In this document: positions 1 to 64,000 of the stretch, one piece after another | Position numbering within the stretch: position 1 is the stretch's first letter | Layout of the letters: each line of letters starts with the position of its first letter | Program-made: the position numbers and the translations under genes | Notes under the pieces: model-generated | What the model saw: only the letters and a program-made list of their open reading frames with translations | Databases searched by the model: none | What the model was told of the DNA's origin: nothing | Origin: Hydractinia symbiolongicarpus | Taxonomy: Eukaryota; Cnidaria; Hydrozoa; Anthoathecata; Hydractiniidae | Direction of reading: 5' to 3' | Length of the DNA stretch: 64,000 nucleotides | Assembly: GCF_029227915.1 (NCBI RefSeq) | Contig: NC_079876.1 | Coordinates: 31,841,828 to 31,905,827 of the forward strand

Positions 1-56
1 ATCAATTCTATCACATGGCAAAGGTCTGTACGTTGTGATAGACACTTGACCAGATC

Positions 57-61
57 AAAAA
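57..61 (-). terminator. pol III terminator T5 of tRNA-Ser(TGA)
   Basis: Five T on the minus strand, 15 bp beyond the gene's 3' end. Present in all units seen; a nearby G/A polymorphism (CAGATC or CAAATC) does not touch it. Confidence 0.8.
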
Positions 62-76
62 GAATGTTTGAAGATT

Positions 77-158
77 CGCTGCGAGTAGGGTTCGAACCTA
101 CGCGGGAAGATCCCATTAGATTTCAAGTCTAACGCCTTAACCACTCGGCCATCGCAGC
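77..158 (-). tRNA. tRNA-Ser(TGA), reference copy in unit 1
   Basis: 82-nt gene decoding UCA. The acceptor stem GCTGCGA pairs with TCGCAGC, and the discriminator is G as expected for serine. The long variable arm is typical of class II tRNA-Ser. The anticodon loop is CTTGAAA with anticodon TGA (plus-strand bases 123-125). The A box matches TGGCCGAGTGG and the B box GGTTCGAACCC. There is no intron and no encoded CCA. A T5 terminator lies 15 bp past the 3' end. It differs from the Ser(AGA) gene of the same unit by only four bases: one anticodon-stem pair, anticodon base 34 and one T-arm base. Confidence 0.97.
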
Positions 159-217
159 AGAAATTGCTGGGTAACCAGAATAATTCACCAGCTCACCACT
201 CAGGTGCCGAAGAGGAC

Positions 218-222
218 AAAAA
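218..222 (-). terminator. pol III terminator T5 of tRNA-Cys
   Basis: Five T on the minus strand, 10 bp beyond the gene. In unit 41 (near 46690) a C to A change lengthens the run to seven. Confidence 0.8.
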
Positions 223-232
223 GCCAACTAGT

Positions 233-304
233 AGGGGACACCCGGGTTTGAACCAGGGACCTCTCGATCTGCAGTCGAATGCTCTACCACTGAGCTATAT
301 CCCC
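233..304 (-). tRNA. tRNA-Cys(GCA), reference copy in unit 1
   Basis: 72-nt gene decoding UGC/UGU. The acceptor GGGGATA pairs with TGTCCCC, and the discriminator is T (U73), the known identity base for cysteine. The anticodon loop is CTGCAGA, anticodon GCA (plus 270-272). A box TAGCTCAGTGG and B box GGTTCAAACCC are intact. T5 starts 10 bp past the 3' end. It is the only gene of the seven with a clear TATATA at about -28 to -33. Confidence 0.97.
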
Positions 305-331
305 AGCCAAGGACGGAATCCACGCACAGGG

Positions 332-338
332 TATATAA
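332..338 (-). promoter_or_regulatory. TATA-like box upstream of tRNA-Cys
   Basis: TATATAA on the plus strand reads TTATATA on the minus strand, 28-34 bp upstream of the Cys 5' end, where an upstream TATA-like element can help place TFIIIB. Altered to TATATTA in unit 12 (near 13090) and TTTATAA in unit 53 (near 60674). Function is inferred from position only. Confidence 0.45.
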
Positions 339-367
339 CATCAACGCGTGAGAGAGCAACTTAACTT

Positions 368-373
368 AAAAAA
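368..373 (-). terminator. pol III terminator T6 of tRNA-Glu
   Basis: Six T on the minus strand, 7 bp beyond the gene. In units 4, 6, 9, 10 and 13 an A to T change on the plus strand interrupts the run to TTATTT. Confidence 0.8.
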
Positions 374-380
374 TGTACAC

Positions 381-452
381 TTCCCGCACCGGGAATCGAA
401 CCCGGGCAGCCTGGGTGAAAACCAGAAATCCTAACCACTAGACCATGCGGGA
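381..452 (-). tRNA. tRNA-Glu(TTC), reference copy in unit 1
   Basis: 72-nt gene decoding GAA/GAG. Acceptor TCCCGCA pairs with TGCGGGA, discriminator A. The anticodon loop TTTTCAC (plus 415-421) has anticodon TTC. A box TGGTCTAGTGG and B box GGTTCGATTCC are intact. A T6 run lies 7 bp past the 3' end. This copy has A at 408 where nearly all other units have C (variable-loop position), so it is slightly atypical of the array. Confidence 0.97.
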
Positions 453-529
453 CACATTCGCACCACTAAGTAATTTAGATGTCATGCTTTTTCTGACAAT
501 TTGAACTAGCTCTGTCTTTCTGTTCGTGT

Positions 530-545
530 CAAAAACACCTTTTTG
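530..545. terminator. Inverted repeat with T5 on both strands; terminator of tRNA-Ser(AGA)
   Basis: CAAAAA and TTTTTG arms flank a CACC loop. On the minus strand this puts an A5, then a T5, just past the Ser(AGA) 3' end at 550. The T5 at 531-535 is the functional pol III stop. The opposite arm gives a T5 on the plus strand with no plus-strand gene upstream in the unit except Gly, which has its own stop. Confidence 0.7.
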
Positions 546-549
546 CGTC

Positions 550-631
550 CGCTGCGAGTAGGATTCGAACCTACGCGGGAAGATCCCATTTGATTTCTAG
601 TCAAACGCCTTAACCACTCGGCCATCGCAGC
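550..631 (-). tRNA. tRNA-Ser(AGA), reference copy in unit 1
   Basis: 82-nt class II serine tRNA whose anticodon AGA (plus 596-598) would be edited to IGA and read UCU/UCC/UCA. Acceptor GCTGCGA/TCGCAGC, discriminator G. The anticodon loop CTAGAAA lies between TTTGA and TCAAA. The B box is GGTTCGAATCC. The terminator is a T5 within an inverted repeat at 530-545. Its 5' end is only 58 bp from the 3' end of the Thr gene, which has no T4, so it may also be transcribed by read-through from Thr. Confidence 0.97.
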
Positions 632-689
632 CTGACAAACCGCTGGCCATTGCCACAAGGCCGACCAGAAAGCACAACATTACTGCTAA
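632..689. other. Thr-Ser(AGA) spacer without T4
   Basis: 58 bp in type A units. In type B units the stretch next to Ser(AGA) is replaced by a TATTTATAT-containing sequence 3 bp shorter. Neither version has AAAA on the plus strand, so no canonical pol III stop follows Thr. Units 30 and 37 gained one by C to A (34359-34362 and 42498-42501). Confidence 0.8.
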
Positions 690-762
690 AGGCACTGCCC
701 GGATTTGAACCGGGGATCTCCTGTTTACTAGACAGGCGCTTTAACCGCTAAGCCACAGCGCC
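690..762 (-). tRNA. tRNA-Thr(AGT), reference copy in unit 1
   Basis: 73-nt gene. Anticodon AGT (plus 727-729), read as IGU, serves ACU/ACC/ACA. Acceptor GGCGCTG pairs with CAGTGCC with one G-T wobble; discriminator T. The anticodon stem is CCTGT/ACAGG around CTAGTAA. A box TGGCTTAGCGG and B box GGTTCAAATCC are intact. No run of four T occurs in the 58 bp before the Ser(AGA) gene on the same strand; the longest run is TTT. It is divergent from Gly across a 116-bp spacer. Confidence 0.97.
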
Positions 763-772
763 TGCCTGTTGG

Positions 773-789
773 GAGATTTTGAAAATCTC
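773..789. promoter_or_regulatory. 17-bp perfect palindrome in the Thr/Gly divergent spacer
   Basis: GAGATTTT G AAAATCTC, arms of 8 bp around one base, lies 11-27 bp upstream of Thr and about 90 bp upstream of Gly. It is kept in most units (broken in unit 10 near 11220 and unit 16 near 18190). It may be an upstream element for Thr or chance. The rest of the 116-bp spacer shows nothing recognisable. Confidence 0.35.
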
Positions 790-878
790 AATATCACACG
801 TCTGAAATGCCGTTAAGGCTACTAACACACCGGGACGTGATACACTGTCACTCGGAAATTTTGGAAATGAGTAGTAAC

Positions 879-949
879 GCATTGGTGGTTCAGTGGTAGA
901 ATTCTCGCCTGCCACGCGGGAGACCGGGGTTCGATTCCCCGCCAATGCA
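879..949 (+). tRNA. tRNA-Gly(GCC), reference copy in unit 1
   Basis: 71-nt gene decoding GGC/GGU, the only plus-strand gene of the unit. Acceptor GCATTGG pairs with CCAATGC, discriminator A. The anticodon loop CTGCCAC carries GCC at 911-913. A box TGGTTCAGTGG and B box GGTTCGATTCC are intact. A T4 terminator starts 5 bp after the gene. Divergent from Thr, convergent with Phe. Confidence 0.97.
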
Positions 950-954
950 TCGTG

Positions 955-958
955 TTTT
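955..958 (+). terminator. pol III terminator T4 of tRNA-Gly
   Basis: Four T, 5 bp after the gene. In unit 36 (near 41613) it is extended to six. Confidence 0.8.
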
Positions 959-1082
959 ACCTACACCAGAAAATACCCTCCGTAAAAAAGAAAGGAAGGA
1001 AAATAAATAAAAAAACATAGCTGAGGAAAAGTGCTACGGCTGCTTGCATTCACCACCTCAAACCGCCCTGCTGGGCAGTGAT

Positions 1083-1086
1083 AAAA
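1083..1086 (-). terminator. pol III terminator T4 of tRNA-Phe
   Basis: Four T on the minus strand directly following the discriminator, giving a minimal 3' trailer. Confidence 0.8.
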
Positions 1087-1103
1087 TGCCGAGACCCGGG
1101 ATT

Positions 1104-1154
<51 letters not shown>

Positions 1155-1159
1155 TCGGC
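1087..1159 (-). tRNA. tRNA-Phe(GAA), reference copy in unit 1
   Basis: 73-nt gene decoding UUC/UUU. Acceptor GCCGAGA pairs with TCTCGGC, discriminator A. The anticodon loop CTGAAGA has GAA (plus 1124-1126). A box TAGCTCAGTTGG and B box GGTTCAATCCC are intact. A T4 directly abuts the 3' end. Thirteen other units carry a G65C allele that breaks the T-stem base pair 49-65 (see findings). Confidence 0.97.
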
Positions 1160-1163
1160 CATG

Positions 1164-2266
1164 ATCAATTCTATCACATGGCAAAGGTCTGTACGTTGTG
1201 ATAGACACTTGACCAGATCAAAAAGAATGTTTGAAGATTCGCTGCGAGTAGGGTTCGAACATACGCGGGAAGATCCCATTAGATTTCAAGTCTAACGCCT
1301 TAACCACTCGGCCATCGCAGCAGAAATTGCTGGGTAACCAGAATAATTCACCAGCTCACCACTCAGGTGCCGAAGAGGACAAAAAGCCAACTAGTAGGGG
1401 ACACCCGGGTTTGAACCAGGGACCTCTCGATCTGCAGTCGAATGCTCTACCACTGAGCTATATCCCCAGCCAAGGACGGAATCCACGCACAGGGTATATA
1501 ACATCAACGCGTGAGAGAGCAACTTAACTTAAAAAATGTACACTTCCCGCACCGGGAATCGAACCCGGGCCGCCTGGGTGAAAACCAGAAATCCTAACCA
1601 CTAGACCATGCGGGACACATTCGCACCACTAAGTAATTTAGATGTCATGCTTTTTCTGACAATTTGAACTAGCTCTGTCTTTCTGTTCGTGTCAAAAACA
1701 CCTTTTTGCGTCCGCTGCGAGTAGGATTCGAACCTACGCGGGAAGATCCCATTTGATTTCTAGTCAAACGCCTTAACCACTCGGCCATCGCAGCCTGACA
1801 AACCGCTGGCCATTGCCACAAGGCCGACCAGAAAGCACAACATTACTGCTAAAGGCACTGCCCGGATTTGAACCGGGGATCTCCTGTTTACTAGACAGGC
1901 GCTTTAACCGCTAAGCCACAGCGCCTGCCTGTTGGGAGATTTTGAAAATCTCAATATCACACGTCTGAAATGCCGTTAAGGCTACTAACACACCGGGACG
2001 TGATACACTGTCACTCGGAAATTTTGGAAATGAGTAGTAACGCATTGGTGGTTCAGTGGTAGAATTCTCGCCTGCCACGCGGGAGACCGGGGTTCGATTC
2101 CCCGCCAATGCATCGTGTTTTACCTACACCAGAAAATACCCTCCGTAAAAAAGAAAGGAAGGAAAATAAATAAAAAAACATAGCTGAGGAAAAGTGCTAC
2201 GGCTGCTTGCATTCACCACCTCAAACCGCCCTGCTGGGCAGTGATAAAATGCCGAGACCCGGGATT

Positions 2267-2317
<51 letters not shown>

Positions 2318-2326
2318 TCGGCCATG
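1164..2326. repeat. Array unit 2 (type A)
   Basis: Minus: Ser(TGA) 1240-1321, Cys 1396-1467, Glu 1544-1615, Ser(AGA) 1713-1794, Thr 1853-1925, Phe 2250-2322. Plus: Gly 2042-2112. A at 1261 breaks T-stem pair 52-62 of Ser(TGA); the same change is in unit 7 (7067). Confidence 0.95.
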
Positions 2327-3429
2327 ATCAATTCTATCACATGGCAAAGGTCTGTACGTTGTGATAGACACTTGACCAGATCAAAAAGAATGTTTGAAGA
2401 TTCGCTGCGAGTAGGGTTCGAACCTACGCGGGAAGATCCCATTAGATTTCAAGTCTAACGCCTTAACCACTCGGCCATCGCAGCAGAAATTGCTGGGTAA
2501 CCAGAATAATTCACCAGCTCACCACTCAGGTGCCGAAGAGGACAAAAAGCCAACTAGTAGGGGACACCCGGGTTTGAACCAGGGACCTCTCGATCTGCAG
2601 TCGAATGCTCTACCACTGAGCTATATCCGCAGCCAAGGACGGAATCCACGCACAGGGTATATAACATCAACGCGTGAGAGAGCAACTTAACTTAAAAAAT
2701 GTACACTTCCCGCACCGGGAATCGAACCCGGGCCGCCTGGGTGAAAACCAGAAATCCTAACCACTAGACCATGCGGGACACGTTCGCACCACTAAGTAAT
2801 TTAGATGTCATGCTTTTTCTGACAATTTGAACTAGCTCTGTCTTTCTGTTCGTGTCAAAAACACCTTTTTGCGTCCGCTGCGAGTAGGATTCGAACCTAC
2901 GCGGGAAGATCCCATTTGATTTCTAGTCAAACGCCTTAACCACTCGGCCATCGCAGCCTGACAAACCGCTGGCCATTGCCACAAGGCCGACCAGAAAGCA
3001 CAACATTACTGCTAAAGGCACTGCCCGGATTTGAACCGGGGATCTCCTGTTTACTAGACAGGCGCTTTAACCGCTAAGCCACAGCGCCTGCCTGTTGGGA
3101 GATTTTGAAAATCTCAATATCACACGTCTGAAATGCCGTTAAGGCTACTAACACACCGGGACGTGATACACTGTCACTCGGAAATTTTGGAAATGAGTAG
3201 TAACGCATTGGTGGTTCAGTGGTAGAATTCTCGCCTGCCACGCGGGAGACCGGGGTTCGATTCCCCGCCAATGCATCGTGTTTTACCTACACCAGAAAAT
3301 ACCCTCCGTAAAAAAGAAAGGAAGGAAAATAAATAAAAAAACATAGCTGAGGAAAAGTGCTACGGCTGCTTGCATTCACCACCTCAAACCGCCCTGCTGG
3401 GCAGTGATAAAATGCCGAGACCCGGGATT

Positions 3430-3480
<51 letters not shown>

Positions 3481-3489
3481 TCGGCCATG
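2327..3489. repeat. Array unit 3 (type A)
   Basis: Minus: Ser(TGA) 2403-2484, Cys 2559-2630, Glu 2707-2778, Ser(AGA) 2876-2957, Thr 3016-3088, Phe 3413-3485. Plus: Gly 3205-3275. G at 2629 gives Cys a C2-C71 acceptor mismatch. G at 2781 (Glu 5' flank) is shared with unit 8 (8587). Confidence 0.95.
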
Positions 3490-4589
3490 ATCAATTCTAT
3501 CACATGGCAAAGGTCTGTACGTTGTGATAGACACTTGACCAGATCAAAAAGAATGTTTGAAGATTCGCTGCGAGTAGGGTTCGAACCTACGCGGGAAGAT
3601 CCCATTAGATTTCAAGTCTAACGCCTTAACCACTCGGCTATCGCAGCAGAAATTGCTGGGTAACCAGAATAATTCACCAGCTCACCACTCAGGTGCCGAA
3701 GAGGACAAAAAGCCAACTAGTAGGGGACACCCGGGTTTGAACCAGGGACCTCTCGATCTGCAGTCGAATGCTCTACCACTGAGCTATATCCCCAGCCAAG
3801 GACGGAATCCACGCACAGGGTATATAACATCAACGCGTGAGAGAGCAACTTAACTTAAATAATGTACACTTCCCGCACCGGGAATCGAACCCGGGCCGCC
3901 TGGGTGAAAACCAGAAATCCTAACCACTAGACCATGCGGGACACATTCGCACCACTAAGTAATTTAGATGTCATGCTTTTTCTGACAATTTGAACTAGCT
4001 CTGTCTTTCTGTTCGTGTCAAAAACACCTTTTTGCGTCCGCTGCGAGTAGGATTCGAACCTACGCGGGAAGATCCCATTTGATTTCTAGTCAAACGCCTT
4101 AACCACTCGGCCATCGCAGCCTATTTATATGGCCATTGCCACAAGGCCGACCAGAAAGCACAACATTACTGCTAAAGGCACTGCCCGGATTTGAACCGGG
4201 GATCTCCTGTTTACTAGACAGGCGCTTTAACCGCTAAGCCACAGCGCCTGCCTGTTGGGAGATTTTGAAAATCTCAATATCACACGTCTGAAATGCCGTT
4301 AAGGCTACTAACACATCGGGACGTGATACACTGTCACTCGGAAATTTTGGAAATGAGTAGTAACGCATTGGTGGTTCAGTGGTAGAATTCTCGCCTGCCA
4401 CGCGGGAGACCGGGGTTCGATTCCCCGCCAATGCATCGTGTTTTACCTACACCAGAAAATACCCTCCGTAAAAAAGAAAGGAAGGAAAATAAATAAAAAA
4501 ACATAGCTGAGGAAAAGTGCTACGGCTGCTTGCATTCACCACCTCAAACCGCCCTGCTGGGCAGTGATAAAATGCCAAGACCCGGGATT

Positions 4590-4640
<51 letters not shown>

Positions 4641-4649
4641 TCGGCCATG
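3490..4649. repeat. Array unit 4 (type B, 1160 bp)
   Basis: Minus: Ser(TGA) 3566-3647, Cys 3722-3793, Glu 3870-3941, Ser(AGA) 4039-4120, Thr 4176-4248, Phe 4573-4645. Plus: Gly 4365-4435. Short spacer from 4121. Glu T6 broken at 3860. Ser(TGA) has G9A (3639). Phe has a G-U wobble at acceptor pair 4-69. Confidence 0.95.
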
Positions 4650-5749
4650 ATCAATTCTATCACATGGCAAAGGTCTGTACGTTGTGATAGACACTTGACC
4701 AAATCAAAAAGAATGTTTGAAGATTCGCTGCGAGTAGGGTTCGAACCTACGCGGGAAGATCCCATTAGATTTCAAGTCTAACGCCTTAACCACTCGGCCA
4801 TCACAGCAGAAATTGCTGGGTAACCAGAATAATTCACCAGCTCACCACTCAGGTGCCGAAGAGGACAAAAAGCCAACTAGTAGGGGACACCCGGGTTTGA
4901 ACCAGGGACCTCTCGATCTGCAGTCGAATGCTCTACCACTGAGCTATATCCCCAGCCAAGGACGGAATCCACGCACAGGGTATATAACATCAACGCGTGA
5001 GAGAGCAACTTAACTTAAAAAATGTACACTTCCCGCACCGGGAATCGAACCCGGGCCGCCTGGGTGAAAACCAGAAATCCTAACCACTAGACCATGCGGG
5101 ACACATTCGCACCACTAAGTAATTTAGATGTCATGCTTTTTCTGACAATTTGAACTAGCTCTGTCTTTCTGTTCGTGTCAAAAACACCTTTTTGCGTCCG
5201 CTGCGAGTAGGATTCGAACCTACGCGGGAAGATCCCATTTGATTTCTAGTCAAACGCCTTAACCACTCGGCCATCGCAGCGTATTTATATGGCCATTGCC
5301 ACAAGGCCGACCAGAAAGCACAACATTACTGCTAAAGGCACTGCCCGGATTTGAACCGGGGATCTCCTGTTTACTAGACAGGCGCTTTAACCGCTAAGCC
5401 ACAGCGCCTGCCTGTTGGGAGATTTTGAAAATCTCAATATCACACGTCTGAAATGCCGTTAAGGCTACTAACACATCGGGACGTGATACACTGTCACTCG
5501 GAAATTTTGGAAATGAGTAGTAACGCATTGGTGGTTCAGTGGTAGAATTCTCGCCTGCCACGCGGGAGACCGGGGTTCGATTCCCCGCCAATGCATCGTG
5601 TTTTACCTACACCAGAAAATACCCTCCGTAAAAAAGAAAGGAAGGAAAATAAATAAAAAAACATAGCTGAGGAAAAGTGCTACGGCTGCTTGCATTCACC
5701 ACCTCAAACCGCCCTGCTGGGCAGTGATAAAATGCCAAGACCCGGGATT

Positions 5750-5800
<51 letters not shown>

Positions 5801-5809
5801 TCGGCCATG
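4650..5809. repeat. Array unit 5 (type B, 1160 bp)
   Basis: Minus: Ser(TGA) 4726-4807, Cys 4882-4953, Glu 5030-5101, Ser(AGA) 5199-5280, Thr 5336-5408, Phe 5733-5805. Plus: Gly 5525-5595. A at 4803 turns a Ser(TGA) acceptor pair into a U-G wobble. Spacer begins GTATTTATAT. Phe shares unit 4's wobble. Confidence 0.95.
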
Positions 5810-6909
5810 ATCAATTCTATCACATGGCAAAGGTCTGTACGTTGTGATAGACACTTGACCAAATCAAAAAGAATGTTTGAAGATTCGCTGCGAGTAGGGT
5901 TCGAACCTACGCGGGAAGATCCCATTAGATTTCAAGTCTAACGCCTTAACCACTCGGCCATCACAGCAGAAATTGCTGGGTAACCAGAATAATTCACCAG
6001 CTCACCACTCAGGTGCCGAAGAGGACAAAAAGCCAACTAGTAGGGGACACCCGGGTTTGAACCAGGGACCTCTCGATCTGCAGTCGAATGCTCTACCACT
6101 GAGCTATATCCCCAGCCAAGGACGGAATCCACGCACAGGGTATATAACATCAACGCGTGAGAGAGCAACTTAACTTAAATAATGTACACTTCCCGCACCG
6201 GGAATCGAACCCGGGCCGCCTGGGTGAAAACCAGAAATCCTAACCACTAGACCATGCGGGACACATTCGCACCACTAAGTAATTTAGATGTCATGCTTTT
6301 TCTGACAATTTGAACTAGCTCTGTCTTTCTGTTCGTGTCAAAAACACCTTTTGGCGTCCGCTGCGAGTAGGATTCGAACCTACGCGGGAAGATCCCATTT
6401 GATTTCTAGTCAAACGCCTTAACCACTCGGCCATCGCAGCCTATTTATATGGCCATTGCCACAAGGCCGACCAGAAAGCACAACATTACTGCTAAAGGCA
6501 CTGCCCGGATTTAAACCGGGGATCTCCTGTTTACTAGACAGGCGCTTTAACCGCTAAGCCACAGCGCCTGCCTGTGGGGAGATTTTGAAAATCTCAATAT
6601 CACACGTCTGAAATGCCGTTAAGGCTACTAACACATCGGGACGTGATACACTGTCACTCGGAAATTTTGGAAATGAGTAGTAACGCATTGGTGGTTCAGT
6701 GGTAGAATTCTCGCCTGCCACGCGGGAGACCGGGGTTCGATTCCCCGCCAATGCATCGTGTTTTACCTACACCAGAAAATACCCTCCGTAAAAAAGAAAG
6801 GAAGGAAAATAAATAAAAAAACATAGCTGAGGAAAAGTGCTACGGCTGCTTGCATTCACCACCTCAAACCGCCCTGCTGGGCAGTGATAAAATGCCGAGA
6901 CCCGGGATT

Positions 6910-6960
<51 letters not shown>

Positions 6961-6969
6961 TCGGCCATG
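5810..6969. repeat. Array unit 6 (type B, 1160 bp)
   Basis: Minus: Ser(TGA) 5886-5967, Cys 6042-6113, Glu 6190-6261, Ser(AGA) 6359-6440, Thr 6496-6568, Phe 6893-6965. Plus: Gly 6685-6755. Glu T6 broken at 6180. Thr lost B-box C56 (A at 6513). Confidence 0.95.
6496..6568 (-). pseudogene. tRNA-Thr of unit 6 with B-box C56T
   Basis: A at 6513 turns the B box GGTTCAAAT into GGTTTAAAT. C56 is nearly invariant; it contacts TFIIIC and forms the G19-C56 tertiary pair. Everything else is standard, so this is a probable null copy made by one substitution. Confidence 0.6.
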
Positions 6970-8072
6970 ATCAATTCTATCACATGGCAAAGGTCTGTAC
7001 GTTGTGATAGACACTTGACCAGATCAAAAAGAATGTTTGAAGATTCGCTGCGAGTAGGGTTCGAACATACGCGGGAAGATCCCATTAGATTTCAAGTCTA
7101 ACGCCTTAACCACTCGGCCATCGCAGCAGAAATTGCTGGGTAACCAGAATAATTCACCAGCTCACCACTCAGGTGCCGAAGAGGACAAAAAGCCAACTAG
7201 TAGGGGACACCCGGGTTTGAACCAGGGACCTCTCGATCTGCAGTCGAATGCTCTACCACTGAGCTATATCCCCAGCCAAGGACGGAATCCACGCACAGGG
7301 TATATAACATCAACGCGTGAGAGAGCAACTTAACTTAAAAAATGTACACTTCCCGCACCGGGAATCGAACCCGGGCCGCCTGGGTGAAAACCAGAAATCC
7401 TAACCACTAGACCATGCGGGACACATTCGCACCACTAAGTAATTTAGATGTCATGCTTTTTCTGACAATTTGAACTAGCTCTGTCTTTCTGTTCGTGTCA
7501 AAAACACCTTTTTGCGTCCGCTGCGAGTAGGATTCGAACCTACGCGGGAAGATCCCATTTGATTTCTAGTCAAACGCCTTAACCACTCGGCCATCGCAGC
7601 CTGACAAACCGCTGGCCATTGCCACAAGGCCGACCAGAAAGCACAACATTACTGCTAAAGGCACTGCCCGGATTTGAACCGGGGATCTCCTGTTTACTAG
7701 ACAGGCGCTTTAACCGCTAAGCCACAGCGCCTGCCTGTTGGGAGATTTTGAAAATCTCAATATCACACGTCTGAAATGCCGTTAAGGCTACTAACACACC
7801 GGGACGTGATACACTGTCACTCGGAAATTTTGGAAATGAGTAGTAACGCATTGGTGGTTCAGTGGTAGAATTCTCGCCTGCCACGCGGGAGACCGGGGTT
7901 CGATTCCCCGCCAATGCATCGTGTTTTACCTACACCAGAAAATACCCTCCGTAAAAAAGAAAGGAAGGAAAATAAATAAAAAAACATAGCTGAGGAAAAG
8001 TGCTACGGCTGCTTGCATTCACCACCTCAAACCGCCCTGCTGGGCAGTGATAAAATGCCGAGACCCGGGATT

Positions 8073-8123
<51 letters not shown>

Positions 8124-8132
8124 TCGGCCATG
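6970..8132. repeat. Array unit 7 (type A)
   Basis: Minus: Ser(TGA) 7046-7127, Cys 7202-7273, Glu 7350-7421, Ser(AGA) 7519-7600, Thr 7659-7731, Phe 8056-8128. Plus: Gly 7848-7918. Carries the unit 2 T-stem variant (7067), marking a 5-unit duplication. Confidence 0.95.
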
Positions 8133-9235
8133 ATCAATTCTATCACATGGCAAAGGTCTGTACGTTGTGATAGACACTTGACCAGATCAAAAAGAATGTT
8201 TGAAGATTCGCTGCGAGTAGGGTTCGAACCTACGCGGGAAGATCCCATTAGATTTCAAGTCTAACGCCTTAACCACTCGGCCATCGCAGCAGAAATTGCT
8301 GGGTAACCAGAATAATTCACCAGCTCACCACTCAGGTGCCGAAGAGGACAAAAAGCCAACTAGTAGGGGACACCCGGGTTTGAACCAGGGACCTCTCGAT
8401 CTGCAGTCGAATGCTCTACCACTGAGCTATATCCCCAGCCAAGGACGGAATCCACGCACAGGGTATATAACATCAACGCGTGAGAGAGCAACTTAACTTA
8501 AAAAATGTACACTTCCCGCACCGGGAATCGAACCCGGGCCGCCTGGGTGAAAACCAGAAATCCTAACCACTAGACCATGCGGGACACGTTCGCACCACTA
8601 AGTAATTTAGATGTCATGCTTTTTCTGACAATTTGAACTAGCTCTGTCTTTCTGTTCGTGTCAAAAACACCTTTTTGCGTCCGCTGCGAGTAGGATTCGA
8701 ACCTACGCGGGAAGATCCCATTTGATTTCTAGTCAAACGCCTTAACCACTCGGCCATCGCAGCCTGACAAACCGCTGGCCATTGCCACAAGGCCGACCAG
8801 AAAGCACAACATTACTGCTAAAGGCACTGCCCGGATTTGAACCGGGGATCTCCTGTTTACTAGACAGGCGCTTTAACCGCTAAGCCACAGCGCCTGCCTG
8901 TTGGGAGATTTTGAAAATCTCAATATCACACGTCTGAAATGCCGTTAAGGCTACTAACACACCGGGACGTGATACACTGTCACTCGGAAATTTTGGAAAT
9001 GAGTAGTAACGCATTGGTGGTTCAGTGGTAGAATTCTCGCCTGCCACGCGGGAGACCGGGGTTCGATTCCCCGCCAATGCATCGTGTTTTACCTACACCA
9101 GAAAATACCCTCCGTAAAAAAGAAAGGAAGGAAAATAAATAAAAAAACATAGCTGAGGAAAAGTGCTACGGCTGCTTGCATTCACCACCTCAAACCGCCC
9201 TGCTGGGCAGTGATAAAATGCCGAGACCCGGGATT

Positions 9236-9286
<51 letters not shown>

Positions 9287-9295
9287 TCGGCCATG
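8133..9295. repeat. Array unit 8 (type A)
   Basis: Minus: Ser(TGA) 8209-8290, Cys 8365-8436, Glu 8513-8584, Ser(AGA) 8682-8763, Thr 8822-8894, Phe 9219-9291. Plus: Gly 9011-9081. G at 8587 is shared with unit 3. Confidence 0.95.
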
Positions 9296-10395
9296 ATCAA
9301 TTCTATCACATGGCAAAGGTCTGTACGTTGTGATAGACACTTGACCAGATCAAAAAGAATGTTTGAAGATTCGCTGCGAGTAGGGTTCGAACCTACGCGG
9401 GAAGATCCCATTAGATTTCAAGTCTAACGCCTTAACCACTCGGCCATCGCAGCAGAAATTGCTGGGTAACCAGAATAATTCACCAGCTCACCACTCAGGT
9501 GCCGAAGAGGACAAAAAGCCAACTAGTAGGGGACACCCGGGTTTGAACCAGGGACCTCTCGATCTGCAGTCGAATGCTCTACCACTGAGCTATATCCCCA
9601 GCCAAGGACGGAATCCACGCACAGGGTATATAACATCAACGCGTGAGAGAGCAACTTAACTTAAATAATGTACACTTCCCGCACCGGGAATCGAACCCGG
9701 GCCGCCTGGGTGAAAACCAGAAATCCTAACCACTAGACCATGCGGGACACATTCGCACCACTAAGTAATTTAGATGTCATGCTTTTTCTGACAATTTGAA
9801 CTAGCTCTGTCTTTCTGTTCGTGTCAAAAACACCTTTTTGCGTCCGCTGCGAGTAGGATTCGAACCTACGCGGGAAGATCCCATTTGATTTCTAGTCAAA
9901 CGCCTTAACCACTCGGCCATCGCAGCCTATTTATATGGCCATTGCCACAAGGCCGACCAGAAAGCACAACATTACTGCTAAAGGCACTGCCCGGATTTGA
10001 ACCGGGGATCTCCTGTTTACTAGACAGGCGCTTTAACCGCTAAGCCACAGCGCCTGCCTGTTGGGAGATTTTGAAAATCTCAATATCACACGTCTGAAAT
10101 GCCGTTAAGGCTACTAACACATCGGGACGTGATACACTGTCACTCGGAAATTTTGGAAATGAGTAGTAACGCATTGGTGGTTCAGTGGTAGAATTCTCGC
10201 CTGCCACGCGGGAGACCGGGGTTCGATTCCCCGCCAATGCATCGTGTTTTACCTACACCAGAAAATACCCTCCGTAAAAAAGAAAGGAAGGAAAATAAAT
10301 AAAAAAACATAGCTGAGGAAAAGTGCTACGGCTGCTTGCATTCACCACCTCAAACCGCCCTGCTGGGCAGTGATAAAATGCCGAGACCCGGGATT

Positions 10396-10446
<51 letters not shown>

Positions 10447-10455
10447 TCGGCCATG
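9296..10455. repeat. Array unit 9 (type B, 1160 bp)
   Basis: Minus: Ser(TGA) 9372-9453, Cys 9528-9599, Glu 9676-9747, Ser(AGA) 9845-9926, Thr 9982-10054, Phe 10379-10451. Plus: Gly 10171-10241. Glu T6 broken at 9666, as in unit 4. Confidence 0.95.
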
Positions 10456-11533
10456 ATCAATTCTATCACATGGCAAAGGTCTGTACGTTGTGATAGACAC
10501 TTGACCAAATCAAAAAGAATGTTTGAAGATTCGCTGCGAGTAGGGTTCGAACCTACGCGGGAAGATCCCATTAGATTTCAAGTCTAACGCCTTAACCACT
10601 CGGCCATCACAGCAGAAATTGCTGGGTAACCAGAATAATTCACCAGCTCACCACTCAGGTGCCGAAGAGGACAAAAAGCCAACTAGTAGGGGACACCCGG
10701 GTTTGAACCAGGGACCTCTCGATCTGCAGTCGAATGCTCTACCACTGAGCTATATCCCCAGCCAAGGACGGAATCCACGCACAGGGTATATAACATCAAC
10801 GCGTGAGAGAGCAACTTAACTTAAATAATGTACACTTCCCGCACCGGGAATCGAACCCGGGCCGCCTGGGTGAAAACCAGAAATCCTAACCACTAGACCA
10901 TGCGGGACACATTCGCACCACTAAGTAATTTAGATGTCATGCTTTTTCTGACAATTTGAACTAGCTCTGTCTTTCTGTTCGTGTCAAAAACACCTTTTGG
11001 CGTCCGCTGCGAGTAGGATTCGAACCTACGCGGGAAGATCCCATTTGATTTCTAGTCAAACGCCTTAACCACTCGGCCATCGCCACAAGGCCGACCAGAA
11101 AGCACAACATTACTGCTAAAGGCACTGCCCGGATTTGAACCGGGGATCTCCTGTTTACTAGACAGGCGCTTTAACCGCTAAGCCACAGCGCCTGCCTGTT
11201 GGGAGATTTTGAAAATCTCTATATCACACGTCTGAAATGCCGTTAAGGCTACTAACACATCGGGACGTGATACACTGTCACTCGGAAATTTTGGAAATGA
11301 GTAGTAACGCATTGGTGGTTCAGTGGTAGAATTCTCGCCTGCCACGCGGGAGACCGGGGTTCGATTCCCCGCCAATGCATCGTGTTTTACCTACACCAGA
11401 AAATACCCTCCGTAAAAAAGAAAGGAAGGAAAATAAATAAAAAAACATAGCTGAGGAAAAGTGCTACGGCTGCTTGCATTCACCACCTCAAACCGCCCTG
11501 CTGGGCAGTGATAAAATGCCGAGACCCGGGATT

Positions 11534-11584
<51 letters not shown>

Positions 11585-11593
11585 TCGGCCATG
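10456..11593. repeat. Array unit 10 (deleted type B, 1138 bp)
   Basis: Minus: Ser(TGA) 10532-10613, Cys 10688-10759, Glu 10836-10907, Ser(AGA) 11005-11086 altered, Thr 11120-11192, Phe 11517-11589. Plus: Gly 11309-11379. A 22-bp deletion relative to type B fuses the Ser(AGA) 5' end to spacer. Glu T6 broken at 10826. Ser(TGA) acceptor variant at 10609. Confidence 0.95.
11005..11086 (-). pseudogene. tRNA-Ser(AGA) of unit 10 with replaced 5' end
   Basis: A 22-bp deletion joins the tRNA at 11082/11083 to spacer sequence. By luck the new acceptor 5' strand, GTGGCGA, still pairs at six of seven positions with TCGCAGC (one U-G, one G-A mismatch at pair 3). Body, anticodon and B box are intact, and the native upstream flank is gone. 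It could still be transcribed, but 5' processing and folding are doubtful. Confidence 0.6.
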
Positions 11594-12696
11594 ATCAATT
11601 CTATCACATGGCAAAGGTCTGTACGTTGTGATAGACACTTGACCAAATCAAAAAGAATGTTTGAAGATTCGCTGCGAGTAGGGTTCGAACCTACGCGGGA
11701 AGATCCCATTAGATTTCAAGTCTAACGCCTTAACCACTCGGCCATCGCAGCAGAAATTGCTGGGTAACCAGAATAATTCACCAGCTCACCACTCAGGTGC
11801 CGAAGAGGACAAAAAGCCAACTAGTAGGGGACACCCGGGTTTGAACCAGGGACCTCTCGATCTGCAGTCGAATGCTCTACCACTGAGCTATATCCCCAGC
11901 CAAGGACGGAATCCACGCACAGGGTATATAACATCAACGCGTGAGAGAGCAACTTAACTTAAAAAATGTACACTTCCCGCACCGGGAATCGAACCCGGGC
12001 CGCCTGGGTGAAAACCAGAAATCCTAACCACTAGACCATGCGGGACACATTCGCACCACTAAGTAATTTAGATGTCATGCTTTTTCTGACAATTTGAACT
12101 AGCTCTGTCTTTCTGTTCGTGTCAAAAACACCTTTTTGCGTCCGCTGCGAGTAGGATTCGAACCTACGGGGGAAGATCCCATTTGATTTCTAGTCAAACG
12201 CCTTAACTACTCGGCCATCGCAGCCTGACAAACCGCTGGCCATTGCCACAAGGCCGACCAGAAAGCACAACATTACTGCTAAAGGCACTGCCCGGATTTG
12301 AACCGGGGATCTCCTGTTTACTAGACAGGCGCTTTAACCGCTAAGCCACAGCGCCTGCCTGTTGGGAGATTTTGAAAATCTCAATATCACACGTCTGAAA
12401 TGCCGTTAAGGCTACTAACACACCGGGACGTGATACACTGTCACTCGGAAATTTTGGAAATGAGTAGTAACGCATTGGTGGTTCAGTGGTAGAATTCTCG
12501 CCTGCCACGCTGGAGACCGGGGTTCGATTCCCCGCCAATGCATCGTGTTTTACCTACACCAGAAAATACCCTCCGTAAAAAAGAAAGGAAGGAAAATAAA
12601 TAAAAAAACATAGCTGAGGAAAAGTGCTACGGCTGCTTGCATTCACCACCTCAAACCGCCCTGCTGGGCAGTGATAAAATGCCGAGACCCGGGATT

Positions 12697-12747
<51 letters not shown>

Positions 12748-12756
12748 TCGGCCATG
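11594..12756. repeat. Array unit 11 (type A)
   Basis: Minus: Ser(TGA) 11670-11751, Cys 11826-11897, Glu 11974-12045, Ser(AGA) 12143-12224, Thr 12283-12355, Phe 12680-12752. Plus: Gly 12472-12542. Ser(AGA) lost conserved G18 (12208) and has another change at 12169. Gly has an anticodon-stem mismatch (T at 12511). Confidence 0.95.
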
Positions 12757-13856
12757 ATCAATTCTATCACATGGCAAAGGTCTGTACGTTGTGATAGACA
12801 CTTGACCAAATCAAAAAGAATGTTTGAAGATTCGCTGCGAGTAGGGTTCGAACCTACGCGGGAAGATCCCATTAGATTTCAAGTCTAACGCCTTAACCAC
12901 TCGGCCATCGCAGCAGAAATTGCTGGGTAACCAGAATAATTCACCAGCTCACCACTCAGGTGCCGAAGAGGACAAAAAGCCAACTAGTAGGGGACACCCG
13001 GGTTTGAACCAGGGACCTCTCGATCTGCAGTCGAATGCTCTACCACTGAGCTATATCCCCAGCCAAGGACGGAATCCACGCACAGGGTATATTACATCAA
13101 CGCGTGAGAGAGCAACTTAACTTAAAAAATGTACACTTCCCGCACCGGGAATCGAACCCGGGCCGCCTGGGTGAAAACCAGAAATCCTAACCACTAGACC
13201 ATGCGGGACACATTCGCACCACTAAGTAATTTAGATGTCATGCTTTTTCTGACAATTTGAACTAGCTCTGTCTTTCTGTTCGTGTCAAAAACACCTTTTT
13301 GCGTCCGCTGCGAGTAGGATTCGAACCTACGCGGGAAGATCCCATTTGATTTCTAGTCAAACGCCTTAACCACTCGGCCATCGCAGCCTATTTATATGGC
13401 CATTGCCACAAGGCCGACCAGAAAGCACAACATTACTGCTAAAGGCACTGCCCGGATTTGAACCGGGGATCTCCTGTTTACTAGACAGGCGCTTTAACCG
13501 CTAAGCCACAGCGCCTGCCTGTTGGGAGATTTTGAAAATCTCAATATCACACGTCTGAAATGCCGTTAAGGCTACTAACACATCGGGACGTGATACACTG
13601 TCACTCGGAAATTTTGGAAATGAGTAGTAACGCATTGGTGGTTCAGTGGTAGAATTCTCGCCTGCCACGCGGGAGACCGGGGTTCGATTCCCCGCCAATG
13701 CATCGTGTTTTACCTACACCAGAAAATACCCTCCGTAAAAAAGAAAGGAAGGAAAATAAATAAAAAAACATAGCTGAGGAAAAGTGCTACGGCTGCTTGC
13801 ATTCACCACCTCAAACCGCCCTGCTGGGCAGTGATAAAATGCCGAGACCCGGGATT

Positions 13857-13907
<51 letters not shown>

Positions 13908-13916
13908 TCGGCCATG
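12757..13916. repeat. Array unit 12 (type B, 1160 bp)
   Basis: Minus: Ser(TGA) 12833-12914, Cys 12989-13060, Glu 13137-13208, Ser(AGA) 13306-13387, Thr 13443-13515, Phe 13840-13912. Plus: Gly 13632-13702. The TATA-like box upstream of Cys is altered near 13090. Confidence 0.95.
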
Positions 13917-15016
13917 ATCAATTCTATCACATGGCAAAGGTCTGTACGTTGTGATAGACACTTGACCAAATCAAAAAGAATGTTTGAAGATTCGCTGCGA
14001 GTAGGGTTCGAACCTACGCGGGAAGATCCCATTAGATTTCAAGTCTAACGCCTTAACCACTCGGCCATCGCAGCAGAAATTGCTGGGTAACCAGAATAAT
14101 TCACCAGCTCACCACTCAGGTGCCGAAGAGGACAAAAAGCCAACTAGTAGGGGACACCCGGGTTTGAACCAGGGACCTCTCGATCTGCAGTCGAATGCTC
14201 TACCACTGAGCTATATCCCCAGCCAAGGACGGAATCCACGCACAGGGTATATAACATCAACGCGTGAGAGAGCAACTTAACTTAAATAATGTACACTTCC
14301 CGCACCGGGAATCGAACCCGGGCCGCCTGGGTGAAAACCAGAAATCCTAACCACTAGACCATGCGGGACACATTCGCACCACTAAGTAATTTAGATGTCA
14401 TCCTTTTTCTGACAATTTGAACTAGCTCTGTCTTTCTGTTCGTGTCAAAAACACCTTTTTGCGTCCGCTGCGAGTAGGATTCGAACCTACGCGGGAAGAT
14501 CCCATTTGATTTCTAGTCAAACGCCTTAACCACTCGGCCATCGCAGCCTATTTATATGGCCATTGCCACAAGGCCGACCAGAAAGCACAACATTACTGCT
14601 AAAGGCACTGCCCGGATTTGAACCGGGGATCTCCTGTTTACTAGACAGGCGCTTTAACCGCTAAGCCACAGCGCCTGCCTGTTGGGAGATTTTGAAAATC
14701 TCAATATCACACGTCTGAAATGCCGTTAAGGCTACTAACACATCGGGACGTGATACACTGTCACTCGGAAATTTTGGAAATGAGTAGTAACGCATTGGTG
14801 GTTCAGTGGTAGAATTCTCGCCTGCCACGCGGGAGACCGGGGTTCGATTCCCCGCCAATGCATCGTGTTTTACCTACACCAGAAAATACCCTCCGTAAAA
14901 AAGAAAGGAAGGAAAATAAATAAAAAAACATAGCTGAGGAAAAGTGCTACGGCTGCTTGCATTCACCACCTCAAACCGCCCTGCTGGGCAGTGATAAAAT
15001 GCCGAGACCCGGGATT

Positions 15017-15067
<51 letters not shown>

Positions 15068-15076
15068 TCGGCCATG
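13917..15076. repeat. Array unit 13 (type B, 1160 bp)
   Basis: Minus: Ser(TGA) 13993-14074, Cys 14149-14220, Glu 14297-14368, Ser(AGA) 14466-14547, Thr 14603-14675, Phe 15000-15072. Plus: Gly 14792-14862. Glu T6 broken at 14287. The last type B unit in the window. Confidence 0.95.
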
Positions 15077-15456
15077 ATCAATTCTATCACATGGCAAAGG
15101 TCTGTACGTTGTGATAGACACTTGACCAAATCAAAAAGAATGTTTGAAGATTCGCTGCGAGTAGGGTTCGAACCTACGCGGGAAGATCCCATTAGATTTC
15201 AAGTCTAACGCCTTAACCACTCGGCCATCGCAGCAGAAATTGCTGGGTAACCAGAATAATTCACCAGCTCACCACTCAGGTGCCGAAGAGGACAAAAAGC
15301 CAACTAGTAGGGGACACCCGGGTTTGAACCAGGGACCTCTCGATCTGCAGTCGAATGCTCTACCACTGAGCTATATCCCCAGCCAAGGACGGAATCCACG
15401 CACAGGGTATATAACATCAACGCGTGAGAGAGCAACTTAACTTAAAAAATGTACAC

Positions 15457-15527
15457 TTCCCGCACGGGAATCAAACCCGGCCCGCCTGGGTGAAAACCAG
15501 AAATCCTAACCACTAGACCATGCGGGA
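15457..15527 (-). pseudogene. Degenerate tRNA-Glu of unit 14
   Basis: Three changes: one C lost from the CACCGGG stretch (gene is 71 nt), B-box C56 changed to T (A at 15473), and a T-stem base changed near 15481. The T arm can no longer form properly. Confidence 0.75.
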
Positions 15528-15953
15528 CACATTCGCACCACTAAGTAATTTAGATGTCATGCTTTTTCTGACAATTTGAACTAGCTCTGTCTTTCTGTTC
15601 GTGTCAAAAACACCTTTTTGCGTCCGCTGCGAGTAGGATTCGAACCTACGCGGGAAGATCCCATTTGATTTCTAGTCAAACGCCTTAACCACTCGGCCAT
15701 CGCAGCCTGACAAACCGCTGGCCATTGCCACAAGGCCGACCAGAAAGCACAACATTACTGCTAAAGGCACTGCCCGGATTTGAACCGGGGATCTCCTGTT
15801 TACTAGACAGGCGCTTTAACCGCTAAGCCACAGCGCCTGCCTGTTGGGAGATTTTGAAAATCTCAATATCACACGTCTGAAATGCCGTTAAGGCTACTAA
15901 CACACCGGGACGTGATACACTGTCACTCGGAAATTTTGGAAATGAGTAGTAAC

Positions 15954-16024
15954 GCATTGGTGGTTCAGTGGTAGAATTCTCGCCCGCCACGCGGGAGACC
16001 GGGGTTCGATTCCCCGCCAATGCA
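15954..16024 (+). tRNA. tRNA-Gly of unit 14 with U33C
   Basis: C at 15985 replaces the near-universal U33 just 5' of the anticodon, so the loop is CCGCCAC. U33 makes the U-turn needed for ribosomal decoding; elongators without it are rare. All else is standard. Confidence 0.8.
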
Positions 16025-16178
16025 TCGTGTTTTACCTACACCAGAAAATACCCTCCGTAAAAAAGAAAGGAAGGAAAATAAATAAAAAAACATAGCTGAG
16101 GAAAAGTGCTACGGCTGCTTGCATTCACCACCTCAAACCGCCCTGCTGGGCAGTGATAAAATGCCGAGACCCGGGATT

Positions 16179-16225
<47 letters not shown>

Positions 16226-16238
16226 CATCTCGGCCATG

Positions 16239-17341
16239 ATCAATTCTATCACATGGCAAAGGTCTGTACGTTGTGATAGACACTTGACCAAATTAAAAAG
16301 AATGTTTGAAGATTCGCTGCGAGTAGGGTTCGAACCTACGCAGGAAGATCCCATTAGATTTCAAGTCTAACGCCTTAACCACTCGGCCATCGCAGCAGAA
16401 ATTGCTGGGTAACCAGAATAATTCACCAGCTCACCACTCAGGTGCCGAAGAGGACAAAAAGCCAACTAGTAGGGGACACCCGGGTTTGAACCAGGGACCT
16501 CTCGATCTGCAGTCGAATGCTCTACCACTGAGCTATATCCCCAGCCAAGGACGGAATCCACGCACAGGGTATATAACATCAACGCGTGAGAGAGCAACTT
16601 AACTTAAAAAATGTACACTTCCCGCACCGGGAATCGAACCCGGGCCGCCTGGGTGAAAACCAGAAATCCTAACCACTAGACCATGCGGGACACATTCGCA
16701 CCACTAAGTAATTTAGATGTCATGCTATTTCTGACAATTTGAACTAGCTCTGTCTTTCTGTTCGTGTCAAAAACACCTTTTTGCGTCCGCTGCGAGTAGG
16801 ATTCGAACCTACGCGGGAAGATCCCATTTGATTTCTAGTCAAACGCCTTAACCACTCGGCCATCGCAGCCTGACAAACCGCTGGCCATTGCCACAAGGCC
16901 GACCAGAAAGCACAACATTACTGCTAAAGGCACTGCCCGGATTTGAACCGGGGATCTCCTGTTTACTAGACAGGCGCTTTAACCGCTAAGCCACAGCGCC
17001 TGCCTGTTGGGAGATTTTGAAAATCTCAATATCACACGTCTGAAATGCCGTTAAGGCTACTAACACACCGGGACGTGATACACTGTCACTCGGAAATTTT
17101 GGAAATGAGTAGTAACGCATTGGTGGTTCAGTGGTAGAATTCTCGCCTGCCACGCGGGAGACCGGGGTTCGATTCCCCGCCAATGCATCGTGTTTTACCT
17201 ACACCAGAAAATACCCTCCGTAAAAAAGAAAGGAAGGAAAATAAATAAAAAAACATAGCTGAGGAAAAGTGCTACGGCTGCTTGCATTCACCACCTCAAA
17301 CCGCCCTGCTGGGCAGTGATAAAATGCCGAGACCCGGGATT

Positions 17342-17388
<47 letters not shown>

Positions 17389-17401
17389 CATCTCGGCCAT
17401 G
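16239..17401. repeat. Array unit 15 (type A)
   Basis: Minus: Ser(TGA) 16315-16396, Cys 16471-16542, Glu 16619-16690, Ser(AGA) 16788-16869, Thr 16928-17000, Phe 17325-17397. Plus: Gly 17117-17187. Variants in the Ser(TGA) T arm near 16341 and the spacer at 16726 repeat in unit 16, exactly 1163 bp on. Confidence 0.95.
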
Positions 17402-18504
17402 ATCAATTCTATCACATGGCAAAGGTCTGTACGTTGTGATAGACACTTGACCAAATTAAAAAGAATGTTTGAAGATTCGCTGCGAGTAGGGTTCGAACCT
17501 ACGCAGGAAGATCCCATTAGATTTCAAGTCTAACGCCTTAACCACTCGGCCATCGCAGCAGAAATTGCTGGGTAACCAGAATAATTCACCAGCTCACCAC
17601 TCAGGTGCCGAAGAGGACAAAAAGCCAACTAGTAGGGGACACCCGGGTTTGAACCAGGGACCTCTCGATCTGCAGTCGAATGCTCTACCACTGAGCTATA
17701 TCCCCAGCCAAGGACGGAATCCACGCACAGGGTATATAACATCAACGCGTGAGAGAGCAACTTAACTTAAAAAATGTACACTTCCCGCACCGGGAATCGA
17801 ACCCGGGCCGCCTGGGTGAAAACCAGAAATCCTAACCACTAGACCATGCGGGACACATTCGCACCACTAAGTAATTTAGATGTCATGCTATTTCTGACAA
17901 TTTGAACTAGCTCTGTCTTTCTGTTCGTGTCAAAAACACCTTTTTGCGTCCGCTGCGAGTAGGATTCGAACCTACGCGGGAAGATCCCATTTGATTTCTA
18001 GTCAAACGCCTTAACCACTCGGCCATCGCAGCCTGACAAACCGCTGGCCATTGCCACAAGGCCGACCAGAAAGCACAACATTACTGCTAAAGGCACTGCC
18101 CGGATTTGAACCGGGGATCTCCTGTTTACTAGACAGGCGCTTTAACCGCTAAGCCACAGCGCCTGCCTGTTGGGAGATTTTGAAAATCTTAATATCACAC
18201 GTCTGAAATGCCGTTAAGGCTACTAACACATCGGGACGTGATACACTGTCACTCGGAAATTTTGGAAATGAGTAGTAACGCATTGGTGGTTCAGTGGTAG
18301 AATTCTCGCCTGCCACGCGGGAGACCGGGGTTCGATTCCCCGCCAATGCATCGTGTTTTACCTACACCAGAAAATACCCTCCGTAAAAAAGAAAGGAAGG
18401 AAAATAAATAAAAAAACATAGCTGAGGAAAAGTGCTACGGCTGCTTGCATTCACCACCTCAAACCGCCCTGCTGGGCAGTGATAAAATGCCGAGACCCGG
18501 GATT

Positions 18505-18555
<51 letters not shown>

Positions 18556-18564
18556 TCGGCCATG
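17402..18564. repeat. Array unit 16 (type A)
   Basis: Minus: Ser(TGA) 17478-17559, Cys 17634-17705, Glu 17782-17853, Ser(AGA) 17951-18032, Thr 18091-18163, Phe 18488-18560. Plus: Gly 18280-18350. Type A Ser-Thr spacer but the type B base in the Thr-Gly spacer near 18230, so a mosaic. The palindrome is broken near 18190. Confidence 0.95.
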
Positions 18565-19667
18565 ATCAATTCTATCACATGGCAAAGGTCTGTACGTTGT
18601 GATAGACACTTGACCAGATCAAAAAGAATGTTTGAAGATTCGCTGCGAGTAGGGTTCGAACCTACGCGGGAAGATCCCATTAGATTTCAAGTCTAACGCC
18701 TTAACCACTCGGCCATCGCAGCAGAAATTGCTGGGTAACCAGAGTAATTCCCCAGCTCACCACTCAGGTGCCGAAGAGGACAAAAAGCCAACTAGTAGGG
18801 GACACCCGGGTTTGAACCAGGGACCTCTCGATCTGCAGTCGAATGCTCTACCACTGAGCTATATCCCCAGCCAAGGACGGAATCCACGCACAGGGTATAT
18901 AACATCAACGCGTGAGAGAGCAACTTAACTTAAAAAATGTACACTTCCAGCACCGGGAATCGAACCCGGGTCGCCTGGGTGAAAACCAGAAATCCTAACC
19001 ACTACACCATGCGGGACACATTCGCACCACTAAGTAATTTAGATGTCATGCTTTTTCTGACAATTTGAACTAGCTCTGTCTTTCTGTTCGTGTCAAAAAC
19101 ACCTTTTTGCGTCCGCTGCGAGTAGGATTCGAACCTACGCGGGAAGATCCCATTTGATTTCTAGTCAAACGCCTTAACCACTCGGCCATCGCAGCCTGAC
19201 AAACCGCTGGCCATTGCCACAAGGCCGACCAGAAAGCACAACATTACTGCTAAAGGCACTGCCCGGATTTGAACCGGGGATCTCCTGTTTACTAGACAGG
19301 CGCTTTAACCGCTAAGCCACAGCGCCTGCCTGTTGGGAGATTTTGAAAATCTCAATATCACACGTCTGAAATGCCGTTAAGGCTACTAACACACCGGGAC
19401 GTGATACACTGTCACTCGGAAATTTTGGAAATGAGTAGTAACGCATTGGTGGTTCAGTGGTAGAATTCTCGCCTGCCACGCGGGAGACCGGGGTTCGATT
19501 CCCCGCCAATGCATCGTGTTTTACCTACACCAGAAAATACCCTCCGTAAAAAAGAAAGGAAGGAAAATAAATAAAAAAACATAGCTGAGGAAAAGTGCTA
19601 CGGCTGCTTGCATTCACCACCTCAAACCGCCCTGGTGGGCAGTGATAAAATGCCGAGAGCCGGGATT

Positions 19668-19718
<51 letters not shown>

Positions 19719-19727
19719 TCGGCCATG
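18565..19727. repeat. Array unit 17 (type A)
   Basis: Minus: Ser(TGA) 18641-18722, Cys 18797-18868, Glu 18945-19016 (degenerate), Ser(AGA) 19114-19195, Thr 19254-19326, Phe 19651-19723 (C65 allele). Plus: Gly 19443-19513. Confidence 0.95.
18945..19016 (-). pseudogene. Degenerate tRNA-Glu of unit 17
   Basis: A at 18949 breaks acceptor pair 4-69, C at 19005 breaks D-stem pair 12-23, and a further base in the variable region differs. The anticodon TTC and B box are intact, so it may be transcribed but is unlikely to fold well. Confidence 0.6.
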
Positions 19728-20830
19728 ATCAATTCTATCACATGGCAAAGGTCTGTACGTTGTGATAGACACTTGACCAGATCAAAAAGAATGTTTGAAG
19801 ATTCGCTGCGAGTAGGATTCGAACCTACGCGGGAAGATCCCATTAGATTTCAAGTCTAACGCCTTAACCACTCGGCCATCGCAGCAGAAATTGCTGGGTA
19901 ACCAGAATAATTCACCAGCTCACCACTCAGGTGCCGAAGAGGACAAAAAGCCAACTAGTAGGGGACACCCGGGTTTGAACCAGGGACCTCTCGATCTGCA
20001 GTCGAATGCTCTACCACTGAGCTATATCCCCAGCCAAGGACGGAATCCACGCACAGGGTATATAACATCAACGCGTGAGAGAGCAACTTAACTTAAAAAA
20101 TGTACACTTCCCGCACCGGGAATCGAACCCGGGCCGCCTGGGTGAAAACCAGAAATCCTAACCACTAGACCATGCGGGACACATTCGCACCACTAAGTAA
20201 TTTAGATGTCATGCTTTTTCTGACAATTTGAACTAGCTCTGTCTTTCTGTTCGTGTCGAAAACACCTTTTTGCGTCCGCTGCGAGTAGGATTCGAACCTA
20301 CGCGGGAAGATCCCATTTGATTTCTAGTCAAACGCCTTAACCACTCGGCCATCGCAGCCTGACAAACCGCTGGCCATTGCCACAAGGCCGACCAGAAAGC
20401 ACAACATTACTGCTAAAGGCACTGCCCGGATTTGAACCGGGGATCTCCTGTTTACTAGACAGGCGCTTTAACCGCTAAGCCACAGCGCCTGCCTGTTGGG
20501 AGATTTTGAAAATCTCAATATCACACGTCTGAAATGCCGTTAAGGCTACTAACACACCGGGACGTGATACACTGTCACTCGGAAATTTTGGAAATGAGTA
20601 GTAACGCATTGGTGGTTCAGTGGTAGAATTCTCGCCTGCCACGCGGGAGACCGGGGTTCGATTCCCCGCCAATGCATCGTGTTTTACCTACACCAGAAAA
20701 TACCCTCCGTAAAAAAGAAAGGAAGGAAAATAAATAAAAAAACATAGCTGAGGAAAAGTGCTACGGCTGCTTGCATTCACCACCTCAAACCGCCCTGCTG
20801 GGCAGTGATAAAATGCCGAGACCCGGGATT

Positions 20831-20881
<51 letters not shown>

Positions 20882-20890
20882 TCGGCCATG
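19728..20890. repeat. Array unit 18 (type A)
   Basis: Minus: Ser(TGA) 19804-19885, Cys 19960-20031, Glu 20108-20179, Ser(AGA) 20277-20358, Thr 20417-20489, Phe 20814-20886. Plus: Gly 20606-20676. Its Ser(TGA) has the T-arm base otherwise typical of Ser(AGA), near 19819. G at 20258 is shared with units 19 and 23. Confidence 0.95.
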
Positions 20891-21993
20891 ATTAATTCTA
20901 TCACATGGCAAAGGTCTGTACGTTGTGATAGACACTTGACCAAATCAAAAAGAATGTTTGAAGATTCGCTGCGAGTAGGGTTCGAACCTACGCGGGAAGA
21001 TCCCATTAGATTTCAAGTCTAACGCCTTAACCACTCGGCCATCGCAGCAGAAATTGCTGGGTAACCAGAATAATTCACCAGCTCACCACTCAGGTGCCGA
21101 AGAGGACAAAAAGCCAACTAGTAGGGGACACCCGGGTTTGAACCAGGGACCTCTCGATCTGCAGTCGAATGCTCTACCACTGAGCTATATCCCCAGCCAA
21201 GGACGGAATCCACGCACAGGGTATATAACATCAACGCGTGAGAGAGCAACTTAACTTAAAAAATGTACACTTCCCGCACCGGGAATCGAACCCGGGCCGC
21301 CTGGGTGAAAACCAGAAATCCTAACCACTAGACCATGCGGGACACATTCGCACCACTAAGTAATTTAGATGTCATGCTTTTTCTGACAATTTGAACTAGC
21401 TCTGTCTTTCTGTTCGTGTCGAAAACACCTTTTTGCGTCCGCTGCGAGTAGGATTCGAACCTACGCGGGAAGATCCCATTTGATTTCTAGTCAAACGCCT
21501 TAACCACTCGGCCATCGCAGCCTGACAAACCGCTGGCCATTGCCACAAGGCCGACCAGAAAGCACAACATTACTGCTAAAGGCACTGCCCGGATTTGAAC
21601 CGGGGATCTCCTGTTTACTAGACAGGCGCTTTAACCGCTAAGCCACAGCGCCTGCCTGTTGGGAGATTTTGAAAATCTCAATATCACACGTCTGAAATGC
21701 CGTTAAGGCTACTAACACACCGGGACGTGATACACTGTCACTCGGAAATTTTGGAAATGAGTAGTAACGCATTGGTGGTTCAGTGGTAGAATTCTCGCCT
21801 GCCACGCGGGAGACCGGGGTTCGATTCCCCGCCAATGCATCGTGTTTTACCTACACCAGAAAATACCCTCCGTAAAAAAGAAAGGAAGGAAAATAAATAA
21901 AAAAACATAGCTGAGGAAAAGTGCTACGGCTGCTTGCATTCACCACCTCAAACCGCCCTGCTGGGCAGTGATAAAATGCCGAGACCCGGGATT

Positions 21994-22044
<51 letters not shown>

Positions 22045-22053
22045 TCGGCCATG
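20891..22053. repeat. Array unit 19 (type A)
   Basis: Minus: Ser(TGA) 20967-21048, Cys 21123-21194, Glu 21271-21342, Ser(AGA) 21440-21521, Thr 21580-21652, Phe 21977-22049. Plus: Gly 21769-21839. T at 20893 and G at 21421 match unit 23 at +4652. Confidence 0.95.
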
Positions 22054-23156
22054 ATCAATTCTATCACATGGCAAATGTCTGTACGTTGTGATAGACACTT
22101 GACCAGATCAAAAAGAATGTTTGAAGATTCGCTGCGAGTAGGGTTCGAACCTACGCGGGAAGATCCCATTAGATTTCAAGTCTAACGCCTTAACCACTCG
22201 GCCATCGCAGCAGAAATTGCTGGGTAACCAGAATAATTCACCAGCTCACCACTCAGGTGCCGAAGAGGACAAAAAGCCAACTAGTAGGGGACACCCGGGT
22301 TTGAACCAGGGACCTCTCGATCTGCAGTCGAATGCTCTACCACTGAGCTATATCCCCAGCCAAGGACGGAATCCACGCACAGGGTATATAACATCAACGC
22401 GTGAGAGAGCAACTTAACTTAAAAAATGTACACTTCCCGCACCGGGAATCGAACCCGGGCCGCCTGGGTGAAAACCAGAAATCCTAACCACTAGACCATG
22501 CGGGACACATTCGCACCACTAAGTAATTTAGATGTCATGCTTTTTCTGACAATTTGAACTAGCTCTGTCTTTCTGTTCGTGTCAAAAACACCTTTTTGCG
22601 TCCGCTGCGAGTAGGATTCGAACCTACGCGGGAAGATCCCATTTGATTTCTAGTCAAACGCCTTAACCACTCGGCCATCGCAGCCTGACAAACCGCTGGC
22701 CATTGCCACAAGGCCGACCAGAAAGCACAACATTACTGCTAAAGGCACTGCCCGGATTTGAACCGGGGATCTCCTGTTTACTAGACAGGCGCTTTAACCG
22801 CTAAGCCACAGCGCCTGCCTGTTGGGAGATTTTGAAAATCTCAATATCACACGTCTGAAATGCCGTTAAGGCTACTAACACACCGGGACGTGATACACTG
22901 TCACTCGGAAATTTTGGAAATGAGTAGTAACGCATTGGTGGTTCAGTGGTAGAATTCTCGCCTGCCACGCGGGAGACCGGGGTTCGATTCCCCGCCAATG
23001 CATCGTGTTTTACCTACACCAGAAAATACCCTCCGTAAAAAAGAAAGGAAGGAAAATAAATAAAAAAACATAGCTGAGGAAAAGTGCTACGGCTGCTTGC
23101 ATTCACCACCTCAAACCGCCCTGCTGGGCAGTGATAAAATGCCGAGAGCCGGGATT

Positions 23157-23207
<51 letters not shown>

Positions 23208-23216
23208 TCGGCCATG
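22054..23216. repeat. Array unit 20 (type A)
   Basis: Minus: Ser(TGA) 22130-22211, Cys 22286-22357, Glu 22434-22505, Ser(AGA) 22603-22684, Thr 22743-22815, Phe 23140-23212 (C65 allele). Plus: Gly 22932-23002. T at 22076 matches unit 24 at +4652. Confidence 0.95.
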
Positions 23217-24319
23217 ATCAATTCTATCACATGGCAAAGGTCTGTACGTTGTGATAGACACTTGACCAGATCAAAAAGAATGTTTGAAGATTCGCTGCGA
23301 GTAGGGTTCGAACCTACGCGGGAAGATCCCATTAGATTTCAAGTCTAACGCCTTAACCACTCGGCCATCGCAGCAGAAATTGCTGGGTAACCAGAATAAT
23401 TCACCCGCTCACCACTCAGGTGCCGAAGAGGACAAAAAGCCAACTAGTAGGGGACACCCTGGTTTGAACCAGGGACCTCTCGATCTGCAGTCGAATGCTC
23501 TACCACTGAGCTATATCCCCAGCCAAGGACGGAATCCACGCACAGGGTATATAACATCAACGCGTGAGAGAGCAACTTAACTTAAAAAATGTACACTTCC
23601 CGCACCGGGAATCGAACCCGGGCCGCCTGGGTGAAAACCAGAAATCCTAACCACTAGACCATGCGGGACACATTCGCACCACTAAGTAATTTAGATGTCA
23701 TGCTTTTTCTGACAATTTGAACTAGCTCTGTCTTTCTGTTCGTGTCAAAAACACCTTTTTGCGTCCGCTGCGAGTAGGATTCGAACCTACGCGGGAAGAT
23801 CCCATTTGATTTCTAGTCAAACGCCTTAACCACTCGGCCATCGCAGCCTGACAAACCGCTGGCCATTGCCACAAGGCCGACCAGAAAGCACAACATTACT
23901 GCTAAAGGCACTGCCCGGATTTGAACCGGGGATCTCCTGTTTACTAGACAGGCGCTTTAACCGCTAAGCCACAGCGCCTGCCTGTTGGGAGATTTTGAAA
24001 ATCTCAATATCACACGTCTGAAATGCCGTTAAGGCTACTAACACACCGGGACGTGATACACTGTCACTCGGAAATTTTGGAAATGAGTAGTAACGCATTG
24101 GTGGTTCAGTGGTAGAATTCTCGCCTGCCACGCGGGAGACCGGGGTTCGATTCCCCGCCAATGCATCGTGTTTTACCTACACCAGAAAATACCCTCCGTA
24201 AAAAAGAAAGGAAGGAAAATAAATAAAAAAACATAGCTGAGGAAAAGTGCTACGGCTGCTTGCATTCACCACCTCAAACCGCCCTGCTGGGCAGTGATAA
24301 AATGCCGAGACCCGGGATT

Positions 24320-24370
<51 letters not shown>

Positions 24371-24379
24371 TCGGCCATG
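23217..24379. repeat. Array unit 21 (type A)
   Basis: Minus: Ser(TGA) 23293-23374, Cys 23449-23520, Glu 23597-23668, Ser(AGA) 23766-23847, Thr 23906-23978, Phe 24303-24375. Plus: Gly 24095-24165. C at 23406 matches unit 25 at +4652. T at 23460 gives Cys a T-stem mismatch at 52-62. Confidence 0.95.
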
Positions 24380-25482
24380 ATCAATTCTATCACATGGCAA
24401 AGGTCTGTACGTTGTGATAGACACTTGACCAGATCAAAAAGAATGTTTGAAGATTCGCTGCAAGTAGGGTTCGAACCTACGCGGGAAGATCCCATTAGAT
24501 TTCAAGTCTAACGCCTTAACCACTCGGCCATCGCAGCAGAAATTGCTGGGTAACCAGAATAATTCACCAGCTCACCACTCAGGTGCCGAAGAGGACAAAA
24601 AGCCAACTAGTAGGGGACACCCGGGTTTGAACCAGGGACCTCTCGATCTGCAGTCGAATGCTCTACCACTGAGCTATATCCCCAGCCAAGGACGGAATCC
24701 ACGCACAGGGTATATAACATCAACGCGTGAGAGAGCAACTTAACTTAAAAAATGTACACTTCCCGCACCGGGAATCGAACCCGGGCCGCCTGGGTGAAAA
24801 CCAGAAATCCTAACCACTAGACCATGCGGGACACATTCGCACCACTAAGTAATTTAGATGTCATGCTTTTTCTGACAATTTGAACTAGCTCTGTCTTTCT
24901 GTTCGTGTCAAAAACACCTTTTTGCGTCCGCTGCGAGTAGGATTCGAACCTACGCGGGAAGATCCCATTTGATTTCTAGTCAAACGCCTTAACCACTCGG
25001 CCATCGCAGCCTGACAAACCGCTGGCCATTGCCACAAGGCCGACCAGAAAGCACAACATTACTGCTAAAGGCACTGCCCGGATTTGAACCGGGGATCTCC
25101 TGTTTACTAGACAGGCGCTTTAACCGCTAAGCCACAGCGCCTGCCTGTTGGGAGATTTTGAAAATCTCAATATCACACGTCTGAAATGCCGTTAAGGCTA
25201 CTAACACACCGGGACGTGATACACTGTCACTCGGAAATTTTGGAAATGAGTAGTAACGCATTGGTGGTTCAGTGGTAGAATTCTCGCCTGCCACGCGGGA
25301 GACCGGGGTTCGATTCCCCGCCAATGCATCGTGTTTTACCTACACCAGAAAATACCCTCCGTAAAAAAGAAAGGAAGGAAAATAAATAAAAAAACATAGC
25401 TGAGGAAAAGTGCTACGGCTGCTTGCATTCACCACCTCAAACCGCCCTGCTGGGCAGTGATAAAATGCCGAGACCCGGGATT

Positions 25483-25533
<51 letters not shown>

Positions 25534-25542
25534 TCGGCCATG
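24380..25542. repeat. Array unit 22 (type A)
   Basis: Minus: Ser(TGA) 24456-24537, Cys 24612-24683, Glu 24760-24831, Ser(AGA) 24929-25010, Thr 25069-25141, Phe 25466-25538. Plus: Gly 25258-25328. Private change in the Ser(TGA) acceptor end near 24462. Confidence 0.95.
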
Positions 25543-26645
25543 ATTAATTCTATCACATGGCAAAGGTCTGTACGTTGTGATAGACACTTGACCAAATCAA
25601 AAAGAATGTTTGAAGATTCGCTGCGAGTAGGGTTCGAACCTACGCGGGAAGATCCCATTAGATTTCAAGTCTAACGCCTTAACCACTCGGCCATCGCAGC
25701 AGAAATTGCTGGGTAACCAGAATAATTCACCAGCTCACCACTCAGGTGCCGAAGAGGACAAAAAGCCAACTAGTAGGGGACACCCGGGTTTGAACCAGGG
25801 ACCTCTCGATCTGCAGTCGAATGCTCTACCACTGAGCTATATCCCCAGCCAAGGACGGAATCCACGCACAGGGTATATAACATCAACGCGTGAGAGAGCA
25901 ACTTAACTTAAAAAATGTACACTTCCCGCACCGGGAATCGAACCCGGGCCGCCTGGGTGAAAACCAGAAATCCTAACCACTAGACCATGCGGGACACATT
26001 CGCACCACTAAGTAATTTAGATGTCATGCTTTTTCTGACAATTTGAACTAGCTCTGTCTTTCTGTTCGTGTCGAAAACACCTTTTTGCGTCCGCTGCGAG
26101 TAGGATTCGAACCTACGCGGGAAGATCCCATTTGATTTCTAGTCAAACGCCTTAACCACTCGGCCATCGCAGCCTGACAAACCGCTGGCCATTGCCACAA
26201 GGCCGACCAGAAAGCACAACATTACTGCTAAAGGCACTGCCCGGATTTGAACCGGGGATCTCCTGTTTACTAGACAGGCGCTTTAACCGCTAAGCCACAG
26301 CGCCTGCCTGTTGGGAGATTTTGAAAATCTCAATATCACACGTCTGAAATGCCGTTAAGGCTACTAACACACCGGGACGTGATACACTGTCACTCGGAAA
26401 TTTTGGAAATGAGTAGTAACGCATTGGTGGTTCAGTGGTAGAATTCTCGCCTGCCACGCGGGAGACCGGGGTTCGATTCCCCGCCAATGCATCGTGTTTT
26501 ACCTACACCAGAAAATACCCTCCGTAAAAAAGAAAGGAAGGAAAATAAATAAAAAAACATAGCTGAGGAAAAGTGCTACGGCTGCTTGCATTCACCACCT
26601 CAAACCGCCCTGCTGGGCAGTGATAAAATGCCGAAACCCGGGATT

Positions 26646-26696
<51 letters not shown>

Positions 26697-26705
26697 TCGG
26701 CCATG
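25543..26705. repeat. Array unit 23 (type A)
   Basis: Minus: Ser(TGA) 25619-25700, Cys 25775-25846, Glu 25923-25994, Ser(AGA) 26092-26173, Thr 26232-26304, Phe 26629-26701. Plus: Gly 26421-26491. T at 25545 and G at 26073 copy unit 19. Private acceptor change in Phe near 26634. Confidence 0.95.
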
Positions 26706-27808
26706 ATCAATTCTATCACATGGCAAATGTCTGTACGTTGTGATAGACACTTGACCAGATCAAAAAGAATGTTTGAAGATTCGCTGCGAGTAGGGTTCGA
26801 ACCTACGCGGGAAGATCCCATTAGATTTCAAGTCTAACGCCTTAACCACTCGGCCATCGCAGCAGAAATTGCTGGGTAACCAGAATAATTCACCAGCTCA
26901 CCACTCAGGTGCCGAAGAGGACAAAAAGCCAACTAGTAGGGGACACCCGGGTTTGAACCAGGGACCTCTCGATCTGCAGTCGAATGCTCTACCACTGAGC
27001 TATATCCCCAGCCAAGGACGGAATCCACGCACAGGGTATATAACATCAACGCGTGAGAGAGCAACTTAACTTAAAAAATGTACACTTCCCGCACCGGGAA
27101 TCGAACCCGGGCCGCCTGGGTGAAAACCAGAAATCCTAACCACTAGACCATGCGGGACACATTCGCACCACTAAGTAATTTAGATGTCATGCTTTTTCTG
27201 ACAATTTGAACTAGCTCTGTCTTTCTGTTCGTGTCAAAAACACCTTTTTGCGTCCGCTGCGAGTAGGATTCGAACCTACGCGGGAAGATCCCATTTGATT
27301 TCTAGTCAAACGCCTTAACCACTCGGCCATCGCAGCCTGACAAACCGCTGGCCATTGCCACAAGGCCGACCAGAAAGCACAACATTACTGCTAAAGGCAC
27401 TGCCCGGATTTGAACCGGGGATCTCCTGTTTACTAGACAGGCGCTTTAACCGCTAAGCCACAGCGCCTGCCTGTTGGGAGATTTTGAAAATCTCAATATC
27501 ACACGTCTGAAATGCCGTTAAGGCTACTAACACACCGGGACGTGATACACTGTCACTCGGAAATTTTGGAAATGAGTAGTAACGCATTGGTGGTTCAATG
27601 GTAGAATTCTCGCCTGCCACGCGGGAGACCGGGGTTCGATTCCCCGCCAATGCATCGTGTTTTACCTACACCAGAAAATACCCTCCGTAAAAAAGAAAGG
27701 AAGGAAAATAAATAAAAAAACATAGCTGAGGAAAAGTGCTACGGCTGCTTGCATTCACCACCTCAAACCGCCCTGCTGGGCAGTGATAAAATGCCGAGAG
27801 CCGGGATT

Positions 27809-27859
<51 letters not shown>

Positions 27860-27868
27860 TCGGCCATG
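26706..27868. repeat. Array unit 24 (type A)
   Basis: Minus: Ser(TGA) 26782-26863, Cys 26938-27009, Glu 27086-27157, Ser(AGA) 27255-27336, Thr 27395-27467, Phe 27792-27864 (C65 allele). Plus: Gly 27584-27654 (G15A at 27598). T at 26728 copies unit 20. Confidence 0.95.
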
Positions 27869-28971
27869 ATCAATTCTATCACATGGCAAAGGTCTGTACG
27901 TTGTGATAGACACTTGACCAGATCAAAAAGAATGTTTGAAGATTCGCTGCGAGTAGGGTTCGAACCTACGCGGGAAGATCCCATTAGATTTCAAGTCTAA
28001 CGCCTTAACCACTCGGCCATCGCAGCAGAAATTGCTGGGTAACCAGAATAATTCACCCGCTCACCACTCAGGTGCCGAAGAGGACAAAAAGCCAACTAGT
28101 AGGGGACACCCGGGTTTTAACCAGGGACCTCTCGATCTGCAGTCGAATGCTCTACCACTGAGCTATATCCCCAGCCAAGGACGGAATCCACGCACAGGGT
28201 ATATAACATCAACGCGTGAGAGAGCAACTTAACTTAAAAAATGTACACTTCCCGCACCGGGAATCGAACCCGGGCCGCCTGGGTGAAAACCAGAAATCCT
28301 AACCACTAGACCATGCGGGACACATTCGCACCACTAAGTAATTTAGATGTCATGCTTTTTCTGACAATTTGAACTAGCTCTGTCTTTCTGTTCGTGTCAA
28401 AAACACCTTTTTGCGTCCGCTGCGAGTAGGATTCGAACCTACGCGGGAAGATCCCATTTGATTTCTAGTCAAACGCCTTAACCACTCGGCCATCGCAGCC
28501 TGACAAACCGCTGGCCATTGCCACAAGGCCGACCAGAAAGCACAACATTACTGCTAAAGGCACTGCCCGGATTTGAACCGGGGATCTCCTGTTTACTAGA
28601 CAGGCGCTTTAACCGCTAAGCCACAGCGCCTGCCTGTTGGGAGATTTTGAAAATCTCAATATCACACGTCTGAAATGCCGTTAAGGCTACTAACACACCG
28701 GGACGTGATACACTGTCACTCGGAAATTTTGGAAATGAGTAGTAACGCATTGGTGGTTCAGTGGTAGAATTCTCGCCTGCCACGCGGGAGACCGGGGTTC
28801 GATTCCCCGCCAATGCATCGTGTTTTACCTACACCAGAAAATACCCTCCGTAAAAAAGAAAGGAAGGAAAATAAATAAAAAAACATAGCTGAGGAAAAGT
28901 GCTACGGCTGCTTGCATTCACCACCTCAAACCGCCCTGCTGGGCAGTGATAAAATGCCGAGACCCGGGATT

Positions 28972-29022
<51 letters not shown>

Positions 29023-29031
29023 TCGGCCATG
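27869..29031. repeat. Array unit 25 (type A)
   Basis: Minus: Ser(TGA) 27945-28026, Cys 28101-28172 (B-box C56A), Glu 28249-28320, Ser(AGA) 28418-28499, Thr 28558-28630, Phe 28955-29027. Plus: Gly 28747-28817. C at 28058 copies unit 21. Confidence 0.95.
28101..28172 (-). pseudogene. tRNA-Cys of unit 25 with B-box C56A
   Basis: T at 28118 changes GGTTCAAAA to GGTTAAAAC-type sequence at the invariant C56. Predicted to abolish TFIIIC recognition and the D/T-loop contact. The rest of the gene is normal. Confidence 0.6.
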
Positions 29032-30134
29032 ATCAATTCTATCACATGGCAAAGGTCTGTACGTTGTGATAGACACTTGACCAGATCAAAAAGAATGTTT
29101 GAAGATTCGCTGCGAGTAGGGTTCGAACCTACGCGGGAAGATCCCATTAGATTTCAAGTCTAACGCCTTAACCACTCGGCCATCGCAGCAGAAATTGCTG
29201 GGTAACCAGAATAATTCACCAGCTCACCACTCAGGTGCCGAAGAGGACAAAAAGCCAACTAGTAGGGGACACCCGGGTTTGAACCAGGGACCTCTCGATC
29301 TGCAGTCGAATGCTCTACCACTGAGCTATATCCCCAGCCAAGGACGGAATCCACGCACAGGGTATATAACATCAACGCGTGAGAGAGCAACTTAACTTAA
29401 AAAATGTACACTTCCCGCACCGGGAATCGAACCCGGGCCGCCTGGGTGAAAACCAGAAGTCCTAACCACTAGACCATGCGGGACACATTCGCACCACTAA
29501 GTAATTTAGATGTCATGCTTTTTCTGACAATTTGAACTAGCTCTGTCTTTCTGTTCGTGTCAAAAACACCTTTTTGCGTCCGCTGCGAGTAGGATTCGAA
29601 CCTACGCGGGAAGATCCCATTTGATTTCTAGTCAAACGCCTTAACCACTCGGCCATCGCAGCCTGACAAACCGCTGGCCATTGCCACAAGGCCGACCAGA
29701 AAGCACAACATTACTGCTAAAGGCACTGCCCGGATTTGAACCGGGGATCTCCTGTTTACTAGACAGGCGCTTTAACCGCTAAGCCACAGCGCCTGCCTGT
29801 TGGGAGATTTTGAAAATCTCAATATCACACGTCTGAAATGCCGTTAAGGCTACTAACACACCGGGACGTGATACACTGTCACTCGGAAATTTTGGAAATG
29901 AGTAGTAACGCATTGGTGGTTCAGTGGTAGAATTCTCGCCTGCCACGCGGGAGACCGGGGTTCGATTCCCCGCCAATGCATCGTGTTTTACCTACACCAG
30001 AAAATACCCTCCGTAAAAAAGAAAGGAAGGAAAATAAATAAAAAAACATAGCTGAGGAAAAGTGCTACGGCTGCTTGCATTCACCACCTCAAACCGCCCT
30101 GCTGGGCAGTGATAAAATGCCGAGACCCGGGATT

Positions 30135-30185
<51 letters not shown>

Positions 30186-30194
30186 TCGGCCATG
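29032..30194. repeat. Array unit 26 (type A)
   Basis: Minus: Ser(TGA) 29108-29189, Cys 29264-29335, Glu 29412-29483, Ser(AGA) 29581-29662, Thr 29721-29793, Phe 30118-30190. Plus: Gly 29910-29980. One private base in Glu at 29459. Confidence 0.95.
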
Positions 30195-31297
30195 ATCAAT
30201 TCTATCACATGGCGAAGGTCTGTACGTTGTGATAGACACTTGACCAGATCAAAAAGAATGTTTGAAGATTCGCTGCGAGTAGGGTTCGAACCTACGCGGG
30301 AAGATCCCATTAGATTTCAAGTCTAACGCCTTAACCACTCGGCCATCGCAGCAGAAATTGCTGGGTAACCAGAATAATTCACCAGCTCACCACTCAGGTG
30401 CCGAAGAGGACAAAAAGCCAACTAGTAGGGGACACCCGGGTTTGAACCAGGGACCTCTCAATCTGCAGTCGAATGCTCTACCACTGAGCTATATCCCCAG
30501 CCAAGGACGGAATCCACGCACAGGGTATATAACATCAACGCGTGAGAGAGCAACTTAACTTAAAAAATGTACACTTCCCGCACCGGGAATCGAACCCGGG
30601 CCGCCTGGGTGAAAACCAGAAATCCTAACCACTAGAACATGCGGGACACATTCGCACCACTAAGTAATTTAGATGTCATGCTTTTTCTGACAATTTGAAC
30701 TAGCTCTGTCTTTCTGTTCGTGTCAAAAACACCTTTTTGCGTCCGCTGCGAGTAGGATTCGAACCTACGCGGGAAGATCCCATTTGATTTCTAGTCAAAC
30801 GCCTTAACCACTCGGCCATCGCAGCCTGACAAACCGCTGGCCATTGCCACAAGGCCGACCAGAAAGCACAACATTACTGCTAAAGGCACTGCCCGGATTT
30901 GAACCGGGGATCTCCTGTTTACTAGACAGGCGCTTTAACCGCTAAGCCACAGCGCCTGCCTGTTGGGAGATTTTGAAAATCTCAATATCACACGTCTGAA
31001 ATGCCGTTAAGGCTACTAACACACCGGGACGTGATACACTGTCACTCAAAAATTTTGGAAATGAGTAGTAACGCATTGGTGGTTCAGTGGTAGAATTCTC
31101 GCCTGCCACGCGGGAGACCGGGGTTCGATTCCCCGCCAATGCATCGTGTTTTACCTACACCAGAAAATACCCTCCGTAAAAAAGAAAGGAAGGAAAATAA
31201 ATAAAAAAACATAGCTGAGGAAAAGTGCTACGGCTGCTTGCATTCACCACCTCAAACCGCCCTGCTGGGCAGTGATAAAATGCCGAGACCCGGGATT

Positions 31298-31348
<51 letters not shown>

Positions 31349-31357
31349 TCGGCCATG
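30195..31357. repeat. Array unit 27 (type A)
   Basis: Minus: Ser(TGA) 30271-30352, Cys 30427-30498, Glu 30575-30646, Ser(AGA) 30744-30825, Thr 30884-30956, Phe 31281-31353. Plus: Gly 31073-31143. A at 30637 (Glu G10T) and an AAAAATTTT variant before Gly near 31047 are shared with unit 28. Confidence 0.95.
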
Positions 31358-32460
31358 ATCAATTCTATCACATGGCAAAGGTCTGTACGTTGTGATAGAC
31401 ACTTGACCAGATCAAAAAGAATGTTTGAAGATTCGCTGCGAGTAGGGTTCGAACCTACGCGGGAAGATCCCATTAGATTTCAAGTCTAACGCCTTAACCA
31501 CTCGGCCATCACAGCAGAAATTGCTGGGTAACCAGAATAATTCACCAGCTCACCACTCAGGTGCCGAAGAGGACAAAAAGCCAACTAGTAGGGGACACCC
31601 GGGTTTGAACCAGGGACCTCTCGATCTGCAGTCGAATGCTCTACCACTGAGCTATATCCCCAGCCAAGGCCGGAATCCACGCACAGGGTATATAACATCA
31701 ACGCGTGAGAGAGCAACTTAACTTAAAAAATGTACACTTCCCGCACCGGGAATCGAACCCGGGCCGCCTGGGTGAAAACCAGAAATCCTAACCACTAGAA
31801 CATGCGGGACACATTCGCACCACTAAGTAATTTAGATGTCATGCTTTTTCTGACAATTTGAACTAGCTCTGTCTTTCTGTTCGTGTCAAAAACACCTTTT
31901 TGCGTCCGCTGCGAGTAGGATTCGAACCTACGCGGGAAGATCCCATTTGATTTCTAGTCAAACGCCTTAACCACTCGGCCATCGCAGCCTGACAAACCGC
32001 TGGCCATTGCCACAAGGCCGACCAGAAAGCACAACATTACTGCTAAAGGCACTGCCCGGATTTGAACCGGGGATCTCCTGTTTACTAGACAGGCGCTTTA
32101 ACCGCTAAGCCACAGCGCCTGCCTGTTGGGAGATTTTGAAAATCTCAATATCACACGTCTGAAATGCCGTTAAGGCTACTAACACACCGGGACGTGATAC
32201 ACTGTCACTCAAAAATTTTGGAAATGAGTAGTAACGCATTGGTGGTTCAGTGGTAGAATTCTCGCCTGCCACGCGGGAGACCGGGGTTCGATTCCCCGCC
32301 AATGCATCGTGTTTTACCTACACCAGAAAATACCCTCCGTAAAAAAGAAAGGAAGGAAAATAAATAAAAAAACATAGCTGAGGAAAAGTGCTACGGCTGC
32401 TTGCATTCACCACCTCAAACCGCCCTGCTGGGCAGTGATAAAATGCCGAGACCCGGGATT

Positions 32461-32511
<51 letters not shown>

Positions 32512-32520
32512 TCGGCCATG
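31358..32520. repeat. Array unit 28 (type A)
   Basis: Minus: Ser(TGA) 31434-31515, Cys 31590-31661, Glu 31738-31809, Ser(AGA) 31907-31988, Thr 32047-32119, Phe 32444-32516. Plus: Gly 32236-32306. A at 31800 copies unit 27. The Ser(TGA) acceptor wobble near 31511 and the flank variant near 31670 recur in unit 29. Confidence 0.95.
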
Positions 32521-33623
32521 ATCAATTCTATCACATGGCAAAGGTCTGTACGTTGTGATAGACACTTGACCAGATCAAAAAGAATGTTTGAAGATTCGCT
32601 GCGAGTAGGGTTCGAACCTACGCGGGAAGATCCCATTAGATTTCAAGTCTAACGCCTTAACCACTCGGCCATCACAGCAGAAATTGCTGGGTAACCAGAA
32701 TAATTCACCAGCTCACCACTCAGGTGCCGAAGAGGACAAAAAGCCAACTAGTAGGGGACACCCGGGTTTGAACCAGGGACCTCTCGATCTGCAGTCGAAT
32801 GCTCTACCACTGAGCTATATCCCCAGCCAAGGCCGGAATCCACGCACAGGGTATATAACATCAACGCGTGAGAGAGCAACTTAACTTAAAAAATGTACAC
32901 TTCCCGCACCGGGAATCGAACCCGGGCCGCCTGGGTGAAAACCAGAAATCCTAACCACTAGACCATGCGGGACACATTCGCACCACTAAGTAATTTAGAT
33001 GTCATGCTTTTTCTGACAATTTGAACTAGCTCTGTCTTTCTGTTCGTGTCAAAAACACCTTTTTGCGTCCGCTGCGAGTAGGATTCGAACCTACGCGGGA
33101 AGATCCCATTTGATTTCTAGTCAAACGCCTTAACCACTCGGCCATCGCAGCCTGACAAACCGCTGGCCATTGCCACAAGGCCGACCAGAAAGCACAACAT
33201 TACTGCTAAAGGCACTTCCCGGATTTGAACCGGGGATCTCCTGTTTACTAGACAGGAGCTTTAACCGCTAAGCCACAGCGCCTGCCTGTTGGGAGATTTT
33301 GAAAATCTCAATATCACACGTCTGAAATGCCGTTAAGGCTACTAACACACCGGGACGTGATACACTGTCACTCGGAAATTTTGGAAATGAGTAGTAACGC
33401 ATTGGTGGTTCAGTGGTAGAATTCTCGCCTGCCACGCGGGAGACCGGGGTTCGATTCCCCGCCAATGCATCGTGTTTTACCTACACCAGAAAATACCCTC
33501 CGTAAAAAAGAAAGGAAGGAAAATAAATAAAAAAACATAGCTGAGGAAAAGTGCTACGGCTGCTTGCATTCACCACCTCAAACCGCCTTGCTGGGCAGTG
33601 ATAAAATGCCGAGACCCGGGATT

Positions 33624-33674
<51 letters not shown>

Positions 33675-33683
33675 TCGGCCATG
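32521..33683. repeat. Array unit 29 (type A)
   Basis: Minus: Ser(TGA) 32597-32678, Cys 32753-32824, Glu 32901-32972, Ser(AGA) 33070-33151, Thr 33210-33282 (two changes), Phe 33607-33679. Plus: Gly 33399-33469. T at 33588 is shared with unit 31. Confidence 0.95.
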
Positions 33684-34786
33684 ATCAATTCTATCACATG
33701 GCAAAGGTCTGTACGTTGTGATAGACACTTGACCAGATCAAAAAGAATGTTTGAAGATTCGCTGCGAGTAGGGTTCGAACCTACGCGGGAAGATCCCATT
33801 AGATTTCAAGTCTAACGCCTTAACCACTCGGCCATCGCAGCAGAAATTGCTGGGTAACCAGAATAATTCACCAGCTCACCACTCAGGTGCCGAAGAGGAC
33901 AAAAAGCCAACTAGTAGGGGACACCCGGGTTTGAACCAGGGACCTCTCGATCTGCAGTCGAATGCTCTACCACTGAGCTATATCCCCAGCCAAGGACGGA
34001 ATCCACGCACAGGGTATATAACATCAACGCGTGAGAGAGCAACTTAACTTAAAAAATGTACACTTCCCGCACCGGGAATCGAACCCGGGCCGCCTGGGTG
34101 AAAACCAGAAATCCTAACCACTAGACCATGCGGGACACATTCGCACCACTAAGTAATTTAGATGTCATGCTTTTTCTGACAATTTGAACTAGCTCTGTTT
34201 TTCTGTTCGTGTCAAAAACACCTTTTTGCGTCCGCTGCGAGTAGGATTCGAACCTACGCGGGAAGATCCCATTTGATTTCTAGTCAAACGCCTTAACCAC
34301 TCGGCCATCGCAGCCTGACAAACCGCTTGCCATTGCCACAAGGCCGACCAGAAAGCACAAAATTACTGCTAAAGGCACTGCCCGGATTTGAACCGGGGAT
34401 CTCCTGTTTACTAGACAGGCGCTTTAACCGCTAAGCCACAGCGCCTGCCTGTTGGGAGATTTTGAAAATCTCAATATCACACGTCTGAAATGCCGTTAAG
34501 GCTACTAACACACCGGGACGTGATACACTGTCACTCGGAAATTTTGGAAATGAGTAGTAACGCATTGGTGGTTCAGTGGTAGAATTCTCGCCTGCCACGC
34601 GGGAGACCGGGGTTCGATTCCCCGCCAATGCATCGTGTTTTACCTACACCAGAAAATACCCTCCGTAAAAAAGAAAGGAAGGAAAATAAATAAAAAAACA
34701 TAGCTGAGGAAAAGTGCTACGGCTGCTTGCATTCACCACCTCAAACCGCCCTGCTGGGCAGTGATAAAATGCCGAGAGCCGGGATT

Positions 34787-34837
<51 letters not shown>

Positions 34838-34846
34838 TCGGCCATG
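33684..34846. repeat. Array unit 30 (type A)
   Basis: Minus: Ser(TGA) 33760-33841, Cys 33916-33987, Glu 34064-34135, Ser(AGA) 34233-34314, Thr 34373-34445, Phe 34770-34842 (C65 allele). Plus: Gly 34562-34632. New T4 downstream of Thr at 34359-34362. T at 34199 recurs in unit 32. Confidence 0.95.
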
Positions 34847-35949
34847 ATCAATTCTATCACATGGCAAAGGTCTGTACGTTGTGATAGACACTTGACCAGA
34901 TCAAAAAGAATGTTTGAAGATTCGCTGCGAGTAGGGTTCGAACCTACGCGGGAAGATCCCATTAGATTTCAAGTCTAACGCCTTAACCACTCGGCCATCG
35001 CAGCAGAAATTGCTGGGTAACCAGAATAATTCACCAGCTCACCACTCAGGTGCCGAAGAGGACAAAAAGCCAACTAGTAGAGGACACCCGGGTTTGAACC
35101 AGGGACCTCTCGATCTGCAGTCGAATGCTCTACCACTGAGCTATATCCCCAGCCAAGGACGGAATCCACGCACAGGGTATATAACATCAACGCGTGAGAG
35201 AGCAACTTAACTTAAAAAATGTACACTTCCCGCACCGGGAATCGAACCCGGGCCGCCTGGGTGAAAACCAGAAATCCTAACCACTAGACCATGCGGGACA
35301 CATTCGCACCACTAAGTAATTTAGATGTCATGCTTTTTCTGACAATTTGAACTAGCTCTGTCTTTCTGTTCGTGTCAAAAACACCTTTTTGCGTCCGCTG
35401 CGAGTAGGATTCGAACCTACGCGGGAAGATCCCATTTGATTTCTAGTCAAACGCCTTAACCACTCGGCCATCGCAGCCTGACAAACCGCTGGCCATTGCC
35501 ACAAGGCCGACCAGAAAGCACAACATTACTGCTAAAGGCACTGCCCGGATTTGAACCGGGGATCTCCTGTTTACTAGACAGGCGCTTTAACCGCTAAGCC
35601 ACAGCGCCTGCCTGTTGGGAGATTTTGAAAATCTCAATATCACACGTCTGAAATGCCGTTAAGGCTACTAACACACCGGGACGTGATACACTGTCACTCA
35701 AAAATTTTGGAAATGAGTAGTAACGCATTGGTGGTTCAGTGGTAGAATTCTCGCCTGCCACGCGGGAGACCGGGGTTCGATTCCCCGCCAATGCATCGTG
35801 TTTTACCTACACCAGAAAATACCCTCCGTAAAAAAGAAAGGAAGGAAAATAAATAAAAAAACATAGCTGAGGAAAAGTGCTACGGCTGCTTGCATTCACC
35901 ACCTCAAACCGCCTTGCTGGGCAGTGATAAAATGCCGAGACCCGGGATT

Positions 35950-36000
<51 letters not shown>

Positions 36001-36009
36001 TCGGCCATG
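34847..36009. repeat. Array unit 31 (type A)
   Basis: Minus: Ser(TGA) 34923-35004, Cys 35079-35150, Glu 35227-35298, Ser(AGA) 35396-35477, Thr 35536-35608, Phe 35933-36005. Plus: Gly 35725-35795. A at 35081 (Cys acceptor wobble) recurs in unit 33. Shares the AAAAATTTT pre-Gly variant near 35700 with units 27 and 28. Confidence 0.95.
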
Positions 36010-37112
36010 ATCAATTCTATCACATGGCAAAGGTCTGTACGTTGTGATAGACACTTGACCAGATCAAAAAGAATGTTTGAAGATTCGCTGCGAGTAGGGT
36101 TCGAACCTACGCGGGAAGATCCCATTACATTTCAAGTCTAACGCCTTAACCACTCGGCCATCGCAGCAGAAATTGCTGGGTAACCAGAATAATTCACCAG
36201 CTCACCACTCAGGTGCCGAAGAGGACAAAAAGCCAACTAGTAGGGGACACCCGGGTTTGAACCAGGGACCTCTCGATCTGCAGTCGAATGCTCTACCACT
36301 GAGCTATATCCCCAGCCAAGGACGGAATCCACGCACAGGGTATATAACATCAACGCGTGAGAGAGCAACTTAACTTAAAAAATGTACACTTCCCGCACCG
36401 GGAATCGAACCCGGGCCGCCTGGGTGAAAACCAGAAATCCTAACCACTAGACCATGCGGGACACATTCGCACCACTAAGTAATTTAGATGTCATGCTTTT
36501 TCTGACAATTTGAACTAGCTCTGTTTTTCTGTTCGTGTCAAAAACACCTTTTTGCGTCCGCTGCGAGTAGGATTCGAACCTACGCGGGAAGATCCCATTT
36601 GATTTCTAGTCAAACGCCTTAACCACTCGGCCATCGCAGCCTGACAAACCGCTGGCCATTGCCACAAGGCCGACCAGAAAGCACAACATTACTGCTAAAG
36701 GCACTGCCCGGATTTGAACCGGGGATCTCCTGTTTACTAGACAGGCGCTTTAACCGCTAAGCCACAGCGCCTGCCTGTTGGGAGATTTTGAAAATCTCAA
36801 TATCACACGTCTGAAATGCCGTTAAGGCTACTAACACACCGGGACGTGATACACTGTCACTCGGAAATTTTGGAAATGAGTAGTAACGCATTGGTGGTTC
36901 AGTGGTAGAATTCTCGCCTGCCACGCGGGAGACCGGGGTTCGATTCCCCGCCAATGCATCGTGTTTTACCTACACCAGAAAATACCCTCCGTAAAAAAGA
37001 AAGGAAGGAAAATAAATAAAAAAACATAGCTGAGGAAAAGTGCTACGGCTGCTTGCATTCACCACCTCAAACCGCCCTGCTGGGCAGTGATAAAATGCCG
37101 AGAGCCGGGATT

Positions 37113-37163
<51 letters not shown>

Positions 37164-37172
37164 TCGGCCATG
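36010..37172. repeat. Array unit 32 (type A)
   Basis: Minus: Ser(TGA) 36086-36167, Cys 36242-36313, Glu 36390-36461, Ser(AGA) 36559-36640, Thr 36699-36771, Phe 37096-37168 (C65 allele). Plus: Gly 36888-36958. C at 36128 puts a G-G mismatch in the Ser(TGA) anticodon stem. Confidence 0.95.
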
Positions 37173-38275
37173 ATCAATTCTATCACATGGCAAAGGTCTG
37201 TACGTTGTGATAGACACTTGACCAGATCAAAAAGAATGTTTGAAGATTCGCTGCGAGTAGGGTTCGAACCTACGCGGGAAGATCCCATTAGATTTCAAGT
37301 CTAACGCCTTAACCACTCGGCCATCGCAGCAGAAATTGCTGGGTAACCAGAATAATTCACCAGCTCACCACTCAGGTGCCGAAGAGGACAAAAAGCCAAC
37401 TAGTAGAGGACACCCGGGTTTGAACCAGGGACCTCTCGATCTGCAGTCGAATGCTCTACCACTGAGCTATATCCCCAGCCAAGGACGGAATCCACGCACA
37501 GGGTATATAACATCAACGCGTGAGAGAGCAACTTAACTTAAAAAATGTACACTTCCCGCACCGGGAATCGAACCCGGGCCGCCTGGGTGAAAACCAGAAA
37601 TCCTAACCACTAGACCATGCGGGACACATTCGCACCACTAAGTAATTTAGATGTCATGCTTTTTCTGACAATTTGAACTAGCTCTGTCTTTCTGTTCGTG
37701 TCAAAAACACCTTTTTGCGTCCGCTGCGAGTAGGATTCGAACCTACGCGGGAAGATCCCATTTGATTTCTAGTCAAACGCCTTAACCACTCGGCCATCGC
37801 AGCCTGACAAACCGCTGGCCATTGCCACAAGGCCGACCAGAAAGCACAACATTACTGCTAAAGGCACTGCCCGGATTTGAACCGGGGATCTCCTGTTTAC
37901 TAGACAGGCGCTTTAACCGCTAAGCCACAGCGCCTGCCTGTTGGGAGATTTTGAAAATCTCAATATCACACGTCTGAAATGCCGTTAAGGCTACTAACAC
38001 ACCGGGACGTGATACACTGTCACTCGGAAATTTTGGAAATGAGTAGTAACGCATTGGTGGTTCAGTGGTAGAATTCTCGCCTGCCACGCGGGAGACCGGG
38101 GTTCGATTCCCCGCCAATGCATCGTGTTTTACCTACACCAGAAAATACCCTCCGTAAAAAAGAAAGGAAGGAAAATAAATAAAAAAACATAGCTGAGGAA
38201 AAGTGCTACGGCTGCTTGCATTCACCACCTCAAACCGCCCTGCTGGGCAGTGATAAAATGCCGAGACCCGGGATT

Positions 38276-38326
<51 letters not shown>

Positions 38327-38335
38327 TCGGCCATG
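37173..38335. repeat. Array unit 33 (type A)
   Basis: Minus: Ser(TGA) 37249-37330, Cys 37405-37476, Glu 37553-37624, Ser(AGA) 37722-37803, Thr 37862-37934, Phe 38259-38331. Plus: Gly 38051-38121. A at 37407 copies unit 31 at +2326. Confidence 0.95.
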
Positions 38336-39439
38336 ATCAATTCTATCACATGGCAAAGGTCTGTACGTTGTGATAGACACTTGACCAGATCAAAAAGAAT
38401 GTTTGAAGATTCACTGCGAGTAGGGTTCGAACCTACGCGGGAAGATCCCATTAGATTTCAAGTCTAACGCCTTAACCACTCGGCCATCGCAGCAGAAATT
38501 GCTGGGTAACCAGAATAATTCACCAGCTCACCACTCAGGTGCCGAAGAGGACAAAAAGCCAACTAGTAGGGGACACCCGGGTTTGAACCAGGGACCTCTC
38601 GATCTGCAGTCGAATGCTCTACCACTGAGCTATATCCCCAGCCAAGGACGGAATCCACGCACAGGGTATATAACATCAACGCGTGAGAGAGCAACTTACC
38701 TTGAAAAATGTACACTTCCCGCACCGGGAATCGAACCCGGGCCGCCTGGGTGAAAACCAGAAATCCTAACCACTAGACCATGCGGGACACATTCGCACCA
38801 CTAAGTAATTTAGATGTCATGCTTTTTCTGACAATTTGAACTAGCTCTGTCTTTCTGTTCGTGTCAAAAACACCTTTTTGCGTCCGCTGCGAGTAGGATT
38901 CGAACCTACGCGGGAAGATCCCATTTGATTTCTAGTCAAACGCCTTAACCACTCGGCCATCGCAGCCTGACAAACCGCTGGCCATTGCCACAAGGCCGAC
39001 CAGAAAGCACAACATTACTGCTAAAGGCACTGCCCGGATTTGAACCGGGGATCTCCTGTTTACTAGACAGGCGCTTTAACCGCTAAGCCACAGCGCCTGC
39101 CTGTTGGGAGATTTTGAAAATCTCAATATCACACGTCTGAAATGCCGTTAAGGCTACTAACACACCGGGACGTGATACACTGTCACTCGGAAATTTTGGA
39201 AATGAGTAGTAACGCATTGGTGGTTCAGTGGTAGAATTCTCGCCTGCCACGCGGGAGACCGGGGTTCGATTCCCCGCCAATGCATCGTGTTTTACCTACA
39301 CCAGAAAATACCCTCCGTAAAAAAGAAAGGAAGGAAAATAAATAAAAAAACATAGCTGAGGAAAAGTGCTACGGCTGCTTGCATTCACCACCTCAAACCG
39401 CCCTGCTGGGCAGTGATAAAATGCCGAGACCCGGGATTT

Positions 39440-39489
<50 letters not shown>

Positions 39490-39498
39490 TCGGCCATG
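38336..39498. repeat. Array unit 34 (type A)
   Basis: Minus: Ser(TGA) 38412-38493, Cys 38568-38639, Glu 38716-38787, Ser(AGA) 38885-38966, Thr 39025-39097, Phe 39422-39494 (B-box C56A). Plus: Gly 39214-39284. A at 38413 gives Ser(TGA) a G1-U72 pair. Two changes lie near 38698 beside the Glu terminator, which keeps T5. Confidence 0.95.
39422..39494 (-). pseudogene. tRNA-Phe of unit 34 with B-box C56A
   Basis: T at 39439 changes GGTTCAATC to GGTTAAATC. This is the same class of hit as in unit 25 Cys, in a different gene, and a likely inactive copy. Confidence 0.6.
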
Positions 39499-40600
39499 AT
39501 CAATTCTATCACATGGCAAAGGTCTGTACGTTGTGATAGACACTTGACCAGATCAAAAAGAATGTTTGAAGATTCGCTGCGAGTAGGGTTCGAACCTACG
39601 CGGGAAGATCCCATTAGATTTCAAGTCTAACGCCTTAACCACTCGGCCATCGCAGCAGAAATTGCTGGGTAACCAGAATAATTCACCAGCTCACCACTCA
39701 GGTGCCGAAGAGGACAAAAAGCCAACTAGTAGGGGACACCCGGGTTTGAACCAGGGACCTCTCGATCTGCAGTCGAATGCTCTACCACTGAGCTATATCC
39801 CCAGCCAAGGACGGAATCCACGCACAGGGTATATAACATCAACGCGTGAGAGAGCAACTTAACTTAAAAAATGTACACTTCCCGCACCGGGAATCGAACC
39901 CGGGCCGCCTGGGTGAAAACCAGAAATCCTAACCACTAGACCATGCGGGACACATTCGCACCACTAAGTAATTTAGATGTCATGCTTTTTCTGACAATTT
40001 GAACTAGCTCTGTCTTTCTGTTCGTGTCAAAAACACCTTTTTGCGTCCGCTGCGAGTAGGATTCGAACCTACGCGGGAAGATCCCATTTGATTTCTAGTC
40101 AAACGCCTTAACCACTCGGCCATCGCAGCCTGACAAACCGCTGGCCATTGCCACAAGGCCGACCAGAAAGCACAACATTACTGCTAAAGGCACTGCCCGG
40201 ATTTGAACCGGGGATCTCCTGTTTACTAGACAGGCGCTTTAACCGCTAAGCCACAGCGCCTGCCTGTTGGGAGATTTTGAAAATCTCAATATCACACGTC
40301 TGAAATGCCGTTAAGGCTACTAACACACCGGGACGTGATACACTGTCACTCGGAAATTTTGGAAATGAGTAGTAACGCATTGGTGGTTCAGTGGTAGAAT
40401 TCTCGCCTGCCACGCGAGAGACCGGGGTTCGATTCCCCGCCAATGCATCGTGTTTTACCTACACCAGAAAATACCCTCCGTAAAAAGAAAGGAAGGAAAA
40501 TAAATAAAAAAACATAGCTGAGGAAAAGTGCTACGGCTGCTTGCATTCACCACCCCAAACCGCCCTGCTGGGCAGTGATAAAATGCCGAGAGCCGGGATT

Positions 40601-40651
<51 letters not shown>

Positions 40652-40660
40652 TCGGCCATG
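39499..40660. repeat. Array unit 35 (type A, 1162 bp)
   Basis: Minus: Ser(TGA) 39575-39656, Cys 39731-39802, Glu 39879-39950, Ser(AGA) 40048-40129, Thr 40188-40260, Phe 40584-40656 (C65 allele). Plus: Gly 40377-40447. A at 40417 (Gly), one A lost near 40485, and the Phe allele recur together in unit 43. Confidence 0.95.
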
Positions 40661-41762
40661 ATCAATTCTATCACATGGCAAAGGTCTGTACGTTGTGATA
40701 GACACTTGACCAGATCAAAAAGAATGTTTGAAGATTCGCTGCGAGTAGGGTTCGAACCTACGCGGGAAGATCCCATTAGATTTCAAGTCTAACACCTTAA
40801 CCACTCGGCCATCGCAGCAGAAATTGCTGGGTAACCAGAATAATTCACCAGCTCACCACTCAGGTGCCGAAGAGGACAAAAAGCCAACTAGTAGGGGACA
40901 CCCGGGTTTGAACCAGGGACCTCTCGATCTGCAGTCGAATGCTCTACCACTGAGCTATATCCCCAGCCAAGGACGGAATCCACGCACAGGGTATATAACA
41001 TCAACGCGTGAGAGAGCAACTTAACTTAAAAAATGTACACTTCCCGCACCGGGAATCGAACCCGGGCCGCCTGGGTGAAAACCAGAAATCCTAACCACTA
41101 GACCATGCGGGACACGTTCGCACCACTAAGTAATTTAGATGTCATGCTTTTTCTGACAATTTGAACTAGCTCTGTCTTTCTGTTCGTGTCAAAAACACCT
41201 TTTTGCGTCCGCTGCGAGTAGGATTCGAACCTACGCGGGAAGATCCCATTTGATTTCTAGTCAAACGCCTTAACCACTCGGCCATCGCAGCCTGACAAAC
41301 CGCTGGCCATTGCCACAAGGCCGACCAGAAAGCACAACATTACTGCTAAAGGCACTGCCCGGATTTGAACCGGGGATCTCCTGTTTACTAGACAGGCGCT
41401 TTAACCGCTAAGCCACAGCGCCTGCCTGTTGGGAGATTTTGAAAATCTCAATATCACACGTCTGAAATGCCGTTAAGGCTACTAACACACCGGGACGTGA
41501 TACACTGTCACTCGGAAATTTTGGAAATGAGTAGTAACGCATTGGTGGTTCAGTGGTAGAATTCTCGCCTGCCACGCGGGAGACCGGGGTTCGATTCCCC
41601 GCCAATGCATCGTTTTTTACCTACACCAGAAATACCCTCCGTAAAAAAGAAAGGAAGGTAAATAAATAAAAAAACATAGCTGAGGAAAAGTGCTACGGCT
41701 GCTTGCATTCACCACCTCAAACCGCCCTGCTGGGCAGTGATAAAATGCCGAGACCCGGGATT

Positions 41763-41813
<51 letters not shown>

Positions 41814-41822
41814 TCGGCCATG
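40661..41822. repeat. Array unit 36 (type A, 1162 bp)
   Basis: Minus: Ser(TGA) 40737-40818, Cys 40893-40964, Glu 41041-41112, Ser(AGA) 41210-41291, Thr 41350-41422, Phe 41746-41818. Plus: Gly 41539-41609. Gly terminator extended to T6; one A lost near 41632. Confidence 0.95.
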
Positions 41823-42925
41823 ATCAATTCTATCACATGGCAAAGGTCTGTACGTTGTGATAGACACTTGACCAGATCAAAAAGAATGTTTGAAGATTCG
41901 CTGCGAGTAGGGTTCGAACCTACGCGGGAAGATCCCATTAGATTTCAAGTCTAACGCCTTAACCACTCGGCCATCGCAGCAGAAATTGCTGGGTAACCAG
42001 AATAATTCACCAGCTCACCACTCAGGTGCCGAAGAGGACAAAAAGCCAACTAGTAGGGGACACCCGGGTTTGAACCAGGGACCTCTCGATCTGCAGTCGA
42101 ATGCTCTACCACTGAGCTATATCCCCAGCCAAGGACGGAATCCACGCACAGGGTATATAACATCAACGCGTGAGAGAGCAACTTAACTTAAAAAATGTAC
42201 ACTTCCCGCACCGGGAATCGAACCCGGGCCGCCTGGGTGAAAACCAGAAATCCTAACCACTAGACCATGCGGGACACATTCGCACCACTAAGTAATTTAG
42301 ATGTCATGCTTTTTCTGACAATTTGAACTAGCTCTGTCTTTCTGTTCGTGTCAAAAACACCTTTTTGCGTCCGCTGCGAGTAGGATTCGAACCTACGCGG
42401 GAAGATCCCATTTGATTTCTAGTCAAACGCCTTAACCACTCGGCCATCGCAGCCTGACAAACCGCTGGCCATTGCCACAAGGCCGACCAGAAAGCACAAA
42501 ATTACTGCTAAAGGCACTGCCCGGATTTGAACCGGGGATCTCCTGTTTACTAGACAGGCGCTTTAACCGCTAAGCCACAGCGCCTGCCTGTTGGGAGATT
42601 TTGAAAATCTCAATATCACACGTCTGAAATGCCGTTAAGGCTACTAACACACCGGGACGTGATACACTGTCACTCGGAAATTTTGGAAATGAGTAGTAAC
42701 GCATTGGTGGTTCAGTGGTAGAATTCTCGCCTGCCACGCGGGAGACCGGGGTTCGATTCCCCGCCAATGCATCGTGTTTTACCTACACCAGAAAATACCC
42801 TCCGTAAAAAAGAAAGGAAGGAAAATAAATAAAAAAACATAGCTGAGGAAAAGTGCTACGGCTGCTTGCATTCACCACCTCAAACCGCCCTGCTGGGCAG
42901 TGATAAAATGCCGAGACCCGGGATT

Positions 42926-42976
<51 letters not shown>

Positions 42977-42985
42977 TCGGCCATG
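41823..42985. repeat. Array unit 37 (type A)
   Basis: Minus: Ser(TGA) 41899-41980, Cys 42055-42126, Glu 42203-42274, Ser(AGA) 42372-42453, Thr 42512-42584, Phe 42909-42981. Plus: Gly 42701-42771. New T4 after Thr at 42498-42501, as in unit 30. Confidence 0.95.
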
Positions 42986-44088
42986 ATCAATTCTATCACA
43001 TGGCAAAGGTCTGTACGTTGTGATAGACACTTGACCAGATCAAAAAGAATGTTTGAAGATTCGCTGCGAGTAGGGTTCGAACCTACGCGGGAAGATCCCA
43101 TTAGATTTCAAGTCTAACGCCTTAACCACTCGGCCATCGCAGCAGAAATTGCTGGGTAACCAGAATAATTCACCAGCTCACCACTCAGGTGCCGAAGAGG
43201 ACAAAAAGCCAACTAGTAGGGGACACCCGGGTTTGAACCAGGGACCTCTCGATCTGCAGTCGAATGCTCTACCACTGAGCTATATCCCCAGCCAAGGACG
43301 GAATCCACGCACAGGGTATATAACATCAACGCGTGAGAGAGCAACTTAACTTAAAAAATGTACACTTCCCGCACCGGGAATCGAACCCGGGCCGCCTGGG
43401 TGAAAACCAGAAATCCTAACCACTAGACCATGCGGGACACATTCGCACCACTAAGTAATTTAGATCTCATGCTTTTTCTGACAATTTGAACTAGCTCTGT
43501 CTTTCTGTTCGTGTCAAAAACACCTTTTTGCGTCCGCTGCGAGTAGGATTCGAACCTACGCGGGAAGATCCCATTTGATTTCTAGTCAAACGCCTTAACC
43601 ACTCGGCCATCGCAGCCTGACAAACCGCTGGCCATTGCCACAAGGCCGACCAGAAAGCACAACATTACTGCTAAAGGCACTGCCCGGATTTGAACCGGGG
43701 ATCTCCTGTTTACTAGACAGGCGCTTTAACCGCTAAGCCACAGCGCCTGCCTGTTGGGAGATTTTGAAAATCTCAATATCACACGTCTGAAATGCCGTTA
43801 AGGCTACTAACACACCGGGACGTGATACACTGTCACTCGGAAATTTTGGAAATGAGTAGTAACGCATTGGTGGTTCAGTGGTAGAATTCTCGCCTGCCAC
43901 GCGGGAGACCGGGGTTCGATTCCCCGCCAATGCATCGTGTTTTACCTACACCAGAAAATACCCTCCGTAAAAAAGAAAGGAAGGAAAATAAATAAAAAAA
44001 CATAGCTGAGGAAAAGTGCTACGGCTGCTTGCATTCACCACCTCAAACCGCCCTGCTGGGCAGTGATAAAATGCCGAGACCCGGGATT

Positions 44089-44139
<51 letters not shown>

Positions 44140-44148
44140 TCGGCCATG
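42986..44148. repeat. Array unit 38 (type A)
   Basis: Minus: Ser(TGA) 43062-43143, Cys 43218-43289, Glu 43366-43437, Ser(AGA) 43535-43616, Thr 43675-43747, Phe 44072-44144. Plus: Gly 43864-43934. Only a spacer change near 43466 noted. Confidence 0.95.
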
Positions 44149-45251
44149 ATCAATTCTATCACATGGCAAAGGTCTGTACGTTGTGATAGACACTTGACCA
44201 GATCAAAAAGAATGTTTGAAGATTCGCTGCGAGTAGGGTTCGAACCTACGCGGGAAGATCCCATTGGATTTCAAGTCTAACGCCTTAACCACTCGGCCAT
44301 CGCAGCAGAAATTGCTGGGTAACCAGAATAATTCACCAGCTCACCACTCAGGTGCCGAAGAGGACAAAAATCCAACTAGTAGGGGACACCCGGGTTTGAA
44401 CCAGGGACCTCTCGATCTGCAGTCGAATGCTCTACCACTGAGCTATATCCCCAGCCAAGGACGGAATCCACGCACAGGGTATATAACATCAACGCGTGAG
44501 AGAGCAACTTAACTTAAAATATGTACACTTCCCGCACCGGGAATCGAACCCGGGCCGCCTGGGTGAAAACCAGAAATCCTAACCACTAGACCATGCTGGA
44601 CACATTCGCACCACTAAGTAATTTAGATGTCATGCTTTTTCTGACAATTTGAACTAGCTCTGTCTTTCTGTTCGTGTCAAAAACACCTTTTTGCGTCCGC
44701 TGCGAGTAGGATTCGAACCTACGCGGGAAGATCCCATTTGATTTCTAGTCAAACGCCTTAACCACTCGGCCATCGCAGCCTGACAAACCTCTGGCCATTG
44801 CCACAAGGCCGACCAGAAAGCACAACATTACTGCTAAAGGCACTGCCCGGATTTGAACCGGGGATCTCCTGTTTACTAGACAGGCGCTTTAACCGCTAAG
44901 CCACAGCGCCTGCCTGTTGGGAGATTTTGAAAATCTCAATCTCACACGTCTGAAATGCCGTTAAGGCTACTAACACACCGGGACGTGATACACTGTCACT
45001 CGGAAAATTTGGAAATGAGTAGTAACGCATTGGTGATTCAGTGGAAGAATTCTCGCCTGCCACGCGGGAGACCGGGGTTCGATTCTCCGCCAATGCATCG
45101 TGTTTTACCTACACCAGAAAATACCCTCCGTAAAAAAGAAAGGAAGGAAAATAAATAAAAAAACATAGCTGAGGAAAAGTGCTACGGCTGCTTGCATTCA
45201 CCACCTCAAACCGCCCTGCTGGGCAGTGATAAAATGCCGAGAGCCGGGATT

Positions 45252-45302
<51 letters not shown>

Positions 45303-45311
45303 TCGGCCATG
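44149..45311. repeat. Array unit 39 (type A, most diverged interior unit)
   Basis: Minus: Ser(TGA) 44225-44306, Cys 44381-44452, Glu 44529-44600 (acceptor mismatch), Ser(AGA) 44698-44779, Thr 44838-44910, Phe 45235-45307 (C65 allele). Plus: Gly 45027-45097 (three changes). More spacer changes near 44371, 44518, 44789, 44941 and 45007. Confidence 0.95.
45027..45097 (+). pseudogene. Diverged tRNA-Gly of unit 39
   Basis: Three substitutions in 71 nt: G10A (45036), a D-loop T to A (45045) inside the A box, and a T-stem C to T (45086, tolerated as G-U). Anticodon GCC is intact. It is the most altered Gly copy and sits in the most diverged unit. Confidence 0.5.
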
Positions 45312-46414
45312 ATCAATTCTATCACATGGCAAAGGTCTGTACGTTGTGATAGACACTTGACCAGATCAAAAAGAATGTTTGAAGATTCGCTGCGAGTAGG
45401 GTTCGAACCTACGCGGGAAGATCCCATTAGATTTCAAGTCTAACGCCTTAACCACTCGGCCATCGCAGCAGAAATTGCTGGGTAACCAGAATAATTCACC
45501 AGCTCACCACTCAGGTGCCGAAGAGGACAAAAAGCCAACTAGTAGGGGACACCCGGGTTTGAACCAGGGACCTCTCGATCTGCAGTCGAATGCTCTACCA
45601 CTGAGCTATATCCCCAGCCAAGGACGGAATCCACGCACAGGGTATATAACATCAACGCGTGAGAGAGCAACTTAACTTAAAAAATGTACACTTCCCGCAC
45701 CGGGAATCGAACCCGGGCCGCCTGGGTGAAAACCAGAAATCCTAACCACTAGACCATGCGGGACACATTCGCACCACTAAGTAATTTAGATGTCATGCTT
45801 TTTCTGACAATTTGAACTAGCTCTGTCTTTCTGTTCGTGTCAAAAACACCTTTTTGCGTCCGCTGCGAGTAGGATTCGAACCTACGCGGGAAGATCCCAT
45901 TTGATTTCTAGTCAAACGCCTTAACCACTCGGCCATCGCAGCCTGACAAACCGCTGGCCATTGCCACAAGGCCGACCAGAAAGCACAACATTACTGCTAA
46001 AGGCACTGCCCGGATTTGAACCGGGGATCTCCTGTTTACTAGACAGGCGCTTTAACCGCTAAGCCACAGCGCCTGCCTGTTGGGAGATTTTGAAAATCTC
46101 AATATCACACGTCTGAAATGCCGTTAAGGCTACTAACACACCGGGACGTGATACACTGTCACTCGGAAATTTTGGAAATGAGTAGTAACGCATTGGTGGT
46201 TCAGTGGTAGAATTCTCGCCTGCCACGCGGGAGACCGGGGTTCGATTCCCCGCCAATGCATCGTGTTTTACCTACACCAGAAAATACCCTCCGTAAAAAA
46301 GAAAGGAAGGAAAATAAATAAAAAAACATAGCTGAGGAAAAGTGCTACGGCTGCTTGCATTCACCACCTCAAACCGCCCTGCTGGGCAGTGATAAAATGC
46401 CGAGAGCCGGGATT

Positions 46415-46465
<51 letters not shown>

Positions 46466-46474
46466 TCGGCCATG
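45312..46474. repeat. Array unit 40 (type A)
   Basis: Minus: Ser(TGA) 45388-45469, Cys 45544-45615, Glu 45692-45763, Ser(AGA) 45861-45942, Thr 46001-46073, Phe 46398-46470 (C65 allele). Plus: Gly 46190-46260. Confidence 0.95.
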
Positions 46475-47577
46475 ATCAATTCTATCACATGGCAAAGGTC
46501 TGTACGTTGTGATAGACACTTGACCAGATCAAAAAGAATGTTTGAAGATTCGCTGCGAGTAGAGTTCGAACCTACGCGGGAAGATCCCATTAGATTTCAA
46601 GTCTAACGCCTTAACCACTCGGCCATCGCAGCAGAAATTGCTGGGTAACCAGAATAATTCACCAGCTCACCACTCAGGTGCCGAAGAGGAAAAAAAGCCA
46701 ACTAGTAGGGGACACCCGGGTTTGAACCAGGGACCTCTCGATCTGCAGTCGAATGCTCTACCACTGAGCTATATCCCCAGCCAAGGACGGAACCCACGCA
46801 CAGGGTATATAACATCAACGCGTGAGAGAGCAACTTAACTTAAAAAATGTACACTTCCCGCACCGGGAATCGAACCCGGGCCGCCTGGGTGAAAACCAGA
46901 AATCCTAACCACTAGACCATGCGGGACACATTCGCACCACTAAGTAATTTAGATGTCATGCTTTTTCTGACAATTTGAACTAGCTCTGTCTTTCTGTTCG
47001 TGTCAAAAACACCTTTTTGCGTCCGCTGCGAGTAGGATTCGAACCTACGCGGGAAGATCCCATTTGATTTCTAGTCAAACGCCTTAACCACTCGGCCATC
47101 GCAGCCTGACAAACCGCTGGCCATTGCCACAAGGCCGACCAGAAAGCACAACATTACTGCTAAAGGCACTGCCCGGATTTGAACCGGGGATCTCCTGTTT
47201 ACTAGACAGGCGCTTTAACCGCTAAGCCACAGCGCCTGCATGTTGGGAGATTTTGAAAATCTCAATATCACACGTCTGAAATGCCGTTAAGGCTACTAAC
47301 ACACCGGGACGTGATACACTGTCACTCGGAAATTTTGGAAATGAGTAGTAACGCATTGGTGGTTCAGTGGTAGAATTCTCGCCTGCCACGCGGGAGACCG
47401 GGGTTCGATTCCCCGCCAATGCATCGTGTTTTACCTACACCAGAAAATACCCTCCGTAAAAAAGAAAGGAAGGAAAATAAATAAAAAAACATAGCTGAGG
47501 AAAAGTGCTACGGCTGCTTGCATTCACCACCTCAAACCGCCCTGCTGGGCAGTGATAAAATGCCGAGACCCGGGATT

Positions 47578-47628
<51 letters not shown>

Positions 47629-47637
47629 TCGGCCATG
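46475..47637. repeat. Array unit 41 (type A)
   Basis: Minus: Ser(TGA) 46551-46632, Cys 46707-46778, Glu 46855-46926, Ser(AGA) 47024-47105, Thr 47164-47236, Phe 47561-47633. Plus: Gly 47353-47423. Ser(TGA) T-stem change near 46563; Cys terminator lengthened to T7 near 46690. Confidence 0.95.
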
Positions 47638-48800
47638 ATCAATTCTATCACATGGCAAAGGTCTGTACGTTGTGATAGACACTTGACCAGATCAAAAAGA
47701 ATGTTTGAAGATTCGCTGCGAGTAGGGTTCGAACCTACGCGGGAAGATCCCATTAGATTTCAAGTCTAACGCCTTAACCACTCGGCCATCGCAGCAGAAA
47801 TTGCTGGGTAACCAGAATAATTCACCAACTCACCACTCAGGTGCCGAAGAGGACAAAAAGCCAACTAGTAGGGGACACCCGGGTTTGAACCAGGGACCTC
47901 TCGATCTGCAGTCGAATGCTCTACCACTGAGCTATATCCCCAGCCAAGGACGGAATCCACGCACAGGGTATATAACATCAACGCGTGAGAGAGCAACTTA
48001 ACTTAAAAAATGTACACTTCCCGCACCGGGAATCGAACCCGGGCCGCCTGGGTGAAAACCAGAAATCCTAACCACTAGACCATGCGGGACACATTCGCAC
48101 CACTAAGTAATTTAGATGTCCTGCTTTTTCTGACAATTTGAACTAGCTCTGTCTTTCTGTTCGTGTCAAAAACACCTTTTTGCGTCCGCTGCGAGTAGGA
48201 TTCGAACCTACGCGGGAAGATCCCATTTGATTTCTAGTCAAACGCCTTAACCACTCGGCCATCGCAGCCTGACAAACCGCTTGCCATTGCCACAAGGCCG
48301 ACCAGAAAGCACAACATTACTGCTAAAGGCACTGCCCGGATTTGAACCGGGGATCTCCTGTTTACTAGACAGGCGCTTTAACCGCTAAGCCACAGCGCCT
48401 GCCTGTTGGGAGATTTTGAAAATCTCAATATCACACGTCTGAAATGCCGTTAAGGCTACTAACACACCGGGACGTGATACACTGTCACTCGGAAATTTTG
48501 GAAATGAGTAGTAACGCATTGGTGGTTCAGTGGTAGAATTCTCGCCTGCCACGCGGGAGACCGGGGTTCGATTCCCCGCCAATGCATCGTGTTTTACCTA
48601 CACCAGAAAATACCCTCCGTAAAAAAGAAAGGAAGGAAAATAAATAAAAAAAAATAGCTGAGGAAAAGTGCTACGGCTGCTTGCATTCACCACCTCAAAC
48701 CGCCCTGCTGGGCAGTGATAAAATGCCGAGACCCGGGATTGAACCAGGGACCTTCAGATCTTCACTCTGACGCTCTCCCAACTGAGCTATCTCGGCCATG
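47638..48800. repeat. Array unit 42 (type A)
   Basis: Minus: Ser(TGA) 47714-47795, Cys 47870-47941, Glu 48018-48089, Ser(AGA) 48187-48268, Thr 48327-48399, Phe 48724-48796 (C32G at 48765). Plus: Gly 48516-48586. Confidence 0.95.
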
Positions 48801-49902
48801 ATCAATTCTATCACATGGCAAAGGTCTGTATGTTGTGATAGACACTTGACCAGATCAAAAAGAATGTTTGAAGATTCGCTGCGAGTAGGGTTCGAACCTA
48901 CGCGGGAAGATCCCATTAGATTTCAAGTCTAACGCCTTAACCACTCGGCCATCGCAGCAGAAATTGCTGGGTAACCAGAATAATTTACCAGCTCACCACT
49001 CAGGTGCCGAAGAGGACAAAAAGCCAACTAGTAGGGGACACCCGGGTTTGAACCAGGGACCTCTCGATCTGCAGTCGAATGCTCTACCACTGAGCTATAT
49101 CCCCAGCCAAGGACGGAATCCACGCACAGGGTATATAACATCAACGCGTGAGAGAGCAACTTAACTTAAAAAATGTACACTTCCCGCACCGGGAATCGAA
49201 CCCGGGCCGCCTGGGTGAAAACCAGAAATCCTAACCACTAGACCATGCGGGACACATTCGCACCACTAAGTAATTTAGATGTCATGCTTTTTCTGACAAT
49301 TTGAACTAGCTCTGTCTTTCTGTTCGTGTCAAAAACACCTTTTTGCGTCCGCTGCGAGTAGGATTCGAACCTACGCGGGAAGATCCCATTTGATTTCTAG
49401 TCAAACGCCTTAACCACTCGGCCATCGCAGCCTGACAAACCGCTGGCCATTGCCACAAGGCCGACCAGAAAGCACAACATTACTGCTAAAGGCACTGCCC
49501 GGATTTGAACCGGGGATCTCCTGTTTACTAGACAGGCGCTTTAACCGCTAAGCCACAGCGCCTGCCTGTTGGGAGATTTTGAAAATCTCAATATCACACG
49601 TCTGAAATGCCGTTAAGGCTACTAACACACCGGGACGTGATACACTGTCACTCGGAAATTTTGGAAATGAGTAGTAACGCATTGGTGGTTCAGTGGTAGA
49701 ATTCTCGCCTGCCACGCGAGAGACCGGGGTTCGATTCCCCGCCAATGCATCGTGTTTTACCTACACCAGAAAATACCCTCCGTAAAAAGAAAGGAAGGAA
49801 AATAAATAAAAAAACATAGCTGAGGAAAAGTGCTACGGCTGTTTGCATTCACCACCTCAAACCGCCCTGCTGGGCAGTGATAAAATGCCGAGAGCCGGGA
49901 TT

Positions 49903-49953
<51 letters not shown>

Positions 49954-49962
49954 TCGGCCATG
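48801..49962. repeat. Array unit 43 (type A, 1162 bp)
   Basis: Minus: Ser(TGA) 48877-48958, Cys 49033-49104, Glu 49181-49252, Ser(AGA) 49350-49431, Thr 49490-49562, Phe 49886-49958 (C65 allele). Plus: Gly 49679-49749 (A at 49719). The variant set copies unit 35, eight units to the left. Confidence 0.95.
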
Positions 49963-51065
49963 ATCAATTCTATCACATGGCAAAGGTCTGTACGTTGTGA
50001 TAGACACTTGACCAGATCAAAAAGAATGTTTGAAGATTCGCTGCGAGTAGGGTTCGAACCTACGCGGGAAGATCCCATTAGATTTCAAGTCTAACGCCTT
50101 AACCACTCGGCCATCGCAGCAGAAATTGCTGGGTAACCAGAATAATTCACCAGCTCACCACTCAGGTGCCGAAGAGGACAAAAAGCCAACTAGTAGGGGA
50201 CACCCGGGTTTGAACCAGGGACCTCTCGATCTGCAGTCGAATGCTCTACCACTGAGCTATATCCCCAGCCAAGGACGGAATCCACGCACAGGGTATATAA
50301 CATCAACGCGTGAGAGAGCAACTTAACTTAAAAAATGTACACTTCCCGCACCGGGAATCGAACCCGGGCCGCCTGGGTGAAAACCAGAAATCCTAACCAC
50401 TAGACCATGCGGGTCACATTCGCACCACTAAGTAATTTAGATGTCATGCTTTTTCTGACAATTTGAACTAGCTCTGTCTTTCTATTCGTGTCAAAAACAC
50501 CTTTTTGCGTCCGCTGCGAGTAGGATTCGAACCTACGCGGGAAGATCCCATTTGATTTCTAGTCAAACGCCTTAACCACTCGGCCATCGCAGCCTGACAA
50601 ACCGCTGGCCATTGCCACAAGGCCGACCAGAAAGCACAACATTACTGCTAAAGGCACTGCCCGGATTTGAACCGGGGATCTCCTGTTTACTAGACAGGCG
50701 CTTTAACCGCTAAGCCACAGCGCCTGCCTGTTGGGAGATTTTGAAAATCTCAATATCACACGTCTGAAATGCCGTTAAGGCTACTAACACACCGGGACGT
50801 GATACACTGTCACTCGGAAATTTTGGAAATGAGTAGTAACGCATTGGTGGTTCAGTGGTAGAATTCTCGCCTGCCACGCGGGAGACCGGGGTTCGATTCC
50901 CCGCCAATGCATCGTGTTTTACCTACACCAGAAAATACCCTCTGTAAAAAAGAAAGACAGGAAAATAAATAAAAAAACATAGCTGAGGAAAAGTGCTACG
51001 GCTGCTTGCATTCACCACCTCAAACCGCCCTGCTGGGCAGTGATAAAATGCCGAGACCCGGGATT

Positions 51066-51116
<51 letters not shown>

Positions 51117-51125
51117 TCGGCCATG
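49963..51125. repeat. Array unit 44 (type A)
   Basis: Minus: Ser(TGA) 50039-50120, Cys 50195-50266, Glu 50343-50414, Ser(AGA) 50512-50593, Thr 50652-50724, Phe 51049-51121. Plus: Gly 50841-50911. T at 50414 gives Glu a 1-72 mismatch. An altered Gly-Phe spacer near 50942-50958 is shared with unit 45. Confidence 0.95.
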
Positions 51126-52228
51126 ATCAATTCTATCACATGGCAAAGGTCTGTACGTTGTGATAGACACTTGACCAGATCAAAAAGAATGTTTGAAGAT
51201 TCGCTGCGAGTAGGGTTCGAACCTACGCGGGAAGATCCCATTAGATTACAAGTCTAACGCCTTAACCACTCGGCCATCGCAGCAGAAATTGCTGGGTAAC
51301 CAGAATAATTCACCAGCTCACCACTCAGGTGCCGAAGAGGACAAAAAGCCAACTAGTAGGGGACACCCGGGTTTGAACCAGGGACCTCTCGATCTGCAGT
51401 CGAATGCTCTACCACTGAGCTCTATCCCCAGCCAAGGACGGAATCCACGGACAGGGTATATAACATCAACGCGTGAGAGAGCAACTTAACTTAAAAAATG
51501 TACACTTCCCGCACCGGGAATCGAACCCGGGCCGCCTGGGTGAAAACCAGAAATCCTAACCACTAGACCATGCGGGACACATTCGCACCACTAAGTAATT
51601 TAGATGTCATGCTTTTTCTGACAATTTGAACTAGCTCTGTCTTTCTGTTCGTGTCAAAAACACCTTTTTGCGTCCGCTGCGAGTAGGATTCGAACCTACG
51701 CGGGAAGATCCCATTTGATTTCTAGTCAAACGCCTTAACCACTCGGCCATCGCAGCCTGACAAACCGCTGGCCATTGCCACAAGGCCGACCAGAAAGCAC
51801 AACATTACTGCTAAAGGCACTGCCCGGATTTGAACCGGGGATCTCCTGTTTACTAGACAGGCGCTTTAACCGCTAAGCCACAGCGCCTGCCTGTTGGGAG
51901 ATTTTGAAAATCTCAATATCACACGTCTGAAATGCCGTTAAGGCTACTAACACACCGGGACGTGATACACTGTCACTCGGAAATTTTGGAAATGAGTAGT
52001 AACGCATTGGTGGTTCAGTGGTAGAATTCTCGCCTGCCACGCGGGAGACCGGGGTTCGATTCCCCGCCAATGCATCGTGTTTTACCTACACCAGAAAATA
52101 CCCTCTGTAAAAAAGAAAGACAGGAAAATAAATAAAAAAACATAGCTGAGGAAAAGTGCTACGGCTGCTTGCATTCACCACCTCAAACCGCCCTGCTGGG
52201 CAGTGATAAAATGCCGAGACCCGGGATT

Positions 52229-52279
<51 letters not shown>

Positions 52280-52288
52280 TCGGCCATG
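51126..52288. repeat. Array unit 45 (type A, carries the TGT-anticodon serine tRNA)
   Basis: Minus: Ser body with anticodon TGT 51202-51283, Cys 51358-51429, Glu 51506-51577, Ser(AGA) 51675-51756, Thr 51815-51887, Phe 52212-52284. Plus: Gly 52004-52074. Cys has a change near 51422; a flank variant near 51449 recurs in unit 46. Confidence 0.95.
51202..51283 (-). tRNA. Serine-type tRNA with threonine anticodon TGT (unit 45)
   Basis: Identical to the array's Ser(TGA) gene except A at 51248, which makes the anticodon loop CTTGTAA and the anticodon TGT (reads ACA, threonine). Acceptor stem, G discriminator and long variable arm are intact. Seryl-tRNA synthetase recognises these and not the anticodon, so it should charge this tRNA with serine. 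Internal promoter and T5 terminator are normal. If expressed, it would insert serine at ACA codons. It could instead be a silent copy. Confidence 0.9.
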
Positions 52289-53451
52289 ATCAATTCTATC
52301 ACATGGCAAAGGTCTGTACGTTGTGATAGACACTTGACCAGATCAAAAAGAATGTTTGAAGATTCGCTGCGAGTAGGGTTCGAACCTACGCGGGAAGATC
52401 CCATTAGATTACAAGTCTAACGCCTTAACCACTCGGCCATCGCAGCAGAAATTGCTGGGTAACCAGAATAATTCACCAGCTCACCACTCAGGTGCCGAAG
52501 AGGACAAAAAGCCAACTAGTAGGGGACACCCGGGTTTGAACCAGGGACCTCTCAATCTGCAGTCGAATGCTCTACCACTGAGCTATATCCCCAGCCAAGG
52601 ACGGAATCCACGGACAGGGTATATAACATCAACGCGTGAGAGAGCAACTTAACTTAAAAAATGTACACTTCCCGCACCGGGAATCGAACCCGGGCCGCCT
52701 GGGTGAAAACCAGAAATCCTAACCACTAGACCATGCGGGACACATTCGCACCACTAAGTAATTTAGATGTCATGCTTTTTCTGACAATTTGAACTAGCTC
52801 TGTCTTTCTGTTCGTGTCAAAAACACCTTTTTGCGTCCGCTGCGAGTAGGATTCGAACCTACGCGGGAAGATCCCATTTGATTTCTAGTCAAACGCCTTA
52901 ACCACTCGGCCATCGCAGCCTGACAAACCGCTGGCCATTGCCACAAGGCCGACCAGAAAGCACAACATTACTGCTAAAGGCACTGCCCGGATTTGAACCG
53001 GGGATCTCCTGTTTACTAGACAGGCGCTTTAACCGCTAAGCCACAGCGCCTGCCTGTTGGGAGATTTTGAAAATCTCAATATCACACGTCTGAAATGCCG
53101 TTAAGGCTACTAAAACACCGGGACGTGATACACTGTCACTCGGAAATTTTGGAAATGAGTAGTAACGCATTGGTGGTTCAGTGGTAGAATTCTCGCCTGC
53201 CACGCGGGAGACCGGGGTTCGATTCCCCGCCAATGCATCGTGTTTTACCTACACCAGAAAATACCCTCCGTAAAAAAGAAAGGAAGGAAAATAAATAAAA
53301 AAACATAGCTGAGGAAAAGTGCTACGGCTGCTTGCATTCACCACCTCAAACCGCCCTGCTGGGCAGTGATAAAATGCCGAGACCCGGGATTGAACCAGGG
53401 ACCTTCAGATCTTCAGTTTGACGCTCTCCCAACTGAGCTATCTCAGCCATG
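52289..53451. repeat. Array unit 46 (type A, carries the TGT-anticodon serine tRNA)
   Basis: Minus: Ser body with anticodon TGT 52365-52446, Cys 52521-52592, Glu 52669-52740, Ser(AGA) 52838-52919, Thr 52978-53050, Phe 53375-53447 (two changes). Plus: Gly 53167-53237. Confidence 0.95.
52365..52446 (-). tRNA. Serine-type tRNA with threonine anticodon TGT (unit 46)
   Basis: Second copy of the anticodon-switched gene, with A at 52411, exactly 1163 bp after the first. It was carried by a one-unit duplication that also copied the variant spacer near 50942/52105 and the flank change near 51449/52612. No other change in the tRNA. Confidence 0.9.
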
Positions 53452-54554
53452 ATCAATTCTATCACATGGCAAAGGTCTGTACGTTGTGATAGACACTTGA
53501 CCAGATCAAAAAGAATGTTTGAAGATTCGCTGCGAGTAGGGTTCGAACCTACGCGGGAAGATCCCATTAGATTTCAAGTCTAACGCCTTAACCACTCGGC
53601 CATCGCAGCAGAAATTGCTGGGTAACCAGAATAATTCACCAGCTCACCACTCAGGTGCCGAAGAGGACAAAAAGCCAACTAGTAGGGGACACCCGGGTTT
53701 GAACCAGGGACCTCTCGATCTGCAGTCGAATGCTCTACCACTGAGCTATATCCCCAGCCAAGGACGGAATCCACGCACAGGGTATATAACATCAACGCGT
53801 GAGAGAGCAACTTAACTTAAAAAATGTACACTTCCCGCACCGGGAATCGAACCCGGGCCGCCTGGGTGAAAACCAGAAATCCTAACCACTAGACCATGCG
53901 GGACACATTCGCACCACTAAGTAATTTAGATGTCATGCTTTTTCTGACAATTTGAACTAGCTCTGTCTTTCTGTTCGTGTCAAAAACACCTTTTTGCGTC
54001 CGCTGCGAGTAGGATTCGAACCTACGCGGGAAGATCCCATTTGATTTCTAGTCAAACGCCTTAACCACTCGGCCATCGCAGCCTGACAAACCGCTGGCCA
54101 TTGCCACAAGGCCGACCAGAAAGCACAACATTACTGCTAAAGGCACTGCCCGGATTTGAACCGGGGATCTCCTGTTTACTAGACAGGCGCTTTAACCGCT
54201 AAGCCACAGCGCCTGCCTGTTGGGAGATTTTGAAAATCTCAATATCACACGTCTGAAATGCCGTTAAGGCTACTAACACACCGGGACGTGATACACTGTC
54301 ACTCGGAAATTTTGGAAATGAGTAGTAACGCATTGGTGGTTCAGTGGTAGAATTCTCGCCTGCCACGCGGGAGACCGGGGTTCGATTCCCCGCCAATGCA
54401 TCGTGTTTTACCTACACCAGAAAATACCCTCCGTAAAAAAGAAAGGAAGGAAAATAAATAAAAAAACATAGCTGAGGAAAAGTGCTACGGCTGCTTGCAT
54501 TCACCACCTCAAACCGCCCTGCTGGGCAGTGATAAAATGCCGAGAGCCGGGATT

Positions 54555-54591
<37 letters not shown>

Positions 54592-54614
54592 TCAACTGAG
54601 CTATCTCGGCCATG
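53452..54614. repeat. Array unit 47 (type A)
   Basis: Minus: Ser(TGA) 53528-53609, Cys 53684-53755, Glu 53832-53903, Ser(AGA) 54001-54082, Thr 54141-54213, Phe 54538-54610 (C65 allele plus a D-loop change near 54592). Plus: Gly 54330-54400. Confidence 0.95.
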
Positions 54615-55717
54615 ATCAATTCTATCACATGGCAAAGGTCTGTACGTTGTGATAGACACTTGACCAGATCAAAAAGAATGTTTGAAGATTCGCTGCGAGT
54701 AGGGTTCGAACCTACGCGGGAAGATCCCATTAGATTTCAAGTCTAACGCCTTAACCACTCGGCCATCGCAGCAGAAATTGCTGGGTAACCAGAATAATTC
54801 ACCAGCTCACCACTCAGGTGCCGAAGAGGACAAAAAGCCAACTAGTAGGGGACACCCGGGTTTGAACCAGGGACCTCTCGATCTGCAGTCGAATGCTCTA
54901 CCACTGAGCTATATCCCCAGCCAAGGACGGAATCCACGCACAGGGTATATAACATCAACGCGTGAGAGAGCAACTTAACTTAAAAAATGTACATTTCCCG
55001 CACCGGGAATCGAACCCGGGCCGCCTGGGTGAAAACCAGAAATCCTAACCACTAGACCATGCGGGACACATTCGCACCACTAAGTAATTTAGATGTCATG
55101 CTTTTTCTGACAATTTGAACTAGCTCTGTCTTTCTGTTCGTGTCAAAAACACCTTTTTGCGTCCGCTGCGAGTAGGATTCGAACCTACGCGGGAAGATCC
55201 CATTTGATTTCTAGTCAAACGCATTAACCACTCGGCCATCGCAGCCTGACAAACCGCTGGCCATTGCCACAAGGCCGACCAGAAAGCACAACATTACTGC
55301 TAAAGGCACTGCCCGGATTTGAACCGGGGATCTCCTGTTTACTAGACAGGCGCTTTAACCGCTAAGCCACAGCGCCTGCCTGTTGGGAGATTTTGAAAAT
55401 CTCAATATCACACGTCTGAAATGCCGTTAAGGCTACTAACACACCGGGACGTGATACACTGTCACTCGGAAATTTTGGAAATGAGTAGTAACGCATTGGT
55501 GGTTCAGTGGTAGAATTCTCGCCTGCCACGCGGGAGACCGGGGTTCGATTCCCCGCCAATGCATCGTGTTTTACCTACACCAGAAAATACCCTCCGTAAA
55601 AAAGAAAGGAAGGAAAATAAATAAAAAAACATAGCTGAGGAAAAGTGCTACGGCTGCTTGCATTCACCACCTCAAACCGCCCTGCTGGGCAGTGATAAAA
55701 TGCCAAGAGCCGGGATT

Positions 55718-55757
<40 letters not shown>

Positions 55758-55777
55758 GCTGAGCTATCTCGGCCATG
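54615..55777. repeat. Array unit 48 (type A)
   Basis: Minus: Ser(TGA) 54691-54772, Cys 54847-54918, Glu 54995-55066, Ser(AGA) 55164-55245 (A at 55223), Thr 55304-55376, Phe 55701-55773 (C65 allele plus 55705 and 55758). Plus: Gly 55493-55563. T at 54994 and both Phe changes recur in unit 50 at +2326. Confidence 0.95.
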
Positions 55778-56880
55778 ATCAATTCTATCACATGGCAAAG
55801 GTCTGTACGTTGTGATAGACACTTGACCAGATCAAAAAGAATGTTTGAAGATTCGCTGCGAGTAGGGTTCGAACCTACGCGGGAAGATCCCATTAGATTT
55901 CAAGTCTAACGCCTTAACCACTCGGCCATCGCAGCAGAAATTGCTGGGTAACCAGAATAATTCACCAGCTCACCACTCAGGTGCCGAAGAGGACAAAAAG
56001 CCAACTAGTAGGGGACACCCGGGTTTGAACCAGGGACCTCTCGATCTGCAGTCGAATGCTCTACCACTGAGCTATATCCCCAGCCAAGGACGGAATCCAC
56101 GCACAGGGTATATAACATCAACGCGTGAGAGAGCAACTTAACTTAAAAAATGTACACTTCCCGCACCGGGAATCGAACCCGGGCCGCCTGGGTGAAAACC
56201 AGAAATCCTAACCACTAGACCATGCGGGACACATTCGCACCACTAAGTAATTTAGATGTCATGCTTTTTCTGACAATTTGAACTAGCTCTGTCTTTCTGT
56301 TCGTGTCAAAAACACCTTTTTGCGTCCGCTGCGAGTAGGATTCGAACCTACGCGGGAAGATCCCATTTGATTTCTAGTCAAACGCCTTAACCACTCGGCC
56401 ATCGCAGCCTGACAAACCGCTGGCCATTGCCACAAGGCCGACCAGAAAGCACAACATTACTGCTAAAGGCACTGCCCGGATTTGAACCGGGGATCTCCTG
56501 TTTACTAGACAGGCGCTTTAACCGCTAAGCCACAGCGCCTGCCTGTTGGGAGATTTTGAAAATCTCAATATCACACGTCTGAAATGCCGTTAAGGCTACT
56601 AACACACCGGGACGTGATACACTGTCACTCGGAAATTTTGGAAATGAGTAGTAACGCATTGGTGGTTCAGTGGTAGAATTCTCGCCTGCCACGCGGGAGA
56701 CCGGGGTTCGATTCCCCGCCAATGCATCGTGTTTTACCTACACCAGAAAATACCCTCCGTAAAAAAGAAAGGAAGGAAAATAAATAAAAAAACATAGCTG
56801 AGGAAAAGTGCTACGGCTGCTTGCATTCACCACCTCAAACCGCCCTGCTGGGCAGTGATAAAATGCCGAGAGCCGGGATT

Positions 56881-56931
<51 letters not shown>

Positions 56932-56940
56932 TCGGCCATG
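55778..56940. repeat. Array unit 49 (type A)
   Basis: Minus: Ser(TGA) 55854-55935, Cys 56010-56081, Glu 56158-56229, Ser(AGA) 56327-56408, Thr 56467-56539, Phe 56864-56936 (C65 allele). Plus: Gly 56656-56726. Confidence 0.95.
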
Positions 56941-58043
56941 ATCAATTCTATCACATGGCAAAGGTCTGTACGTTGTGATAGACACTTGACCAGATCAAAA
57001 AGAATGTTTGAAGATTCGCTGCGAGTAGGGTTCGAACCTACGCGGGAAGATCCCATTAGATTTCAAGTCTAACGCCTTAACCACTCGGCCATCGCAGCAG
57101 AAATTGCTGGGTAACCAGAATAATTCACCAGCTCACCACTCAGGTGCCGAAGAGGACAAAAAGCCAACTAGTAGGGGACACCCGGGTTTGAACCAGGGAC
57201 CTCTCGATCTGCAGTCGAATGCTCTACCACTGAGCTATATCCCCAGCCAAGGACGGAATCCACGCACAGGGTATATAACATCAACGCGTGAGAGAGCAAC
57301 TTAACTTAAAAAATGTACATTTCCCGCACCGGGAATCGAACCCGGGCCGCCTGGGTGAAAACCAGAAATCCTAACCACTAGACCATGCGGGACACATTCG
57401 CACCACTAAGTAATTTAGATGTCATGCTTTTTCTGACAATTTGAACTAGCTCTGTCTTTCTGTTCGTGTCAAAAACACCTTTTTGCGTCCGCTGCGAGTA
57501 GGATTCGAACCTACGCGGGAAGATCCCATTTGATTTCTAGTCAAACGCCTTAACCACTCGGCCATCGCAGCCTGACAAACCGCTGGCCATTGCCACAAGG
57601 CCGACCAGAAAGCACAACATTACTGCTAAAGGCACTGCCCGGATTTGAACCGGGGATCTCCTGTTTACTAGACAGGCGCTTTAACCGCTAAGCCACAGCG
57701 CCTGCCTGTTGGGAGATTTTGAAAATCTCAATATCACACGTCTGAAATGCCGTTAAGGCTACTAACACACCGGGACGTGATACACTGTCACTCGGAAATT
57801 TTGGAAATGAGTAGTAACGCATTGGTGGTTCAGTGGTAGAATTCTCGCCTGCCACGCGGGAGACCGGGGTTCGATTCCCCGCCAATGCATCGTGTTTTAC
57901 CTACACCAGAAAATACCCTCCGTAAAAAAGAAAGGAAGGAAAATAAATAAAAAAACATAGCTGAGGAAAAGTGCTACGGCTGCTTGCATTCACCACCTCA
58001 AACCGCCCTGCTGGGCAGTGATAAAATGCCAAGAGCCGGGATT

Positions 58044-58083
<40 letters not shown>

Positions 58084-58103
58084 GCTGAGCTATCTCGGCC
58101 ATG
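56941..58103. repeat. Array unit 50 (type A)
   Basis: Minus: Ser(TGA) 57017-57098, Cys 57173-57244, Glu 57321-57392, Ser(AGA) 57490-57571, Thr 57630-57702, Phe 58027-58099 (C65 allele plus 58031 and 58084). Plus: Gly 57819-57889. T at 57320 copies unit 48. Confidence 0.95.
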
Positions 58104-59206
58104 ATCAATTCTATCACATGGCAAAGGTCTGTACGTTGTGATAGACACTTGACCAGATCAAAAAGAATGTTTGAAGATTCGCTGCGAGTAGGGTTCGAAC
58201 CTACGCGGGAAGATCCCATTAGATTTCAAGTCTAACGCCTTAACCACTCGGCCATCGCAGCAGAAATTGCTGGGTAACCAGAATAATTCACCAGCTCACC
58301 ACTCAGGTGCCGAAGAGGACAAAAAGCCAACTAGTAGGGGACACCCGGGTTTGAACCAGGGACCTCTCGATCTGCAGTCGAATGCTCTACCACTGAGCTA
58401 TATCCCCAGCCAAGGACGGAATCCACGCACAGGGTATATAACATCAACGCGTGAGAGAGCAACTTAACTTAAAAAATGTACACTTCCCGCACCGGGAATC
58501 GAACCCGGGCCGCCTGGGTGAAAACCAGAAATCCTAACCACTAGACCATGCGGGACACATTCGCACCACTAAGTAATTTAGATGTCATGCTTTTTCTGAC
58601 AATTTGAACTAGCTCTGTCTTTCTGTTCGTGTCAAAAACACCTTTTTGCGTCCGCTGCGAGTAGGATTCGAACCTACGCGGGAAGATCCCATTTGATTTC
58701 TAGTCAAACGCCTTAACCACTCGGCCATCGCAGCCTGACAAACCGCTGGCCATTGCCACAAGGCCGACCAGAAAGCACAACATTACTGCTAAAGGCACTG
58801 CCCGGATTTGAACCGGGGATCTCCTGTTTACTAGACAGGCGCTTTAACCGCTAAGCCACAGCGCCTGCCTGTTGGGAGATTTTGAAAATCTCAATATCAC
58901 ACGTCTGAAATGCCGTTAAGGCTACTAACACACCGGGACGTGATACACTGTCACTCGGAAATTTTGGAAATGAGTAGTAACGCATTGGTGGTTCAGTGGT
59001 AGAATTCTCGCCTGCCACGCGGGAGACCGGGGTTCGATTCCCCGCCAATGCATCGTGTTTTACCTACACCAGAAAATACCCTCCGTAAAAAAGAAAGGAA
59101 GGAAAATAAATAAAAAAACATAGCTGAGGAAAAGTGCTACGGCTGCTTGCATTCACCACCTCAAACCGCCCTGCTGGGCAGTGATAAAATGCCGAGACCC
59201 GGGATT

Positions 59207-59257
<51 letters not shown>

Positions 59258-59266
59258 TCGGCCATG
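58104..59266. repeat. Array unit 51 (type A)
   Basis: Minus: Ser(TGA) 58180-58261, Cys 58336-58407, Glu 58484-58555, Ser(AGA) 58653-58734, Thr 58793-58865, Phe 59190-59262. Plus: Gly 58982-59052. No private gene variant noticed. Confidence 0.95.
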
Positions 59267-60369
59267 ATCAATTCTATCACATGGCAAAGGTCTGTACGTT
59301 GTGATAGACACTTGACCAGATCAAAAAGAATGTTTGAAGATTCGCTGCGAGTAGGGTTCGAACCTACGCGGGAAGATCCCATTAGATTTCAAGTCTAACG
59401 CCTTAACCACTCGGCCATCGCAGCAGAAATTGCTGGGTAACCAGAATAATTCACCAGCTCACCACTCAGGTGCCGAAGAGGACAAAAAGCCAACTAGTAG
59501 GGGACACCCGGGTTTGAACCAGGGACCTCTCGATCTGCAGTCGAATGCTCTACCACTGAGCTATATCCCCAGCCAAGGACGGAATCCACGCACAGGGTAT
59601 ATAACATCAACGCGTGAGAGAGCAACTTAACTTAAAAAATGTACACTTCCCGCACCGGGAATCGAACCCGGGCCGCCTGGGTGAAAACCAGAAATCCTAA
59701 CCACTAGACCATGCGGGACACATTCGCACCACTAAGTAATTTAGATGTCATGCTTTTTCTGACAATTTGAACTAGCTCTGTCTTTCTGTTCGTGTCAAAA
59801 ACACCTTTTTGCGTCCGCTGCGAGTAGGATTCGAACCTACGCGGGAAGATCCCATTTGATTTCTAGTCAAACGCCTTAACCACTCGGCCATCGCAGCCTG
59901 ACAAACCGCTGGCCATTGCCACAAGGCCGACCAGAAAGCACAACATTACTGCTAAAGGCACTGCCCGGATTTGAACCGGGGATCTCCTGTTTACTAGACA
60001 GGCGCTTTAACCGCTAAGCCACAGCGCCTGCCTGTTGGGAGATTTTGAAAATCTCAATATCACACGTCTGAAATGCCGTTAAGGCTACTAACACACCGGG
60101 ACGTGATACACTGTCACTCGGAAATTTTGGAAATGAGTAGTAACGCATTGGTGGTTCAGTGGTAGAATTCTCGCCTGCCACGCGGGAGACCGGGGTTCGA
60201 TTCCCCGCCAATGCATCGTGTTTTACCTACACCAGAAAATACCCTCCGTAAAAAAGAAAGGAAGGAAAATAAATAAAAAAACATAGCTGAGGAAAAGTGC
60301 TACGGCTGCTTGCATTCACCACCTCAAACCGCCCTGCTGGGCAGTGATAAAATGCCGAGACCCGGGATT

Positions 60370-60420
<51 letters not shown>

Positions 60421-60429
60421 TCGGCCATG
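59267..60429. repeat. Array unit 52 (type A), last intact unit
   Basis: Minus: Ser(TGA) 59343-59424, Cys 59499-59570, Glu 59647-59718, Ser(AGA) 59816-59897, Thr 59956-60028, Phe 60353-60425. Plus: Gly 60145-60215. No private gene variant noticed. Confidence 0.95.
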
Positions 60430-60505
60430 ATCAATTCTATCACATGGCAAAGGTCTGTACGTTGTGATAGACACTTGACCAGATCAAAAAGAATGTTTGA
60501 AGATT

Positions 60506-60587
60506 CGCTGCGAGTAAGGTTCGAACCTACGCGGGAAGATCCCATTAGATTTCAAGTCTAACGCCTTAACCACTCGGCCATCGCAGC
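60506..60587 (-). tRNA. tRNA-Ser(TGA) of unit 53
   Basis: Complete 82-nt copy with one T-stem change (GTAAGG for GTAGGG near 60518) that leaves a G-U pair. Its T5 terminator is present. The last intact gene before the damaged zone. Confidence 0.9.
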
Positions 60588-60639
60588 AGAAATTGCTGGG
60601 TAACCAGAATAATTCACCAGCTCACCACTCAGGTGCCGA

Positions 60640-60665
60640 AGAGGACAAAAAGGACGGAATCCACG
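60640..60665. other. 88-bp deletion junction removing tRNA-Cys in unit 53
   Basis: Reference unit sequence 224-311 is missing. The two breakpoints share the 3-bp AAG, so a microhomology-mediated deletion is likely. The Cys terminator's A5 run is retained next to the Cys upstream flank, with no gene between. Confidence 0.9.
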
Positions 60666-60722
60666 CACAGGGTTTATAACATCAACGCGTGAGAGAGCAA
60701 CTTAACTTAAAAAAATGTACAC

Positions 60723-60756
60723 TTCCCGCACCGGGAATCGAACCCGGGCCGCCTGG
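60723..60756 (-). pseudogene. 3' half of tRNA-Glu split by the LINE
   Basis: 34 nt covering the 3' strand of the anticodon stem, variable loop, T arm with intact B box, acceptor 3' strand and discriminator. It ends at the last stem base before the anticodon loop. The other half is at 63524. Confidence 0.92.
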
Positions 60757-60888
60757 CTAAACAAACACTCTCATTTTGTGATAACATCATTGTGATGGGG
60801 GACATAAACATTGATTTTTCATTTTTGGCTAAACAAAACACTCTCATTTTGTGATAACATCATTGTGATGGGGGACATAAACATTGAT
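60757..60888 (+). repeat. 59/60-bp direct duplication at the LINE 5' end
   Basis: 60757-60815 and 60829-60888 are the same sequence (starting CTAAACAAA, ending AACATTGAT), apart from one A missing in the first copy's AAAA run. Thirteen bases separate them, ending TTTTTGG. The second copy is in frame with the ORF; the first is shifted by its missing base. The first copy follows CTGG of the tRNA, and the native element reads TTGG at that point, a 3-bp TGG overlap. Confidence 0.92.
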
Positions 60889-63366
60889 ACTCATAATAAA
60901 AATGAAATAATAAATTATCATTACATAACTTCTCTTTGCGATACTTTTGACCTAAAAAACTTAGTCAAAGACAAAACATGTTTTGCAAGTGAACAAGGAA
61001 CATCAATTGATGTTATTTTAACAAATAAACAAAGGTCTTTTCAAAACACTATGGTTACTGAGACTGGACTCAGTGACCATCATCTGATGATTACAACTTT
61101 CCTAAGATCTCATCTGGTAAGATTGAAACCAAAACTAATTGTTTATAGAAGTAACAGAAAGTTTGATAAGAGAAAGTTTCTTTCTGATGTTAGGAATACA
61201 CGTTTTGATTTTAATGAAAATGACCCTGCTTCAAATTACGACCACTTGACAAAAACGTTTAGTTCTATTATTGAAAAGCATGCCCCGTTAAAACAGAAAC
61301 TGCTCAGGGGAAATGAAGCACCTTTTATGAATAAAGAACTTAGGCAAGCCATTTATACCAGGTCAAGATTTAAAAACCGATACAATAAAGATCCTACTGA
61401 AGAAAACAAGATTAACTATAAAAAACAACGAAATAAGTGTGTTGGACTCAGAAAGAAAGCCATAAAAATGTATTTTAAAAATGTTATAGATTCTGGGATT
61501 GTAGAAAATAAAACTTTTTGGAAAACTATTAAGCCGTTTATAACCAATAAAAGTGGTTTGAACAATGATAACATTATGATTATCAAAGATGGTGCTCAGA
61601 TAACCAATGACAGTGAGCTTGCTGAATTATTTAATGAACACTATATTAACATTGTAGAAAAAAGTAGTGGAACCAAGCCAATATCAATTGATTATCGAAA
61701 TTCCTTAGACAAAGAGAGACTAATTAATGAGATAATTAAAACATACGAGAGTCATCCGAGTATTGTCAAAATTAAAGCCTGCAACGAAAATATAAATTTT
61801 TTTAACTTTGAGGAGGTAGATGACAACACAATCAAAAAACTTTTTACTAATTTAAACATAAATTCCTCTCCAGGTAGAGACAAAATACCCCCAAAGCTTG
61901 TGAAGTTAGCTAGTGAATATCTGATTGGCCCATTGAAAAATGCTATAAACAGCAGCATAAAATTGAATATTTTTCCCGATGGAGCCAAACGTGCAACGGT
62001 AGCACCTCTTGACAAAGGAGGCAAAGACAAACATAGCATTAAAAATTTTAGACCTGTCAGTGTGTTGAATGTATTTTCAAAATTCTATGAAAACATAATG
62101 AAGGATCAAATCATGTCTTTCATAGAATCGAAACTTTCAATATTTTTGTCAGCCTATCGGAAAAACTATAACACACAGCATGTCTTAATTCGTTTACTAG
62201 AAGAATGGAAAAAAAAACTTGATAAGAATTACGTGGTTGGTGCAGTCTTAATGGATCTATCAAAAGCATTCGATTGTGTGCCACATGATTTACTAATCGC
62301 TAAACTTGAGGCATATGGATTTGAAATTAATGCCCTGAAATTTGTCCTGTCATACCTAACAAATAGAGAACAATCTACTCGTATAAACGGACACTACAGT
62401 CTTTTCCAAATGATTCTTTCAGGCGTGCCGCAAGGATCAATCTTAGGCCCGATAATTTTTAATATTTTTCTTAACGATATTTTTCTTTTTATAACCAGAA
62501 GTGACCTACACAACTATGCTGATGATAATACATTGTCAAGCTTTTCCAATTCAATTCCAAACCTCATTAAAATTTTAGAAGGTGAGTCTGAGCAGGCGTT
62601 AGCATGGCTACATGAAAATAAAATGATTGCTAACCCTGACAAATTTCAATGCATTATAATCAGCAAAGATAGGATAGAAAACACAAGTAGTAAACTGATA
62701 AGAATCGGAGATAAAAACATATATTCGCAAGACACAGTCAAACTGTTAGGAGTTAAAATTGACAATAACCTTAGATTTGATCAGCACTTAAATGAGGTTT
62801 GCAAGAAAGCATCTGCGCAACTAAATGCTTTGTATAGATTTAAAAACATACTTCCTTTTAAAGCTAAGAGTGTCTTAGCAGAAAGTTTTGTGTATTCAAA
62901 CTTTAACTACTGTCCACTTATTTGGAATTTCTCATCTTCAAAATCACTTTCTAGGGTCGAAAAACTCCATAAGCGAGCCCTAAAATTTGTAGATAGCGGA
63001 TATTCAGAGAGAAAAGAAAGGTACATTTCTACCAAGAACAAAAGTAACTACATGAAAATTATGCGAATACGAAATCTATGTATAGAGATTTTTAAATCTC
63101 TTAATAATTTAAATCCGCCATTTATGTTAGACATCTTTCAACGCAGCGAAACAAACAGGCCAGTACGAAGTCAATATTTAAATAATCTTAAAACATTGAA
63201 CTTTAATACAAAAAATTTTGGGGAAAAATGTCTTCGCTCATTGGGGCCTAAAATTTGGAATACTTTACCTTCCGAATTGAAAAGTTGTAACAGCCTTAAA
63301 AAATTTAAAACGAAACTAAAGGAGTATGATTTCAGTCACTCGGTCTATTTAAATATTTTTTCTTAA
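60811..63366 (+). CDS. LINE ORF2 fragment: AP-endonuclease C-terminus plus reverse transcriptase
   Basis: Open for 851 codons from a TTG, with no internal stop. The start is not native: the frame simply opens after the duplicated 5' segment, and there is no ATG start. Endonuclease remnants: GDIN (residues 21-24), SIDVILTN (65-72) and SDHH (88-91); the N-terminal catalytic part is missing. RT domain about 340-660: SSPGRDKIP (352-360), NFRPVSVLN (412-420), motif A MDLSKAFD with catalytic D482, motif B GVPQGSILGP (538-547), motif C YADD (569-572, both Asp present), then KLLGVKID (644-651). The C-terminal region about 660-840 resembles the thumb and tail of Jockey/CR1-type elements, ending near a SLGPKIWNTLP motif (810-820). 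RT catalytic residues are intact, but with no complete endonuclease or ORF1 this copy should not be autonomous. The intact frame suggests recent insertion. Confidence 0.9.
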   Translation: MIFHFWLNKTLSFCDNIIVMGDINIDTHNKNEIINYHYITSLCDTFDLKNLVKDKTCFASEQGTSIDVILTNKQRSFQNTMVTETGLSDHHLMITTFLRSHLVRLKPKLIVYRSNRKFDKRKFLSDVRNTRFDFNENDPASNYDHLTKTFSSIIEKHAPLKQKLLRGNEAPFMNKELRQAIYTRSRFKNRYNKDPTEENKINYKKQRNKCVGLRKKAIKMYFKNVIDSGIVENKTFWKTIKPFITNKSGLNNDNIMIIKDGAQITNDSELAELFNEHYINIVEKSSGTKPISIDYRNSLDKERLINEIIKTYESHPSIVKIKACNENINFFNFEEVDDNTIKKLFTNLNINSSPGRDKIPPKLVKLASEYLIGPLKNAINSSIKLNIFPDGAKRATVAPLDKGGKDKHSIKNFRPVSVLNVFSKFYENIMKDQIMSFIESKLSIFLSAYRKNYNTQHVLIRLLEEWKKKLDKNYVVGAVLMDLSKAFDCVPHDLLIAKLEAYGFEINALKFVLSYLTNREQSTRINGHYSLFQMILSGVPQGSILGPIIFNIFLNDIFLFITRSDLHNYADDNTLSSFSNSIPNLIKILEGESEQALAWLHENKMIANPDKFQCIIISKDRIENTSSKLIRIGDKNIYSQDTVKLLGVKIDNNLRFDQHLNEVCKKASAQLNALYRFKNILPFKAKSVLAESFVYSNFNYCPLIWNFSSSKSLSRVEKLHKRALKFVDSGYSERKERYISTKNKSNYMKIMRIRNLCIEIFKSLNNLNPPFMLDIFQRSETNRPVRSQYLNNLKTLNFNTKNFGEKCLRSLGPKIWNTLPSELKSCNSLKKFKTKLKEYDFSHSVYLNIFS

Positions 63367-63523
63367 TTTTTATACATTTTTCATAAAACCATAAACAAAT
63401 TTTTGTCGGATTTGATTAGTTTCCTGTATATTTATAAGTATGTATTTATTTATTTTTTTATATCAGGAAGCTATATGTACATAGTTATTTCTCCGACGTT
63501 AAATAAATTAAGAAGAAGAAGAA
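63367..63523 (+). other. LINE 3' UTR with AATAAA and AAG-repeat tail
   Basis: 157 bp, very AT-rich. A polyadenylation-like AATAAA lies at 63502-63507, and the tail AAGAAGAAGAAGAA at 63510-63523 directly abuts the tRNA-Glu half. Short microsatellite tails in place of poly(A) are common in CR1/L2/Jockey-related elements. Confidence 0.8.
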
Positions 63524-63554
63524 CCAGAAATCCTAACCACTAGACCATGCGGGA
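63524..63554 (-). pseudogene. 5' half of tRNA-Glu split by the LINE
   Basis: 31 nt covering acceptor 5' strand, D arm with A box and 5' strand of the anticodon stem. The seven loop bases GTGAAAA (plus strand), including the anticodon, are absent from both halves. Confidence 0.92.
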
Positions 63555-63651
63555 CACATTCGCACCACTAAGTAATTTAGATGTCATGCTTTTTCTGACA
63601 ATTTGAACTAGCTCTGTCTTTCTGTTCGTGTCAAAAACACCTTTTTGCGTC

Positions 63652-63733
63652 CGCTGCGAGTAGGATTCGAACCTACGCGGGAAGATCCCATTTGATTTCT
63701 AGTCAAACGCCTTAACCACTCGGCCATCGCAGC
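63652..63733 (-). tRNA. tRNA-Ser(AGA) of unit 53
   Basis: Complete standard 82-nt copy after the LINE, with its inverted-repeat T5 terminator upstream on the plus strand. Shows that the array continues unchanged beyond the insertion. Confidence 0.95.
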
Positions 63734-63791
63734 CTGACAAACCGCTGGCCATTGCCACAAGGCCGACCAGAAAGCACAACATTACTGCTAA

Positions 63792-63864
63792 AGGCACTGC
63801 CCGGATTTGAACCGGGGATCTCCTGTTTACTAGACAGGCGCTTTAACCGCTAAGCCACAGCGCC
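63792..63864 (-). tRNA. tRNA-Thr(AGT) of unit 53
   Basis: Complete standard 73-nt copy, 58 bp upstream of Ser(AGA) on the same strand and again with no T4 in between. Confidence 0.95.
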
Positions 63865-63980
63865 TGCCTGTTGGGAGATTTTGAAAATCTCAATATCACA
63901 CGTCTGAAATGCCGTTAAGGCTACTAACACACCGGGACGTGATACACTGTCACTCGGAAATTTTGGAAATGAGTAGTAAC

Positions 63981-64000
63981 GCATTGGTGGTTCAGTGGTA
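63981..64000 (+). tRNA. tRNA-Gly(GCC) of unit 53, partial at window end
   Basis: The first 20 nt match the reference Gly gene (acceptor 5' strand and A box); the rest lies outside the window. Confidence 0.9.

Follow-up and report, generated by a model that had tools for sequence, protein, structure and literature searches.

In a 64,000-nucleotide stretch of the Hydractinia symbiolongicarpus genome (hereafter the window), two adjacent units of a very large tRNA array carry tRNA-Ser genes whose anticodon reads TGT, an anticodon of threonine. We confirmed that both genes are real in the assembly. The reading that we favor, to which we give a probability of about 0.75, is that they stem from a near-neutral single mutation, duplicated once and diluted in a redundant array, and that their product, if made, is predicted to place serine weakly at ACA codons. 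The term given to these genes in the initial annotation, a natural mistranslating tRNA, is accordingly used here as a prediction.

The window lies on contig C2 of the 480.9-Mb genome. ARAGORN calls and unit cutting show that nearly all of it consists of tandemly repeated units of 1,163 bp. On its minus strand each unit holds Phe-GAA, Ser-TGA, Cys-GCA, Glu-TTC, Ser-AGA and Thr-AGT; Gly-GCC lies on the plus strand. The features on which the analysis turns are the following:

1..60755, unstranded: tandem-array part of the window, in 1,163-bp units, from tRNA calls
51202..51283, minus strand: first copy of the TGT-anticodon tRNA-Ser gene, with the substitution at 51248 (ARAGORN, Rfam tRNA model)
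52365..52446, minus strand: second copy of the TGT-anticodon tRNA-Ser gene, with the substitution at 52411 (ARAGORN, Rfam tRNA model)
51182..51186, minus strand: run of five T, a likely Pol III terminator, beginning 16 nt past the 3' end of the first TGT gene
52345..52349, minus strand: run of five T, beginning 16 nt past the 3' end of the second TGT gene

Altogether, 367 tRNA genes were called in the window by ARAGORN, and anchoring on the Phe gene cut it into 52 units, the final one incomplete. By this count the TGT genes sit in units 44 and 45, and not in units 45 and 46 as had been annotated. The array picks up again at about 63523, after an inserted element. This LINE-like element (about 60755-63523) splits the Glu tRNA gene of one array unit, which is also devoid of a Cys gene; its 852-aa open frame matches RVT_1 (E 1.7e-27) and, below the cut-off, an endonuclease, and the 5' end of the element has a 73-bp direct repeat. 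To the right of the window, up to about +189 kb, some units are missing several of the seven genes, e.g. Cys and Glu, or Phe and Ser. A second array of the same unit is found on the opposite strand of C2, at about 36.13 Mb, with A100T and G157A present in 17 of the 17 units read. For the wider comparisons below we used 206 of the 215 intervals anchored on the Gly gene, after dropping units outside 1,120-1,180 bp (among them the one bearing the insertion), and a second-array set in which all 17 units were retained, two of them clearly shortened.

Both TGT genes differ by a single base from the commonest Ser-TGA gene: the plus strand reads A at 51248 and at 52411, which corresponds to A36U in the tRNA. 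Otherwise they are intact. With the Rfam tRNA model they score 66.4 bits, against 66.3 for the two TGA genes of this 3.7-kb stretch. The first copy is predicted to fold exactly as a TGA gene does (-29.5 kcal/mol), and the position of the T runs downstream matches the array consensus. The predicted fold keeps the stem of the variable arm, the discriminator is G73, and the acceptor end starts with G1-C72 and C2-G71. The anticodon loop contains U36-A37-A38, and with A36U the modification of position 37 should be of the t6A type instead of i6A. ARAGORN call, Rfam score and fold all bear out the earlier proposal of one base change in an otherwise intact Ser(TGA) gene, in two adjacent units. A true Thr-TGT gene is ruled out, as the body is that of the Ser-TGA gene with one base changed and the Thr label given by ARAGORN reflects the anticodon only. 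A search for the exact 40-base region around the TGT anticodon in the readable part of the genome returned these two places and no third.

The two genes share a history. In a register anchored on the Gly gene, the units that contain them are:

50831..51993, unstranded: first unit with the shared haplotype, with private A592C
51994..53156, unstranded: second unit with the shared haplotype, with G561A (found in one other unit) and private C1121A

Five SNPs are common to both (C113T, G127A, A128C, T418A and C620G), T418A being the anticodon change itself. Because the two units hold this haplotype in common and yet differ from each other, we conclude that there was one mutation followed by one single-unit duplication, upholding the earlier suggestion that array duplication had doubled the TGT copy. 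Two independent TGT mutations are ruled out by the same haplotype. The linked SNPs also bear on a possible error of assembly or consensus, a concern in tandem arrays, which are hard to assemble: neither random base error nor a plainly repeated contig would give units that share five linked SNPs but differ elsewhere, and we consider such an error extremely unlikely. CpG decay as the cause of the mutation was rejected, since the coding strand changed from A to T and the excess of CpG transitions is small (1.4 in tRNA, P 0.12; 1.6 in spacer, P 0.08). A duplication of this kind is the usual local turnover of the array: among variants found in two copies in the 206 units, 57 of 86 are at most 5 units apart, and 13 are in adjacent units, versus 0.8 expected by chance.

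An anticodon change is not surprising in this array. Variable sites are as frequent in tRNA genes as in spacers, both in the window (51/527 vs 61/636; odds ratio 1.01) and in the 206 units (193/524 vs 225/639; odds ratio 1.07, P 0.58). Window diversity, computed without the last partial unit and a 13-column block of spacer indels, is 0.0055 in tRNA vs 0.0058 in spacer. Since tRNA copies vary like spacer, anticodon changes are to be expected, and single copies look dispensable. At that rate 2.0 anticodon variants are expected in the window, with a probability of 0.89 of at least one. An excess of anticodon changes is hence rejected: about two are expected in the window, and the counts in 206 and 223 units fall below expectation. 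Across 294 kb examined, less 43 kb unread, 1,489 tRNA genes were found along with three other kinds of anticodon mutation, all on C2: a Gly-tRNA body with the Val anticodon GAC in one copy (window coordinate +113988), a Gly-tRNA body with the Asp anticodon GTC in two nearby units (starting at +165473 and +169819), and a Phe-tRNA with anticodon AAA, an isoacceptor shift, in one copy (window coordinate +117684). In 20 kb of the second array, one unit has a Glu body bearing the Gly anticodon TCC.

We also asked if anticodons vary less than the rest of the tRNA genes. In the 206 units, variation is seen at 3 of the 21 anticodon sites, where 7.1 to 7.5 would be expected once base context is considered (P 0.03 to 0.04, uncorrected), and adding the 17 units of the second array (223 units) gives 4 of 21 against 8.1 (P 0.047, uncorrected). 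Triples taken at a common offset are as low as the anticodon in 6 of 69 cases, some of which overlap the anticodon. Genome-wide counts of Ser genes through their exact 35-base context (readable genome) yield 530 genes with any anticodon and 525 with TGA, i.e. 5 shifted genes (3 forward, 2 reverse), with letters read for two of them and the other three obtained as a difference of counts. The sole control triple, in the D arm, gives 2 variants (527 vs 525) but is a poor control, because fetched copies vary little in that stretch. Among 227 fetched Ser copies there are 2 anticodon variants, versus some 3 per triple over the remaining 32 positions of this context (32 variant letters, three of which are unread letters in one copy). 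The second-array units weakened the early signal of a deficit, and the Ser counts gave it no clear support. We regard these data as a hint, at most, of selection against anticodon change in the array; a deficit, if real, would mean that array copies are not wholly neutral.

The TGT genes are heavily outnumbered. In the window they stand beside 51 Ser-TGA and 53 Thr-AGT genes; the array's own Thr copies are AGT and not TGT. Thr-AGT, with A34 converted to inosine, should also read ACA, adding competition. Genome-wide, the idea that other copies mask the effect holds, whereas the figure of some 50 copies of each kind was far too low: there are at least 525 normal Ser-TGA genes (exact 35-base context, readable genome) and 536 matches to a 35-place pattern for type I tRNAs with anticodon TGT, built from general features of tRNA-Thr and counting pattern matches, not whole genes. 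Serine TGT copies hence represent 2/538 of the ACA-type genes, or 0.37%. The matches listed for this pattern (about the first hundred) fall in an array with a period of 695 bp on contig C4. A 55-base TGT query with at most 2 mismatches hits 576 places (345 forward, 231 reverse), and the matches listed fall in two arrays on C2. A further tRNA array, with matches spaced about 1.3 kb, was noticed on contig C3, and first-look tRNA candidates number 49,105 genome-wide, of which 63 were scored.

What the TGT tRNA would do depends on the amino acid it receives. Published work places serine identity outside the anticodon, in the variable arm and, where the cytosolic SerRS of human and maize are concerned, also in G73 (PMC9976931); the earlier statement that SerRS ignores the anticodon agrees with this and with work in flies (PMC9976931, PMC11631534). 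In the latter, a designed Drosophila tRNA-Ser with the Thr anticodon AGU, weakened by G26A, caused Thr-to-Ser substitution with a developmental cost, as well as a longer life in females; in adults ACU and ACC codons were affected, and ACA was reported as not significantly so (PMC11631534). Given this anticodon-free identity and the fly result, the foremost prediction for an expressed gene is serine at ACA; serylation and Ser-for-Thr substitution at this codon are plausible if the TGT gene is transcribed.

We propose, as the most probable scenario, that the A36U substitution first occurred in a single tRNA-Ser(UGA) gene within a very large and redundant array, and that the unit carrying it was copied once by a one-unit tandem duplication, through unequal exchange or an equivalent process. 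The variant would persist because single copies are nearly dispensable and dilution is strong. If transcribed, the tRNA would be charged mainly with serine via its long variable arm and G73, and would read ACA. With equal expression of all genes, serine would replace threonine at about 0.4% of ACA codons at most, and at fewer given the competing inosine-34 Thr-AGU and whatever threonylation or ThrRS editing takes place. The sequence, the intact state of the genes, their duplication, their uniqueness in the readable genome and the copy numbers are observed directly, and we infer charging, decoding, level and near-neutrality.

How far the effect might extend beyond this, or fall short of it, is where the alternatives diverge. 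A functional natural mistranslator, transcribed, serylated and inserting serine at ACA often enough to matter to the animal, would be in line with the intact gene and its normal flanks, with the cost of the fly tRNA (PMC11631534), and with the weak deficit at anticodon sites over seven tRNAs, which is what selection against mistranslators would give. Yet two genes face 536 Thr-TGT-pattern matches (about 0.37%), serine anticodon variants are not rarer than variants at one control triple (5 vs 2 genome-wide), and in flies the AGU tRNA was reported to have no significant effect on ACA (PMC11631534). We deem this reading very unlikely. At the other extreme, the gene, or the whole array, could be silent and the variant without product, a possibility that is compatible with our preferred scenario and that we hold tentatively, as a serious one. 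tRNA bodies vary as much as spacers, and arrays of such size could be heterochromatic; however, in the 206-unit consensus 6 of 7 genes have a run of at least four T starting within 16 nt downstream, and the small CpG transition excess gives no sign of heavy germline methylation.

The TGT tRNA could also be a partial substrate of ThrRS, carrying some threonine or having its serine edited off, and be largely harmless. This is compatible with our preferred scenario except for the amino acid delivered. The mutation adds a Thr anticodon to the existing G1-C72 and C2-G71, so that ThrRS may charge or edit the tRNA: the main elements recognized by the E. coli enzyme include the Thr anticodon and these two pairs, A73 being non-essential there, and in yeast a Thr anticodon apparently turned tRNA-Lys and tRNA-Met into substrates of ThrRS, with no detectable mistranslation reported (PMC8092322). 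ThrRS also deacylates serine and alanine from tRNA-Thr (PMC7337962). On the other hand, G73 or C73 impairs threonylation in yeast (PMC9976931), and the E. coli and yeast enzymes differ on position 73, which is G in tRNA-Ser(TGT); the long variable arm may hinder ThrRS, and the fly tRNA-Ser(AGU) still inserted serine (PMC11631534). On balance we find this unlikely. A broader proposal is that tRNA mega-arrays in general act as a buffered reservoir of mistranslating tRNAs, their redundancy hiding a dominant harm while shifted copies (Ser TGT, Gly GAC/GTC, Glu TCC) keep arising, some being doubled by the turnover of units, so that the animal would have a low, individual-specific mistranslation, trimmed by selection only at the anticodon; we see this as speculative and quite unlikely.

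With its changed anticodon, the tRNA-Ser(UGU) described here joins a known class, the natural anticodon variants of tRNA-Ser. In humans, a G35A change turning tRNA-Ser(AGA) into AAA is carried by about 2% of people; the resulting tRNA is active and reportedly reads Phe codons as Ser (PMC9956149, PMC11415595). As in human tRNA-Ser variants, a natural gene here underwent a base change to a non-serine anticodon and serine charging is expected to persist; unlike the human AAA tRNA, the Hydractinia variant has a Thr anticodon and occupies two units of a tandem array. The Drosophila tRNA-Ser(AGU) resembles it in joining a tRNA-Ser(UGA) body to a Thr anticodon, with T-to-S substitution in the fly, but it is designed, bears AGU instead of UGU along with G26A, and was inserted as a single copy (PMC11631534). 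A survey of anticodon shifts in eukaryotes reported 75 shifts, of which 31 change identity and just one concerns a Ser or Sec anticodon; it suggested tRNA gene redundancy as an enabling factor (PMC3923123). Our case is likewise a single-base alloacceptor shift in a redundant tRNA family, although those shifts separate related species and this one separates copies within one array (PMC3923123). The yeast tRNA-Lys and tRNA-Met with CGU offer another parallel, with a change towards a Thr anticodon and a G1-C pair ending the acceptor stem, but whereas they apparently became ThrRS substrates, tRNA-Ser retains its own strong SerRS identity (PMC8092322). The open-licence literature that we consulted on related topics contained no report of a natural tRNA-Ser(UGU); as no search was aimed at that anticodon, we do not claim its absence. 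Many tRNA genes also lie in clusters or tandem units in Entamoeba (PMC2652664), and large tRNA clusters occur in Nematostella, zebrafish and stickleback (PMC2888827); the 1,163-bp seven-gene unit was not found in what we could consult of this literature on large tRNA arrays and clusters (PMC2652664, PMC2888827).

The effect on the proteome expected from the TGT locus alone is tiny. In large tRNA arrays, one can count what becomes of anticodon mutations over hundreds of near-identical genes. Should array copies be expressed, selection is expected to purge anticodon changes and to tolerate broken copies, something that the present data hint at but do not establish.

Two observations concern the Thr-AGT genes of the array. 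In the 206-unit consensus the 60 nt downstream of them contain no run of four T, which sets them apart from the remaining six genes. Their acceptor stem (e.g. in the gene at 50652-50724) contains G4:U69, a pair reported as strictly conserved in vertebrate tRNA-Thr and as making the tRNA mischargeable with alanine (PMC7337962).
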